Shown piece by piece: positions 1 through 64,000 of a stretch of 64,000 bases of DNA. The DNA lies in assembly GCA_013368375.1 (NCBI GenBank), contig JAACJP010000053.1, positions 1 through 64,000 on the forward strand, in the 5' to 3' direction. The translations under genes were made by a program, and so were the position numbers. The DNA is from Tricholomella constricta. Lineage: Eukaryota > Basidiomycota > Agaricomycetes > Agaricales > Lyophyllaceae. A model generated the notes under the pieces. The model was not told the origin of the DNA, made no database searches, and saw only the letters and a list, made by a program, of their open reading frames with translations. Within the stretch, counting starts at the first letter, position 1; every line of letters starts with the position of its first letter.

Positions 1-2370
1 TCGTCGGTCTAGGCCACTTCCGGATCGCGTCGACTTTTCCTGGATCCATCTTTACTCCGCCGGGGGATACCATGACGCCTAGGTATTTGATCTCCGTAGT
101 GTGAAACGTGCATTTCTCCGGTTTCGCATGGAGGTTGTGTTTCCGGAGCCTCTCGAGGACCTTCCGAACGTGTCCGTGATGTTCCTCTAAGGTCTCCGAG
201 AAAACCAGAATGTCGTCGAGGTAGATCACTACGAACACGTCGTTCATGTCGTGGAAGATGTCGTTCATGAAGTGTTGGAATGTCGCGGGTGAGTTTGTCA
301 TGCCGAAGGGCATTACCAGGTATTCGAAAAGTCCATAACGAGTGCGGAAGGCTGTCTTCCATTCGTGTCCCGGAGCTATGCGGACGTTGTTGTAACCCAC
401 CCGGAGGTCGATCTTCGAGTATACTTTCGCTTTTTGAAGTCGGTCTATGAGGTCTCCGATCAGAGGTAGAGGGTAACGGTTCTTCTTGGTGATCCGATTT
501 AATCCTCTATAGTCCACGCATAGCCGGAGTGATCCGTCCTTCTTCTTTGCGAACAGTACCGGAGCTCCCGCTGACGAACTCGAAGGTCGGATGAACCCTT
601 TACCGAGCATCTCGTCGATGTAATCTTTCAATGCTTTCAACTCCAGTTCGGACATGTTGTATATCTTTCCGAAGGGAGGGGTAGTGTTTTCGTCGAGTTC
701 CACTGTGTGATCGTAAGGTCGGTGTGGGGGGATGGTTTTCGCTTCGCCCGCTGAGAATACGTCTTCGAAGTCCCTGTACTCCGGAGGTACGACTTCCTCA
801 AAGATTTCCTTTTCTGTCTTTGGTTGCTTGGGTTCGTCGTCGGAGGTGTTATTGGCATGGAGGTGTTCCTCTTGTTCGGTGGGGGAGATGTGTAGTTGGA
901 ACGCTGTGGCTCCGTCCCTGATGAGGTTCGCGAATGGCGCCGCTCCGATCAGGCGGATGTTTTGTGTTTCGACATCCTCTTCTCCCTCTCCGGTTTCGTC
1001 TTCGACCTCCGTTTCCGGGTTGGCTTCATCTTCTTCCCGTGTTTCTGTCGTTGGGGACGTTGCAGGTTTCCGTTTGGGGTGGGGTTTGAATTTGGACCTC
1101 GGAACGTTTGGAGGGAAGTAGTTCGGTGGAGGTGGTTTTCGGGTGCGTTTCCGTCCCGTTACCTCCTCTGGCGACTCGGTTGTTGGCGTTGGTACTTCCT
1201 CCTGAGGTTCGTTGGTGTTTGGGCGGGTGTCTTCCTCCTTCATGTTGTCGCTGGAGGTGTCGTTCTGATCGTTGTCGTCGTCCAGGAGGTCCCTGAGGAG
1301 GGGTTGTTTTTCCGAAAGGGGGTTGGCTGGTTTCGGAGCTTCGACGTCTTCCTCCTCCTCAAGGGTCACAGTTCTCCATTGCGTCTTCTGGGAAAGCGAT
1401 ATCGCGGCTAGTCCCTGCCCCTTGTTCCATGGTCATGGACATTTCCCGCCAGTCGATGTCCGGATTTGCTTCCCGTAACCAAGGTAATCCGAGCACTAGT
1501 GGCGTGGCCGGGTGTAACTGTGTTATGAGGAGGTCGACCTTATACTCTAGTCCATTCTCAAGTTTGATTGTTTCGGGACTATGGTGTGAAATGGCTCCAC
1601 CTCCGCTGGGGTTTCCGTCGAACAGTTGTAGGGTCATGGGGCTGGCGAGAGGTTTCGGTTTCGTACACGAGGATTGTGCTATGAAATTTCCCGCCGCTCC
1701 ACTATCGATAAGTGCCCGTAGTCGCGTTGAGGATCCTTCTAACTGTACTTCGATCGTGAAGGAGCGAGCTGACCGCGAGGGTAAGCGTTGAGCTCCTGTG
1801 CTTGTTGTTGTTGGAGCGATTTCCTTTTTCCTTCGGAGGTCCGGTAGTGATCCTTCGATTTTGCCGTTTGACCCCCGTCATAGCGTGATGCAGAGGTCTT
1901 TCCAATTTATGCGGGGATTGACCTCCTTCAGCCATGATAGTCCCAGCACTATCGTCGCTGTCTCGTGGAGTTTCGTTATGAGGAATCTTATCCTCTGAGT
2001 GGTGCCGTCACTGAATTTGACGTCGTTGGTGGTATAGTGTGTGATTTTGCCTGATGCGGAGGGTTCTCCGTCGAATAGGCAGAGGTTTATTGGGGGGTTG
2101 AGCTCCTCAAGGTGGAGCCCACGTGATGTCGCCATGACAGAGTCCATGAAGTTGTCGGTAGCTCCGCTGTCGATGAGCGTGTTTTCGGGGTCTTCTCCTC
2201 CTCCGTTTGGCGTGAGGTGTATTAGAAATGCCAGTGATGAATGGGAGGAGAGAGTTACTGTGCGGGTGTCCGTTGTCGATAATGCCGTTGCACGTAGTTT
2301 AGTGTCAAGGTCCGGTTTTAGATCTTCGCGATTCAGAGCCCGGGCAAGTCCTGAATCGCCCCCGCGTTTC
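1..2370 (-). pseudogene. pol of gypsy copy A (protease to reverse transcriptase, partial)
   Basis: In the -1 frame after gag the minus strand encodes two successive retropepsin-like segments (DSGAT and DSGAA motifs, each ending LGLSWL or LGLPWL), an acidic linker, and the N-terminal half of reverse transcriptase. The RT includes the LCVDYRGLN segment, the VMPFGMTN block and YLDD near 230. It is disabled by CGA to TGA near 1880 and by an extra G near 1415. The rest of pol lies left of base 1. Confidence 0.85.
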
Positions 2371-4875
2371 CCTCTTCTGTCTTGTGATGGAATTCGAAGA
2401 TATCGTCGCCGATGAGATAGGTGGCTCTGCCCATGGTGTTTGCTGTTGGGCAGTTGCGCATCCAGTGTTCCAGATCACCGCATAGGATGCAGGCCTTGTC
2501 TCGAATTCGTTGTTGCTTTACGTCTTCGTCGATCTTCACCCAGGGGCGTGTTGACTTCTTGAACCCGAAGTTGTTGGCTTGTAGGGCCTCTTCGTCATCC
2601 CATGCGATTTCTTGGCCTTGCGCCTTACCTTCCTTACCTGAGTCCGGGTCCTGATCATGACTTTCGGCGTTCAAGCGTGCGTTCCTGTTCCCTTGAGCCG
2701 TTTGCGGCGTCGTGCGGCTTGCGGGTCCGGCCGAAGGTCCCATCGGAGGTCGTGCGGAGGTGTTGGAGGTGTTCGCATTATTCGCCCAGAGGGGTTTGTA
2801 GGACTCTGGATTTTCTATGCGATGTTCCCAGTACCTCCGGTCGATTTGGGTGACCAGATCTCGGTAACCTTCGTAGGTTTCGGGGCTTGGTGCGATGGCC
2901 AGGACGTTAAGGATTCGCTGGGGGAGCGCTTTCCGGAGTGTGAACTGTAGTGCTACCCAGTTCCAGCCTGTTTCGTACGCTTCTTGTTCGAACTTGATGA
3001 TGAATGCTGTGAACTTTTCCCATTCCTTCATTTTCAGTCGCGAAATGTTGTTCTCGGCTTCCACTCTCGAGTTCGGTATTCCGAAGCGTGATCCTAATTC
3101 GTGTACGAATCCTTCCCAATTCGTGAACATTGGGTGTTGGGGGTTGTACGTGAGTTGCAGCCGAAAGTAGTCCATAGCTCCGTCCTTTAAGTAGGAGCTC
3201 GCGAATGACACCTTCAGGTGATCCTGTTCGTAGGTGATCGCCTTGGCTTGAAACGTTACTAGGCATTCCGTGACGAAGGTTTTCCATCTCCTCGGTTCTT
3301 TTCCAGTGAAGGGGTCCGGTTTCCTGATGTCGATTTTCGATTCCAGGTTTAGGAGGTGTCGGTACTGTTCCGGGGTCAGGTTTTGGTTTGGGCCTAAGAG
3401 CTGTTGCAGTGGAGGTGGGGGTCGTTGAGGGTTTGCGAATTGGCCTCCTCCCGGATTTCTGGGTGGGCCTCCTCCTCCTCCTCCTCCGTGGCCTCCTCCT
3501 CCTCCTCCGGGACCTCCGTGGCCTCCCGGGCCTCCTGGTCCTTGTGGTGGTCCGTATCCTCCGTGACCTCCCCCTCCTCCAGGACCTCCTGTTCCTCCGG
3601 GGCCGTTTCCCCAATAACCTCCTCCTCCCCCTCCTGGTCCTCCGGGGCCGTTTCCCCATTGAGTTCCTCTCGGGGTAGGTGGTCCCGAAGATCCCGGAGG
3701 TGGTTGGGGCTGTGGAGGTGGTCCAGTGGCGTTGGGATTCCCCGTTCTGACGGAGGTAGGGGAATGTTCTCAGGTTCCCTCGGAGGTACTCCTTCTTGGT
3801 TTGCGAAGGTCCTCTGTGGGCCCTGAAAACCCGAATTTGGCCTGGAAAACGGTCCTTCGACAGGGGGGTTCTCTTCGGGGATTCTTTGTAAGTTGTGGGC
3901 TCCCCAGAACCCGAACGTCGGAGCTCTTCGAGCGTCTGTCCCTGGTGTGACGGTGGGTTCGAACCCTTCTTGGCTGGGGGGTGCGTTCCCTTGGTTCATC
4001 CTCCTGAGTAGAGCCGAAGCTGTCTGCGTATTGACCGTGCTTGTCGCTCGTGGAGGTTCTTCGAATCTAGTTTCGATTCTGGAGGGAACGGGCTCCTGAA
4101 TTGGCATGTGGAAGGAACGTCCCGCGCTTTGGGGGTCGGAGAATCTTCTTCCCTCGTTGGACGTCTGAATTTCTCCAGCCAGGGCGCGTAACCTTCTTTC
4201 GTTTCCCCCCATCTGTAGCAACACCGTCAGTTGTGGGGGTAATCGATGGGCTTCGTGCAGTTGTATGGTCGACAACACGAGGTTGGCCCATTGTTCCGGT
4301 GTTCGGGGTTGATGATCCATCCCCATGGTTTCGACTAGGAGCTCGTGCGCTTGTCGTGAAAACTCTTCCCGCGTCATGCGGAGCTCGTAGAGTATTCTTT
4401 CGTGGTCTGAACCGTGTAGGAAGGGGTTTTGTTGACGAGCGAAATGTCCCTGTCCCTCCTCCTGAGCCCTATCCCTCCTCTGGAACATCTCCGGGTGCCT
4501 CAACCTTTCGTAGTATGACCCGGGAGTCTGGTTACTTGAAGGCGGAGGTCCGGAGGCCGTTGTGGATGGTGGTAAGGGGGGATAGTTGGGGGTGGCGAGT
4601 TGATAGGACGGGTTGAATACGTTTGAGGGGGTTCGGGGTAGGGGTCGTTGAGGGTCCTGACTGGCTGAGGAAAAGTCCCCCTCGTGTTGGCCTGGTTGGA
4701 AAATGTTGTGTTCCAGCCTGGACCTGTTGGTTCCGAAGGTCCCTTGCATCATGTGTCCTGTTGAGGCAGGGGAGGTTTCGAAAGGTGGTGGTGAAGGTCT
4801 TCTTTGTGTGAAAGAGGGACCTTCGAAGTTTTGATAGCGGGCTGTGGTGTTGGGCTCCACTATCGTCGAGGACAT
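2333..4875 (-). pseudogene. gag of gypsy copy A (frame broken by internal deletion)
   Basis: Gag starts at ATG 4875 just inside the LTR. A Pro/Gln/Arg-rich N-terminal region is followed by a Gly-rich stretch, then the conserved gag core (around 3350-2900) and a CCHC zinc knuckle (CILCGDLEHWMRNC) near 2490-2450. Relative to copy B about 320 bp are missing, so the N-terminal frame runs into an acidic Glu-rich shadow frame that stops at 3394. The core domain then continues in another frame to 2333. The codon that is TGA in copy B (B 48967) is CGA (Arg) here. The GGGAAAC frameshift heptamer near the gag end is kept. Confidence 0.85.
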
Positions 4876-4904
4876 GTCCGGTGGGTGGGGAGACCTCGAT
4901 ATTA

Positions 4905-5262
4905 TGTTAGGACCTTGCGTAGCACGCTGGTTGCGGAGTTATTCCGAGACCACCGAAGCGGACAGGCCTGACGTCGTCAAGGAAGACGGGCTCCGATAGG
5001 GTAATCGGAGGTCGTGAGCGTTGACGAGGATGTTCACCGGAGCTTATTCGAACGAATGAGCACAAGTGATACAATTGCGGAGCTGAGTAAACCGAGAGAG
5101 TAAGAGAGAATAAGAAACGGGAACGGGAACTAGTCGTAACAAATGGTAATATCGAGGTAAAGAGTCCAACAGAGAAGTGGTGCCATATATATACAGTGGT
5201 CGTGCGTGGGAAAACGTAGTGGATGTGAGTTTTAGGGGTGGTCGTTAGGGGCGGTCGTGACA
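4905..5262 (-). repeat. 5' LTR of gypsy copy A
   Basis: The 358-bp sequence starts and ends TG...CA (TGTCACGACC to CCTAACA on the minus strand). It matches the 359-bp LTRs at 46744-47102 and 56914-57272. A TATATATAT stretch about 70 bp in is the likely promoter core. Confidence 0.92.
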
Positions 5263-5916
5263 GGTGAGTGAACGGCGGTGACTGATAACGGGTCAGAACA
5301 GGGATCGGGATCAATGTGGGCTCCGACAGTTTATGTCCCCTCGCGGTGGGCTCCAGATGTGGGGACTGGTGAGACTGCGAGTAGGAGAGACAAAGGACTT
5401 CGGACCGCACAAGTGACCGGAAACACGGTGAAGAGAAAAGCAATCAGGCCCGGTATCAGATATAAGCACAGTTTATTCAGTAGTAAGTAATGGCGTCAAT
5501 AGAATGGGGTTCTCGAACAGATAGTCGTCAGAAAGGAAAGAAAGAGGGAGCCCGTGTCCTCTGCCTCGAGGAGTTCTACATATTGGAGGTAAGCATGTGT
5601 GTGATCCGAATCTTCTGATCCGTAGATCTTATCTTATCGTGACCGTCGTTCGTGTGTGGTTTCCTCGACCAGCTCGACCTATATCCCCACAGTATCAAGG
5701 ACTGATGGTGTCTCGAGGACCGGTGGATAACTTTGTATCACAAATCCATCCTGGCAAAATGTTGCTCTTGATCATCGAAAGAAGCATTTTGGTAAGAGGA
5801 ATAAGGTTTTGATCCCGGCGCCATTAGCCTTGTAAGAGTTTGTAAAGCTTTGGTAGTGACTAAGTGAATGACACCATAGAGTAATATTGACGGACACAGG
5901 GTATATCATCAGTCTA
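5263..5916. other. intergenic, no gene recognised
   Basis: This is the stretch between the copy A LTR and the MPP10 stop codon. It has no convincing ORF, repeat or RNA. It presumably contains the MPP10 3' end and the insertion flank. Confidence 0.6.
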
Positions 5917-8376
5917 TCATGACCGGCTGGAACGAGACCTCCTGGTAGACGTCTTGCCTACAATTGTGACTCCTTTGCCACTTTTGACAACACTTTCTAG
6001 AGCAGCTCGCTTTTGCTTCTTCACTCCTCCTATCCCGCGAGCTTTAGCGTATTTGTCGATGTTCTTTTCCAAAGCATCTCGGGACTTCTTTTTGGCCTTT
6101 CGTTCCTTGCCCCGTAATGCTCGTTTTTCGACAGGGGTGAGTTCGCTCCGCGCTCGAGGCTCAGACGTTAACGGAGCGAACACTTCTTCGGGCGCTAGCA
6201 TCGTAGTGGCCGATGTTGTAGTAGGAAGTGCAGACTCTAGAGTAGTCACAGAGACATTTGCAATTGTTGATATTGTGGCCTTGGGCTAGAAATGCGACAT
6301 GAACATCGATCGGAAAGGCAAAATAAAACAGAACGAGCACTCACTTGTTTTGGCATGAAATGTGCATTACACAAAGCGTCAAGTTTGTGACAAATACCTT
6401 CCCATAGACGCTCTATCTCGTCGTGCTCCTTTTTGAGTTTGCCGTCGCGATCGTCTCCAACTACGCCACCTGTTTGATTAGCGATAAATTCATCCTCGTA
6501 AATTTGAGCCAATGATTGCGAGGATTTCGTATCCTTTAGCTCGAAAAATCGCGACGGTAGGAAAGGTTTGTCGTCCATGGGACGAATGCGTACGACGTCG
6601 TCGAAGCGACCTTCAAGAATCCGTGCCTTTATACGTTCCTCCAGGACTTGTACCGTTTCTTCCGTGATTACAGGTACCGCCTTCATGGCCCGCTCGAACT
6701 CAAGATCTTCTTCTAAAAGAGAATTTTGAGGCCGTGATCGTGAACTGGCCTCACCCATCAGCACCCAATCTTTAGGCCCTACGTTTTCCGACTCCAATTC
6801 CGTAATTTGTTCACGAAGATCAGACATCCTCTTTTCATGCGTCGACAGATCTGAAAAATTATGAGGCGGGATCAGCCGCAAAGCATTGTAACGGCTTTTC
6901 TGCTACAACTTACCGTGGTCGGAACCGTTCTCCTCTTCCGCAAACAAATCATCCTTCAACCTTTCGATACTATCTCTTCTGAGGTCATCCGGATCCTCGT
7001 AGCTTTCTCTGTCGTCTATAAAGTCCTCGATATCTTCCTCCGAAATTATGGAGTCTCCAAAGCTTTCGTTCGCGAATTTTTCTTTCGCAAGTAGAGCTGG
7101 CTGGAATGGAGGCTCTTTTTCTTCTTCGTCCTCGTCCACGTCATCATCCATCGCGTAAAGCGGAAGGTTTTTCCCTTTGGCCTTGATCTTCTTGACTCTG
7201 ACTTCATCGTGAAAGCGTACTTGACCAGCGGCCTTAGAAGAATAGTTTTTCGTTTTGGATATGAATTTTGTGCCCATTATTCTGGGAGGCGGTTCGAAAA
7301 ATTGGTGATACATTGTCTCTGGATGGAACGTCAATTGACTGGCGAATATTAGAAATTTGAGTAAACCATACCTCCTGGGTCTTCTCCTTCATCGTCCTTA
7401 TCTTCTTCATCTATCGGAGCGAATAGATCAACGGACACATCGTCTTCTGAGTCCTCCTCTCCATCCAGCTGGCCTTTCGAGGATGACCTCGCTTCGGTCT
7501 GCGCCGTCTCCGCATTAAACGACGCCAAGTCAAAGAAGCCGTCATCAAGCTCAGAGGATCCTTTGGGTCTCGTCTTCTTCAGTTTTTGCCTGAGGAACGC
7601 ATGAGAAGCCAAGTCCTCGTCCTCGCTTTCTGAAGAAGGGTCGCGCAGGTCGGTGACGCCCTCTGTGAAATCTTCTGCATTGTCCCCATCATCTTTATCT
7701 TTCTCACCGTCTGTGCTTTCCTCAATGCTCTCATCCAAAGATGCATCCTCGTCGGAGAGAGAGTCCTTCATGTCCATGTCGCGCAATGCGTCAAAATCGA
7801 CATCCTCGCCATTAGCCATCGCTTTTAACGCCTTCTTGAGATGCCCATCCTCGAGGTCTTCTTCCGAGTTGATGCCATCCTCCTCGTCGTCCAGGTCACC
7901 ATCAGGTCCTCCTTCCATGACGCGTTCAAGGGTGACGCATACATGTTTAGCTCGTAAATCCAACTGCGCCCAGACTTGTTCTTCGTTCATTCCTTCAACA
8001 GAAAGGGAGGTCAAAGGTGTTGATTCAAATGCAGGCCTGACAGGAGGTGGGCTGGGTGTGCGTTTCCGCTTTCCATTGGTATTTTTCTGGGATCGCGTTC
8101 GAGGAGCAGACGATGGTTCCAAGGATGTCAGGAGTTCGATGATATGAGGGCTGGATTGCGGCTCTGACCGAACGGCTTTTGTATACGCATATACGTTAGA
8201 TGTTGCAATTAAAGAAGGGACAGCGGCGTACAGAGGTCAAATAAAAATTTGGTAGCACTCAGGGCGGCGTCGCGAATGTCTTCACTTCCCGAAGCAAAGC
8301 ATTCTGGCTTCGCTTCGATAAAATCTGAGAGAGGTTGTAATTCAGGGAAGGACTTGCGCGCTGTATCAATGGCCAT
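5917..8376 (-). CDS. MPP10: U3 snoRNP protein Mpp10 (ribosome biogenesis)
   Basis: Five exons: 8376-8232, 8175-7372, 7318-6914, 6850-6345 and 6285-5917 (2229 bp, 742 aa). All four introns are GT-AG, 39-63 nt long, and keep the frame. Mpp10 scaffolds the Mpp10-Imp3-Imp4 module of the nucleolar SSU processome needed for 18S rRNA maturation. Family signs are long Asp/Glu-rich tracts (about residues 90-310), an MYHQFFEPP motif right after exon 2, the conserved SLAQIYEDEF...KLDALCNAHF block near residue 570-615, and a Lys/Arg-rich C-terminus (about 660-742) matching the family's basic tail. The start is the first ATG, and exon 1 (MAIDTARKSFPEL...) joins exon 2 only with the 56-nt intron carrying a CTAAC branch site. 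Identification rests on motif memory, not alignment. Confidence 0.9.
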
Positions 8377-8816
8377 GAGTGGAGCGTTGTAAATTCAGAT
8401 TTTCACATCTCGATCTCCGGGGTTGTTTGCGGAAAATTATTTTCCAAGGCCATTGGCTTCTGGTATCTCTTGTTCCAACTACAGAACTCGAAACACAGTG
8501 TGTCAATTCACAGAACGTGAGTGGTAAAGGTTCCACTGGAGTGTATTGGTCTAAAAGGTAGGTGTATCGGCCTGCTGACGGTGCCTTTCATATGTACCTT
8601 CGTGGAGACGAATAAGTACAATGAGATATCTGGCGATATAGGTATTCCAAGGACGACAATCGACTACGGAGCCACGGCTCTGAACTGCGATAGGACTCAA
8701 TTTACGGGCGTCAAGCATTTTGTAGGAACCTCGAGCTTGCAGCTTCATCTCAAATTCGATATGATTGGTTTAAAAATAGCGGGTGAATTCAAATCAGTAC
8801 AAAACTAAAATGCAGA
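8377..8816. other. intergenic between RPS3 stop and MPP10 start
   Basis: Both flanking genes are on the minus strand, so these 440 bp should contain the RPS3 3' UTR and terminator and the MPP10 promoter. No ORF or clear motif was found. Confidence 0.6.
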
Positions 8817-9767
8817 TCAGAAAACTGGCTGCTCAGCATATGTCTCAGGCTGCTGCTGCTGCTGCTGATAAGCCTCAGGAGCATAGGCCTCCTCCACTGG
8901 GGCGGGGGCGGCAACTGCGACAGGCTCCCGTTGCTCCGATGAAGGCTCGGAGACGATTTTGTCGACAGGGGGTTCAATGATTTGGACGGAGTCGGGGAGG
9001 GGTTGACGGGGTCCAGTTTGGCCTTCAGGATCGGTTCCCTTCATGCTTCAAACAAAGATTAGGCAGGGCAGAGAAAAAACCGCAGTTCACGACGTACATC
9101 TTGACCTTGATGCCAAGCACACCCTGCTTAAGGAGTACGTGGCGGACTGCGTAGTCAACGAATTCACGGGCAGGCTGACCGGAGTGCAGCATGAAACCGT
9201 CGGTAAACTTCATCGACTTGGCACGAGCTGCGCGAAGCTTGCCAGAGACAACGACCTCACAACCCTTGGCACCCGACTCCATAACGAAACGCAGAACACC
9301 GTAGCAAGCACTACGTTGATAGGCGGTCAGCTGGGTCTCCAAGTCCAGAAGACGTGCAAAACAGACCGGCGAACAGCGAGACCACCAAGGAGCTTGTATC
9401 TCAAGCTTTCGCACTGGGCAATGGCCGAGAGACCGCGGTATTGGACCTTCTCTGCATAGAGCTCGAGGGAGTTTTCCGGGAATTTGAAGCGCTTCTGGAC
9501 GAGTGCAGTAAGTTCACGGATGCGGCGGCCCTTCTCGCCGAGAACTTCCTGGGTGTGGGTGGCGCGGATAATGATCTAAAGTATTCCTGTGAGTGTTTCG
9601 AAAAAGGCGGGGGAAAGATGAGTGACCTCGGTGCGGGCATGGGTAACGCGAACATCACAACCAGAATAGCCTTCCTCGGCGAGCTCGCGGGTGAAGAACT
9701 CGTTAAGTTCAGCACGAAAGACACCGTCGGCGACGAACTTGCGCTTCTTGCTGATCTGAGCGGCCAT
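8817..9767 (-). CDS. RPS3: 40S ribosomal protein uS3
   Basis: Four exons: 9767-9627, 9575-9367, 9310-9098 and 9045-8817 (792 bp, 263 aa). The protein begins [17 protein letters not shown]. It carries the type-2 KH loop [10 protein letters not shown] (about residues 59-68) and the uS3 C-terminal domain ([22 protein letters not shown]-like, [18 protein letters not shown]). It is part of the 40S mRNA entry channel. It is about 20 residues longer than yeast or human uS3, the extra being a Gln-rich, acidic C-terminal tail (QQQQQQ). Intron 1 has a weak donor (GTCACT) but the junction restores TEIIIRAT exactly. Confidence 0.97.
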
Positions 9768-10729
9768 TTCAAAGTAGATTATTGGAAGGAGGACGTCAGG
9801 CGGCTTGCGACGAGCCAACCCCCGATTTCCTCAGGGTCACGTTTGTTGGTGGCTTGAGAAATAGACAGTACCACCGCCATTTGCCGGCGCACGTGTTCGC
9901 TCAAATCCTATATAAGCCTGAACGCGCCCACTAAACTACTAAACTAAACCTCAACCACCTGTGCACTAGTGAGTCCTGCCCTCTCTGATCCTTATTCCTT
10001 TCTGCTTTCCTGCTTTCTATATTTCAATGACGAGTGTTGTTATCTTACAACCATATGGCACCTCTTAGTAGACCTGCTTCACGAGCAACGGGATTTATCT
10101 CGCGTGAATCACTGACATGAATGACTTGCTGAGATTTTGTACTCTTACTCCCTTTGCCTCCGTTATCGCATTTGGTGTCAAACGCTAACCGCTATTGCTC
10201 CTCTAGGGCCTTATGGGAATATGACCACTCCTCAATCAAGCTTCTGGATACTGTATAAAGCTATATATAATCACGTTCAGCTCCTATAGATTTTTAAAAT
10301 AAGCGCCTGAACAACATGGATGGACTTTTATCCTCTTCCTGCTGACTTATAACTGGTCATGAGGATGTTGACCAGATCGCAAATTTGACTACACATTTGT
10401 AGCGCCCATCAGCATTCATATCGCCACACAATACACTGTACTTACTTTGGTGCTGCCCCTTCTTAGCCCTTTGTGAAATAGTCACAGGTCTACGGAGGCA
10501 TTCTTCTTAGCTACTATGTAGCGGAGGTAGATGACTACATAGTAAACAATGCACAGCAGGCGGAGAAATTTCAGAGGGGGACAAGCCTTCCCATGTGCAA
10601 AGAGCTCAAATTTAGCCGTACGCATTTAAAAACACAACGTGGCGCAACACTGCTTTTCTTATTCCTATGTTGCAGGGTAAATTTGTATGATCATACCATA
10701 TACGTAGGAGGCACGTCTGAGCAATCTGA
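9768..10729. other. intergenic upstream of RPS3; possible non-coding spliced transcript
   Basis: This stretch must hold the RPS3 promoter (reading left) and the thiolase 3' end. TATATAAG at 9909-9916 works on either strand. On the plus strand a donor-like GTGAGT (9969) and a pyrimidine-rich CTCTAG acceptor (ending 10206) would frame a 238-nt intron with no long ORF around it. See the snoRNA candidate at 10027-10115. The rest (10210-10729) shows nothing recognisable. Confidence 0.45.
10027..10115 (+). ncRNA. possible intron-encoded C/D box snoRNA (weak)
   Basis: Within the putative intron 9969-10206 a C-box-like ATGACGA (10027-10033) precedes a D-box-like CTGA (10112-10115) by about 80 nt. 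Short TTCA/TGAA flanks could form part of a terminal stem. Fungal C/D snoRNAs often sit in introns of non-coding or ribosomal-protein transcripts. I could not match a guide segment to rRNA, and the C box is off consensus, so this is only a candidate. Confidence 0.25.
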
Positions 10730-12444
10730 TCAACGGCGAGCTTCACTGACGAAAACTGCAGCAGCACCCATTCCACTACCAACACACATGCTGGTGCAAA
10801 GAAATCTTCCACCAGTTCGTTGAAGTTCAGCGAGACCCGTGACGACTTGGCGAACACCAGCTGTTGTAATGGAGTCAGGACACCACTCAATACAGGGAGT
10901 AATCGGCGTACTCATTCCAAGGGGATGGGATATGGCAATAGACCCGCCACTGTGTTTGTATTTCAATGAGCTACAAGGAACCATTCGAGTGACGAAAGCT
11001 TACTTCGGGTTGATCTTCTCAATTGGTATGTTTAACTCCTCGACACAGTAAGCAAATTGAGAGGCGAAAGCTTCGTTGATCTGACACAACATTCCATGCC
11101 ATCACTGTACAGAACGCTGAAGCGTTGGTCGGCTTACCTCATAGACGTCGATGTCGTCCTTCGTCAAACCAACCTGCGCAAGAACCTTGGGAATGGCAAA
11201 GATGGGTGCAATTCCCATGTACCTAGGTTCCACACCTAAAATTCAAGTTACTCTAGGTCATGCGTAGAAAGTGAGCTCCACTCACCAACAGCTGCGCTTC
11301 CAACCCACTTGCCAACAATAGGCATTCCTTCTTTCTGTGCCCGCTCGCGGGTGGTCAAAATGCAAAGTGCAGCGCCATCGCCGACTCCACTGGCATTGCC
11401 AGCCGTGGTGGAAGCCTCACCCCAATTGGGAAACACAGACTTGAGGGAGGCCAGGGATTCCGCACTGACACCTGGCCGAATAGTATCATCCACCGAGATT
11501 ACGGCTCCCTTGATATTAATCGGGAGGATCTCGTCCGCAAAAGTCCCACTTGAGGCAGCCTGGCTAATTCGATCGTAAAACGGGCGGATGGTCCGAGCTA
11601 GCGGACAGTACCTTATTGGCCCTCGTATGCGAGATCAACGCATACTCGTCCTGCTTTTGGCGCGAGACCTTGTAGGTTTCCGCAACCATTTCCGAAGTCC
11701 AACCCATTGGCTGTACATATTGGGAGCCCGTACGACACAATATTCATCGCTCAGACGTACCTGGATGCAGTCATGGGCTTCTGTTGTCTTGTCGACGGCT
11801 TCACACACCTCAGGTGTAGGCCGCGGGCTGTTTCATGTATGAGAAACGGAATTGAGGAGATATATTAAGGGTACGAACTTGAGGCTCATACTCTCGACAC
11901 CGACGGCTAGGCCAAGGGACGTCTCCCCTGCCTGGATAGAATGTGCAATGTTGCGAATTGCCATTAAACCCGACGAACACAACCGATTCACGGTCGAGAT
12001 GGGCACATTATGGGGGATGCCAGCAGCCAAAGCAGCAGCGCGAGAGACATACAGGGGCGAAGGAGGGTGACATGTACCTGCGCCATGATTAGAAGCCTGG
12101 AGGTAGAAGCAGAAAGATACCCACCAACACAGATATCATCTATTTTGAAAGGATCGAGCTTCGTTCTCTGTAGAGTTACCTGAGTCGAGTTGTTATTTTT
12201 CATGTCAATGAGCACGGCGACGTAGACCCGCCTTGAAAAGGGCATGCAACATTTCGTCTACGGACGTGTCTCTGAGTTGACCCTTCTTCGCCCTCCCGAT
12301 TGCAGTGCGTTTCGCGAAGGTTATGACAACATCCTCTGGGTTCTTCTGGAGTATAGCAGAGAGGCCACGGGGGGCAGCTTGGCCGGACGCGGCTCTTACC
12401 ACAGGAGGGACACGGTGCATAAGGGAGGAGTATGAAAGGAACAT
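10730..12444 (-). CDS. POT1: 3-ketoacyl-CoA thiolase (acetyl-CoA acyltransferase), POT1-like
   Basis: Ten exons: 12444-12232, 12179-12125, 12077-11879, 11827-11761, 11710-11612, 11559-11286, 11235-11138, 11080-11004, 10949-10912 and 10860-10730 (1251 bp, 416 aa). Thiolases carry out the last, CoA-dependent cleavage of beta-oxidation. The nucleophilic Cys is in [10 protein letters not shown] (about residue 125), followed by [20 protein letters not shown] and SMCVGSGMG carrying the catalytic Asn, His and Cys. GVESMS and the overall order fit peroxisomal 3-ketoacyl-CoA thiolase better than cytosolic Erg10. No clean N-terminal PTS2 was seen. ATG 12444 has a CCACC context; a second Met at 12420 is possible. 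Intron 1 appears to be GC-AG (AAG|GCGGGT...CTCAG|GTA). Confidence 0.9.
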
Positions 12445-12715
12445 GGTGGGGGGGAACGGTTGTAAAGGCTTAGAACATGAATGCCTTTTGGAGGCATTTC
12501 TTCTCAGTTCTGCCCGTCCCGATCGCCTTCGGAAGGCACATCTCAAATGGTCACGTGTACTCTACAGCATTGAAAATGTAATTAGTCGTCATGGGTCATC
12601 CTATTAAGGCTAAGTATTTCGGCGTATACGCAGGTGTGATGAAGAATTGGCGGGCTAGGTGAATGGACGCGGACTCAGAGACAAATCGGCAGCAATTCAA
12701 ACAGAACATACTCAG

Positions 12716-13140
12716 TCATGACATGTCTGGGATATCTCCGCCTTTCTTCTTCGACTTCCACATCCGACTAAGGGACCTGTAGCAGTTTTGGCACAAGTGG
12801 TGTGCGAGTTTTGGTGAGCCGCATGCAGGGCAGTTGACGATATCTGTCAAAGCTGAGTCGGATGTATTTACCCAAAGCTGGACGACGTACTTTGCTTGTC
12901 TTTCAGTCCCTTGTTTGCGCTGCGCATGGACTTGCGTGAATGGGAAATCTTGGACTTGGGAACGGCCAGAAGAAAAGGAGGGATGAGTTCGAGAAGAGAT
13001 CTGAGTGAAGGGGTCTTCCAAGTGGGAGTCAGGAAAGCGGGGAGCAGAGACGACGCGAAGAGTGTCATAGACGCCGTGCGCGACGTCGAGGTCAGTGGTT
13101 GTCGAAAGGAGGGTAGGACACTGAACGCGAGCGCAGCCAT
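12716..13140 (-). CDS. MRPL32: mitochondrial large-subunit ribosomal protein bL32m
   Basis: Two exons, 13140-12891 and 12852-12716 (387 bp, 128 aa), with a 38-nt GTACGT...CTCAG intron. The C-terminal half has the bL32 signature: VPKSKISHSRKSMRSANKG, then a zinc ribbon CPACGSP...HHLCQNCY (two CX2C pairs). The N-terminal ~60 residues are Ser/Thr/Leu-rich with few acidic residues, consistent with a mitochondrial presequence that is removed on import. It lies head to head with NDUFA5, 85 bp between start codons, so the two mitochondrial genes probably share a promoter. Confidence 0.92.
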
Positions 13141-13225
13141 GGAAGTGAAGACAAACTCGGCAATTCAAACTCCGCTGGCAAGTTCGTCCAAGTCACCGAC
13201 CTATTCTCTCCGCGCCAACCCTCTC
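13141..13225. promoter_or_regulatory. 85-bp bidirectional promoter between MRPL32 and NDUFA5
   Basis: Only 85 bp separate the divergent ATGs of two nuclear-encoded mitochondrial proteins. No TATA box is evident. The 5' UTRs must be very short or overlap. Shared regulation is inferred from layout only. Confidence 0.6.
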
Positions 13226-13655
13226 ATGTTCCGTCTTACTCGTCCACTTGCCCAGGCTCTTAAACGCTCTACCGGCATTACTGGGCTTACTGTCCACCCA
13301 AATCCCCTCCCTGAGCTTACAAAGACATACGAATCAACTCTCTCCGTGCTCTCAACCATTCCTCCATCCTCTGTGTACCGACAAGGCGTCGAGGCGCTCA
13401 CACTTCGCAAATTGAAAATCGTGCAGGCTGCGAATGGGGATGTTGCCGCCGTGGAGAAGCAATTGGACGAGGGTCAGATAGAGGAGTCGCTGGATATTGC
13501 GTCAGATGAGCTAAAACTAGCCGCAAAGATGGTTGAGTGGAAAGCGTGCGTTTTCATTCCTTCCTGCCTCTGAAACTGTCATTTACTCTCCGTTGTCTAG
13601 TTGGGAACCGCTGGTGGACAAACCGGAACCAGGGCAATGGGAATACATTGGATAA
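13226..13655 (+). CDS. NDUFA5: NADH:ubiquinone oxidoreductase (complex I) subunit NDUFA5/B13
   Basis: Two exons, 13226-13545 and 13601-13655 (375 bp, 124 aa), separated by a 55-nt intron (AAAGC|GTGCGT...TCTAG|TTGG). The protein shows the B13 family pattern: an STGITGLTVHPNPL segment, a TYESTLSVLSTIPPSSVYRQGVE helix region, and the terminal WEPLVDKPEPGQWEYIG. It is an accessory matrix-arm subunit of complex I, so the organism uses proton-pumping complex I. The open frame extends upstream to 12896 but that part overlaps MRPL32, and ATG 13226 is the natural start. Confidence 0.9.
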
Positions 13656-14077
13656 AGCACATCATCATGAAGTAGAACTACCCTTCATATGAATCGACTT
13701 CGCGTCTCTTCAACGTGGCGTCTGCCTTGATGAATGGCTAGCGCCATTGGCACTCAGCACGCGTCATTCCTTCACAGGCACATTTGCTTTGATTATCCTC
13801 ATACAAAGCTTACTAATTTAAGACCCTCTATTACAAGTCTGTAGGCTAGGACGGGAAGGTAATATGGGACTCTCAGCGTTCGGAAATCGCGCAAATTCAC
13901 ATGCCAATGGTACGCAGGCAGTACACACCATTAACCCCAATTTAAGATTGCACATTCCAAATTTATTGATGGTTGAAAGACAGTATTTTGAACTGATCGT
14001 GGACGTTGAAGTAGCTGGCGTTATTGCTGAGGTCAAAAGCTGAAGGAGTTATATTCTTTGGATGAAGATCTTCATAA
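13656..14077. other. NDUFA5 3' flank and tRNA upstream region
   Basis: No ORF, repeat or RNA was recognised apart from what is expected: the NDUFA5 3' UTR and the 5' flank of the tRNA gene. Confidence 0.6.
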
Positions 14078-14168
14078 GCTGGAATGGCCGAGTCGTTAAG
14101 GCGAGTGATTTGAACTGTCAACTATCACTTGGTGTTTCACCGCGTAGGTTCAAATCCTGCTTCCAGCG
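14078..14168 (+). tRNA. tRNA-Ser(UGA) with 9-nt intron
   Basis: The acceptor stem GCTGGAA/TTCCAGC closes a class II tRNA with discriminator G, D-arm GGCCGAGTCGTTAAGGC, anticodon stem AGTGA/TCACT, a long variable arm TTGGTGTTTCACC, and T-loop GGTTCAAATCC (box B). The anticodon TGA is at 14111-14113. The loop is 16 nt long because a 9-nt intron (14115-14123) sits at the canonical position one base 3' of the anticodon. The long variable arm and UGA anticodon indicate serine. Confidence 0.95.
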
Positions 14169-14173
14169 GTTAG

Positions 14174-14180
14174 TTTTTTT
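14174..14180 (+). terminator. RNA polymerase III terminator of tRNA-Ser
   Basis: A run of seven T six bases after the tRNA end is a standard pol III stop signal. Confidence 0.85.
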
Positions 14181-14692
14181 GAAAAGAACACAATATTGCA
14201 GGGAGTCAATACCTGCTCTGATGATTGCAGAGCCCGCTACTTCGCAATCCCACTTTACTTGGTGACCAAGGAGGTTATGACAACACTATGGCCCTTCTAC
14301 CAGATGTTTACATACAACTATTTTTCAGTATATCCTTGGTCCCAAGGAACTTAGGCATTTCCCACAGCATGGATGAATTCAGTTCACTTGACATGTACAT
14401 CAAGTGCCATCACAACAAAAAGTCAACTGATTACATAAAATTTTGGCAAACTAGAAATTCAGAAAACTGACAGCTAAGGCTACGTAAGCCTACGGCTAGC
14501 CTAGGTAGAGATAAGGCTCGTGCGTTCATGAATTTATCTTCTGTTTTCTTTTTCCTTTTTGAGCGTGTTTCCACGATCACCACGTGTATCCTTTCATTCC
14601 TTTTTGGATTACCTTTGCGCATGGTTGTTAACATTCTTTCTCAACCGCGCTCCCCCACCTCACTAAAATTTGATTCATATAATGTCCTCTCA
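14181..14692. other. AT-rich intergenic, nothing recognised
   Basis: Only short unsupported ORFs are present. No repeat relation to the rest of the window was seen. Confidence 0.6.
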
Positions 14693-14912
14693 TGTAAGGG
14701 CGCTTACTATCTAATCTACTAATCTCATCTAATCGTATCTTATCGAGACGATTATGTTATTGTTTGGCAACACCAGAAGGTGTTGCCTATTTAATTCATT
14801 ACATTAAATAAGTATATACAAGACCTAAACCACCTATACGTAGCAATTGACAGACTTGTCAAGCTTATGTCTAGCGTGAACCGGGGACCTCAGTTTGTAT
14901 GCTCAGCCAACA
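14693..14912 (+). repeat. degenerate solo LTR of the GypB family
   Basis: The sequence starts TGTAAGGGCGC and follows the 221-bp GypB LTR (19628-19848) in order: ATCGTATC...GAGACGATT, the GGCAACACC hairpin, TATTTAATTCATTACATTAA, TATACGTAGCAAT and CAGACTTGTCAAGC. The 3' end is poorly conserved, so the end point is approximate, and no target duplication is visible. The hairpin loop (AGAA, 14775-14778) is the reverse complement of that in GypB (TTCT). Confidence 0.85.
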
Positions 14913-15321
14913 CCTGGAAGATAGCATTTACTAGACTCAACCGACGCCCCAAGTTCAAGGGCACTTCTAATGGTGAAGCTGCCCCAAGTCTAAAACCCCC
15001 TAATGCCAGTCTACCCAAGTCTACTTACCAATAAGTGGGCAATAGACTTATAGATGTAGTGTACGGAGCGTGTTGAGCACGTCAACATCATCCTAGCACG
15101 ACGAGCCCATCAAGTGTAAAGTAATAAAAAGAAAATTGCAAGTCTATAAGTCAACCTAGCCTATGCACAATCCAATCACAATTTAAAGCTACAAATTCAG
15201 CCAGCCTAACAAATAAGTCCTCGTAAAAGTCATTTCAAGTTTAATCAGCCTATGCAGCCTGTGGAGTTGACTATGAAGAACTATCATTCGAACAAACCCT
15301 TGTAAAGTTACATACATTTTT
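14913..15321. other. intergenic, nothing recognised
   Basis: No ORF or repeat family member was found between the solo LTR and the 3' end of the accessory pseudogene. Confidence 0.5.
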
Positions 15322-17651
15322 TCAGGCCAGCGCATAGTGCCATCTCTCTGATAAATTGCGACGCTTTGCCGGAGCCTGTTTCCCAACGGGCGTGTCCAAG
15401 ACATCACGGGTAGAGGGGGCCTTGCGCTTCTGGCTGCTGTGGCGAGGCTCGTCTTTGAGCTGACTGGCAGTTGATGCAGGAGTGGGCAATGTTAAAGTAC
15501 TTGTCAAGGGTGCGGCGACAACACCTGTGGGTAGAGATTCGGCTGCAGCTGACGTGTAGACTGCCAGAGGCTGGAAATCTGGTGCAGAGTTAGTGTTCAC
15601 TATGGCCACTGGGCCCCTCAAAGCAGTGGCGACACCCTTCCCACCACACCTACCACCGCGTTTTCCGCCGCGCCCACGTCTTCCTCCATGCTCCGACCCA
15701 AGGCGCTTCCAGGGTTATTGGAAGACTCCAAGGTTTCAGCGTTGGAATTGGCCTCGGGTGTAGAAGTGGTAGCCCCAGTGTCTGCTTGTAGTTTGCTCAC
15801 AGTGGTAGAGGTGTCTCCGCCACCGTTTGTGATTGTGGGGGTGTGGGCGTGGGTGGACGTAGTAGTGGTCATGGTAATGTTCTCGCTTCCGCCATCACCT
15901 GTGTTTGAGAGAGTCGTCACCAAGTCGGAGGTGTTGTCACAGACAATCCGTGGTGAGAAATTGGTGACAGAGGAAGAGGACTATGTGATGGGAGCGGGAG
16001 CAGGATCGTGGAAGGGTGATCCATCTAGAGCCTTGATCTCATTGTCACTGTCGTCATTGTGATTGTCATAGTCGTTCTGATTGTCATCATCATTTTGATT
16101 GTCATCGCTGTCGCCACCTGACAGTGACACTGACTTTGAGAACTCCAAAATGTTGTGGCATCGGTTCTGGCCATCGAAAATGGCCGTATACAATCCAAGA
16201 GCGTCTGTTGCCTTCATTGCTTTGGAATCAAGGCTCAGGAAATCGGCAAGTTTGTTGCAATGGGCGAGTCCGACAGAGTCCCGCGTTGATGTACCGAGGA
16301 CATCCCAGGGGACTTCGGTCGAGTTCACGACCTCTGAAATAAACCAAGCTCATTAGCAAAATAAATTTGCTCGTGGTCATCATCGACTTACTCCAGGCCA
16401 TTTCGATGTATTCCACCAGAAGGTGGTGACAGCTGGCGACAGGGACACTCTCGGGGTCTAAGGATGGCAGAATGGGGTATCCATCCTTGTTCAAGATGAT
16501 GGTGAGCTTGACCAGCTTCACTGTGGACTCTGTGGGAGTCATCAATTTGGGACGCTTGACTGTCAGAAAGGGCCCATCAGTCCCGGCGCACGACTATGAC
16601 AGCAGGAAAAAAATACCTGGCAATGTGCCCTCTGCGAACCGTCAAAACTCGTTGCAGAAGTCTTTGAAATTTGCACATTGATCAGCAAAAGTCGTCGATT
16701 GGGCATTGTTGGATACGGTCCCGCTATCAACACATCAGAATGTGAGAGAATATGGCTAGTAGTTAACGTACTTGAAGGTCTTGAGGTCACCCGCCTTGTT
16801 GCGATAGGCACCTTGTAGGAAGAACATGACCTCACCATGCCCTCTCCCGTTGCAGCTGCACATGCTACGCAGTGCCTCCATGGCCATTGGCAATAAAGAC
16901 TTCTGTTGACTGTGTAAGTAATGAGCCGTGCATAAATCAAAACAGATGTCGAGATACTCACGCAAATATATGATCAGCAATCGGGGGATGCTTCAGGTTC
17001 TCCTTCAAGGTTGCTGCTTCCTCCTCAAATTCAGCACGAGCCTTGTCGTCAAGTTCATTGAAGAGTTCATGCTTGAATTTCCGGTGCAGGGTAAGATTGC
17101 CTTCTCTGGTCAATTGGCCAGTCTCACTGCACTCCTTATTGATCATGTCTCGAATATCAGCTTGCTTGGTTTGGCGAATAAATTGACGGCGCTTGTTGCA
17201 CGTGGAGCTTTGCTGGACGTCGAGGGGGCCAGCACCTCAATGTTCGTCTTCGTGTTGTTGACGAACCATTTCTTCAGTTTCTCAATCACATAATTAAACA
17301 CAGAATGCCCGACAGAGAAAAAATGCTTACATGTTTGAGTGATTCAAGATTTGGACCATCTGGGTCATTTGAGTTGAATTGCTGAATGAAAAGGGGATAT
17401 ACAAGACAGAGGACCCAGTCCCCCTTGTCACCCTTCACCTGCCCAGTCCCTTGAGGACCAGTGGCTTTCTGAGCAAGCTTGTCAACGAACTCTTGATACT
17501 GTGGAAGGTGAGAGAGTAGCAGGGCTTTCTCCTCCTTGTTGAATGCTCCTTGATTGGTATGTAGAGCTGGTGCCACAGACGTAGGCGGGTCGAGCGGAGG
17601 GGTTGGGTTAAGCAGTGAGCCAGAGTTAGCAGGGTCAGGGGGATGATCCAT
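15322..17651 (-). pseudogene. decayed multi-exon accessory gene, unknown function
   Basis: A start at 17651 (MDHPPDPANSG...) leads into several exons joined by plausible GT-AG introns near 17334, 16964, 16785, 16618 and 16391. They encode a basic region (KWFVNN, RATSAVNLFAK) and an acidic helix-rich part (KHELFNELDDKARAEFEEEA) that recall a protein family common in Agaricomycete repeat-rich DNA. The C-terminus is Asp/Asn-rich, ending in a basic PAKRRNLSERW segment. Visible lesions are a -1 frameshift near 17185, an in-frame TGA near 16650, an in-frame TAG at 15981, and a frameshift near 15640. No function can be assigned. Confidence 0.6.
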
Positions 17652-17845
17652 GATACGCAAAGGCAGGGGAATGCGAAAGCCTGCGAAAATGCGAGAGCTG
17701 TCCTTTTAACTTCGAGTCCGCTTTGACTGTGTCATTTCAAAGAGCAACCGTGCAGAGCTCCATGCTTGGAGGGCCATCCTCAGGTCAAAGGTGTGGCAGC
17801 GGGCCAAGCGGCATTTCCAGCTTGAGCCTAATTGTTAACGATTAT

Positions 17846-19000
17846 TCATAAGTTCAGTATAAATGGAGACAAAAGACGTACATTTAATAGCTTGTTCCAG
17901 ACAAGGCCAAAGTTTCCATTGTGGGTCAGAGTGCTGCTCGAATTAGGGTTGGAGAAAGACAATAGAATAATAATCCTTTCTTGTCGAGGACACATTGTAA
18001 GTAAGTCGAGTGTGTGATTAATGAGCCCGTGCTTTGCCCTTGCGAACAGTATTGTAAAGGTGAAATATTGTAGCAAAGCATGGAGGGGAAACAACGGTAT
18101 CGTATTTCAAGAAAAAAGCTTGTCCGGCGAAATCAACCCCGAGAGGCTCCGCCCAGAGATGCTCGAGCCATTCGGGCCATCCTCCTAGATAGAGTTCCAG
18201 CATATTGCTGAGCTCGACCCCATACACTCCGAGCTCGACCTTGAAGTCCAGCAGATGGATGCTGCGATCTCCACGTTGAGGAAAGACAGCTATTTCAACA
18301 TGGCTGTGGGCATCCTGTAGATAGCTCAGTAGCAAATCAAACAGATAATCATTCGAACTAACCGATTTCCAAATAAAGAGTTGCACACCACATGTAAAGT
18401 CCCTATCATTTGGAGCATAATGAGCGACAGTATTGTTCGAACATTGTACGGGTGGAATGGGGAAGATGCGACAAGAGTGACAGACGACAAGGGAAAGACA
18501 TCATACATAGGACTTGTCGGTGGAGACAAACTCCAGCTAGCCGCCTGCGAAGAGGGTGGAGCACGGTTGGGTACCGAAAGTGGCTGGACAGGCTCTGTTC
18601 GGTTTGTGCAGCGGGGCTGCGGTTGGAGCTCCTCACGAATATTAAACCATGCTGTTAACTCAGTGGCATCACGGAGAATCTTTGGGTCTAACAAGGTATG
18701 CATTAGCCAAGTGAATGTCCAGGGCGCATTCATCTTCTTCTACATGTCAATCAAATCAGGCGCAACGTTAGACGCACTAGGAAAATGCCACTTACCACCA
18801 TCTGGAACCACCGCCCGATGTTTGAGTGCTCCAGGATGTCTCCCTTCACTGAGGCCAACTTTCCCGTGCACACTTGTGGCGTTCAGTAGACCCAACCGTG
18901 GACTTGGCACTGGTTGTTGTATGGCGCTGCGAGGAATTCAATAGCTTTCGTGATCTGCTCTTCATTGACTTTGCTAGCAGCAGATTTATTCAGGCCATGG
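17846..19000 (-). pseudogene. second decayed accessory gene fragment, truncated by the palindrome
   Basis: Read leftwards from 19000 the minus strand encodes AASKVNEEQITKAIEFLAAP and then PYNNQCQVHGWVY followed by an in-frame TGA, then GDILEHSNIGRWFQMV and a GTAAGT donor. Further exons follow (a Pro/Ser-rich segment around 18700-18460 and LDFKVELGVYGVEL near 18250). The coding sequence stops abruptly at the left edge of the inverted repeat, so the palindrome removed or displaced its 5' part. The type of protein is familiar from fungal repeat regions but has no assigned role. Confidence 0.5.
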
Positions 19001-19003
19001 AGT

Positions 19004-19627
19004 GCTGCTGCTACTCTGTGGAGGTGAGTAACACCTCCGCTCTATGGCCCCCTAGCACTGTATAGGCCCACTGCAGCACCAGGTGTGCTACACAGACAAC
19101 AGTCATGGAGGTCTGCAGATGTACTTTAGACATGCTACATGTAGTGTGCTCCACTGCAACTCCGCGGAGGTGGCAAAACAGCCCTGCTCCTTGTCTGTAA
19201 CCATACTCAAATCATATTTTCCTGGCAAGGCTGGTGCCCGAACTACAAAAAGACACCCGGTTCCATCTTTCAAGGAGTATTATTCCTTCTTGCTTGATTT
19301 TGTGCTCTACTGCAACTCCGCGGAGGTGGCAAAACAGCCCTGGTCCTTGTCTTTAACCGTACTCAAATTGTATTTTCCTGGCAAGGCTGGTGTCCGAACT
19401 GCCCAATAGGACCATGATCAAAGACACCCAGTTCCATCTTTCAAGGAGTATTATTCCTTCGTTCTTGATTTTGTGCTCCACTGCTACTGCTACTCCGTGT
19501 GCTCCGCTGCAAGCCTGCGGAGGTGTGTAACAGCCCCTGCTCCGCGGCCCCCTACTGCACCATATAGGCCTGCTGCAGTGCTGGGTGTGCCCCACAGGCA
19601 ACGACCCGCGGAGGTCCGCGGACGTGG
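19004..19627 (+). repeat. outer left arm of palindrome (tandem units)
   Basis: It contains two to three copies of a ~140-160-bp unit (TTTTCCTGGCAAGGCTGGTG ... GTATTATTCCTTC ... CTCCGCGGAGGTGGCAAAAC, near 19155-19480), then one ~165-bp CCGCGG unit interrupted by GypB. The inverted counterparts lie at 37960-38480. Confidence 0.85.
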
Positions 19628-19848
19628 TGTAAGGACGCCCGCTATCTTATCTAATCTTGGTTATCTAATCGTATCTTATCGAGACGATTACGCTATTGTT
19701 TGGCAACACCTTCTGGTGTTGCCTATTTAATTCATTACATTAATTAAGTATAAACAACCTTGTACACCTATACGTAGCAATCGACAGACTTGTCAAGCTT
19801 ACGTCTAGTGTGAACAACAAGGTCCCCAAAATCTGTAACCCCGTTACA
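19628..19848 (+). repeat. 5' LTR of GypB
   Basis: 221 bp, TGTAAGGACG...CCGTTACA. It contains the hairpin GGCAACACC-TTCT-GGTGTTGCC at 19702-19723. The sequence right after it is a T-run (TTTTTTTAAGC), not a recognisable tRNA primer-binding site. Confidence 0.95.
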
Positions 19849-19957
19849 TTTTTTTAAGCTACCTTGCTTTCTATTGCTGCGTACCCACGACGTTACGCAG
19901 ACCCACATTCCATTTAGAACACCCATCATCAAAAAGAACCAACGAGACCGAGACCCG

Positions 19958-20791
19958 ATGACAACAACTCCCACATCCGGAAAGAGCCGAACTCCGGTCC
20001 TCGAGGATGCGCTCACAGCGCATCCTCCATCACAACTTCCACTGCAACCAGTGGAAGTCGGATCAGTCGCTGGTGGACAAAGTTCACCAGCGCAGAATAC
20101 ACTAGGAGTAGAATCGGAGGAACTTTGGCCAATAGCAAGCACCAATGTGCCTGGGAGCTTGGCCGACGAATTGGCCAGGTCACATCGACCTGGCCCCACG
20201 GCGGGAAGCAGATGGCCAGACAGCCGTCTGTCAAATAGAGCGTTCGGGGCGTCCACCCTGAGCATAGTCAAGATGGAGTCGGACAAAGACGACTTGTCCG
20301 ACCCCGAGGCTAATGAAGAAGAGGCCAGCGAAAGGGAATTGCTTGCGCTTCAAGTGAAGCAATTCTGGGACACCACCGATGTGGTTAACGAGCATCGGCG
20401 AAGGCGACTGGAGGAACGAGCGGATAGGCTCGTTCTGCGATCTACCGGAGCACAATCCGTTGGAGAAATGGTCGCACAAGCATATGCCGACCGATACTTG
20501 GAAGCGCTGTCCGTAGTAGTTACGGAATACAGGAAGAAGTACCCTAAGGGAACTTCGAATTCAGCAGTCAGCTCGATCGCTGGGACGCCTGTACCTAAGA
20601 AAGCCTTGTTCAACAAAGGAAAAGGTCGTTGGGATGACCTCTTCACTCCTCAAGCAGTGGCTGCCGGATCGAACCAGCCTTTTGATGAGGCTGCCATGGC
20701 AGTATCGGCGCTGCATCAAGCGCGACAGTTAGGAGAATCTGACGACGATTATCGTCGTCGGGGTCTGCGGCAGCGAAGCGCGAAAGAATGA
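19958..20791 (+). CDS. GypB ORF1, unknown, with FW...RRRLE module
   Basis: 277 aa from ATG 19958; the frame is open further upstream, but this is the first ATG. Residues ~120-195 hold a charged helical module (KQFWDTTDV...RRRRLEERAD...YADRYLEAL...YRKKYPKG) that occurs twice in the GypC ORF, which identifies it as a structural or Gag-like part of this element group. The stop codon overlaps the next start (ATGA at 20788-20791), suggesting coupled termination and reinitiation. No database family was recognised. Confidence 0.75.
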   Translation: MTTTPTSGKSRTPVLEDALTAHPPSQLPLQPVEVGSVAGGQSSPAQNTLGVESEELWPIASTNVPGSLADELARSHRPGPTAGSRWPDSRLSNRAFGASTLSIVKMESDKDDLSDPEANEEEASERELLALQVKQFWDTTDVVNEHRRRRLEERADRLVLRSTGAQSVGEMVAQAYADRYLEALSVVVTEYRKKYPKGTSNSAVSSIAGTPVPKKALFNKGKGRWDDLFTPQAVAAGSNQPFDEAAMAVSALHQARQLGESDDDYRRRGLRQRSAKE

Positions 20792-23001
20792 CTCGTGAAG
20801 AGCATCTTGCGCAACCACAGGGATCCAAATGGGCCCCTGTTAGTGAGTCTACGTTAGACCCACCCACGGAACGTAAGTATACAACCACGCAAGCAGCTGG
20901 CGACGAAAGCGCGCCAGCTATTCAAGTACCTATGGATGCGAAGGATGGCCGTGTTCCATTAGCGAAAGATTGGAACAACCGAGTCGCATATCAGCGTTTG
21001 AGAAACGCTGATTTATCACGGAGCAAGTTCACGAATTATGATGATCAAGGAGTCGTCTTCGAAGGACATATGCCCGTAGATGAGATGGCGAGGCAATGGG
21101 CCTCGCAAACTCAAGGTTCGGATGGTGGACTGGGAAATGGGGCCGTTGGAAAACATAATACGACGGCGACGGCTAACGGCCGTCAAGACATGCGGGTTCG
21201 TATAAGTGAACCCACTTCACATGCTCAGCCTCGATTTCAAAGTCGAGGCTACTCAATGCCTGACCCGATTCGCAGGAGTCAATCAATTGCGGACGGAATA
21301 CATGCTGCTGGAGAGCAGCATAAAACTAAGATGCACGAACGGTTGCATCAACTGATACACGAGCGACTGGCTGTACGCCTATCGCTCCCTGATGGTATGA
21401 AATCTCGTCGTGCGGACTCAAAGTCCGTAGGCACTTATAGTGGAAGTGCCAAGTTTGGCGAATTGGAAGAATGGCTAGCCAGCCTTGTCGTGATGCTAGC
21501 CGTGAGCCAGTTTGGAGGAACAGAACACGACCAAGAGCGCGTTCTGATAACATCCGAGTTCCTTGATGGTGAAGCTCGGAAATGGTACAATCGCCATGTT
21601 ATCCATGTGAACCGCGAAAAGCAGTCCTGGACGTTTGAAGACGTCATACTAGGGCTGTACGATCGGTTCGTGCTGCCTTCAACCATGCAGGATGCTCGTA
21701 ACGACTTTAACGCCGTTACCTATTCGGCGAGCAAAGGCATACAAGGTCTGTATGACGACCTTGTGGATCATGCCATGAACATGGCAGCAAGAACAGATGA
21801 TTGGACGTTCCTGGAGAAATTTCTCAAAACACTTCCGCGCGATATGCGGAAGGCATTATTCGATGACGGGCTATCACCCGAAATCAATACAGCCCAAGAG
21901 TTCCTAGCGGTGGGCCTAGCACTTCAAGCCACCCAGAAAACGGCTGATTACTTTGAGCGGACCATAACCGCTCAGCGAAGTCAACCGAGCCAAATGCGGA
22001 AACCAGATGGGGGGCGAGTAAACGCTCCACACAATAATTTCAACAGGCCTCGACGGGTGTATGGCGCAGTAAATGAAAAGCCATATGTCAAGCCAGCGTA
22101 TCAGGATCAACCTGGACGTGGAGAGCAAAAGCCCCACGTCGAAAAACCAGCGATGAAGACAGGAGATCGTCCGCGTTACAATCAACCTAAAAACCACGAT
22201 CATCACAACCACCCTCCGGGGGAAGTGTGCTTTAATTGTGGAAAACTAGGGCATTTTGCAAAAGATTGCAAACAGCCCAAGAAACAGCGAGCGTTCCTAA
22301 GGGCCGCACGTACAGCGGCACCTGACGCGGCAAGTGAGGTGGACGATGAAGACACGTCTCCCGAGGACCCGGACGGACGAGACAATGGACGCCCTGATAC
22401 AGAGGCGGACAATGAAGACGAAGGCGATGAGTTCGTAGACATGGAGGTCTACGAAAATGAATACTATGCTCGGGACGATGAGACCGAGCGTATGTTTGCA
22501 ATGACAGAAGTAATTGCGTCAGAAGAACGCAATGATAAACCACCAGTTCGCAAAGTTAAAGTGCGGACGGGGAGGGACAAAATTGCTCGTCCCGTAGTTC
22601 CGATAAAGGACAAGGAGTGCCTTGTCACCTACATTAACGTAGGTGGACATGAGGCTTGGACCCTTTGGGATTCCGGGAGTACAACTACCGGACTTACGCC
22701 GTCATTCGCTCAAGTGGCCGATATTCGAGTATTTCCGCTGGAGGATCCATTAATCCTCCAGCTCGGGACTAAAGGAAGTCGGGCCACAGTAAACTTTGGT
22801 ACGACGGTGGAAGCCGCTCTTCCAGGGTTTAAAGGCAAGGTTTACATGGACCTTGCTAACTTTGATCGATACGACGTGATTATAGGCACGCCGTTTATGC
22901 GCGCAAATAACGTCGTGCTGGACTTTAACCGTGACGAAGTTGTCGTCAATGGAGTCGCTATACCAGCGACTAAGGTAAAAATGGAGGATACCGATGGCTG
23001 A
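20788..23001 (+). CDS. GypB gag-protease polyprotein
   Basis: 737 aa. A gag-type capsid region (about residues 225-400, including FLDGEARKWYNRHV) is followed by a CCHC knuckle CFNCGKLGHFAKDC (about 481-494), an acidic linker, and a retropepsin with DSGST (about 631) and the flap-end IIGTPFM. It starts at the ATG that overlaps the ORF1 stop. It ends at TGA 22999-23001, which lies in the loop of a hairpin (CCGATGGC...GCCATCGG). The following pol frame is in the same phase after a second TGA at 23038-23040. Confidence 0.85.
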   Translation: MTREEHLAQPQGSKWAPVSESTLDPPTERKYTTTQAAGDESAPAIQVPMDAKDGRVPLAKDWNNRVAYQRLRNADLSRSKFTNYDDQGVVFEGHMPVDEMARQWASQTQGSDGGLGNGAVGKHNTTATANGRQDMRVRISEPTSHAQPRFQSRGYSMPDPIRRSQSIADGIHAAGEQHKTKMHERLHQLIHERLAVRLSLPDGMKSRRADSKSVGTYSGSAKFGELEEWLASLVVMLAVSQFGGTEHDQERVLITSEFLDGEARKWYNRHVIHVNREKQSWTFEDVILGLYDRFVLPSTMQDARNDFNAVTYSASKGIQGLYDDLVDHAMNMAARTDDWTFLEKFLKTLPRDMRKALFDDGLSPEINTAQEFLAVGLALQATQKTADYFERTITAQRSQPSQMRKPDGGRVNAPHNNFNRPRRVYGAVNEKPYVKPAYQDQPGRGEQKPHVEKPAMKTGDRPRYNQPKNHDHHNHPPGEVCFNCGKLGHFAKDCKQPKKQRAFLRAARTAAPDAASEVDDEDTSPEDPDGRDNGRPDTEADNEDEGDEFVDMEVYENEYYARDDETERMFAMTEVIASEERNDKPPVRKVKVRTGRDKIARPVVPIKDKECLVTYINVGGHEAWTLWDSGSTTTGLTPSFAQVADIRVFPLEDPLILQLGTKGSRATVNFGTTVEAALPGFKGKVYMDLANFDRYDVIIGTPFMRANNVVLDFNRDEVVVNGVAIPATKVKMEDTDG

Positions 23002-23040
23002 GCTAGACGCCATCGGTCATTGGAGAAACGAAGAGAATGA

Positions 23041-26000
23041 CTAAAAGTAACAGTAGAAGATGACGATGATCCTGATAATGAGGGTAGGCCGATAAACAGC
23101 CTACCGAAGGATCATCCAGCACTTCTATTATCCGAGGAAGAGTTTCAAGAAACTCTTAAGGAGGGGGATAAGCCACCTCCGAAGAAGAGAAAACCCCAAC
23201 GACGACAGCAGAAGGCAAAAAACGAGCCTTCGAACGAACGAGCACAGGTTGACGAGCCATGCGAAGAACGTCAGCGCGATAATGAAGCGCGTAAGACGAG
23301 CGGGGCCGACAAGGATACGGAATCAGAGCCGTATACGAATACGAGTAATCGATCATTTTGGGATAGACCAAATCCACATCCACAATATGAGTGGATGTTC
23401 GACCCACGGATGCCGCAAGAATGGAACGCAGTAATAGCGTCAATGCGGGCTCACGAAGGAAGAAATGTAGGCACGCGAGGACAAGCGTACCGAAATCCAC
23501 GGCCTGAGGAAGTATCGGAGCCAACGGAAATGAATTTTCCGGTGAATATACAACGGGCTAAACGGCCGTTGTATCGGTTACCAGTGAAGGATGAGAGTGA
23601 TTTTGCTCTCGTAAAACTACGAGCTAGGTTTGATGTTAAACCTAGCAATAAAGACACAGCGCACATTCGCGCTGCAAGAACGGTGAACGGAAAAGGTAAG
23701 GCACCCAATGGAGGCCTTACCGCGGAAGATTATCCACGACTTCGCCAGCAATGGCATGACGAATTCGAAGATATGGTGGGTGGTACGAAACAACAGCTAC
23801 CACCCTGGCGGGAAGTCAATCACGAGATTACTCTCGTCGATGATGAGAAACAGTACCAGTACCACGCGCCGAGGTGCCCAATGTCCCTTCGCGAGGAATT
23901 CTACGCGAAGGTCAATCGGTATACGGATTCTAAATGGTGGGAGCCTCGTTCGGTGAAGCAAGCAGCGCCGCTGCTATGTATCCCGAAAAAAGACGGCTCC
24001 CTGAGAACACCCTTGGACGCACGCCAGCGTAACGATAACACGATCAAGTACGCCCTTGCCAGACCAGGAAGTTATTCGCGAAGATGTCGCTAGGGGAAAA
24101 ATACGGTCCAAAATTGACTTAACGGATGCGTATGAACAAGTACGCATCCTTGAAAAAGATGTACATAAAACCGCCTTCGCAACGATAGCGGGAACATACA
24201 TCAGTAACATCATGCAAATTGGGGACTGTAATGCTCCCGCGACATTTCAACGATTAATGACGTCCATCTTTCGGGACGTCATTGGGAAGTTCATGCATGT
24301 ATACTTGGACGATATATTCATATTCTCGAACTCTATTGAGGAACATGAAGACCACTTGCGAGTTGTGTTCGAACGATTACGCGAACAATCACTCTACCTT
24401 AAATGGAAGAAATGCGAATTGTATTCGGATCGCGTTGATTGCCTGCCTTGGTCATATTATTGACGACCAAGGAACTCACCCTGACGCCGACAAACTGGCA
24501 CGGATCCGTGACTGGAGGATACCACGGAATTACAACGATATCCAACGATTCGTTGGACTTGTTAACTATCTGGGACAGTTTCTCCCAGATATATCTGCAT
24601 ACACTGGTCCACTAATGGCGATGACCGAGAATGGGTCGCCATTTTATTGGAGACCAATTCATCAGCGATGCTTTGAAATGATAAAGCATATATGCTGCAC
24701 AACGCCAATTATTCGGCCGATTCAACCGAAGACAGGCGAACCAATTTGGATTATCTGTGACGCCTCCAAGTCAGGCGTCGGTGCGATGTATGGACAAGGA
24801 CCTACATGGATCCAAGCCCAGCCGGCTGGATTCATGTCCAAAAAATTCACTAATGCACAGCAGAATTATGCTGTGCATGAACTCGAGACCTTAGCTATTC
24901 TCGAAGCGTTACTTAAGTGGGAGGATAAACTTGTGGGCTATAAAATCCACATCATTACCGACCATAAAGCCCTCGAATTCTTTAAGACCCAGGTGAATTT
25001 ATCACCTAGGCAGCGTCGATGGATGGAATACATGTCGCGATTTAACTTCGACATAACCTATGTGAAAGGCGAACTGAACAAAGTCGCCGACTGTCTATCG
25101 CGATACTTCGAGAGCGATAACCATCAAGATCGTTACGACGTCCACGACTTCGTAGCTGCTGATGCGAGAATCGATCCTACTGGTGAAGATCTACCAGTAC
25201 CACGATACCATGAAATCGTGGAAAAAGTAGTTGAGATTCGAGTGATGAAAGACGTAGAAATACGTCGAAGCAAGCGTCTTCAAGAACGCCAGGAGGATCG
25301 AGATGTCGAGGCTCAGATAATGGAGGCTGCGGCACCAAGTACCGCATCCGGAACATCGTCACACCCTCAGAAAAGCATGAGTCCAACCAAACGGGAACGT
25401 ACGGTCGGAGATATTGTCCTCGGGAGGGACACAGTTTCTCCTCCCCCAGACAAAACAGATGAAAAGATCCGTCACGACGTTATCCTTGGATACCCAAAGG
25501 ATAAACTATTTTCAGTTATTCTCGCTAACCCAATGGACTTTCGTACGTTCACCACGAAAGACAATCTCATTTGGACCACGAACGCTATAAATGATAGCGT
25601 TCTATGCATACCGCGAGAACCCGAGCTCATCACCACAATTATTGAGCAAGCCCATAAAACTATGGGCCATTTCGGTGCCGAACGGACTACTGAATATATT
25701 CGACGATGGTATTGGTGGCCATCACTAGCCACGACCGTGCGTACGTTTTGTAAAACGTGCGAGTACTGCCAGCAGATCAAGACGTCGAATCAAAAACCGT
25801 CAGGGAAACTACACTCCCTGCCAGTACCAACTAAGCCTTGGGATTCTATCGGAATGGACTTTATCGGTCCATTTCCAGAATCAAAGGGATATAATTACCT
25901 ATGGGTAGTAATTTGTCGTATGACGAGTATGGTGCATATGATACCCATACATACGACGATGACAGCAGCCCAATTATCATGGGTATACTTACGGGAGATC

Positions 26001-26939
26001 GTCAGGCTCCATGGCCTGCCAAGCTCGATCGTAAGCGATCGAGACTCTAAGTTTACGTCACGCTGGTGGCGCGAACTACATAAGTTATTAGGAGCTAAGC
26101 TCCTAATGTCGACATCTTTCCATCCTCAGACGGATGGACAAACGGAGCGAGCCAATTGTAGTATTGGCCAGATATTTCGTGCCGTTGTGAGGCATGACCA
26201 AAAGGATTGGGTAGATTGTATACCCATGGCTGAGTTCGCGATAAATGCGAGCGTATCGGCTACCACCAAGTTCGCTCCATTTGAGCTGAATAGTGGATAC
26301 ATGCCGTCCATGTTGAAAGAGATACGCTCAGACAGCGTAATACCGAAGGGAATTCGAGAGTATGCGGAACGCGCATTGCAGAATATAGCGGAGGCGCATG
26401 ACGCTATAATCGAAGCGCGCATATTTCAAACGCGCGAGGCAAACAGGCGCCGATCCGCTGGTCCAGAAATAAAGGGGGGAGACTTGGTGTATTTATCCAC
26501 CAAGAACTTGAACCTCCCCAAGGGACGCGCCCGTAAATTGTGCCCGAAATTCGTCGGGCCCTACAAAGTGCTGAAGGCCATGCCAGACACGTCGAACTAT
26601 ACGTTGGAATTACCTACGGCACTCATGGAGCGCCGGATACATCCAACATTTCATATATCGATGTTGCGCCCATACTACGCAACGAATGATACAATGTTCC
26701 CTAATAGAACTCATCCGGAGCCCTACGATTTTGGGGCGCCGGATAATCACGAATGGTTTGTAGAAGACATTTTGGGCCATAGATGGACCCAAAATAATAC
26801 TGTGGAATATCAGGTTAGGTGGAGCCTGGGAGACACCACCTGGGAACCGCACACCAATTGTAACAAGTTAGCGGCACTGGATCGCTACTTGGAACTACAA
26901 GGGGTGAAGAGCGCGTCGAGATTACCGCGACGAACCTAG
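23041..26939 (+). pseudogene. GypB pol: reverse transcriptase, RNase H, integrase, chromodomain (two frameshifts)
   Basis: The open frame from 23041 encodes an acidic/basic linker and the RT N-terminus (CIPKKDGSLRTPLDARQRN). It shifts near 24040 (small deletion before LPDQEVIRED), continues with HVYLDDIFIFSNS, and shifts again at ~24440 through a TGCC-TGCC tandem duplication. From 24282 the frame is open to 26939: RT thumb, RNase H (CDASKSGVGA, DHKALEF), an HHCC integrase zinc site (GHFGAERT...CKTCEYC), the integrase core (DFIG, SDRDSKF, Glu in HPQTDGQTERAN), and a C-terminal chromodomain (EWFVEDILGHR...YQVRWSLGDTTWEP). Repairing two indels would give a normal chromovirus Pol; as read it is interrupted. 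Confidence 0.88.
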
Positions 26940-27067
26940 AATGTGGCGCGGTCATGTGACCACGGCGATCAGGAAAATTACATAACCATCAAAAGTTATG
27001 ACAGAAGGTTAAATATGTTTGGCGCTAGACGCGCAACCGATTTTCAACCCTCTCAACACAAACCAAC

Positions 27068-28084
27068 ATGTACCCCAGCCAAGTACCAACCTCCAGCAAC
27101 GACGCGATTCGGGGCGGCGACAGCCGCACCGACCAGCAAAATTTGAACCCGGGGCCGAGTTCAAGTGGGGAGGGAGTGCAGGGGCGCGCGGAAAATGCGC
27201 CCCTGCCCCCAACTTACATGGGCTCGCAGCCCCCATTATACCAATATCCTCCGGTTGGCCATATGAGCCAACCGCCCCATCAGGGGCAACAAACATTTCC
27301 GACGGCTGGCCATATGAGCCAACCGCACCACCAAGGGCAACAACCACCTATGGGTGGTTTTTACCCGCCAGGGCTGGCATTCCAACAGATGCCATCAATG
27401 GCGGGTTTCATGGGGTACCCGCAACCGACGTGGTACCCCCAAATGCCCATGCAGCCTGTACCGCACAATACGCGGTACAACGAATCGGAGAAGATGGAGG
27501 TAGACGACCAAAGTCGTCTGCAAGCAAATGTTCCGCCGGCGCAAGTGGTGCGCGGCGAACCGGTGCGGCAACATGTCGCACCGAATGCAGACGACAAAGC
27601 GTCGTCGGCGTCGAGTTCGCAGAGGATGGCAGACGATCGCAGAGTATCGCCTGCGTCAAGTTCGAGGAGACCATTCGCAGACGATGGTCTCCTTTCTTCT
27701 CTCTTGGATCGATTGGAAGATGCGGGTATTCACCGCGAATTTTGTGATTTCTTGGACGATGGAATGGCGCAGCTGGTTATAACCCAGCTGCTTGATGCAC
27801 ACGATGGAGTTCGCGCGGATTTGAGACGCGTGAAAGCGAGAGAAGCGGCCATGGCTGAGCAACTCAGCCTGGCAAGAAAACGGCCGGCAGTAGCATCGCC
27901 GGATCGCGGGGAGGGACCATCGTCCCGACCCATAAAAAAGGCAGCAAACGGAGGTGCGTCGAGAAGAACGCACCTCATACGAGCCGCGACGACAAGAGAG
28001 GAGCGAGCCCAGGCGTCCGGAACGACGCCTGGAACAGGAGAATCGGCGGTACAACCGCCACCCCGACCAGGAAGTGTGGCGTGA
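27068..28084 (+). CDS. GypB extra ORF3a, Pro/Gln-rich, unknown
   Basis: 338 aa (first Met codon at 27068). It lies between the integrase and the 3' LTR, the place where env sits in errantiviruses, but there is no signal peptide or membrane segment. The N-terminal half is rich in Pro, Gln, Met and Tyr with repeated PVGHMSQPP-like units (about residues 62-100). A helical segment follows (LLSSLLDRLEDAGIHREF, about 215-260). It overlaps ORF3b in another frame by 131 bp, so the two may be one ORF joined by frameshifting or split by an indel. Confidence 0.6.
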   Translation: MYPSQVPTSSNDAIRGGDSRTDQQNLNPGPSSSGEGVQGRAENAPLPPTYMGSQPPLYQYPPVGHMSQPPHQGQQTFPTAGHMSQPHHQGQQPPMGGFYPPGLAFQQMPSMAGFMGYPQPTWYPQMPMQPVPHNTRYNESEKMEVDDQSRLQANVPPAQVVRGEPVRQHVAPNADDKASSASSSQRMADDRRVSPASSSRRPFADDGLLSSLLDRLEDAGIHREFCDFLDDGMAQLVITQLLDAHDGVRADLRRVKAREAAMAEQLSLARKRPAVASPDRGEGPSSRPIKKAANGGASRRTHLIRAATTREERAQASGTTPGTGESAVQPPPRPGSVA

Positions 28085-30023
28085 CGAACGCCCACTTGAT
28101 TATGGTTCTCAACGGGAAGAGCGCCGAGAGGATCAAGGGACGCGCGAAGTGCGCCCCTTACCTGCTCGAGAAATCGAGCGCACGGCGTCGACATCGTCGA
28201 CGTCAGCGGAAGCAAAGCCGCAAAACCTATCCGGAGCGTTACCGCCCCCGGGAGAAAGCCGGGTGCGGAACCCAGAACGAGGTTCTCAGAAGAAGGAACC
28301 TGTTGGCAAATATACTTTGCCAGCGCCAGCCCCTGCACCACCTAGTACGATGGTGCAGCCCCCAACGCCGCCATCCAAAGGCAAACAGAAGGCATCGGAT
28401 CCATATGCCGAGGCTATGGATGAATCGGACTGGGGCGAGTCGTCTGACGACGACAAGCCTGTCAGCAAGAAGAAGGCTGCCGGGCAAAAGCAGCATCGCG
28501 AGAATATGGCTCGCAAAGCTGAGAAGGAGATGCCGGGGCGGATCCCTGACGAGCTCGGGGTGGTCTTAATCAACGACCGCCACGAGAGGGACAACCGCTT
28601 TTGGGATATGCTAGTGCGGACGATATATGTATCGTCCACCCAGAATCGTGCCTACGCACTAGGCACCGCAGCGCGAGTGTCCGAAAGCGAGTTGGGGACG
28701 GGACACAATTCTCGTCCCCCATCGGGACAGCTATATGCCGTCGCACCACGCGGGTTCCCAATGAACCCTCGTGAAGTTGATCAGTTGTATGCACTGATCA
28801 ATGATCGGCGCCCCGGCGTGACGGATGAAGAGCGGGCAGAGGCCTTTATGCTCTTTAGGGAGTTCCGGCGAGTCTCCCTCTCGGTAGCGCCCCATTTGTG
28901 CGACCGATCCATGGCTCGAGCAGCCATGGATGAATTTAGAAGCGTCAACCGACTGTTCGATACACGGTCACCCATTTGGCAGGCCGCGCCAATTAGGCGG
29001 CCTGGGAGGGCATTCGAATATAGGCCGGACAAGCCTACACGAGGCGCTGGCCTGCCTCAGCCAGGCCCCGACCATGCCCTCGATGTCGAGCACTGGTGCC
29101 GACATATGATTCACCATGGGCGTATTGGTTCAAAGAACCAATACGGAGGAATCGTCATGGACTACCGGTTCCGCGTACATAGGCGCGGAACTTGGGGATA
29201 CTTGTTGGCGAATGTACTAGCGCCAACTACCCACAGCATGCGGTCATGGTTCATGCGACTTTTCGCGACCATTACTGCGCGGCCATACCTCTACGCAGAG
29301 GCTGTGGCTGCCTATAACGAGGCCAATCCAGATCGGCCTTTCACACCGATCGAAGGCCCTGAGGTTACCATACCTCGCATCCAAGTGATCCCTCCGGAGG
29401 TGCGGATCACTGAACAAGGTGTCTTGCAACACCTTATCAACATTGGTATTCCAGTAAGCTGGATACACCATAGCTACACTTATGGTCTACATTATTTGGA
29501 CCATAACTACTCTAACTCAGGTCCCTATAAGGACCTGTTCCGCAATGTTGACGACGATCGAGTTCGTCGTCTAGATGAAATGGGTGTTCCGCCCGCCATC
29601 CCTGAGTGGGATGGGTGGTACCATCCCACCACCGACGACATCACGCGCATCCAAACACTGATGCACGTGGAATTCCAGACCGAATCACTAGACTGTCTAG
29701 TGAGTTCGGAATGGATGTTTGTGGGTGAAGACCCACACTTCCGAGGACTCCGTGTTCGGGTGGGGGAATATCTCCCCCCAGGCCTGCATCACCCAGCTTC
29801 ATCGGGATCGACGTCCATCAACGTCGAAATGGCGGACCCGGCGGCAGCTATACCTGCCCCCGCGACACCCTCCACAGTCGTGGCAGCTCCAACTGGAGCT
29901 ACCGAAACCCAAGTGGACCCCGTGTCGGCCCTTACAGGGCCTTTATCACTGGCGGTGATTACCACCAGCCAGGGTCCGGTGGACAACAACACCACCGACC
30001 CCGACACAGTGATGGAGTCATAG
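27954..30023 (+). CDS. GypB extra ORF3b, large protein of unknown function
   Basis: Open for 689 codons; a usable start is not certain because it may be the continuation of ORF3a. An Arg/Glu-rich N-terminus (about 1-110) precedes a folded-looking domain (about 200-590) with aromatic and His-rich segments such as HWCRHMIHHGRI, DYRFRVHRRGTWGY and SWIHHSYTYGLHYLDH, and a Thr/Pro/Ala-rich tail. Similar hypothetical proteins occur beside fungal gypsy elements. I know of no tested function, and it is not a recognisable env, RNase H or chromodomain. Confidence 0.65.
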   Translation: MRREERTSYEPRRQERSEPRRPERRLEQENRRYNRHPDQEVWRDERPLDYGSQREERREDQGTREVRPLPAREIERTASTSSTSAEAKPQNLSGALPPPGESRVRNPERGSQKKEPVGKYTLPAPAPAPPSTMVQPPTPPSKGKQKASDPYAEAMDESDWGESSDDDKPVSKKKAAGQKQHRENMARKAEKEMPGRIPDELGVVLINDRHERDNRFWDMLVRTIYVSSTQNRAYALGTAARVSESELGTGHNSRPPSGQLYAVAPRGFPMNPREVDQLYALINDRRPGVTDEERAEAFMLFREFRRVSLSVAPHLCDRSMARAAMDEFRSVNRLFDTRSPIWQAAPIRRPGRAFEYRPDKPTRGAGLPQPGPDHALDVEHWCRHMIHHGRIGSKNQYGGIVMDYRFRVHRRGTWGYLLANVLAPTTHSMRSWFMRLFATITARPYLYAEAVAAYNEANPDRPFTPIEGPEVTIPRIQVIPPEVRITEQGVLQHLINIGIPVSWIHHSYTYGLHYLDHNYSNSGPYKDLFRNVDDDRVRRLDEMGVPPAIPEWDGWYHPTTDDITRIQTLMHVEFQTESLDCLVSSEWMFVGEDPHFRGLRVRVGEYLPPGLHHPASSGSTSINVEMADPAAAIPAPATPSTVVAAPTGATETQVDPVSALTGPLSLAVITTSQGPVDNNTTDPDTVMES

Positions 30024-30379
30024 GTCGGGGAGACAATTTAATCCCCCCGTCAACGAACCGACCTCGACACGTAGGGCGTACCGCCGGGCCGACCGCCATT
30101 GTCAGGTGCAGACCACCTGACTCCCGAGGAGCAATCCGCAGGTTGCGTATTAACGCAACATTGGATGTCCTCACCACCACTCATTGTCGCACGGCACTTT
30201 GAGGCCGTGCAGTGGCGCTAATGCATCCACTATTCGTTAAGTCGAGAATACGTATCATACCTACGTATTCTTGCAGTATTTGATAGGTCTAGGTCGCCGG
30301 GACCTAGACCCTCCTTTTACTCTCTTTTTCTGCCCAACTCCCTGGTGAAGATCGCTACACGCGATCTTAAAGGGGGGTA
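30024..30379 (+). other. GypB 3' non-coding region and polypurine tract
   Basis: Non-coding, yet still full of hairpins: GAATACGTA...TACGTATTC near 30246-30270, GGTCTAGGTC...GACCTAGACC near 30287-30311, and AAGATCGC-TACAC-GCGATCTT at 30348-30368. The polypurine tract AAAGGGGGGTA abuts the 3' LTR and is the likely plus-strand primer. Confidence 0.8.
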
Positions 30380-30600
30380 TGTAAGGACGCCCGCTATCTT
30401 ATCTAATCTTGGTTATCTAATCGTATCTTATCGAGACGATTACGCTATTGTTTGGCAACACCTTCTGGTGTTGCCTATTTAATTCATTACATTAATTAAG
30501 TATAAACAACCTTGTACACCTATACGTAGCAATCGACAGACTTGTCAAGCTTACGTCTAGTGTGAACAACAAGGTCCCCAAAATCTGTAACCCCGTTACA
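30380..30600 (+). repeat. 3' LTR of GypB
   Basis: I see no difference from the 5' LTR over 221 bp. The target duplication CGTGG follows at 30601. Confidence 0.95.
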
Positions 30601-32153
30601 CGTGGGTAATGCCCTGCAAGCTCAATGTCATGCAGACATACTATATGTAGTGTGCTCCGCTGCAAGTCCGCGGAGGTGTGCTGCTTTGTGGCCCACTGCA
30701 CCATATAGGCCTGCTGCAGTGCTGGGTGTGCCCCACAGGCAACGACCCGTGGGGGTCTGCAGACGTGGGTAATGCCCTGCAAGCTCAATGTCATGCAGAC
30801 ATACTATATGTAGTGTGCTCCGCTGCAAGTCCCCGGAGGTGTGCTGCTTTGTGGCCCACTGCACCATATAGGCCTGCTGCGTGCTGGGTGTGCTCCACAG
30901 GCAACGACCCGCGGACGTGGGTAATGCCCTGCAAGCTCAATGTAATGCAGACATACTATGTGTAGTGTGCTCCGCTGCAAGTCCGCGGAGGTGTGCTGCT
31001 TTGTGGCCCACTGCCCCATATAGGCCTGCTGCAGTGCTGGGTGTGCCCCACAGGCAACGACCCGCGGAGGTCCGCGGACGTGGGTAATGCCCTGCAAGCT
31101 CAATGTAATGCAGACATACTATGTGTAGTGTGCTCCGCTGCAAGTCCGCGGAGGTGTGCTGCTCCGTGGCCCCCACAGCACCATATAGGCCTGCTGCAGG
31201 GCTGCGTGTGCTCCACAGGCAACGACCTGCGGACGTCCGCGGACGTGGGTAATGCCCTGCAAGCTCAATGTAATGCAGACATACTATATGTAGTGTGCTC
31301 CGCTGCAAGTCCGCGGAGGTGTGTAACAGCACCTGCTCTGTGGCCCCCTATTGCATCATATAGGCCTGCTGCAGTGCTGGGTGTGCTCCACAGGCAACGA
31401 CCTGCTGACGTCCACAGACATGGGCAGTGCCCCGCAAGCCCCCCACCCTGCTGCCCCCCCACAGCATCGTATCGGCCCCCTGCAATCCTGGGTGTGCCCC
31501 AGACAATGACGCGCGGACGTCCGCGGACATGGGCAGTGCTCCGCAAGCCCCCCCACCCTGCTGCCCCCCCACAGCACCATATCGGCCCCCTGCAATACTG
31601 GGTGTGCTCCACAGACAATGACCCGCGGAGGTCCGCGGATGTGGGTAGTGCCCCACTAGCCCCCACAGGCAATGACCCGCGGACGTCCGTGGACATGGGC
31701 AGTGCCCCGCAAGCCCCCCACCCTGCTGCCCCCCCACAGCATCGTATCGGCCCCCTGCAATCCTGGGTGTGCCCCAGACAATGACGCGCGGACGTCCGCG
31801 GACATGGGCAGTGCTCCGCAAGCCCCCCCACCCTGCTGCCCCCCCACAGCACCATATCGGCCCCCTGCAATACTGGGTGTGCTCCACAGACAATGACCCG
31901 CGGAGGTCCGCGGATGTGGGTAGTGCCCCACTAGCCCCCACATGCTGCCCCCCACAGCACGATATAGGCCCGCTGCAGCACCAGCGGGCCCGCTGGTACT
32001 GTGCCAGACGCTACATGTAGAGGTCCCGCTGGCACCGTGCCAGACGGCTACATGTAGGGGCCCCGCTGGCGCTCCAGCGGGCCCGCTGGTGCCGTCAAGT
32101 ATGCTACAATGTATGGGCCTGCTGGACCGTGGGACACGCTACATTGTAGTGCC
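30601..32153 (+). repeat. inner left arm of palindrome: ~165-bp then ~110-bp tandem repeats
   Basis: CGTGGGTAATGCCCTGCAAG recurs at 30601, 30763, 30915, 31079 and 31244 (periods 162, 152, 164, 165). From about 31410 a related ~110-bp unit (ATGGGCAGTGCCCCGCAAGC) recurs at about 31417, 31527, 31692 and 31802. The innermost part (31940-32153) is a distinct segment with CTACATGTAG and CCAGCGGGCCCGCTGG palindromes. Long shadow ORFs on both strands come from the repeat and are not genes. Confidence 0.9.
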
Positions 32154-32359
32154 TGTATGTGGTTACATAGCATTGGACAAAGTAAAGCCCAAGACTGCTT
32201 GAAAAGCCAGAGCCACGAAAGCTAAAGTCAAAGACGCGAATACGGCCAAAGTCAAAGACAAAGCTAGCCGCAAAAGCTGAAGTGACAAAATCCGAAAGCC
32301 AAAGGCGGTGTCATTTTGCTGATGTAGAAGGGATCTGACTTATGGTACGGCAAATGGTA

Positions 32360-32686
32360 TTACACGCGACCGTCGCCAAACACCAAGGAAGTCCGCTTGA
32401 TAACCTTGCACCAGTTGAACAGCGCAGTGCCGTTCTTCTGCACGAGCTCACCAGACCGATGACATGCATAGAAACAGCACGCAAGGATCACTGCAAAGCG
32501 AAGATCGTCATACGACCCGGTCTCCTGAGCGATCTCCAGAAAGCGCGTTAGGTGCAGAACCCGCAAGCTTCCTCCTGACGGGGTTGGCCCAAATCTTCTT
32601 CGACCCCCAGATAGTCGTCTGCACGAGAGGGTGACTTCAATTGGCGTCAAAATCGGGGTAGATGTCATGAAGGAAATGGCAAGCAC
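32360..32686 (-). pseudogene. tyrosine-recombinase-like fragment in palindrome core
   Basis: The only unique coding-like sequence in the palindrome, about 108 codons on the minus strand. TPIEV-TLS, a helix FLEIAQETGSYDDLRFAVIL and then CHRSGELVQKN resemble the Arg-x-x-Glu (R-[SL]-GEL) active-site helix of fungal tyrosine recombinases of Crypton- or DIRS-related elements. The downstream His-x-x-Arg and Tyr boxes are missing, so it is at most a fragment. The assignment is by motif only. Confidence 0.45.
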
Positions 32687-32706
32687 TGGAGAGGTACTTG
32701 AGGTAG

Positions 32707-33079
32707 GGGCATTACAATGTAGTGTGTCCTACGGTCCAGTGGGCCCATACATTGTAGTGTACTTGATGGCACCAGTGGGCCCGCTGGAGCGCCAGCGGGG
32801 GCCCCTACATGTAGCCGTCTGGCACGGTGCCAGCGGGACCTCTACATGTAGTGTCTGGCACAGTACCAGTGGGCCCGCTGGTGCTACAGCGGGGGGCACT
32901 ACCCACGTCCGCGGACCTCCGCGGGTCGTTGTCTGTGGGGGCCAATATGGTGCTGTGGGGGGCAGCAGGATGAGGGGGCTTGCGGAGCACTGCCCATGTC
33001 CGCGGACATCCGCGGGTCGTTGTCTGTGGGGCACACCCAGGATTGCAGGGGGGGCAATATGGTGCTGTGGGGGGGCAGC
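32707..33079 (-). repeat. inner right arm of palindrome
   Basis: Inverted counterpart of 31621-32153: ATTACAATGTAG, TACATGTAG blocks, CCCGCTGG motifs, then ACCCACGTCCGCGGACCTCC units. It is interrupted at 33079 by GypC and resumes at 36976. Confidence 0.85.
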
Positions 33080-33273
33080 TGTAAGGACGCAGGTCCAGAC
33101 TGGTCACCTGTTGTTGGCATTGATTGGCAACGCCTTCGGCGTTGCCTATATCTATTGTTTATATCTATTATTTTAAGATCTTCGCAACTTCATGTATAAC
33201 TAGCAGAAAAATGACATCTGGTCAAGCTCAGTTATAGTGTGAAAGGCGAGGTCGTCCTTGTAGCACCGCTACA
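33080..33273 (+). repeat. 5' LTR of GypC
   Basis: 194 bp, TGTAAGGACG...CCGCTACA, with the hairpin GGCAACGCC-TTC-GGCGTTGCC at 33126-33146. Confidence 0.93.
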
Positions 33274-33392
33274 TTTTTTTGAGCTATCCAGCTCTACTGC
33301 TATATACAGCTATATCCCGCTATATCCCGCTATCTGCTTCTTTTCTCATTCTGGCCACTCAAACCCCTTTTGGCCAACACCGACATCTTGAT

Positions 33393-36119
33393 ATGACATC
33401 GAGAACCACCCAGGACCATGCGACACGCGCATGGACACACGAGGCCGTGGACACGCGGCCACGTCACTCGTCGGAACCGCAGCTTGCGGCCCCGAGAGGC
33501 TTCTCGATGCTCGAAGCATCGAAATTGATGCCACGTCACATGGCAGAACCGCCGGCGACGGCTTCCTCGAGCAAACTCGAGCCGTACCTATGGAACGGCA
33601 CAGGCGAATCTTCGTCGCCTGTGCACGAAGATTGGATCGAGCTCGCCCTTTTACGGCGCGAGCTTCAGTTATTTTGGGCAGCTACGAGGATAACCGACGA
33701 AACTCAGCGACGTAGGCTCGAAGCCTGTGCCGAACGCGATGTATCTGAGTACTTTGGACAAATATACATTGATGTAGGACATACAGAGTACCTACAACGA
33801 TACATGGACGCGCTACGTGCACGCTATTGCGACTGGTGCGGTCAAGGAACCGCACCGACTACAAGCGCTACACCTTCGATTTGGGAGGCCAAACTCGAAG
33901 CGTTTTGGGAGACGACGGATGTCCAGAGCGAATACCGGCGTCGGAGGCTGCTAGAGGCCACCGAGAAGATGTACCGGAAGTACGGTGCCACACGTATGCA
34001 TCGTACGGCGGTCGGCGACTCATACACTGACAAAACTATAACGACACTTCGTGATGTCATTGAAATATATAGGAAGCGGCGTCCGAAGGACGCAAAACGA
34101 GGGGCATCGCAATCTTGCGATGCAAGTACGACAGCGCTGCAGGCGCAATCAACGACGAAACCAGCGGGACCATCAGGTGATGGTCCTAAAAATGCACACT
34201 CGGACGGCTTGAGTGCCGCCCCCTTCCGATCCATAGTGAAGCGCTCCGAAAGACGCGAGGGCAATGGCCTCGCATCGGTGAACGTCACATATCGTGGCGG
34301 ACACGATGACTGCGACTGGCGAGCACCGTCTCCGACTCATGATTCAAGTATGCGACGGAGGTCACAGCCCAGGCATGAGGCCCTCAATCAGGGCAACATC
34401 GAGAGTATCGTCGAGCATCGGAGGATGCTCAAGGAGACACGAACCGAGGAGAACGCCGTATCCGAACGACGTTCTGGTGGAGGGGAGAGGTACCAGAGCA
34501 GTAGCCACCACCTCACAAACGAGACGATGAAGGAAACGTCGCAGAGCGACGTCTTACGACCCATGATGTCCAGCAAAGGCGCAACAGCCGCTGGCAGGAA
34601 AAGCGCCAGCGACACAATGTCGGAGGTGTCGAAGATACAACCTCCGAAGGCCGAGGTGCACCAGAAGGGCGCAGGAAACGAGCACCGACAGAGTATGGTC
34701 TGGATAGACCATACTATAGTTGATGGCGCGCGGCAAGGCCGTGCGCATCGAATCGAATTGCAGTTAGAAGGTGCACAGGAGGACAGCAAGCGTTCTCCTA
34801 CCAAGCACATGGACAGGCCTGCACCAGCACGTTCAATAGCCCGCAAGTGTTCATCGTCTGGGTATGAAATACCCAGACCCTCTAGTGGCACTGTTGCTGT
34901 CACACCGGTGTCAGAGAGCGCCAGCGTGCGCCCTCAACCAGAACGAGCATCGGAGCACCCAAGAAGAGGTGCCGTCAGTGATGGTGGAAAAACAATTGTG
35001 CCCCAGATGATTGTGAGGCACCAGAATGGACCAAGGGGCTTACCTGGACGGCAGAGTGATGGGCATAGCCCAGCATCGAACTCGAGCGCAGCACGTCTAG
35101 TTAAAGATGTGCAAGACAGGCATCCGACGTTAATGGATGTGCGGACAGATGTCCGCAAGGGAGGAGATGGGTGTGGCAAACACCCATCGAGAATGCTTGA
35201 ACGCCACGGGACGACAAACGCAAAGGTGCAGATGCCGGCATACCCGGAGGCGGACTTCCACATTGCGTGGTGGATAGCACGACGCATCGACGACGGAAGC
35301 GACTGGAACGAGACGTTCCGGGAGCTAATGCACGATCGAACGGAAGACGATGTGCGCCGGGTTTGGAGGTGGGTGATGTACCACCTCCGGCATCACAGAG
35401 AGGAACTCCGTGCGAACACGGGGTTAATGGGCGTCAAGTCTGTTCCGGAGACGGCGTCAAGCGCTGTATCCGATGATGGATCTAGTGACCGACTCAGTGA
35501 GGTGGGAAGGTCAAGATCGAATTCGCAAAATGGACAGGAGCGAACACGCACCCCTGATCATGTCCTAGACTGGTTGGAGGGTAACTCGAGCACCTACTCG
35601 CGCAGTATTAGTGCGAGTAGGGACAACTACAACATGGTGGTACCGATACCATCGGTAGTTCGGAACGAAATGGCCACTGAACGATTAGCGTGTATGCGCC
35701 AAATTGTTCATCGCACATATGGTGATGAACTGGAAGGGGAAGGCGACGAGAATGGTGAGCGGTCCGAAGGCCATTCGGAATGCTCAGAAGCATGGCATGT
35801 CCGAACATATGAATGTGAGGACGCATGCCATGAATACCAGTACTTCGATGAAGACGGGAAGGAAATTCACGTCTACGAAGTGGAGAGCGATGGGGAAACC
35901 AGCGCTCTCGAGGCGGAATATGATAGCTACCGTGAACGTGGTAGCTATCAAGAGGAGGAGGAGAGTGGCGCTGAGCATAGCGGCTCGGAAGACGCTCGTT
36001 TTAACGACGAGCAAGAGAGTGGCGCTGCACATAGCGGCCCAGAAGATGCTCGTTCAAACGACGAGCAAAGCGACGAAAGCGCTCGTTATGATGATAACGA
36101 GTGCACCGATTCTGATTGA
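33393..36119 (+). CDS. GypC Gag-like protein, unknown
   Basis: 908 aa from the first ATG (33393). Residues ~75-155 and ~165-245 are two copies of a helical module (LQLFWAATRITDETQRRRLE... and LEAFWETTDVQSEYRRRRLL...RKRRPK), homologous to the single module in GypB ORF1. A long polar, low-complexity middle follows. A compact segment (FHIAWWIARRIDDGSDWNETF...VWRWVMYHLRHH, about 625-675) and a strongly acidic C-terminus containing a tandem repeat (EESGAEHSGSEDARFNDEQ type, about 850-895) complete it. No CCHC knuckle, protease or RT was seen. Codons accommodate a continuous series of short inverted repeats. Confidence 0.75.
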   Translation: MTSRTTQDHATRAWTHEAVDTRPRHSSEPQLAAPRGFSMLEASKLMPRHMAEPPATASSSKLEPYLWNGTGESSSPVHEDWIELALLRRELQLFWAATRITDETQRRRLEACAERDVSEYFGQIYIDVGHTEYLQRYMDALRARYCDWCGQGTAPTTSATPSIWEAKLEAFWETTDVQSEYRRRRLLEATEKMYRKYGATRMHRTAVGDSYTDKTITTLRDVIEIYRKRRPKDAKRGASQSCDASTTALQAQSTTKPAGPSGDGPKNAHSDGLSAAPFRSIVKRSERREGNGLASVNVTYRGGHDDCDWRAPSPTHDSSMRRRSQPRHEALNQGNIESIVEHRRMLKETRTEENAVSERRSGGGERYQSSSHHLTNETMKETSQSDVLRPMMSSKGATAAGRKSASDTMSEVSKIQPPKAEVHQKGAGNEHRQSMVWIDHTIVDGARQGRAHRIELQLEGAQEDSKRSPTKHMDRPAPARSIARKCSSSGYEIPRPSSGTVAVTPVSESASVRPQPERASEHPRRGAVSDGGKTIVPQMIVRHQNGPRGLPGRQSDGHSPASNSSAARLVKDVQDRHPTLMDVRTDVRKGGDGCGKHPSRMLERHGTTNAKVQMPAYPEADFHIAWWIARRIDDGSDWNETFRELMHDRTEDDVRRVWRWVMYHLRHHREELRANTGLMGVKSVPETASSAVSDDGSSDRLSEVGRSRSNSQNGQERTRTPDHVLDWLEGNSSTYSRSISASRDNYNMVVPIPSVVRNEMATERLACMRQIVHRTYGDELEGEGDENGERSEGHSECSEAWHVRTYECEDACHEYQYFDEDGKEIHVYEVESDGETSALEAEYDSYRERGSYQEEEESGAEHSGSEDARFNDEQESGAAHSGPEDARSNDEQSDESARYDDNECTDSD

Positions 36120-36778
36120 GCGTGTTGGGCTCGTTGTGCCCAACAGTTCCTATCCAGGTCTTTGAGATGCGATATGAGACGCATCAGTCCGGCAGCCGTA
36201 TCGGTTATGTGTCGACGTTGATAACGTCGAGGTGGCAGCCTACGCGACTTTAACCACAGTCGCAGCGATATCTATCGCTGAAACCCTTGTGGCGTATACG
36301 TCGGCGCGATAAATAGCGCCTCAGTCTTCTGCGGTAGTTCAACCAGCCCTGGTCTGGCAGTCGCAATAGCTGTCGACGAGGAGTCGAAGACGGAGCCAAA
36401 AAATCGATGAAGCCATAAATTACTGGCTGACGACTCGATTGGCGACTATCCTCAACTTAGGCGCGAAAGTCATCGTTGGGCATTATGTGTCCAACCCTAG
36501 CCAGTACGTCCGCGGAACATGGATGCCAATCTCTCAGAGACTGGAGGAACAAGTCGCGGTCGACAGAATCGACACTATGTTAGGGCCATGACCTAACATT
36601 ATCATTATTCCATATCGTCGGGGTACCAATACCCAGACGCGACAACTGTGGCACATAAAATATGCGCAATACATTTGACTATTATTGCGCGTACTGTACG
36701 CGCAATATATTCGACATATTCATCCCTCGACATCCGCCCGGGTGTAAAGATTGCTGAGTGCAATCTTAAAGGGGGGTA
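36120..36778 (+). other. GypC 3' non-coding region and polypurine tract
   Basis: No ORF. Perfect hairpins continue, for example GTTGGGC/GCCCAAC (36124-36144), TCGACGTT/AACGTCGA (36212-36230), CAGCGATA/TATCGCTG (36263-36280) and AAGATTGC/GCAATCTT (36747-36767). AAAGGGGGGTA directly precedes the 3' LTR. Confidence 0.85.
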
Positions 36779-36975
36779 TGTAAGGACGCAGGTCCAGACT
36801 GGTCACCGGTTGTTGGCATTGATTGGCAACGCCTTCGGCGTTGCCTATATCTATTGTTTATATCTATTATTTTAAGTAGATCTTCGCAACTTCATGTATA
36901 ACTAGCAGAAAAATGACATCTGGTCAAGCTCAGTTATAGTGTGAAAGGCGAGGTCGTCCTTGTAGCACCGCTACA
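36779..36975 (+). repeat. 3' LTR of GypC
   Basis: 197 bp, matching the 5' LTR except for three extra bases (TAAGTAGATC against TAAGATC) and one substitution. Confidence 0.93.
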
Positions 36976-38504
36976 GCAGCAGGGTGGGGGGCTTGCAGGG
37001 CACTGCCCATGTCTGTGGACGTCAGCAGGTCGTTGCCTGTGGAGCACACCCAGCACTGCAGCAGGCCTATATGGTGCTGTGGGGGCCACAGAGCAGCACA
37101 CCTCTGCGGACTTGCAGGGAGCACACTACATATAGTATGTCCACATGACATTGAGCTTGCAGGGCATTACCCACGTCCGCGGACCTCTGCGGGTTGTTGC
37201 CTGTGGGGCACACCCAGCACTGCAGCAGGCCTATATGGTGCTGTGGGGACCACAGAGCAGCACACCTCCGTGGACTTGCAGCGGAGCACACTACATATAG
37301 TATGTCTGCATGACATTGAGCTTGCAGGGCATTACCCACATCTGCGGACCTCTGCGGGTTGTTGCCTGTGGGGCACACCCAGCACTGCAGCAGGCCTATA
37401 TGATGCAGTAGGGGGCCACAGAGCAGGTGCTGTTACACACCTCCGCAGACTTGCAGTGGAGCACACTACATATAGTATGTCCACATGACATTGAGCTTCC
37501 AGGGCATTACCCACGTCCGCGGACCTCTGTGGGTTGTTGCATGTGGGGTACACCCAGCACTGCAGCAGGCCTATATGGTGCAGTGGGGCCACAAAGCAGC
37601 ACACCTCCGCGGACTTGCAGCTTTCAGTGGAGCACACTACATATAGTATGTCTGCATGACATTGAGCTTGCAGGGCATTACCCACGTCCGTGGACCCTCC
37701 GCGGGTTGTTGCTTGTGGGGCACACCCAGCACCGCAGCAGGCCTATATGGTGCAGTAGGGGGCCACAGAGCAGGTGCTGTTACACATCCCTGCGGACTTG
37801 ATTTGCAGCGTAGCATGTCCACATGACATCAGGCTTGCATGGCATTACCCATGTCCGCGGACCTCCGCGGATCATTGGCACACCCAGCACTGCAGCAGGC
37901 CTATATGGTGCAGTAGGGGGCCGTTGAGCAGGTGCTGTTACACACCTCCGCAGACTTGCAGCGGAGCACACGGAGTAGCAGTAGCAGTGGAGCACAAAAT
38001 CAAGAACGAAGGAATAATACTCCTTGAAAGATGGAACCGGGTGTCTTTGATCATGGTCCTATTGGGCAGTTCGGACACCAGCCTTGCCAGGAAAATACAA
38101 TTTGAGTACGGTTAAAGACAAGGAGCGGGGCTGTTTTGCCACCTCCGCGGAGTTGCAGTAGAGCACAAAATCAAGGAAGAAGGAATAATACTCCTTGAAA
38201 GATGGAACCGGGTGTCTTTGATCATGGTCCTATTGGGCAGTTTGGACACCAGCCTTGCCAGGAAAATACAATTTGAGTACAGTTAAAGACAAGGAGCAGG
38301 GCTGTTTGCCACCTCCGCAGAGTTGCAGTGGAGCACACGACATGTAGCATGTCTAAAGTACATCTGCAGACCTCCATGGACTGTTGTCTGTGTAGCACAC
38401 CTGGTGCTGCAGTGGGCCTATACAGTGCTAGGGGGCCATGGAGCGGAGGTGTTACTCACCTCCACAGAGTAGCAGCAGCGGAGCACACTACATGTAGCAT
38501 GTCC
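36976..38504 (-). repeat. middle and outer right arm of palindrome
   Basis: Inverted copies of the ~165-bp unit (GGGCATTACCCACGTCCGCGG at about 37160, 37330, 37505 and 37675) are followed by the ~140-160-bp outer units (near 37980-38320) and the terminal block ending near 38478-38504. Orientation is opposite to 19004-32153. Confidence 0.88.
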
Positions 38505-38854
38505 AACATTTCTACTGGTATACAACCTCAACAGTATACAGTATCACCATCAAATCCTGTCTGGATGTTATGCTTTACCTCCATTCAATCATGGGCCTAC
38601 AGAGGAGGCTACACTTAAACCTGTAGCTCCACTATAATTGTGGTGTGGAGTTAACAAAGCCTGTATCAAGTATCAAGGGAGTGTTGTGTAATGAGTATGA
38701 CCTTTGTGTTCCTTAGTATTTCAATAGCAGGAGGGCTGCAACAGCTGAAGGGCCGCAATAGCTGTATCTAGCTCAATATTGACAATGCTGTGCATAAAGA
38801 GTACATTATATCGCAGTAGCAAAGTAAGTGTAAATATGAAAGATGGTGCTGTAT
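38505..38854. other. intergenic, nothing recognised
   Basis: AT-rich sequence between the palindrome and the small LTR element, without an ORF or repeat. Confidence 0.5.
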
Positions 38855-39034
38855 TGTAAGGGTTGTGACTGGGTGACACTGGAGTATATCATGCCGGATA
38901 CTTATTCCCACGGGCTCTAGTTTTTACCATTGCTTTACTTTCACTACGCCTGTGTTGCTCACTCTTCTCACTATAGAATTGGATCAAACACACTTGTGAC
39001 TGAAGCTAGGACCTCAAGACTCAACAATCTTACA
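38855..39034 (+). repeat. 5' LTR of TRIM-like element
   Basis: 180 bp. It starts TGTAAGGG and ends CTTACA, forming short inverted termini. Confidence 0.85.
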
Positions 39035-39884
39035 CTTTTTTGTGTTTCCCAGCCTCTCTGGGGCTATAGTGGAGAGACCTGCTGGCACAGCACCCACAGC
39101 TTTCTGAGCTGTTCTCTGGACGACTATCCACCTTTCTAGGCTTCTCTGGGCAGTGATTCAGTTCGCTTTCCAGTCCTACTGGTTGCTGGAAGGATTGGGT
39201 GGAGAGTGGTAGAGGTTTGGGACTGGGCCTGGTGCGGTGGTGATGATGTGGCAGGAAGTTTGGGTCATATCTTTGGAACGAAGGCGCGTATCTCTTGGGC
39301 CAATACTGCGTGGATGCGGCCCTCGCTGTTGCGCACATTTCGACCCCTGGATCATCCATTTCTGCCAACTCCTCCCCCCTCACCATCGCTTTTCATGTTT
39401 TGACATTGTCTGGCTGATATCTCGCGACGTACTGCGCCGATTCCTTCGATTCCAAGTTCGCTGCGTAGCCCTTGGCTGCCGCTTTCCGTCAATACCTGGG
39501 TCTACAGCTATCCGCGCCACGGTTCGCATCCTGCACCCGTTCTGGTGCTTTTATCCCCATCCCTCCTACCCCAACCATCTCCCACCACCTTGGGTTGGTT
39601 CTGGGCTCATTCTCTTCGCATTTTGGGCCTCTTTCACCTCCCCATACCCTCCTACCATCATTCATATTGGTTGCTCCGAAATCTGGTCATCATCCTCTGC
39701 AGTGCCTTTGCTACTCACCCCTTGGTGCTTTATTGCATGGGACCTTGAAGTATCCGCATTTTCCTCCATGCATAGGCTGGAGATGTACTCTGAGGTATAT
39801 CCTCTAGGTATTCCACGGTGTTTCCGTCCCCAATCCACCATCGTCCATCACTCTCGTTGACACCGAGCAGCGGTCGTTACATAT

Positions 39885-40260
39885 GCGCCCTATCTCTGGT
39901 TCTTTCGTTGAGAGGCCTTGGGAGCATCTACCATTGGTTCCCTCCGCGCCTCCTCTGATTCCCTCGTCAGCCCCAGGCCACGCTTGGGGGTGGGGTCTTT
40001 GTGGTAATTCCTCCGACACGCTCTCGCTCACCCCGGGTACTGGACCACCTCCTTTCTACCGGTTGTCCATCACCCTGTCGACGCGACTATCATTCGTTCC
40101 ATACGAGCCCTATCTTTGGTTCTTTCGTTGAGAGGCCTTGGGAGCATCTAACATTGGTTCCCTCCGTGCCTCCTCTGATTCCCTCGTCAGCCCCAGGTCA
40201 TGCTTGGGGGTGGGGCCTTTGGAGTAATTACTCCGACATGTTTTCACTCAACTGGACGAT
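39885..40260 (+). repeat. internal ~150-bp direct duplication in the TRIM-like element
   Basis: TTCTTTCGTTGAGAGGCCTT through GATTCCCTCGTCAGCCCCAGG and GCTTGGGGGTGGGG occurs at about 39900 and again about 220 bp later, with a few differences. Confidence 0.8.
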
Positions 40261-40416
40261 GGACGACCCCCTTTTTCATTTGGTTACCTGATGGACTCTT
40301 TAGGTAGTGTTTTACCAGGTACAACCATTTTTTTTTCCTTTTTTCGTCACCCTTTCCCTTCCACCATCTTTTCTTCAGATAGAGTCATCCTTGGGGCTGA
40401 TTCTAGAGGGGGAGAA

Positions 40417-40596
40417 TGTAAGGGTTGTGACTGGGTGACACTGGAGTATATCATGCCAGATACTTATTCCCATGGGCTCTAAATTTTACCATTGCTTTAC
40501 TTTCACTACGCCTGTGTTGCTCGCTCTTCTCACTATAGAATTGGATCAAACACACTTGTGACTGAAGCTAGGACCTCAAGACTCAACAATCTTACA
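40417..40596 (+). repeat. 3' LTR of TRIM-like element
   Basis: 180 bp, same termini as the 5' copy, with scattered substitutions (for example GCCGGATA against GCCAGATA). Confidence 0.85.
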
Positions 40597-41264
40597 TGTA
40601 ACATGCACTCTGAAGCACAAACAACAAAGACTGCTGATTGACAGCTATAAGAGGACACAGGGCTACTCTCAATACATTCTCTCTGTGAATTTGTAAGAAT
40701 AGCTTACATAGTGTAAATAATGCTAGTATACAGTAGAGATGATATAAGAAAGCTACAATAACATGATGCTGCAGTGAACATAAGTACTGCAGAATAAGCA
40801 ATCTTTTGGATATTGGACATGTCCACTTGTCTGTAAAGTGTACCAAAGTGGTACACTTATGCACTCTCTTTGGAATCCAGCCCACATATTAGAGGTAGGC
40901 TTGGACCAGTTAGACTAAATTCAAAGCTTGTGTATCCAAGCACATATACATTTTTTGATTGACCGTGGCGTAACAATAAATATATTTTGAAATGCATTGC
41001 CACACTGCTGCTGTGCTGTCGGAGTGATGAAGTGTCAGTGGAACCAAGGCTGAAGATTACATCAATACAATTCACTTCTATTACAGGGCATGGAAACCTG
41101 CAGGTCTTGCATACTGGTTATGCCACACTGTGGAAGTGACTGAAGTCCGCGGACATGCCAAATGTCATATACCTGCTCTGTAATGTGATGTCGGTATTTG
41201 AACTGGAGCCTACATCGCACAGTGCAGAGCAGGTCACCGGCATTATGCCTCATATGTTGGACAT
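40597..41264. other. intergenic, nothing recognised
   Basis: AT-rich sequence with no convincing ORF. The palindrome-type repeats begin around 41265. Confidence 0.5.
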
Positions 41265-42690
41265 GCTATATAGTGTGCTCCGCTGCAAGCATGATATATG
41301 TAGTGTGCTCCGCTGCAAGTCTGCGGAGGTGTGTAACAGCACCTGCTCCGTGGCCTCCTACAGTACTATATAGGCCCACGGCAGCCCCAGCGGGCTTGTT
41401 GACACTATGCCAGATGGCTGCACGTAGATGATGTGCTCGTACATTGGACATGATATACATAGTGTGCTCATGATATATGTAGTGTACTCCGCTGCAAGTC
41501 TGCGGAGGTGTGTAACAGCACCTGCTCTGTGGCCCCCTACTGTACCATATAGGCCTGCAGCATTGCTGGGTGTGCTCCACAGGCAACGACCCGCGGACGT
41601 GGGTAATGCCCTGCAAGCTCAATGTAATGCAGACATACTATATGTAGTGTGCTCCGCTGCAAGTCCGCGGAGGTGTGCTGCTCTGTGGCCCCCACACCAC
41701 CATATAGGCCTGCTGCAGTGCTGGGTGTGCTCCACAGGCAACGACCCGCAGACGTCCACAGACGTGGGTAATGCCCTGCAAGCTCAATGTTATGCAGACA
41801 TACTATATGTAGTGTGCTCCGCTGCAAGTCCCCGGAGGTGTGCTGCTTTGTGGCCCACTGCACCATATAGGCCTGCTGCAGTGCTGGGTGTGCCCCACAG
41901 GCAACAACCCGTGGGGGTCCGCAGACGTGGGTAATGCCCTGCAAGCTCAATGTTGTGTGGACATACTATATGTAATGTGCTCCGCTGCAAGTCCGCGGAG
42001 GTGTGTAACAGCACCTGCTCTGTGGCCCCCTATTGCATCATATAGGCCTGCAGCATTGCTGGGTGTGCTCCACAGGCAACGACCTGCGGACGTCCGCGGA
42101 CATGGGCAGTGCCCCGCAAGCCCCCCACCCTGCTGCCCCCCACAGCACCGTATCGGCCCCCAGGTAGGGGCATTACAATGTAGCTGTCCTAGCGGGGCAA
42201 TACATTGTACCGTACTTGACAGCGCCAGCGGGGCCGCTGGAATGCCAGCGGGGCCCCTACATGTAGCCGTTTGGCACGGTGCCAGCGGGGCCTCTACATG
42301 TAGCCGTTTGGCACGGGTCAGCGGGCCTGCCAGTGGGTCTATATGGTACTGTGTGGGGTGGATAGCGGGGGGTTGGTCGGACCTCCGCGGGTCTTTGTTT
42401 TTGGGGCACACCCAGCACTGCAGCAGGCCCAGCAGCGGGGGGTTGTTGACCACGCCTGGACCTCCGCGGGTCGTTGCTTTTGGGGCACACCCAGCACTGC
42501 AGCAGGCCCAGCAGCGGGGGGTTGTTGCCCACACCTGGACCTCCGCGGGTCGTTGCTTTTGGGGCACACCCAGCACTGCAGCAGGCCCAGCAGCGGGGGG
42601 TTGTTGTCCACGCCTGGACCTCCGCGGGTCGTTGTTTTTGGGGTGCACCCAGCATTGTTGCGGGCCTGGGGTTTCCATGTCTGCAGGTCA
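41265..42690. repeat. core-less, inverted array of the palindrome repeat family
   Basis: From 41265 to about 42160 units read in the left-arm orientation (GTGCTCCGCTGCAAGTCCGC; CGTGGGTAATGCCCTGCAAG at about 41598, 41763 and 41926). At about 42165 the array flips: GGGGCATTACAATGTAG and the TACATGTAG block match the inner right arm. No recombinase-like core lies between. The right side ends in four tandem 79-bp units starting GGACCTCCGCGG at 42379, 42458, 42537 and 42616. Confidence 0.85.
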
Positions 42691-43202
42691 ATGCACATCT
42701 TCAATTGACATAGCGGAATATGCTGTGTCGAGGGTAGCGGGGAGCTTTGGGATTGTGCAAGTCCGCGGCCATAGTCATTAATTCGTGAAAATCGTGTTTC
42801 TTTGATTGCAAATGCACTACAGACATATTGGAAAGATGTGTGCATGTCCGCGGGGTATATGTCCGTGGAGTCGATAAAGACCTTTTAGCACCGCCTTCAC
42901 TTCTCCAGTCGTGTTTCTCAAAAAAATCCTTCATCACAGCATGCCCGCGGACATGCTCAGCCGCGGCCATATTGCACACACTGCATGTAGTTGTGGTACG
43001 GTCTAAGTGTGCGCTTTACAATGGGCATGCCCGCGGACATGCCTATTTAATTTTAAATGCATCTTGTGAATGTCCGCGGAGCTTGATTTCTCATTGTAAA
43101 TGCTCCACGCAAAATTTGAATGTCCGCGGGGCTATCTGCGCAGCATGCAAAACATATGATATTTGTCTAGAAATTGCAAACAACTATGATTATCAACACT
43201 TC
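42691..43202. other. non-coding left flank of CCGCGG island
   Basis: No ORF was found. CCGCGG recurs roughly every 40-90 bp (for example near 42763, 42848, 42951, 42961, 43031, 43074 and 43126), often in the context CATGTCCGCGG or GCCCGCGGACATG. Confidence 0.7.
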
Positions 43203-43850
43203 CTATTCATCACCCTCCTCAGGACCGTCAATCTCATTGCGCATGGTGCGGAATGCATTCAGAGCAGATTGCTCAGTCTCAAGTTTGGCCACCTCCACCA
43301 GGAAAAGCTGACGAGCCGCGGAGGCATATGACACATTGTAGAGTTGTTGAAATGCTTTGATTTCAGCGTGGAGACCAAGGATCTCTCGCTGAGTCAACGG
43401 CTAATGAATGACTGTTAGGTTTGTTGAAAAATTGCCAGTAAAGCATTTACAGGGTCCGCGGGGATCATCACTGAACCGGAGGCTAGAGCATGGAAACCCC
43501 CATCCTTGTGCTTATGTGGCTGATCAAATAGGTAAGCCATGAAATACAATATCAGCAACTGCTCCACTTACCCCGGGGTCTGTCTTGGCCTTCTTCAACT
43601 CTTTCTCCTTGAGTGCCTCAGTGAGCAGCTTTTGCTCCGTAGAAGCAGCCAAAACCTGAGGCACAAGGTACTCGTTGCCGCCGGACTTGATTACAATATG
43701 TCCGCGGAGCGGAGCTGACCGCGTGGCCGCGGACCCCGCGGCGTTACTTTGAGTGGCTGCTGGGTTGGCAGTGTTCATTTGTTTCAGTTTGGGTAGTGTC
43801 TGGACAAGGCCTGGGACAAGGCCTGGAAAAGTCTGTGATCTTAAAAACAT
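43203..43850 (-). CDS. accessory island gene 1, unknown 176-aa protein
   Basis: Three exons, 43850-43572, 43504-43451 and 43400-43203 (531 bp), with GT-AG introns that keep the frame. No known domain was recognised. The N-terminal half is Ser/Thr/Ala/Asn-rich, then comes a GHIVIKSGGNEYLVPQVL segment and a charged helix (EQKLLTEALKEKELKKAK). The C-terminal 60 residues form another predicted helix pair (EIKAFQQLYNVSYASAARQLF, split here for length) with an acidic end. Divergent from island gene 2 across 196 bp. Its intact structure suggests it could be expressed. Confidence 0.6.
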
Positions 43851-44046
43851 CTGGGAAGGCCGAGCACGCGATAAGAACCTAGCAGAACAATGGGGAACAA
43901 TTTATAAGCCATAAGATTATATTTAGATACGTCACGTGATTGTGTTGGGGTATAAAAAAATTCTCAAACTCTCTTCCGCTCTTCCACATCCGCCGCCGCG
44001 CCAATAACCTTTACCCCAACACCTCGGACGTCCGCACACCATCAAC
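43851..44046. promoter_or_regulatory. bidirectional promoter of island genes 1 and 2
   Basis: A TATAAAAAAA box at 43951 faces gene 2. A TATAA on the other strand (about 43900-43905) faces gene 1. A palindromic CACGTG (GTCACGTGAT, about 43931-43940) lies between. The arrangement supports both gene models. Confidence 0.6.
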
Positions 44047-46058
44047 ATGTCCAGCAACACCATCCTCAACTAAATTGATCAAGACATTGCCCAAGTTGTC
44101 AGTATCGGGCACATACGGGCCTTTGAGGATCTGTACCAGAGAGGAGTAAATTTTTTTTGTCTTGCTTACAATTAAATGTGTAATATTATTTTTCATTATA
44201 GAAACAAGTCTGGCGAGTAGCAAAAGCCAGCACCAATCCAGAGGTCATCAGAGCGCGGCAGGCGTCCCTCCTCGCCGCCACCATTGTCGACATTCAAGCC
44301 ATCCGGCACGAGCCCGCCAACGTCGACAAGATCCTCGAGAGGCTGCGGAAGGCTGCGCGGGGACACCAGCAAGGCCAAACCTCGAGGCCAGCGGATGGCG
44401 CTGACCGGGCTGCGGCGTTGGCAAGGGAAAGGGCCGCGGAGGTGGCGAGGGAAAGAGCTGCAGAGGTCTCGAGGCAAGCGGCAGCAGAATTGGAGAGGGA
44501 GATGGCGGAAAGGGCCGCGGAGCAGAAGAGGGTGAGGGAGGAGAAGAGGGCGAAGGCTGCGGAGGAGAAGCGCGCCAAAGCCTTGGAGGAGGCACGGGCC
44601 AGGGCCGTGGAGCAGATGCGGTTGAGGGCCGCGGAGGAAGCGCGGGCTGAGAGGGAGCTGGCCCGGTCACAGAAGAAGGCACGAAGGGAACGGGAGAGGG
44701 CTGAGAGGGAGAGGGAGGAGCAGGAGGAGAGGGCCAGGAGGGCTAGGGAGGAGAAAGAACAGGGCAAGGTGGACAAGGCCGCGGGGAAGTGCACAGGGGA
44801 GGTGGAGCGGGAGAAGGAGAGGCGGCGGAAGGAGACAGAAAAGGCGCGAGTTGAGCCCGCGGCGGCCCCCGCGGGTGATTTGGAGTTGAAGGAGAGGCGG
44901 CGGAAGGAGAAGGGGAAGGGCAGGGCAACAGTGGGTGAGCCCGTGGCGGAGCCCGCGGCCCCCAGTAAGTATTCTTTCCATTGATTGTCAATTAACTAAT
45001 AACTTTACAGAAGTTCATTATATTCGGGCCACGGACCCTTTGAACAAAGGGGGGTCCTCCTTCGTGGATCTGGACAAGGCCGATGCAAGCGACGAGGAGG
45101 CCGCGGGTCCTGTGCCTGCAGGTCACAACCCTGCCCTCCACTACCCCCCCTGCGCTCGCTGCAGCATCAGAGGCATGGACTGCGAGCAACAGGGGGGCAA
45201 GTGTTTGACCTGCCTGGGATGTAAGCATGCAAAACAAAGTTGCATGTTTGCCTTCCGCTCGGAACCCCCCGCGGCACGGCCCAAGCCCAGGCCCAAGGCA
45301 AAGAAAACCCCCGTGTATGTCCCCTCAAGTGAGGAGGACAATGCGTGGCCCTCAAGTGAGTTTTTCTTCATCTCTTTTGTTTTGTTTTGTTCACGGATTG
45401 AGTTTTTGAAGCCACCCACGTCGCCCCAACCACACCCGCGGACTCCGCGGTGCTGTCTCAACTGGTTGCCGACAACGCAACCTTGATGGCAGCCATCGCC
45501 AGTATCGAGGTCACCCTGAGGGACATCCTCCAGCGGGAACGGACCAGGGCTCGCAAGGAGGAGGTGCGGGAGGAGGAGGTGCGGCAGCTCCGGGAGGAGT
45601 ATGAGGTACACATCGCCCTGCTGGAGGCGAGCCTGGAGAAGCCGAGGGGTCTGTCCGTGGGAGCAGCGGCCGCGGTGATGTCCGCGGCCGAGTTCGAGAT
45701 GGACTTGGAGACGCCCCCACCACCGACATCTCCCGCGGCAGAACCCCCGGCAGCCGCCCCAAACACCCCGGCCGCTTCTCCGCCACCAACGACCCCGCCG
45801 CGGCCGACCCCGCCCCAGACCCCGCCGCCACAAACCCCACCCGCCCAGACGCCTGCCCCGACCCCGCCCCCTCAAACCCCGCGGCCTGAGACCCCACGGC
45901 CCAAAACCCTGCAGCCTGAAACCCCATGTGCCCCAGACTGGAGCCCCACTCGCCCCCTAGAGGATGTGGATCAGGAGGAAGATCCTCAAGGGCTGAAGCG
46001 CAAGGCCACGGAGGATCCTGACGGGGAGGGGCCATCCAAGCGGCATCATGCTGACTAG
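44047..46058 (+). pseudogene. accessory island gene 2: Zn2Cys6-spaced, coiled-coil protein with an early stop codon
   Basis: Four exons, 44047-44145, 44202-44964, 45011-45355 and 45412-46058 (1854 bp, 617 codons), all GT-AG and in frame. Domains: helical N-terminus; Ala/Arg/Glu-rich coiled coil (about 95-265); cysteine cluster CARCSIRGMDC...CLGCKHAKQSC (CX2CX6CX9CX2CX6C, the Zn2Cys6 spacing, with one extra Cys) near 325-355; second coiled coil (about 425-480); Pro/Thr-rich tail (about 495-570) and a basic end. Codon 9 is TAA in frame (…ILN*IDQD), one C-to-T change from CAA, so this copy is either a pseudogene or starts elsewhere. Function unknown; DNA binding is inferred only from the cysteine spacing. 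Confidence 0.6.
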
Positions 46059-46264
46059 GTGATGGGGGTTTTTGCATTTTGACGTCGCCCCGCGGACATG
46101 TTTTTTGGTCAGACCGCGGACTTATTTTTTGTAATGCATATAGAAATCATAGCAAGGACATCTGTATATACTGCCCTACTTAAGATCCAAAAGTATATAC
46201 ATCAATCAACAATTGTACCATTTGTCATTTTGTGAAGCTACAAAATGTGAAGCTACAAAATAAA

Positions 46265-46738
46265 TTAGCGGCGCCTTGGCTTTGTTTTGTTGCCAACGCC
46301 CGCGGACTTTGATGTTGTGGCTCGAGTTGTGGCCCCAGTGCGTGTGCGGCTGCCCCTGGTATTGGCACTGGCACCAAAGTCCGCGGCCTCAGCAAGCAGC
46401 AAATCCTGCTTTGATTTCTTCTGCTTAGTCAGTCCTTCAACACGCTTGCGCTTGCATGTCGTCGGAGGCGAGGGCAGAGTTGGTGTACCAGCCGGAGAGG
46501 GAGTAGGAGTGTTGGGTGGCGGAGTTACCTCCTTAAGGAGCTGCATTGCAGTTGCCGGCACCATGTACTGTGGCAACCCTTCACCAGGCCCATTGATGGG
46601 TGCCTGTGTCGGAAGTCCGCGGGCATTTAAGTGGTGCATGGTGGTTTCATCAATGATGACCAGGCCTTGATTGGTCATGGGGTCTGTTTCAAGGCTCTGT
46701 CTACCATGTCCGCGGGTCGGGTTCGGCGGCCCGCGGGG
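46265..46738 (-). pseudogene. accessory island gene 3, 3' part (separated by gypsy copy B)
   Basis: This 158-codon segment continues the frame of 57844-57273 exactly once gypsy copy B and one ATGAG duplication are removed (...NNRSMTH joins PRGPPNPTRG). It encodes an MTNQGLVIIDETTMHHLNA segment, a Pro/Thr-rich stretch and a very basic C-terminus (KRKRVEGLTKQKKSKQD, KTKPRRR) suggestive of nuclear localisation. No known family was recognised. Confidence 0.8.
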
Positions 46739-46743
46739 ATGAG

Positions 46744-47102
46744 TGTCATGACCGCCCCTAACGACCACCCCTAAAAACTCACATCCACTACGTTTTCCCA
46801 CGCACGACCACTGTATATATATGGCACCACTTCTCTGTTGGACTCTTGACCTCGATATTACCATTTGTTACGACTAGTTCCCGTTCCCGTTTCTTATTCT
46901 CTCTTACTCTCTCGGTTTACTCAGCTCCGCAATTGTATCACTTGTGCTCATTCGTTCGAATAAGCTCCGGTGAACATCCTCGTCAATGCTCACGACCTCC
47001 GATTACCCTATCGGAGCCCGTCTTCCTTGACGACGTCAGGCCTGTCCGCTTTGGTGGTCTCGGAATAACTCCGCAACCAGCGTGCTACGCAAGGTCCTAA
47101 CA
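46744..47102 (+). repeat. 5' LTR of gypsy copy B
   Basis: 359 bp, TGTCATGACC...GTCCTAACA, TATATATAT near 46814. No canonical tRNA primer-binding site is recognisable immediately downstream (TAATATCGAGGTC). Confidence 0.95.
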
Positions 47103-47131
47103 TAATATCGAGGTCTCCCCACCCACCGGAC

Positions 47132-49995
47132 ATGTCCTCGACGATAGTGGAGCCCAACACCACAGCCCGCTATCAAAACTTCGAAGGTCCCTCTTTCACA
47201 CAAAGAAGACCTTCACCACCACCTTTCGAAACCTCCCCTGCCTCAACAGGACACATGATGCAAGGGACCTTCGGAACCAACAGGTCCAGGCTGGAACACA
47301 ACATTTTCCAACCAGGCCAACACGAGGGGGACTTTTCCTCAGCCAGTCAGGACCCTCAACGACCCCTACCCCGAACCCCCTCAAACTTATTCAACCCGTC
47401 CTATCAACTCGCCACCCCCAACTATCCCCCCTTACCACCATCCACAACGGCCTCCGGACCTCCGCCTTCAAGTAACCAGACTCCCGGGTCATACTACGAA
47501 AGGTTGAGGCACCCGGAGATGTTCCAGAGGAGGGATAGGGCTCAGGAGGAGGGACAGGGACATTTCGCTCGTCAACAAAACCCCTTCCTACACGGTTCAG
47601 ACCACGAAAGAATACTCTACAAGCTCCGCATGACGCGGGAAGAATTTTCACGACAAGCGTACGAGCTCCTAGTCGAAACCATGGGGATGGATCATCAACC
47701 CCGAACACCGGAACAATGGGCCAACCTCGTGTTGTCGACCATGCAACTGCACGAAGCCCATCGATTACCCCCACAACTGACGGTGTTGCTACAAATGGGG
47801 GGAAACAAAAAAAGGTTACGCACCCTGGCTGGAGAAATCCAGACGTCCAACGAGGGAAGAAGATTCTCCGACCCCCAAAGCGCGGGACGTTCCTTCCACA
47901 TGCCAATTCAGGAGCCCGTTCCCTCCAGAATCGAAACTAGATTCGAAGAACCTCCACGAGCGACAAGCACGGTCAATACGCAGACAGCTTCGGCTCTACT
48001 CAGGAGGATGAACCAAGGGAACGCACCCCCCAGCCAAGAAGGGTGCGAACCCACCGTCACACCAGGGACAGACGCTCGAAGAGCTCCGACGTTCGGGTTC
48101 TGGGGAGCCCACAACTTACAAAGAATCCCCGAAGAGAACCCCCTGTCGAAGGACCGTTTTCCAGGCCAAATTCGGGTTTTCAGGGCCCACAGAGGACCTT
48201 CGCAAACCAAGAAGGAGTACCTCCGAGGGAACCTGAGAACATTCCCCTACCTCCGTCAGAACGGGGAATCCCAACGCCACTGTCGTACGCCCACAGCTAC
48301 GAACTACGCGAAGAAAACTCGGAAAGAAGAGAGGGAGCACCCCCTAGGGCACAAGAAGACTGGCGCCAAACACCACCTCATCTGGCAAATCAGAACAGGA
48401 GGTCACCGCAAGGCCCACGCCCAATCTCTCCAAGAGAACGACATGGAATCGGAGCGGACCCCGGCCCCGGTCAAAACGTAAACATCCTCGACAGAAGGCA
48501 AGGGACCCAACAACAATTCCCCCAGTTTGAACAATACAGAACTGGCTACAACCCCGGACCAGCCCCACCCATACCCGGCGGACGACCGAACCCCCAGTAC
48601 AACGGACCACCTCCACAGCCCCAACCACCTCCGGGATCTTCGGGACCACCTACCCCGAGAGGAACTCAATGGGGAAACGGCCCCGGAGGACCAGGAGGGG
48701 GAGGAGGAGGTTATTGGGGAAACGGCCCCGGAGGAACAGGAGGTCACGGAGGAGGGGGAGGTCACGGAGGATACGGACCACCACAAGGACCAGGAGGCCC
48801 GGGAGGCCACGGAGGTCCCGGAGGGGGAGGAGGAGGCCATGGAGGAGGAGGAGGAGGAGGCCCACCCGGAAATCTGGGAGGAGGCCAATTCGCAAACCCT
48901 CAACAACCCCCACCTCCACCGCAACAGCTCTTAGGCCCAAACCAAAACCTGACCCCGGAACAGTACTGACACCTCCTAAACCTGGAATCGAAAATCGACA
49001 TCAGGAAACCGGACCCCTTCACTGGAAAAGAACCGAGGAGATGGAAAACCTTCGTCACGGAATGCCTAGTAACGTTTCAAGCCAAGGCGATCACCTACGA
49101 ACAGGATCACCTGAAGGTGTCATTCGCGAGCTCCTACTTAAAGGACGGAGCTATGGACTACTTTCGGCTGCAACTCACGTACAACCCCCAACACCCAATG
49201 TTCACGAATTGGGAAGGATTCGTACACGAATTAGGATCACGCTTCGGAATACCGAACTCGAGAGTGGAAGCCGAGAACAACATTTCGCGACTGAAAATGA
49301 AGGAATGGGAAAAGTTCACAGCATTCATCATCAAGTTCGAACAAGAAGCGTACGAAACAGGCTGGAACTGGGTAGCACTACAGTTCACACTCCGGAAAGC
49401 GCTCCCCCAGCGAATCCTTAACGTCCTGGCCATCGCACCAAGCCCCGAAACCTACGAAGGTTACCGAGATCTGGTCACCCAAATCGACCGGAGGTACTGG
49501 GAACATCGCATAGAAAATCCAGAGTCCTACAAACCCCTCTGGGCGAATAATGCGAACACCTCCAACACCTCCGCACGACCTCCGATGGGACCTTCGGCCG
49601 GACCCGCAAGCCGCACGACGCCGCAAACGGCTCAAGGGAACAGGAACGCACGCTTGAACGCCGAAAGTCATGATCAGGACCCGGACTCAGGTAAGGAAGG
49701 TAAGGCGCAAGGCCAAGAAATCGCATGGGATGACGAAGAGGCCCTACAAGCCAACAACTTCGGGTTCAAGAAGTCAACACGCCCCTGGGTGAAGATCGAC
49801 GAAGACGTAAAGCAACAACGAATTCGAGACAAGGCCTGCATCCTATGCGGTGATCTGGAACACTGGATGCGCAACTGCCCAACAGCAAACACCATGGGCA
49901 GAGCCACCTATCTCATCGGCGACGATATCTTCGAATTCCATCACAAGACAGAAGAGGGAAACGCGGGGGCGATTCAGGACTTGCCCGGGCTCTGA
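47132..49995 (+). pseudogene. gag of gypsy copy B
   Basis: ATG 47132 starts a Pro/Arg/Gln-rich N-terminal region; a Gly-rich tract (about 48660-48870), the gag core (FTGKEPRRWKTFV to about 49530) and a CCHC knuckle CILCGDLEHWMRNC (49837-49878) follow. Copy A shows that a 1-bp deletion in a C-run near 48140 shifts the frame here and that TGA at 48967-48969 was CGA. The gag end contains GGGAAAC (49956-49962) in the correct phase for -1 frameshifting into pol. Confidence 0.88.
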
Positions 49996-52900
49996 ATCGC
50001 GAAGATCTAAAACCGGACCTTGACACTAAACTACGTGCAACGGCATTATCGACAACGGACACCCGCACAGTAACTCTCTCCTCCCATTCATCACTGGCAT
50101 TTCTAATACACCTCACGCCAAACGGAGGAGGAGAAGACCCCAAAAACACGCTCATCGACAGCGGAGCTACCGACAACTTCATGGACTCTGTCATGGCGAC
50201 ATCACGTGGGCTCCACCTTGAGGAGCTCAACCCCCCAATAAACCTCTGCCTATTCGACGGAGAACCCTCCGCATCAGGCAAAATCACACACTATACCACC
50301 AACGACGTCAAATTCAGTGACGGCACCACTCAGAGGATAAGATTCCTCATAACGAAACTCCACGAGACAGCGACGATAGTGCTGGGACTATCATGGCTGA
50401 AGGAGGTCAATCCCCGCATAAATTGGAAAGACCTCTGCATCACGCTACGACGGGGGTCAAACGGCAAAATCGAAGGATCACTACCGGACCTCCGAAGGAA
50501 AAAGGAAATCGCTCCAACAACAACAAGCACAGGAGCTCAACGCTTACCCTCGCGGTCAGCTCGCTCCTTCACGATCGAAGTACAGTTAGAAGGATCCTCA
50601 ACGCGACTACGGGCACTTATCGATAGTGGAGCGGCGGGAAATTTCATAGCACAATCCTCGTGTACGAAACCGAAACCTCTCGCCAGCCCCATGACCCTAC
50701 AACTGTTCGACGGAAACCCCAGCGGAGGTGGAGCCATTTCACACCATAGTCCCGAAACAATCAAACTTGAGAATGGACTAGAGTATAAGGTCGACCTCCT
50801 CATAACACAGTTACACCCGGCTCGGATTACCTTGGTTACGGGAAGCAAATCCGGACATTGACTGGCGGGAAATGTCCATGACCATGGAACAAGGGGCAGG
50901 ACTAGCCGCGATATCGCTTTCCCAGAAGACGCAATGGAGAACCGTGACCCTTGAGGAGGAGGAAGACGTCGAAGCTCCGAAACCAGCCAACCCCCTTTCG
51001 GAAAAACAACCCCTCCTCAGGGACCTCCTGGACGACGACAACGATCAGAACGACACCTCCAGCGACAACATGAAGGAGGAAGACACCCGCCCAAACACCA
51101 ACGAACCTCAGGAGGAAGTACCAACGCCAACAACCGAGTCGCCAGAGGAGGTAACGGGACGGAAACGCACCCGAAAACCACCTCCACCGAACTACTTCCC
51201 TCCAAACGTTCCGAGGTCCAAATTCAAACCCCACCCCAAACGGAAACCTGCAACGTCCCCAACGACAGAAACACGGGAAGAAGATGAAGCCAACCCGGAA
51301 ACGGAGGTCGAAGACGAAACCGGAGAGGGAGAAGAGGATGTCGAAACACAAAACATCCGCCTGATCGGAGCGGCGCCATTCGCGAACCTCATCAGGGACG
51401 GAGCCACAGCGTTCCAACTACACATCTCCCCCACCGAACAAGAGGAACACCTCCATGCCAATAACACCTCCGACGACGAACCCAAGCAACCAAAGACAGA
51501 AAAGGAAATCTTTGAGGAAGTCGTACCTCCGGAGTACAGGGACTTCGAAGACGTATTCTCAGCGGGCGAAGCGAAAACCATCCCCCCACACCGACCTTAC
51601 GATCACACAGTGGAACTCGACGAAAACACTACCCCTCCCTTCGGAAAGATATACAACATGTCCGAACTGGAGTTGAAAGCATTGAAAGATTACATCGATG
51701 AGATGCTCGGTAAAGGGTTCATCTGACCTTCGAGTTCGTCAGCGGGAGCTCCGGTACTGTTCGCAAAGAAGAAGGACGGATCACTCCGGCTATGCGTGGA
51801 CTATAGAGGATTAAATCGGATCACCAAGAAGAACCGTTACCCTCTACCTCTGATCGGAGACCTCATAGACCGACTTCAAAAAGCGAAAGTATACTCGAAG
51901 ATCGACCTCCGGGTGGGTTACAACAATGTCCGCATAGCTCCGGGACACGAATGGAAGACAGCCTTCCGCACTCGTTATGGACTTTTCGAATACCTGGTAA
52001 TGCCCTTCGGCATGACAAACTCACCCGCGACATTCCAACACTTCATGAACGACATCTTCCACGACATGAACGACGTGTTCGTAGTGATCTATCTCGACGA
52101 CATTCTGGTTTTCTCGGAGACCTTAGAGGAACATCACGGACACGTTCGGAAGGTCCTCGAGAGGCTCCGGAAACACAACCTTCATGCGAAACCGGAGAAA
52201 TGCACGTTTCACACTACGGAGATTGAATACCTAGGCGTCATCGTATCCCCCGGCGGAGTAAAGATGGATCCAGGAAAAGTCGACGCGATCCGGAAGTGGC
52301 CTAGACCGACGAAGGTCAAGGAACTCCAATCTTTCCTAGGCTTTGCAAACTTCTATCGGCAATTTATCGACAATTACTCGGGCATAACGAAGAGGTTAAA
52401 CAAACTCATGCAAAAGGACACAATCTGGAAATGGGATTCCGAATGCGAAGGAGTCTTCGAGCTATTGAAGAAAGCATTCTCCTCCGCACCCATCCTACGA
52501 CACTTCGATCCTCAACTACCGGTGATATTAGAGTGCGACGCTTCCGACTTCGCCATAGCGGGGATCATCTCCCAATTTGACGAGACATCACAAGACTTAC
52601 GTCCTGTCGCCTTCTACGTGAGAACTATGATAGACGCGGAGCTCAACTACGACATCTATGACAAGGAGCTCCTAGCAATCGTGGAAGCGTTTAAGCAATG
52701 GAGGGCCTACCTAGAGGGATCTCCCCACCACATTCAAGTGTACTCCGACCACAACAACCTACAGTATTTCTCTACGACCAAGCAACTCAGTCGCAGACAA
52801 GCACGATGGTCGGAATGCCTGGCAAACTTCGACTTCCAAATAAACTACAGACCCGGAAGATTAGGAGCGAAACCAGATGCCCTCACGCGACGGCCAGACG

Positions 52901-54450
52901 TGTATCCCAAGAAAGGGTTCGAACAGGATCATAATTCGTTCAACAACCGCATCATCATACCCCCCGAACGATTGAACGCGGCGCTAATACTGAACGAGGA
53001 GCTCCTACTAAACAACATCCGGAACACACCCCGAGACGAATTCTTCGAGAGACACGCACCCAAACCCGGAGATGAGACCTCCGCGTTCTCCCTATCCGAT
53101 GATGGCAAACTACTCCTTCGCGACGGAAGAATCTACGTACCGGACCATTCCAGATTACGCCTCGACATCCTACAGCAACATCGCAACCACAAACTGCGCG
53201 GACATCCAGGGATCAGAAAGACCACACAACTCATCATGAGGACTTATTTCTGGCCCGGATTACGGAAGGAGGTCACTCGATACGTCCGAAGCTGTTATAC
53301 CTGTAAAAGAGCGAAGGTCCCACGCCATAGCCCATACGGACTATTGAAACCACTCCAGATTGGGCGAAGGGCGTGGGCCTCCATATCCATGGACCACATT
53401 GTAGTAGAACTACCGGAATCGGATGGGTACGACGCCATACTGGTCGTAGTATGCCGCCTCACCAAGCAAGGCATCTTCATACCCTGTCACACAACGGACA
53501 CAGCAAAGGAACTTGCTCAACTATTCTTGGAACATGTCTTCTCCAAGCACGGACTGCCCGACGACATCATATCGGACAGGGGCACCCTCTTCGTCTCCCG
53601 TTTCTGGAGCTCGCTGTGTAAAGCCCTGGACATTAAATCGAACCTTTCGACCGCATATCACCCGGAGACCGATGGCCAGACGGAACGAGTAAATCAGACA
53701 CTGGAACAGTACCTCCGGATATACGTGAACTACCTCCAGACCAACTGGCGAACACAGCTCCCACTGGCGGAATTCACGTATAACAATACGACCCATTCGA
53801 CCACGGGAGTCTCTCCTTTCTTTGCGAACAAGGGTTATCACCCCCGCCTGACAATCTCTATAAAAGACATACCGGCAAAGGAAGCCCAGGAGGTAGCCGT
53901 AGACCTCCGGACCCTCCAGGACTACCTCCGCCAAGAGATAGAGATCGCAAACGAAGCCTACAAACGATTCGCGGACAAGAAACGGGACCCTACACCAGAT
54001 TGGGCCGTAGGAACGGAGGTATGGCTCGATTGCCGGAACATCAAAACGAAACGCCCCTTCAAAAAGCTGGACCACCGGAGACTGGGCCCCTTCAAAATCC
54101 TACAGAAGATCTCCAGCCACGCGTATCGACTGGAACTACCTCCGACACTGAAGGGAATTCACAATGTGTTCCACGTCAAGTTACTCGAAAAACACGAACA
54201 CGAGAACTTCCCAGGACGATCAAAGCCACCTCTGCAGACAATCGAAATCGAGGGCGAGGAGCACTACGAAGTAGAACGAATCCTAGACTCCCGAACACGA
54301 GGGAAACACGTGCTCTACTTGGTACGATGGGAAGGATATGGCCCTGAGGACGACACATGGGAACCAGCAGGAAACATAGAGGGAGCAAAAGACATGGCTC
54401 TCGAATTCCATCGTCTATTCCCAAGGAAACCACGAGACCCCACAATCTAG
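49962..54450 (+). pseudogene. pol of gypsy copy B (tandem protease domains, RT, RNase H, integrase, chromodomain)
   Basis: Entered by a -1 shift from gag. Two retropepsin-like domains follow each other: DSGAT (about 50160) to LGLSWL, and DSGAA (about 50625) towards LGLPWL, the latter interrupted by a 13-bp deletion near 50823. A long acidic linker leads to RT, where TGA at 51724-51726 replaces CGA. From 51796 the frame is open to 54450: RT with YLDD (about 52090), RNase H (ECDASDFAIAG), integrase HHCC and DDE (DHIV, SDRGTLF, HPETDGQTERVN) and a chromodomain (YEVERILDSRTRG...VRWEGYGPEDDTWEP). Two repairs would restore it. Confidence 0.92.
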
Positions 54451-54654
54451 AATCCGACGAAATTCACGCACTTCACGAAATTTATGAAAAACCCCTTCAA
54501 GAAAACGATTTCTATCACCAAATGTATTTCGAACACCGGGACAACGACACTACAAGAAAAAGAAAACACCAAGGAAAAGAATTAACGAACTTCAGATGTA
54601 AATATTCAACAAAAAGAAAGCAGAGAAAGCCCAAGACACCACCAAGAAGACCGA

Positions 54655-56685
54655 CTAGTCAATGCGACGACATTTGGAAGGACCCGCGCTCAAAGTGGAA
54701 CCCTCCCCGCGACCAACCCCGACCTCCCCACCCAACTTTCCCTCCAACGGACGCATCGAAGCAATATCCTGCTCGTCGTCGGCGATTAATTGAGATCGAG
54801 ACACGAACTCGGCGAGAGCGTCTTCACGAGTGAGCGAGGCGCGGTGAAGAGCAAGGAAGTGCTCGAACGCCGGGAAGGGAACCTCGGGATCAACAGGGGG
54901 ACGGAAAAGCTCGAGGAGCGAGTGCCGCTCAAGGACCCGATGAGCGCCAGCGATGATAGTTCGGACCGGCGATGCCTCCAGCTCGACGAGGGCACGACGC
55001 AGAGCACCATCCGCAATGTACATGTCAGAAGCGAAGGCAGTACGCATGAGGTCGAGGGCTACGACAAGTTTTCAGAAAAAGGGAAAGAAAAAGACAAAAA
55101 GAATGGAATAAAACTCACCATGAACGCGAAGTCGAAGGTCCAAGGCATGACCACGCCAATGGTCCCGGACCTCCTGAAGATGTACGACGTGCCCCTGCAG
55201 GCCAGCTACCTCATCTCGAAGACCCATAATCACCATCCGAAAATCCTCGACCTCAGCTTCATGATCGACGTCCACGACCTCCACGGCACGGTCACGCTCG
55301 TCGGCGAGCTCGGATAGGGCTCCGCGAAGACAATTCTTGTAACGTTCACCCTCGACCTCGAGACGCTCGACCTGAGTCGAAAGGGCCTGCGCGCGCGCGA
55401 CCTCCTGGTCGTAAAGACGCTGGAGACGGAGGAACGCCTCCGGCGAAGGAACAGAAGGAGCAGGGGTAGCAAGGGGGGACGACAGCAACATAGCGGGGGG
55501 CAGGATTGCAAAACGGGCGAGGGAGAAACCGAAGTAGACGGGCTCCTTAAGAAAAGAGGCTCGACAGGGGGAATATCGGGAGACGCCACACGCATAGCGT
55601 CCAACAAAGGAGGGGCCAGAAGGGGAGAAGTCGACGCCGCGGGGGAAAGGGAGGGGGAACGAGGCACAGACGAAGGACGTCCCCTAAACCCCTGCAGACC
55701 AGATTGCATACCCCCACGACTAGCAGGCCCAGATCGCATACCCCCACGACTAACAGGCGCTAATTTCCGACCCTGTCCTCGGGTACCACGAAAAATAGCA
55801 CGCGCACGCGGAGCACGGCTAATACTGACGACGGCCTCATCCCCAGAAGACGGCGGCGGGGAAATGACTGCCTCAGAAAACACGGAGGTAAGGGAAGGTT
55901 CGAGGGAAGGGGGCGCCACATGCAAAATGCTACGAATAGCGGAGAAGGACATGGCGACGCCGGTGCGGGAGAAGGTAAAACCCTCGGTACGGGACCGCAA
56001 CCACGCCAAGGGGATCGTCAACTCCCTAGACGCCACCTCCAGACCATGGTCAAACGAGAGCGAGCATAGGGAGTGCGCAGCGCGACAATCGACGCAGGGC
56101 AGGGTCCCGCGGAGACGAACCTCCTGGAAACGACAAGGCTGCCGACGTTCCCGACATCGATCACACTAGCAAAAGACCCCAAAAAAGAAGAATCAGCTGA
56201 AAGATCTAGCCCGATCGCAAATGAAAGACGACACTTACCGGTCCGTGCGCCTCACACCAGGCCAAAGAGGGAGGAACCCGCACAGCGGTACGCATCACCT
56301 CCGCCAGAACCGCATCGGTCAGGAGAGGCCCCCAAGACAATGAAGTCGCTGCCGGACGCGACACGGGATCACTGGAAGATTTGAAGAGGGCCTCCGGAGT
56401 AGTCGAACGAGAACGACGGACCTGCGGAGCCCGGACGGGAAGACGGATAACCAGTCGAGGGAGGGGGGGCGTAGGGGAAGCAGGGGAAGACCTAGGAATG
56501 ACTTCGACACTCTCATCTGGGAGAACAGCGATCCCGGGAAGAGAAGGAGTCAGGGAGACGGATTGGGGCGCATCCAGAAACGCCACACGCGCCCGATCTT
56601 CGACGAACAATCGCGCCAACTCCTGATCGCGTACAACTTGGGCGACAGAGGCGGAGGACGTGGTACCTTGGTTGGGGGTCGACAT
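54655..56685 (-). CDS. antisense spliced gene inside gypsy copy B: Zn2Cys6-spaced, coiled-coil protein
   Basis: Three exons on the strand opposite to gag-pol, 56685-56239, 56165-55119 and 55058-54655, with GT-AG introns of 73 and 60 nt. Exon 2 opens with CDRCRERRQPC...CVDCRAAHSLC (CX2CX6CX12CX2CX6C, exact Zn2Cys6 spacing). A Ser/Pro-rich linker, a long coiled coil (LQRLYDQEVARAQALSTQVE onward, about 55440-55130) and a helical C-terminus follow. The summed length (1898 bp) is one base short of a multiple of three, and the frame breaks at a C6 run near 55507, so this copy has a probable 1-bp deletion. About 630 aa. Function unknown; a DNA-binding or silencing-modulating role is speculation. Copy A is cut off before this region. 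Confidence 0.7.
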
Positions 56686-56913
56686 TGAGGAGGATGAGAA
56701 GAAGATTGAAAAGAAAAAAGAAAAACAGCCAAAGTTTTTCTTCTATTCGGTCTCCGAGATCCTCAAAACACCCACAAGGACCCACAAGCGATCTAGACCA
56801 CACGTGTCCCTCACGTGACCGCGCACACGCTAAAACGAAACACAAGACTTTATTCCCCTTGCACTCGAAGGCTTCCCCGTGTCTCAGTGGCTCGACGCTT
56901 GAGGAGGGGGTAA

Positions 56914-57272
56914 TGTCACGACCGCCCCTAACGACCACCCCTAAAAACTCACATCCACTACGTTTTCCCACGCACGACCACTGTATATATATGGCACCAC
57001 TTCTCTGTTGGACTCTTGACCTCGATATTACCATTTGTTATGACTAGTTCCCGTTCCCGTTTCTTATTCTCTCTTACTCTCTCGGTTTACTCAGCTCCGC
57101 AATTGTATCACTTGTGTTCATTCGTTCGAATAAGCTCCGGTGAACATCCTTGTCAATGCTCACGACCTCCGATTACCCTATCGGAGCCCGTCTTCCTTGA
57201 CGACATCAGGCCTGTCCGCTTCGGTGGTCTCGGAATAACTCCGCAACCAGCGTGCTACGCAAGGTCCTAACA
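56914..57272 (+). repeat. 3' LTR of gypsy copy B
   Basis: 359 bp, preceded by purine tract GAGGAGGGGG. It differs from the 5' LTR at six transitions (for example TGTCACGACC against TGTCATGACC). Confidence 0.95.
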
Positions 57273-58225
57273 ATGAGTCATTGATCTGTTATTTGGTGAT
57301 GGACTCTGTTGGTCATTGGATTGGAGTTGATTTAGCCGGGGTTCGTGGGGTTCATTATCTGCAGCATTATCTTCTCGTTGGGTATGATTTTCCTGTCCGC
57401 GGGGTTCGCTATCCACTGATGGACTGGATTCATTGGGTGACGGACAGGGGTGGTTCTGATGACCACCTTCTAGGTCGGGCATTGAAATAAGGCTTTCAAA
57501 GGGGTCCGGAGCCGGTGCTTTTTTTTTGCTCTTCTTCCGCCTTGCTTTCTTTACTGCTGCCGCGGCAGCCAAAGCTTCCTGGTCCTTGCGCGCTCCATAG
57601 ACCGCCTCTGTTCTCTCCTTTTGCTTGTTCAAGTAACTGGACCAGCGAAAGGTCTCTGAGGGTCCAAGCCTCTTCTGGCGAGAGCGCCAGAAGTCGAGCA
57701 AATCCCGGAGTTCATTTAATCGGAGGTTCCGCGGGTCTTGAATTCGGATGTCCGCGGGCACGTACTCCGCGGAGATGAACATTCCATTGTCCGCCTTTAT
57801 GGAAGTGAATGGAGGGGATGAGTAGAGGTGTCCCGATGCTAGTTCTGTAAGGAAATTAGTATGGGTGGTCTAATATGACATTATCACATACTATAATGAT
57901 GTCTCAGGAATGCGCGGACCAGAAGCTCAAGGTCATCTTTGCTCTGTTGCACACCTTCTACCAACTCCGGTAGAATTGGAAAACCATCATTTTGTTGATC
58001 CAGTTGTAGATCAGGACGTGGCTGAATTACTGTATCATTCTGATGCAGGGGGTCTGGTGCAATGGATTCTTGGAGGGAAAGGACATAATCCATAAGCTTT
58101 CTCTTGAAATCCTTCACCATGTGCGGAAAGGTATCAATGAAACCTTTACTGATCACCCCTGCATTTGCTGCAATGCTGTCGTGACTGCTCCGCGGCGGAC
58201 ATCAGCACAAGTCCGCGGAGTCCAT
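57273..58225 (-). pseudogene. accessory island gene 3, 5' part (separated by gypsy copy B)
   Basis: Exon A ends at 57892, a GTATGT...TTACAG intron follows, and exon B runs 57844-57273 into the insertion. Upstream coding is clear to about 58190 (SIAANAGVISKGFIDTFPHM). ATG 58225 is in frame but has a TGA at codon 8, so the true start is unresolved. Motifs: FISAEYVPADIRIQDPRNL, a LNELRDLLDFWRSRQK helix and a Lys-rich stretch (KKARRKKSKKK). Similar proteins of unknown role occur in many Agaricomycete repeat regions. CCGCGG motifs occur in its codons as in genes 1 and 2. Confidence 0.7.
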
Positions 58226-58280
58226 GAATAACTCACGCCCGGACATTCAGTTGCCCATCTTGCCCTTTCCATACCACAAA

Positions 58281-58895
58281 TGTAAGGGACAGCATGCCCA
58301 TCTCTCGCCACCGGTTGAGATCCTCATTCTCCACTCGTTGAAAGCCCCGCTTATCTGCATTCCTAAGATAAGAGTGTGTCAACTGCGCAATTGTCAGGGG
58401 AACTCTCGTTCACGCTCTCCGACGCTCACAGATCGTTCCCCGACTCACGCGCTCGCCCCTGACTGACCGATCGCGATCCCGACCCGACGCTCCGACCCAA
58501 GCGTCGGTGTACATACTTACTCACTTCCTGTCGCTTCCCCTCACTCCCCGCGCGCGCCCGACGCCGATCCCGACCACCCGACATCCCGACGTCGGCTGCC
58601 CCGCCTCGTGCCCGTACCCTGGGCCACGAGGATCGGACAGCGTCGGGAACGTGTCCATACACGCGCCGCACACCATTCGTTACTATTACATGTACAGTAC
58701 ACTCTGGAGGACCGGCCCTCACGTCCTACACTCGTATATAGTCGGCCCCCTGGCATTTGGGAATCCTTTACACTATTCTCTTCGGATTCCCCCTTGCCAG
58801 GTAAGCCTTACTTACATTCGTTACTGTACATCAATATAACTTCGGATTCCCCCTTGCCAGTGCGATAGCGCTCCACTGTAAGGGTTGCCCTAACA
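58281..58895 (+). repeat. probable 5' LTR of fifth gypsy element
   Basis: Bounded by TGTAAGGGACAG and CCCTAACA, with a TATATAG near 58735 and a 21-bp direct repeat (CTTCGGATTCCCCCTTGCCA and one more base) at about 58780 and 58840. The matching 3' LTR is outside the window, so both ends are tentative. Confidence 0.45.
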
Positions 58896-59021
58896 GCAGA
58901 ATAGTGTCAACCGGAGACCCGACGAAACCGACCGATCAGCCTCCGCGCCGAAACACGTGTCTGCTACACGCAACCCGTCCAGCGCGCGCCTGCTCCGATC
59001 GTCGCCCAGTCCCGTCTCGAG

Positions 59022-60242
59022 ATGTCCGACTTCGGTGAATTTGACACGCCTCCGTCTCCTGCTGCGCTCACGCCAGAGGAACGACTGGTGAGCCTTGAAA
59101 CCGCAATGTCGGCTCTCTCACAATCCAACACCACCAACTCGGCCACCATGGACCGCATCGCCGCTCTTTTAGATACCATCGTTTTGGGGAACCCCTCCGC
59201 TGCCTCCCCAGCAGCACCTACGACCCCCGCGACGCCGGCGCAGCCCCTGCCGACGTCCCCTCCCCTTCCGCGATCGGGATCGCACATTCGGCCGTCGCCC
59301 CCTCCCGTGTACGACGGCGCTCGATCGGGCGGCCGCGCCTTCTGGAACGCGTGCCAGCTCTACTTCTCCCTGAGCGTCGGACAGTTCGCCGAGGACCACG
59401 CCCGAATCAGCTGGGTGTTGTCATACATGCAACACGGTCGCGCCGCCGACTTCGTCGGTCGGGTCTTTCAGTATGGGTCGGTAAAGCGCGCATTCCCGAC
59501 CTGGAAGGACTTCGCGTCGAACTTCGAAAAGGAGTTCTTCCTGTTCGACGAAGTCGCCGACGCTGCGCTCACCCTTGAGTCGACAGCGTACTTCCAGAAT
59601 GGGCGCACCATCGACGAGTACATCGACTCGTTCAAGGCGCTGTGGATCAAGGCCGACTACCCAGACGGCCGCCATCTGGTCCTCAAATTCCGTCGGGGCA
59701 TGGACCCGAAGCTCTCAAGGAGGCTTGGGAGCATCACCACGGGTCGGCCCGACGACTCCAAGATTGAGGACTGGCTAGCGATTGCCCGCTCCCAGGACTT
59801 CATCATGAGGACCGAGGAGGACTTCCACCGTCGGTCGGCTCCGACAGTTCCGACTGCGAGTCGCCCGACTGCCCCCATTCCGATGCCTGTGGTCGCGCCC
59901 ATGCTCCGATGGCGAACCACTGCCCCACCGACCGCTCCCGTTCGTGTGTCGGCACCGGCGCACTCTCTCAGCACGCCCGTGACGCCGTCTCTTCCCCCAG
60001 GTGTCCCTATGGACATCGACCGGCTCCGCGGACGTCCTGTTCAGGACGACACCTGTCGTCGATGCAAGCAGCCGGGGCACTTCTGGCGCGACTGCCCAAA
60101 GCGCTTTGACCTGCGCCACATCATGCCAGAGGAACTGGATGAGCTGATCATGCAGCTACTGGCGCGCAAGGATGCGATCCCAGCTGACCCGACTCCCGAG
60201 TCGGCCGACCCGACCGCCTTGGCCACGGAAGAGGATTTTTAG
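59022..60242 (+). CDS. gag of fifth gypsy element
   Basis: 406 aa from ATG 59022. An N-terminal Ser/Thr/Pro region with a short coiled coil precedes the retrotransposon gag core (about residues 95-265: GRAFWNACQLYFSL, LSYMQHGRAADFV, DEYIDSFKALWIKADYPD). A Pro/Ala-rich linker leads to a CCHC knuckle CRRCKQPGHFWRDC (about 346-359). The TAG stop follows TTT in the string GATTTTTAG, and pol is open in the -1 frame across it. Confidence 0.93.
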   Translation: MSDFGEFDTPPSPAALTPEERLVSLETAMSALSQSNTTNSATMDRIAALLDTIVLGNPSAASPAAPTTPATPAQPLPTSPPLPRSGSHIRPSPPPVYDGARSGGRAFWNACQLYFSLSVGQFAEDHARISWVLSYMQHGRAADFVGRVFQYGSVKRAFPTWKDFASNFEKEFFLFDEVADAALTLESTAYFQNGRTIDEYIDSFKALWIKADYPDGRHLVLKFRRGMDPKLSRRLGSITTGRPDDSKIEDWLAIARSQDFIMRTEEDFHRRSAPTVPTASRPTAPIPMPVVAPMLRWRTTAPPTAPVRVSAPAHSLSTPVTPSLPPGVPMDIDRLRGRPVQDDTCRRCKQPGHFWRDCPKRFDLRHIMPEELDELIMQLLARKDAIPADPTPESADPTALATEEDF

Positions 60243-63200
60243 TCGCACAACGGGTGAAAAGTACGCCCCCGTTGTCTAGTCGTAATCGGTTCGCCCCCCT
60301 ATCTGTAGAGTACCCCAGTATACTTAATATTGCTGCTACTTCTACGGGTGAACCAATCGACGAAGACGTACAATCCTCTCCTGACCAAACACCATCTCCT
60401 TCGGTCGCTCCCACCGAGCCGACTGTACCGTCGCGTCGCGGACTACCGCGCTGGGAAAAGCGACTGCCCCGTCGCTTCGTGATCGCCGCCTCCCCCGACT
60501 CCTTATCCCTGTCGCTCAAGGTCGAGCTCGAGACCACCGACACCCAAGAGACGCATTCGCTCGCTGCCCTCGTTGACAGCGGGGCATCGGCCTGCTTCAT
60601 CAACACTGCCTTCGTTGAAAAGCACAAGCTGAAGACGCGACGGCTGAATCGCCCGACACGTGCCTACAATGTTGACGGAACCCCTAATGAGGCGGGTGCC
60701 ATTGAATACGTCGTGGACGCAGTCTTACGTTACGACGGTCACTCCGAACGCGTTCTGTTCGCGGTCGCGGGTATTGGAAAGCAGGATCTCATTCTCGGAT
60801 TCACCTGGCTCCGAGACCACAACCCCGACATTGATTGGGCAACGGGAAAGGTGAAAATGAGTAGAGCGCCGACACGTTGCGACACCTGCAAGGTTGAAGT
60901 CAAGGAGGAGCGTCGTTCACGCACCAAGCTGCGAGCCGCCATTCGGGCTTGTCGGGCGGAAGGCATCCCGACAGTCGAGCCCGACCTGCGAGCCCCGACC
61001 TGCCCCTACGTCGAAGACGACTCCGACACCGACGAGTTCCTCCCCTACACTCCGATCATGGAGGAACCCGATCCAGAGTCGGACGACTTCCTGGTGGAGA
61101 CCTTCCTGAACGGCGATCGCATCTTTGCGACTGCGATCCACCCCCCTCCGACCGAAATGCACATTCGCGCCAGTCAAACGACATCGCAGCGACTCGCTGA
61201 GGCGCACGCCGCGAACTCTGCGCCTAAGTCATTCCGCGACGCCGTTCCGACCCACCTCCACGACTTTGAGGACGTTTTCTCCAAGGTCGCGTTCGACGAA
61301 CTCCCCGATCGCAAACAGTGGGATCACGCGATTGAGTTGGAGCCAGGCGCTTCGCCAGTGTTCTTCATCAAGAAGAAGGATGGTGCGCTCCGGCTGGTGC
61401 AGGACTATCGGACGCTCAACGCGCTGACGGTGAAGAACCGGTACCCACTGCCGCTCATTAGCGAACTGGTGAACAACCTCCGCGGCGCGCGGTACTTCAC
61501 CAAGCTGGACGTCCGATGGGGGTACAACAATGTTCGGATCAAGGAAGGCGACGAGTGGAAGGCAGCGTTTCGGACGAACCGCGGTCTCTTCGAGCCGCTC
61601 GTCATGTTCTTCGGCCTCACGAACAGCCCCGCCACATTCCAGACCATGATGAATGACATCTTCCGCGATCTGATCGCCGAGGGTGTTGTTTGCGTGTACC
61701 TCGACGATATCTTGATTTACACCAAGACTCTCGAGGAACACCGTCGGGTCGCGCGACTCGTGCTGGACCGACTCCGCGAACATAAGTTGTTCCTAAAACC
61801 CGAGAAATGCGAGTTTGAACAGACCAAGGTCGAGTATCTTGGGCTGATCATCTCGCACGGGCAAGCGGAAATGGATCCGGTCAAGGTCGCTGGAGTGTCG
61901 GAGTGGCCGGCGCCGAGGAACAAGAAAGAGGTGCAAGCGTTCTTGGGCTTCACCAATTTCTACCGACGGTTCATCCAGGATTTCTCGCACCACGCCCGAC
62001 CCCTGTTTGATTTGACGGGCAAGGACGTTGCCTGGCGCTGGGAAGCGTCGGAGCAGTCGGCCTTTGACCTCCTGAAGTCTGCGATCACGTCGCGACCGGT
62101 GCTTGCATTCCCCGACGACGACCGACCGTACCGCATCGAAGCTGACTCGTCCGACTTCGCGACGGGCGCGGTCCTGTCGCAAGAGTCGCCGTCCGATGGC
62201 AAGTGGCACCCGGTCGCGTTCTACTCGAAGAGCTTGAACGCAGTCGAGCGGAACTACGAGATCCACGACAAGGAGATGCTGGCGATCATCCGGTCTCTGG
62301 AGGAGTGGCGACATTTTGTGGAAGGCGCAAAGCACAAGGTGGAGATCTTGACCGACCACAAGAACCTTGAGTACTTCCTCACCGCGAAGAAACTCAATCG
62401 GCGGCAAGCCCGCTGGTCGCTCTACCTTGCCAACTTCGACTTTACCCTCCACCACCGTCCGGGACGCAGCATGGGCAAACCCGACGCCCTGTCGCGTCGC
62501 GCTGATCACGGCGACGGAAGTGGCGACAATGCCGACATTGTGCTCCTCAAACCCGAGTTCTTCGCGATTCGCGCGACCGAGGGTCTGGCACTGGTCGGAG
62601 AAGAAGACGATGTGCTGAAAGCGATCCGCAAGGGCAATCGCGACGGTGCACAGGAGGACGCGGTCGCGAAAGCGGCACAACTGGTCAAGGCATCCAAGAC
62701 TGCCGGTCGCTCCCTACGCTTTGGCGAGTGGGGGGAGGAAGGTGGTCTGCTCACGTTCCGTGGACGGATCTATGTCCCGAACGTTCCTGACCTCCGCCGA
62801 CGCATTGTGGAGCAGCATCATGACTCCAAGGTCGCCGGTCACCCGGGTCGCTGGAAGACGCTCGAGCTGGTGTCGCGCAACTACTGGTGGCCCCAGATGT
62901 CACGCTTCATCGGTTCATACACCAGCACCTGCGACATGTGCTTGCGCACAAAACCCCGCCGCCAACTCCCCGTCGGACAGCTGCAGCCGCTCCCAATTCC
63001 CGAAGGCCGATGGAATGTCGTATCGGTGGACTTCATCACCGAACTCCCCGAGTCCAATGGCCACGACGCGATCATGAACGTCGTAGATTCGGTCGGAAAG
63101 CGCGCGCATTTCATCGCATCGCACACGACCTGTTCGGCCTTGGGAGCCGCGAACCTCTACCGTCGCCACGTCTGGAAGCTCCACGGTCTCCCAGATGCCT

Positions 63201-64000
63201 TTGTCTCCGATCGAGGTCCACAGTTCGTCGCCGAATTCACGCGCGAACTGTACCGACTCCTGGGTATCAAGCTGTCGGCTTCGACGGCGTACCACCCGCA
63301 GACCGACGGACAGACCGAGCGTGTCAATCAGGAGCTGGAACAGTTCTTGCGGGTCTTCTGCAACGAGCGCCAGAACGACTGGGAGGACCTCTTGCCCGAC
63401 GCCGAATTCAGTTACAACAACCATGTACATTCGGCGACACAGCAGACCCCTTTCTTGCTCGACACTGGTCGGCATCCGCGCATGGGCTTCGAGCCTCGTC
63501 GGGGCGCTTCCAAGAACGAGTCGGCCGACGAGTTCGTGGAGCGCATGAAGGAAGCACAGGAGGAAGCCAAGGCGGCGCTTTCAAAGGCCAAAGACGACAT
63601 GGAGCGGTATTACAATCAGCGACACGCCCCGACACCCGACTACCAGCCGGGTGACAAGGTGTACTTGGACGCGACCGACATTTCTACGACCCGACCGTCT
63701 AAGAAATTATCGCATCGCTACCTTGGCCCTTTCGTCGTGCAAAGGCGAGTTGGCCCGCTCGCATACCGCCTCCTGCTGCCTCAGTCCATGAAACGCATCC
63801 ACCCAGTCTTCCACGTCATAAAGCTTGTCCCCGCCGTCGCTGACCCAATCGAAGGTCGACAGTCCGACCCTCCGCCGCCACCAGACATCATCGATGACGA
63901 ACCCTACTACGAAGTCCACAAAATCCTCGACAGTCGCATCTTCCGCAAGAAACTTCAGTACAAGATCTTGTGGAAAGGCTACGGCTATGAAGAAGCTTCG
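60239..64000 (+). CDS. pol of fifth gypsy element (protease to chromodomain, partial at window end)
   Basis: The frame is continuous from 60239 to the window end. Protease DSGAS (about 60575) to LGFTWL; reverse transcriptase with FFIKKKDGALRLVQDYRTLN, the FFGLTNSPATFQ block and YLDD (about 61700); RNase H (IEADSSDFATGAVL, DHKNLEYF); integrase zinc site (HHDSKVAGHPG...CDMC), core DFIT, SDRGPQF and HPQTDGQTERVN; GPY/F-like segment (HRYLGPFVV); start of a chromodomain (YYEVHKILDSRIFRKKLQYKI). It is expressed presumably as Gag-Pol by -1 frameshifting at the gag stop. All catalytic acids appear present. Confidence 0.93.

Follow-up and report, generated by a model that had tools for sequence, protein, structure and literature searches.

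The window, a stretch of 64,000 nucleotides from a contig of Tricholomella constricta (JAACJP010000053.1, assembly GCA_013368375.1), contains two related LTR elements, GypB and GypC (Table 1). GypB is a Ty3/Gypsy LTR retrotransposon, with two LTRs, a short target duplication, and the domain order of reverse transcriptase (RT), RNase H, and integrase. Its gag/protease region has a CCHC match above the Pfam cut-off, as well as RVP_2 and Ty3_capsid matches below the cut-off, and holds two open frames in the window copy (19814-20791 and 20743-23001). The pol frame is broken somewhere between ~24005 and ~24261 in the window copy and is open over 1299 aa in many other copies. A Pfam match to Chromo, the chromodomain of chromoviruses, scores 19.9 bits, under the cut-off of 25.1. 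No Pfam domain was found in the third ORF of GypB (ORF3) or in the 951-aa frame of GypC, and the AlphaFold model of the ORF3 protein is unusable (mean pLDDT 33). The relatives found for ORF3 are three proteins, all from Lyophyllum. In the genome searched (44.1 Mb, 118 contigs), at least 51 matches to GypB pol were scored, and most of their proteins are 98-99% or 95-96% identical to that of the window copy. Among 57 listed matches to the GypC ORF, 10, including that of the window, cover nearly the whole frame without a stop. The GypC protein is weakly constrained: outside hairpin arms, the window and locus L031 differ at 173/1954 zerofold and 64/487 fourfold sites.

Table 1 Features of GypB and GypC in window coordinates. 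Arm lengths are in bp and loop lengths in nt.
Feature	Position	Strand	Remarks
GypB, Ty3/Gypsy LTR retrotransposon	19628..30600	+	109 perfect inverted repeats (arm ≥7, loop ≤15) over the whole length
GypB 5' LTR	19628..19848	+	221 bp, identical to 3' LTR
GypB 3' LTR	30380..30600	+	
GypB 5-bp target duplication CGTGG	left 19623..19627, right 30601-30605	+	read from sequence
GypB LTR hairpin	19702..19723, second copy 30454-30475	+	arm 9, loop 4
GypB gag/protease region	19958..23001	+	frame broken in window copy
GypB gag example hairpin	20003..20027	+	arm 11, loop 3
GypB pol region: RT, RNase H, integrase	23041..26939	+	
GypB third ORF (ORF3)	27936..30023	+	695 aa here; 997-aa frame in many other copies
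GypB 3' untranslated hairpin	30286..30310	+	arm 10, loop 5
GypB hairpin directly before purine tract	30348..30368	+	arm 8, loop 5
GypB purine-rich tract before 3' LTR	30369..30379	+	same in GypC
GypC, LTR element, no pol detected	33080..36975	+	33 perfect inverted repeats (arm ≥7, loop ≤15)
GypC 5' LTR	33080..33273	+	
GypC 3' LTR	36779..36975	+	
GypC target duplication GCAGC	33075-33079 and 36976-36980		
GypC LTR hairpin	33126..33146, second copy 36825-36845	+	arm 9, loop 3
GypC ORF	33264..36119	+	951 aa
GypC hairpin directly before purine tract	36747..36767	+	purine tract 36768-36778

GypB and GypC have the purine-rich tract and the start of the LTR in common, and residues 209-298 of the GypC ORF resemble GypB gag (36-37% identity). 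The LTR hairpin is the same in both elements apart from one complementary pair difference, and the hairpins in front of the purine tracts are counterparts that also differ by one complementary pair. The shared LTR end, used to look for further families, occurs at 114 sites in the genome when up to 2 mismatches are allowed, some of them assigned to neither GypB nor GypC. GypC fits a non-autonomous partner of GypB, with helper-like LTRs and cis signals and no pol found, and the shared ends suggest that it may be mobilised by, and depend on, the enzymes of GypB. Non-autonomous LTR elements such as LARD or TR-GAG are a known class. GypC is like them in having LTRs, a target duplication, and ends common with GypB while no pol was found, and unlike them in its hairpin-paved body and its long open frame, which is only partly gag-like.

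Perfect inverted repeats are found throughout both elements. A preliminary description of this DNA listed 15 of them, and all 15 are present, 13 with the arm length given; the other two are at the positions given and are one pair longer (27665-27693 with an arm of 10, and 29121-29145 with an arm of 11). Dense paving is confirmed, but the described spacing of almost every 30-50 nt was overstated, as a repeat comes every 60 nt on average in GypB and every 80 nt in GypC. With arms of at least 6 and loops of up to 13, GypB contains 182 repeats covering 33% of its length, and GypC contains 49 covering 26%. The repeats lie in the LTRs, the untranslated parts, and every ORF, as had been described.

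We compared repeat counts with 40 dinucleotide-preserving shuffles made in 300-nt blocks (loops 0-15), and the numbers below are for arms of at least 7/8/9/10. GypB contains 109/61/32/13 repeats vs 9.8/2.3/0.5/0.1 after shuffling, and GypC contains 33/24/12/5 vs 2.4/0.65/0.18/0.02. The counts are 9/2/2/0 vs 7.3/1.7/0.45/0.12 for the control element at 46744-57272 and 10/1/0/0 vs 5.1/1.35/0.28/0.08 for that at 58896-64000. In the rest of the window, they are 24/5/3/1 vs 16/4.4/1.0/0.2 (1-19627) and 19/4/2/1 vs 10.8/3.1/0.85/0.2 (36976-46743). The tandem-repeat stretch between GypB and GypC (30601-33079) is raised too (18/5/2/0 vs 3.4/0.9/0.3/0.1), because of recurring GC-rich palindromes of another kind. 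When protein sequence and codon usage were preserved in the shuffles, the observed and mean counts (arms of at least 7) were 22 vs 2.1 in gag, 7 vs 1.0 in gag1, 9 vs 0.8 in pre-pol, 21 vs 2.6 in pol, 26 vs 2.3 in ORF3, and 24 vs 3.1 in the GypC ORF. Repeat density (arm of at least 7, loop of up to 13) is 0.3-2.2 per kb in ten pol fragments from other gypsy families of this genome and 7.6-11.9 per kb in three parts of GypB; the families compared are distant, with 28-42% identity to GypB pol in aligned stretches. The earlier claims of a density above that of shuffled sequences and, among the gypsy sequences sampled, of a restriction to GypB and GypC are both upheld: either kind of shuffle stays far below the observed counts, and both control elements and the ten pol fragments are near chance.

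The excess consists mainly of one class of repeat, with arms of 6-12 bp and loops of 1-12 nt. At an arm length of 4 the count is no higher than expected by chance, and arms of 5 with loops of 3-12 are enriched ~1.6x (126 vs 78 expected). For arms of at least 7, loops of 13-24 are near chance, and with loops of 25-40 there are 7 arms of 8 vs 2.0 expected. Five-pair arms with at least 3 G/C number 94 vs 48 expected, and those with fewer G/C 34 vs 34. Six-pair arms with 3-5 G/C number 72 vs 14 expected (~fivefold), and those with fewer G/C 11 vs 5 (~twofold). Enrichment thus rises with G/C, in keeping with selection for stable hairpins that do form. The hairpins are spread about as by random placement, so that regular spacing was rejected, and their codon register shows a mild preference only (43/28/34). 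No common motif was found among the listed loops, and an Rfam search of 19000-37500 gave no match at the gathering score.

Folding z in sliding windows, which the preliminary description proposed as a check, is strongly negative in the two elements and near zero in three other stretches. The mean values in 120-nt windows are -2.46 (plus strand) and -2.31 (minus strand) for GypB, -2.53 and -2.27 for GypC, and -0.07 to -0.44 for the other three stretches. The folding-energy excess (MFED; 350-nt windows, 12 shuffles each) is 26.4% in GypB and 21.6% in GypC vs 1.9% and 6.5% in the two control elements. Relatives L029, L031, and L048 have an MFED of 20.6-23.5%, and twelve other gypsy sequences range from -0.6 to 6.5%. 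After all hairpins with arms of at least 6 are excised, the MFED is 8.3% for GypB and 11.0% for GypC.

We argue that, if change were neutral and time-reversible, the presence of a hairpin in one copy would have no bearing on whether its sites differ in another. Subfamily counts were made on 30 loci minus L001 (the window itself), L020, L021, L024, L025, and L030; L025 was included in the random-placement, mask-shift, six-region, G-U, and covariation comparisons. Gapped positions were excluded from rates. In the 5' 5.8 kb of the GypB subfamilies, fixed differences are found at 15/788 arm sites, 29/334 loop sites, and 313/4649 sites outside for the hairpins of L003, and at 24/765, 25/339, and 308/4667 sites, respectively, for those of L029. 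At fourfold sites, the numbers are 4/148 in arms vs 110/667 outside (L003) and 4/144 vs 105/659 (L029). CpG effects were rejected as the cause of this deficit, which is also seen at non-CpG sites. Singletons occupy 21/864 arm sites and 166/4617 others. The deficit in arms is thus mild for young variants and large for fixed ones, in keeping with selection.

More diverged copies also keep their hairpins. When the observed substitutions were placed at random (no coding constraint), 19.8 hairpins were left vs 42 actually present in L029, 5.0 (maximum 11) vs 23 in L047, and 12.7 vs 32 in L031. Six of the seven relatives keep more hairpins than all 200 random placements, and the exception is L025, whose 31 hairpins fall inside the random range (mean 23.5, maximum 34). 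In L047, at 83.6% identity, 18 of the 26 ORF3 hairpins keep at least 6 stacked pairs. Arm conservation is weak in three of the seven contrasts, where mask shifts gave values as low (L025 191/4313, L047 139/2028, L034 492/3836). Summed over six regions, 384/6354 arm sites, 333/2445 loop sites, and 3963/37323 of the remaining sites differ; the copies were compared in a cycle, so one branch may count more than once in these sums. Arms in the 3' noncoding part of GypB (region U3) are changed at 20/226 sites vs 192/797 in the surroundings. In noncoding GypC, arms differ little from the outside, and those of L034 change faster (11/121 vs 32/675).

Paired sites were also analyzed for covariation, and the control for each comparison was the set of pairs that are Watson-Crick by chance outside its hairpins. 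Watson-Crick pairing survives in 40/58 double changes at paired sites vs 767/1772 double changes in chance pairs, and the ratio of Watson-Crick doubles to single changes is 40:273 in hairpins vs 767:18416 in chance pairs. These events are not independent, and the p values of 1e-4 and 2e-10 are therefore only a guide. A control with slid partners was too lenient, since its pairs are not Watson-Crick to begin with; with the stricter control, the signal is smaller and its direction is unchanged. Watson-Crick double changes are found in 36 of 1600 distinct column pairs. The signal is carried by ORF3 (20/29), GypC (10/12), and smaller regions, and no covariation was found in the 5' 4.4 kb of GypB, where one of four doubles is Watson-Crick. 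For example, the 3' untranslated hairpin of GypB (30286-30310) has a pair that reads C-G in the window and G-C in L055 and L057; in L054, an additional, inserted copy of the hairpin has A-T there. The conservation of the repeats from copy to copy and their partial change by complementary pairs make selection as RNA hairpins the most likely explanation. We hold selection for pairing to be very probable. The genome-scale ordered RNA structure (GORS) suggested in the preliminary description is thus supported by the MFED, the conserved arms, and the covariation in more diverged regions.

Other origins of the repeats were considered. We found no point in support of chance, base composition, or protein-sequence bias, which the dinucleotide and the protein- and codon-usage-preserving shuffles rule out by falling far short of the counts, so that its probability is practically nil. 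The repeats could also have arisen without selection, left behind in reverse transcription by template switching, which the preliminary description had offered as one option, or by correction of one arm from the other. Quasi-palindromes made by template switching are short perfect inverted repeats with small loops, and those of GypB and GypC look alike in this respect: their arms are near-perfect, and a solo LTR at 14693 has an inverted hairpin loop, which such a process could produce. However, among 403 hairpin comparisons (202 without arm change), 45 have at least 3 changes, and 43 of these are altered in both arms and two in one. One-arm rewriting is not seen beyond these two hairpins. Arm correction alone would not slow noncoding arms either, and the noncoding arms of GypB are conserved, changing more slowly than their surroundings in U3. 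No inverted loop was found among 87 L003 hairpins (arm of at least 6) across 28 loci and the window, with the 3' tails of several rows (L011, L020, L021, L023, L025) ignored as flanking or misaligned. We therefore consider this origin very improbable. Selection might instead act on DNA, either on single-stranded cDNA in reverse transcription or on small chromosomal cruciforms. This would agree with pairing that is nearly Watson-Crick-only. Few stems contain a single interior G-U (3+4, expected 1.6+0.7, beside 60+24 perfect arms of at least 8), and those with an interior A-C are no rarer (11+3, expected 2.0+0.4). G-U tolerance is a mark of plus-strand RNA, and an overall G-U preference is absent: interior single changes are GU:AC 45:36 vs 1260:1267 outside (p 0.37). 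Over the six regions, arm ends have 49:66 vs 45:36 in the interior (p 0.08), and in a smaller run of three regions the interior had 39:26 and the arm ends 40:56 (p 0.025). Taken together, the gag-pol and middle regions lean away from RNA (8:20), both strands fold nearly equally in GypB and equally in L029, and GypB hairpins are not favoured as plus-strand RNA (-0.10 kcal, p 0.59). On the other hand, ORF3 (14:4, p 0.017) and GypC (21:11, p 0.07) lean to G-U. The hairpins of GypC gain stability as plus-strand RNA (mean -0.57 kcal, p 0.006), and in L031 the plus strand is the better folded of the two (z difference -0.80, se 0.23). Selection in DNA thus appears quite unlikely, and the selected molecule is probably RNA rather than cDNA or chromosomal DNA.

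What benefit the RNA hairpins would bring is a separate question. If the hairpins along the whole length of GypB and GypC are selected in the element RNA, as is most likely, the transcript would stay self-folded. Short stems, folding in both senses, would impede long duplexes, and the self-folded transcript would likely be shielded from long duplexes and from host RNA interference. The genome has matches to Piwi (16) and RdRP (18 matched stretches), so silencing is likely available. Against this explanation, other gypsy families persist in the same host without the trait, and the hairpins cover only 26-33% of the elements. The lack of the trait in other families and its sharing with GypC would suit a role in packaging or copying. 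The RNA hairpins might then be selected for packaging, compaction, or reverse transcription by machinery shared by GypB and GypC, rather than for hiding. GypC, in which pol was not detected, has the trait, the purine tract, and the LTR hairpins in common with GypB, in line with such a role. However, loops change at least as fast as their surroundings in the six-region sums, and the listed loops have no common motif. Fast-changing loops without a motif make a loop-reading coat protein unlikely. We regard packaging or copying as doubtful and hold shielding at somewhat better odds; that shielding rather than packaging is the benefit is a tentative choice, a little short of even. For the shielding explanation as a whole, with paved hairpins kept by selection, folded RNA, and concealment from RNA interference, we see about an even chance.

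The trait was compared with known systems. According to PMC3950689, GORS in RNA viruses has a threshold of 3% MFED and is tied to weaker cellular sensing of RNA. PMC7642675 gives an MFED of 15% for SARS-CoV-2, 7.5-10.7% for HCV, and, as the highest value on record for a vertebrate RNA virus, 23.4% for a deltacoronavirus. The MFED of GypB exceeds this viral maximum, with the reservation that the shuffling program and the window overlap differ from those of the cited papers. GypB and GypC are like GORS in that the MFED is well over the threshold across the element, in coding and noncoding parts, and in that there are many short local stem-loops and no long duplexes (arms up to 12 bp, loops up to 12); the viral duplexes are reported to avoid more than 14 bp. 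They are unlike GORS in that the carrier is an LTR retrotransposon and not a positive-strand RNA virus, the stems are perfectly Watson-Crick, and the pairings persist and partly covary among relatives, those of GORS being reported as poorly conserved. The trait thus resembles GORS in how it works and departs from it in two reported features, the poor conservation of pairings and the viral carrier. The genomic RNA of Ty3, a Ty3/Gypsy LTR element with folded RNA like GypB, has a folded core and dimerisation sites, and the available parts of that account make no mention of hairpin paving (PMC11381356); Ty3 is set apart here by description and not by numbers. Dispersed packaging signals of RNA viruses (PMC6281560, PMC7793301) likewise consist of many stem-loops spread across the genome. 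For such signals, a loop motif in common, recognised by coat protein, would be expected. GypB and GypC are unlike these signals in that their loops have no motif and change as fast as the rest or faster. In line with the preliminary description, no LTR element with such paving was found in the literature searched, judged at the level of titles and abstracts. Most likely, an LTR retrotransposon, GypB, and its pol-less relative GypC have the kind of genome-scale ordered RNA structure that is known from RNA viruses.

Scans of viral_contigs and genome_contigs confirmed no DNA of relatives elsewhere. A protein-only test measured the room for perfect 10-bp repeats against shuffled residues. The 34 pol relatives with 61-73% identity have a ratio of 1.21 (29/34 above 1); it is 1.09 in 19 at 53-58% (14/19), 1.03 in 36 at 48-61% (20/36), and 1.07 in the three ORF3 relatives. 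The test is suggestive only, given the dependence among relatives and the use of 89 of the 120 pol relatives listed. A bolder reading, which we think unlikely, is that each of the nearly Watson-Crick-perfect hairpins strung along the whole genome of this lineage is selected individually and folds in the RNA as well as in its complement. Any RNA shielded, packaged, and copied by the GypB machinery, including that of the pol-less partner with its largely unrelated body, would then have to be paved likewise, and the trait may also be present in other fungi, across the wider clade.

A chromosomal multi-copy element with GORS-like structure and conserved pairings of its own, together with a pol-less element that shares the trait and families that do not have it, offers a natural experiment. 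It shows, too, that the synonymous sites of a transposon can rank among its most constrained.

The LTR hairpin of the GypB lineage was found at 14766-14787, within an LTR-like stretch, with its arms unchanged and with the loop AGAA where TTCT is expected. This is a flip of the loop between the inverted arms, of which we saw a single case; hairpins with the same arms and any four-base loop number 187 in the genome. GypB, a Ty3/Gypsy LTR retrotransposon, and GypC, its relative without detected pol, are both inserted within tandem arrays, in which GC-rich palindromes recur, an inverted-repeat kind different from the GypB and GypC hairpins.

Features around GypB and GypC
Feature	Position	Strand	Basis
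tRNA-Gln gene	14078-14168	+	ARAGORN call
GypB-lineage sequence resembling an LTR, apparently a solo one	14693-14890	+	
Tandem arrays, units about 165-175 bp	30601-33079 and 36976-38000		

The GypC ORF (33264-36119) is open in 10 near-whole copies, and zerofold sites of its protein change almost as fast as fourfold sites, yet the frame stays open. In GypB, the third ORF, 3' of pol (27936-30023), which is 997 aa long in many copies, contains no Pfam domain that we could find, and its relatives among the candidates scored come from Lyophyllum only. Among the matches listed, most relatives of GypB pol (24261-26939) at 61-73% identity derive from metagenomes, and in many cases the contig is 8-12 kb long, approximately the length of one element. 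In L003, another genomic copy of GypB, one stop codon in the region of 23041 separates gag-protease from pol in a frame common to both, an arrangement that would suit translation of pol through readthrough or re-initiation.
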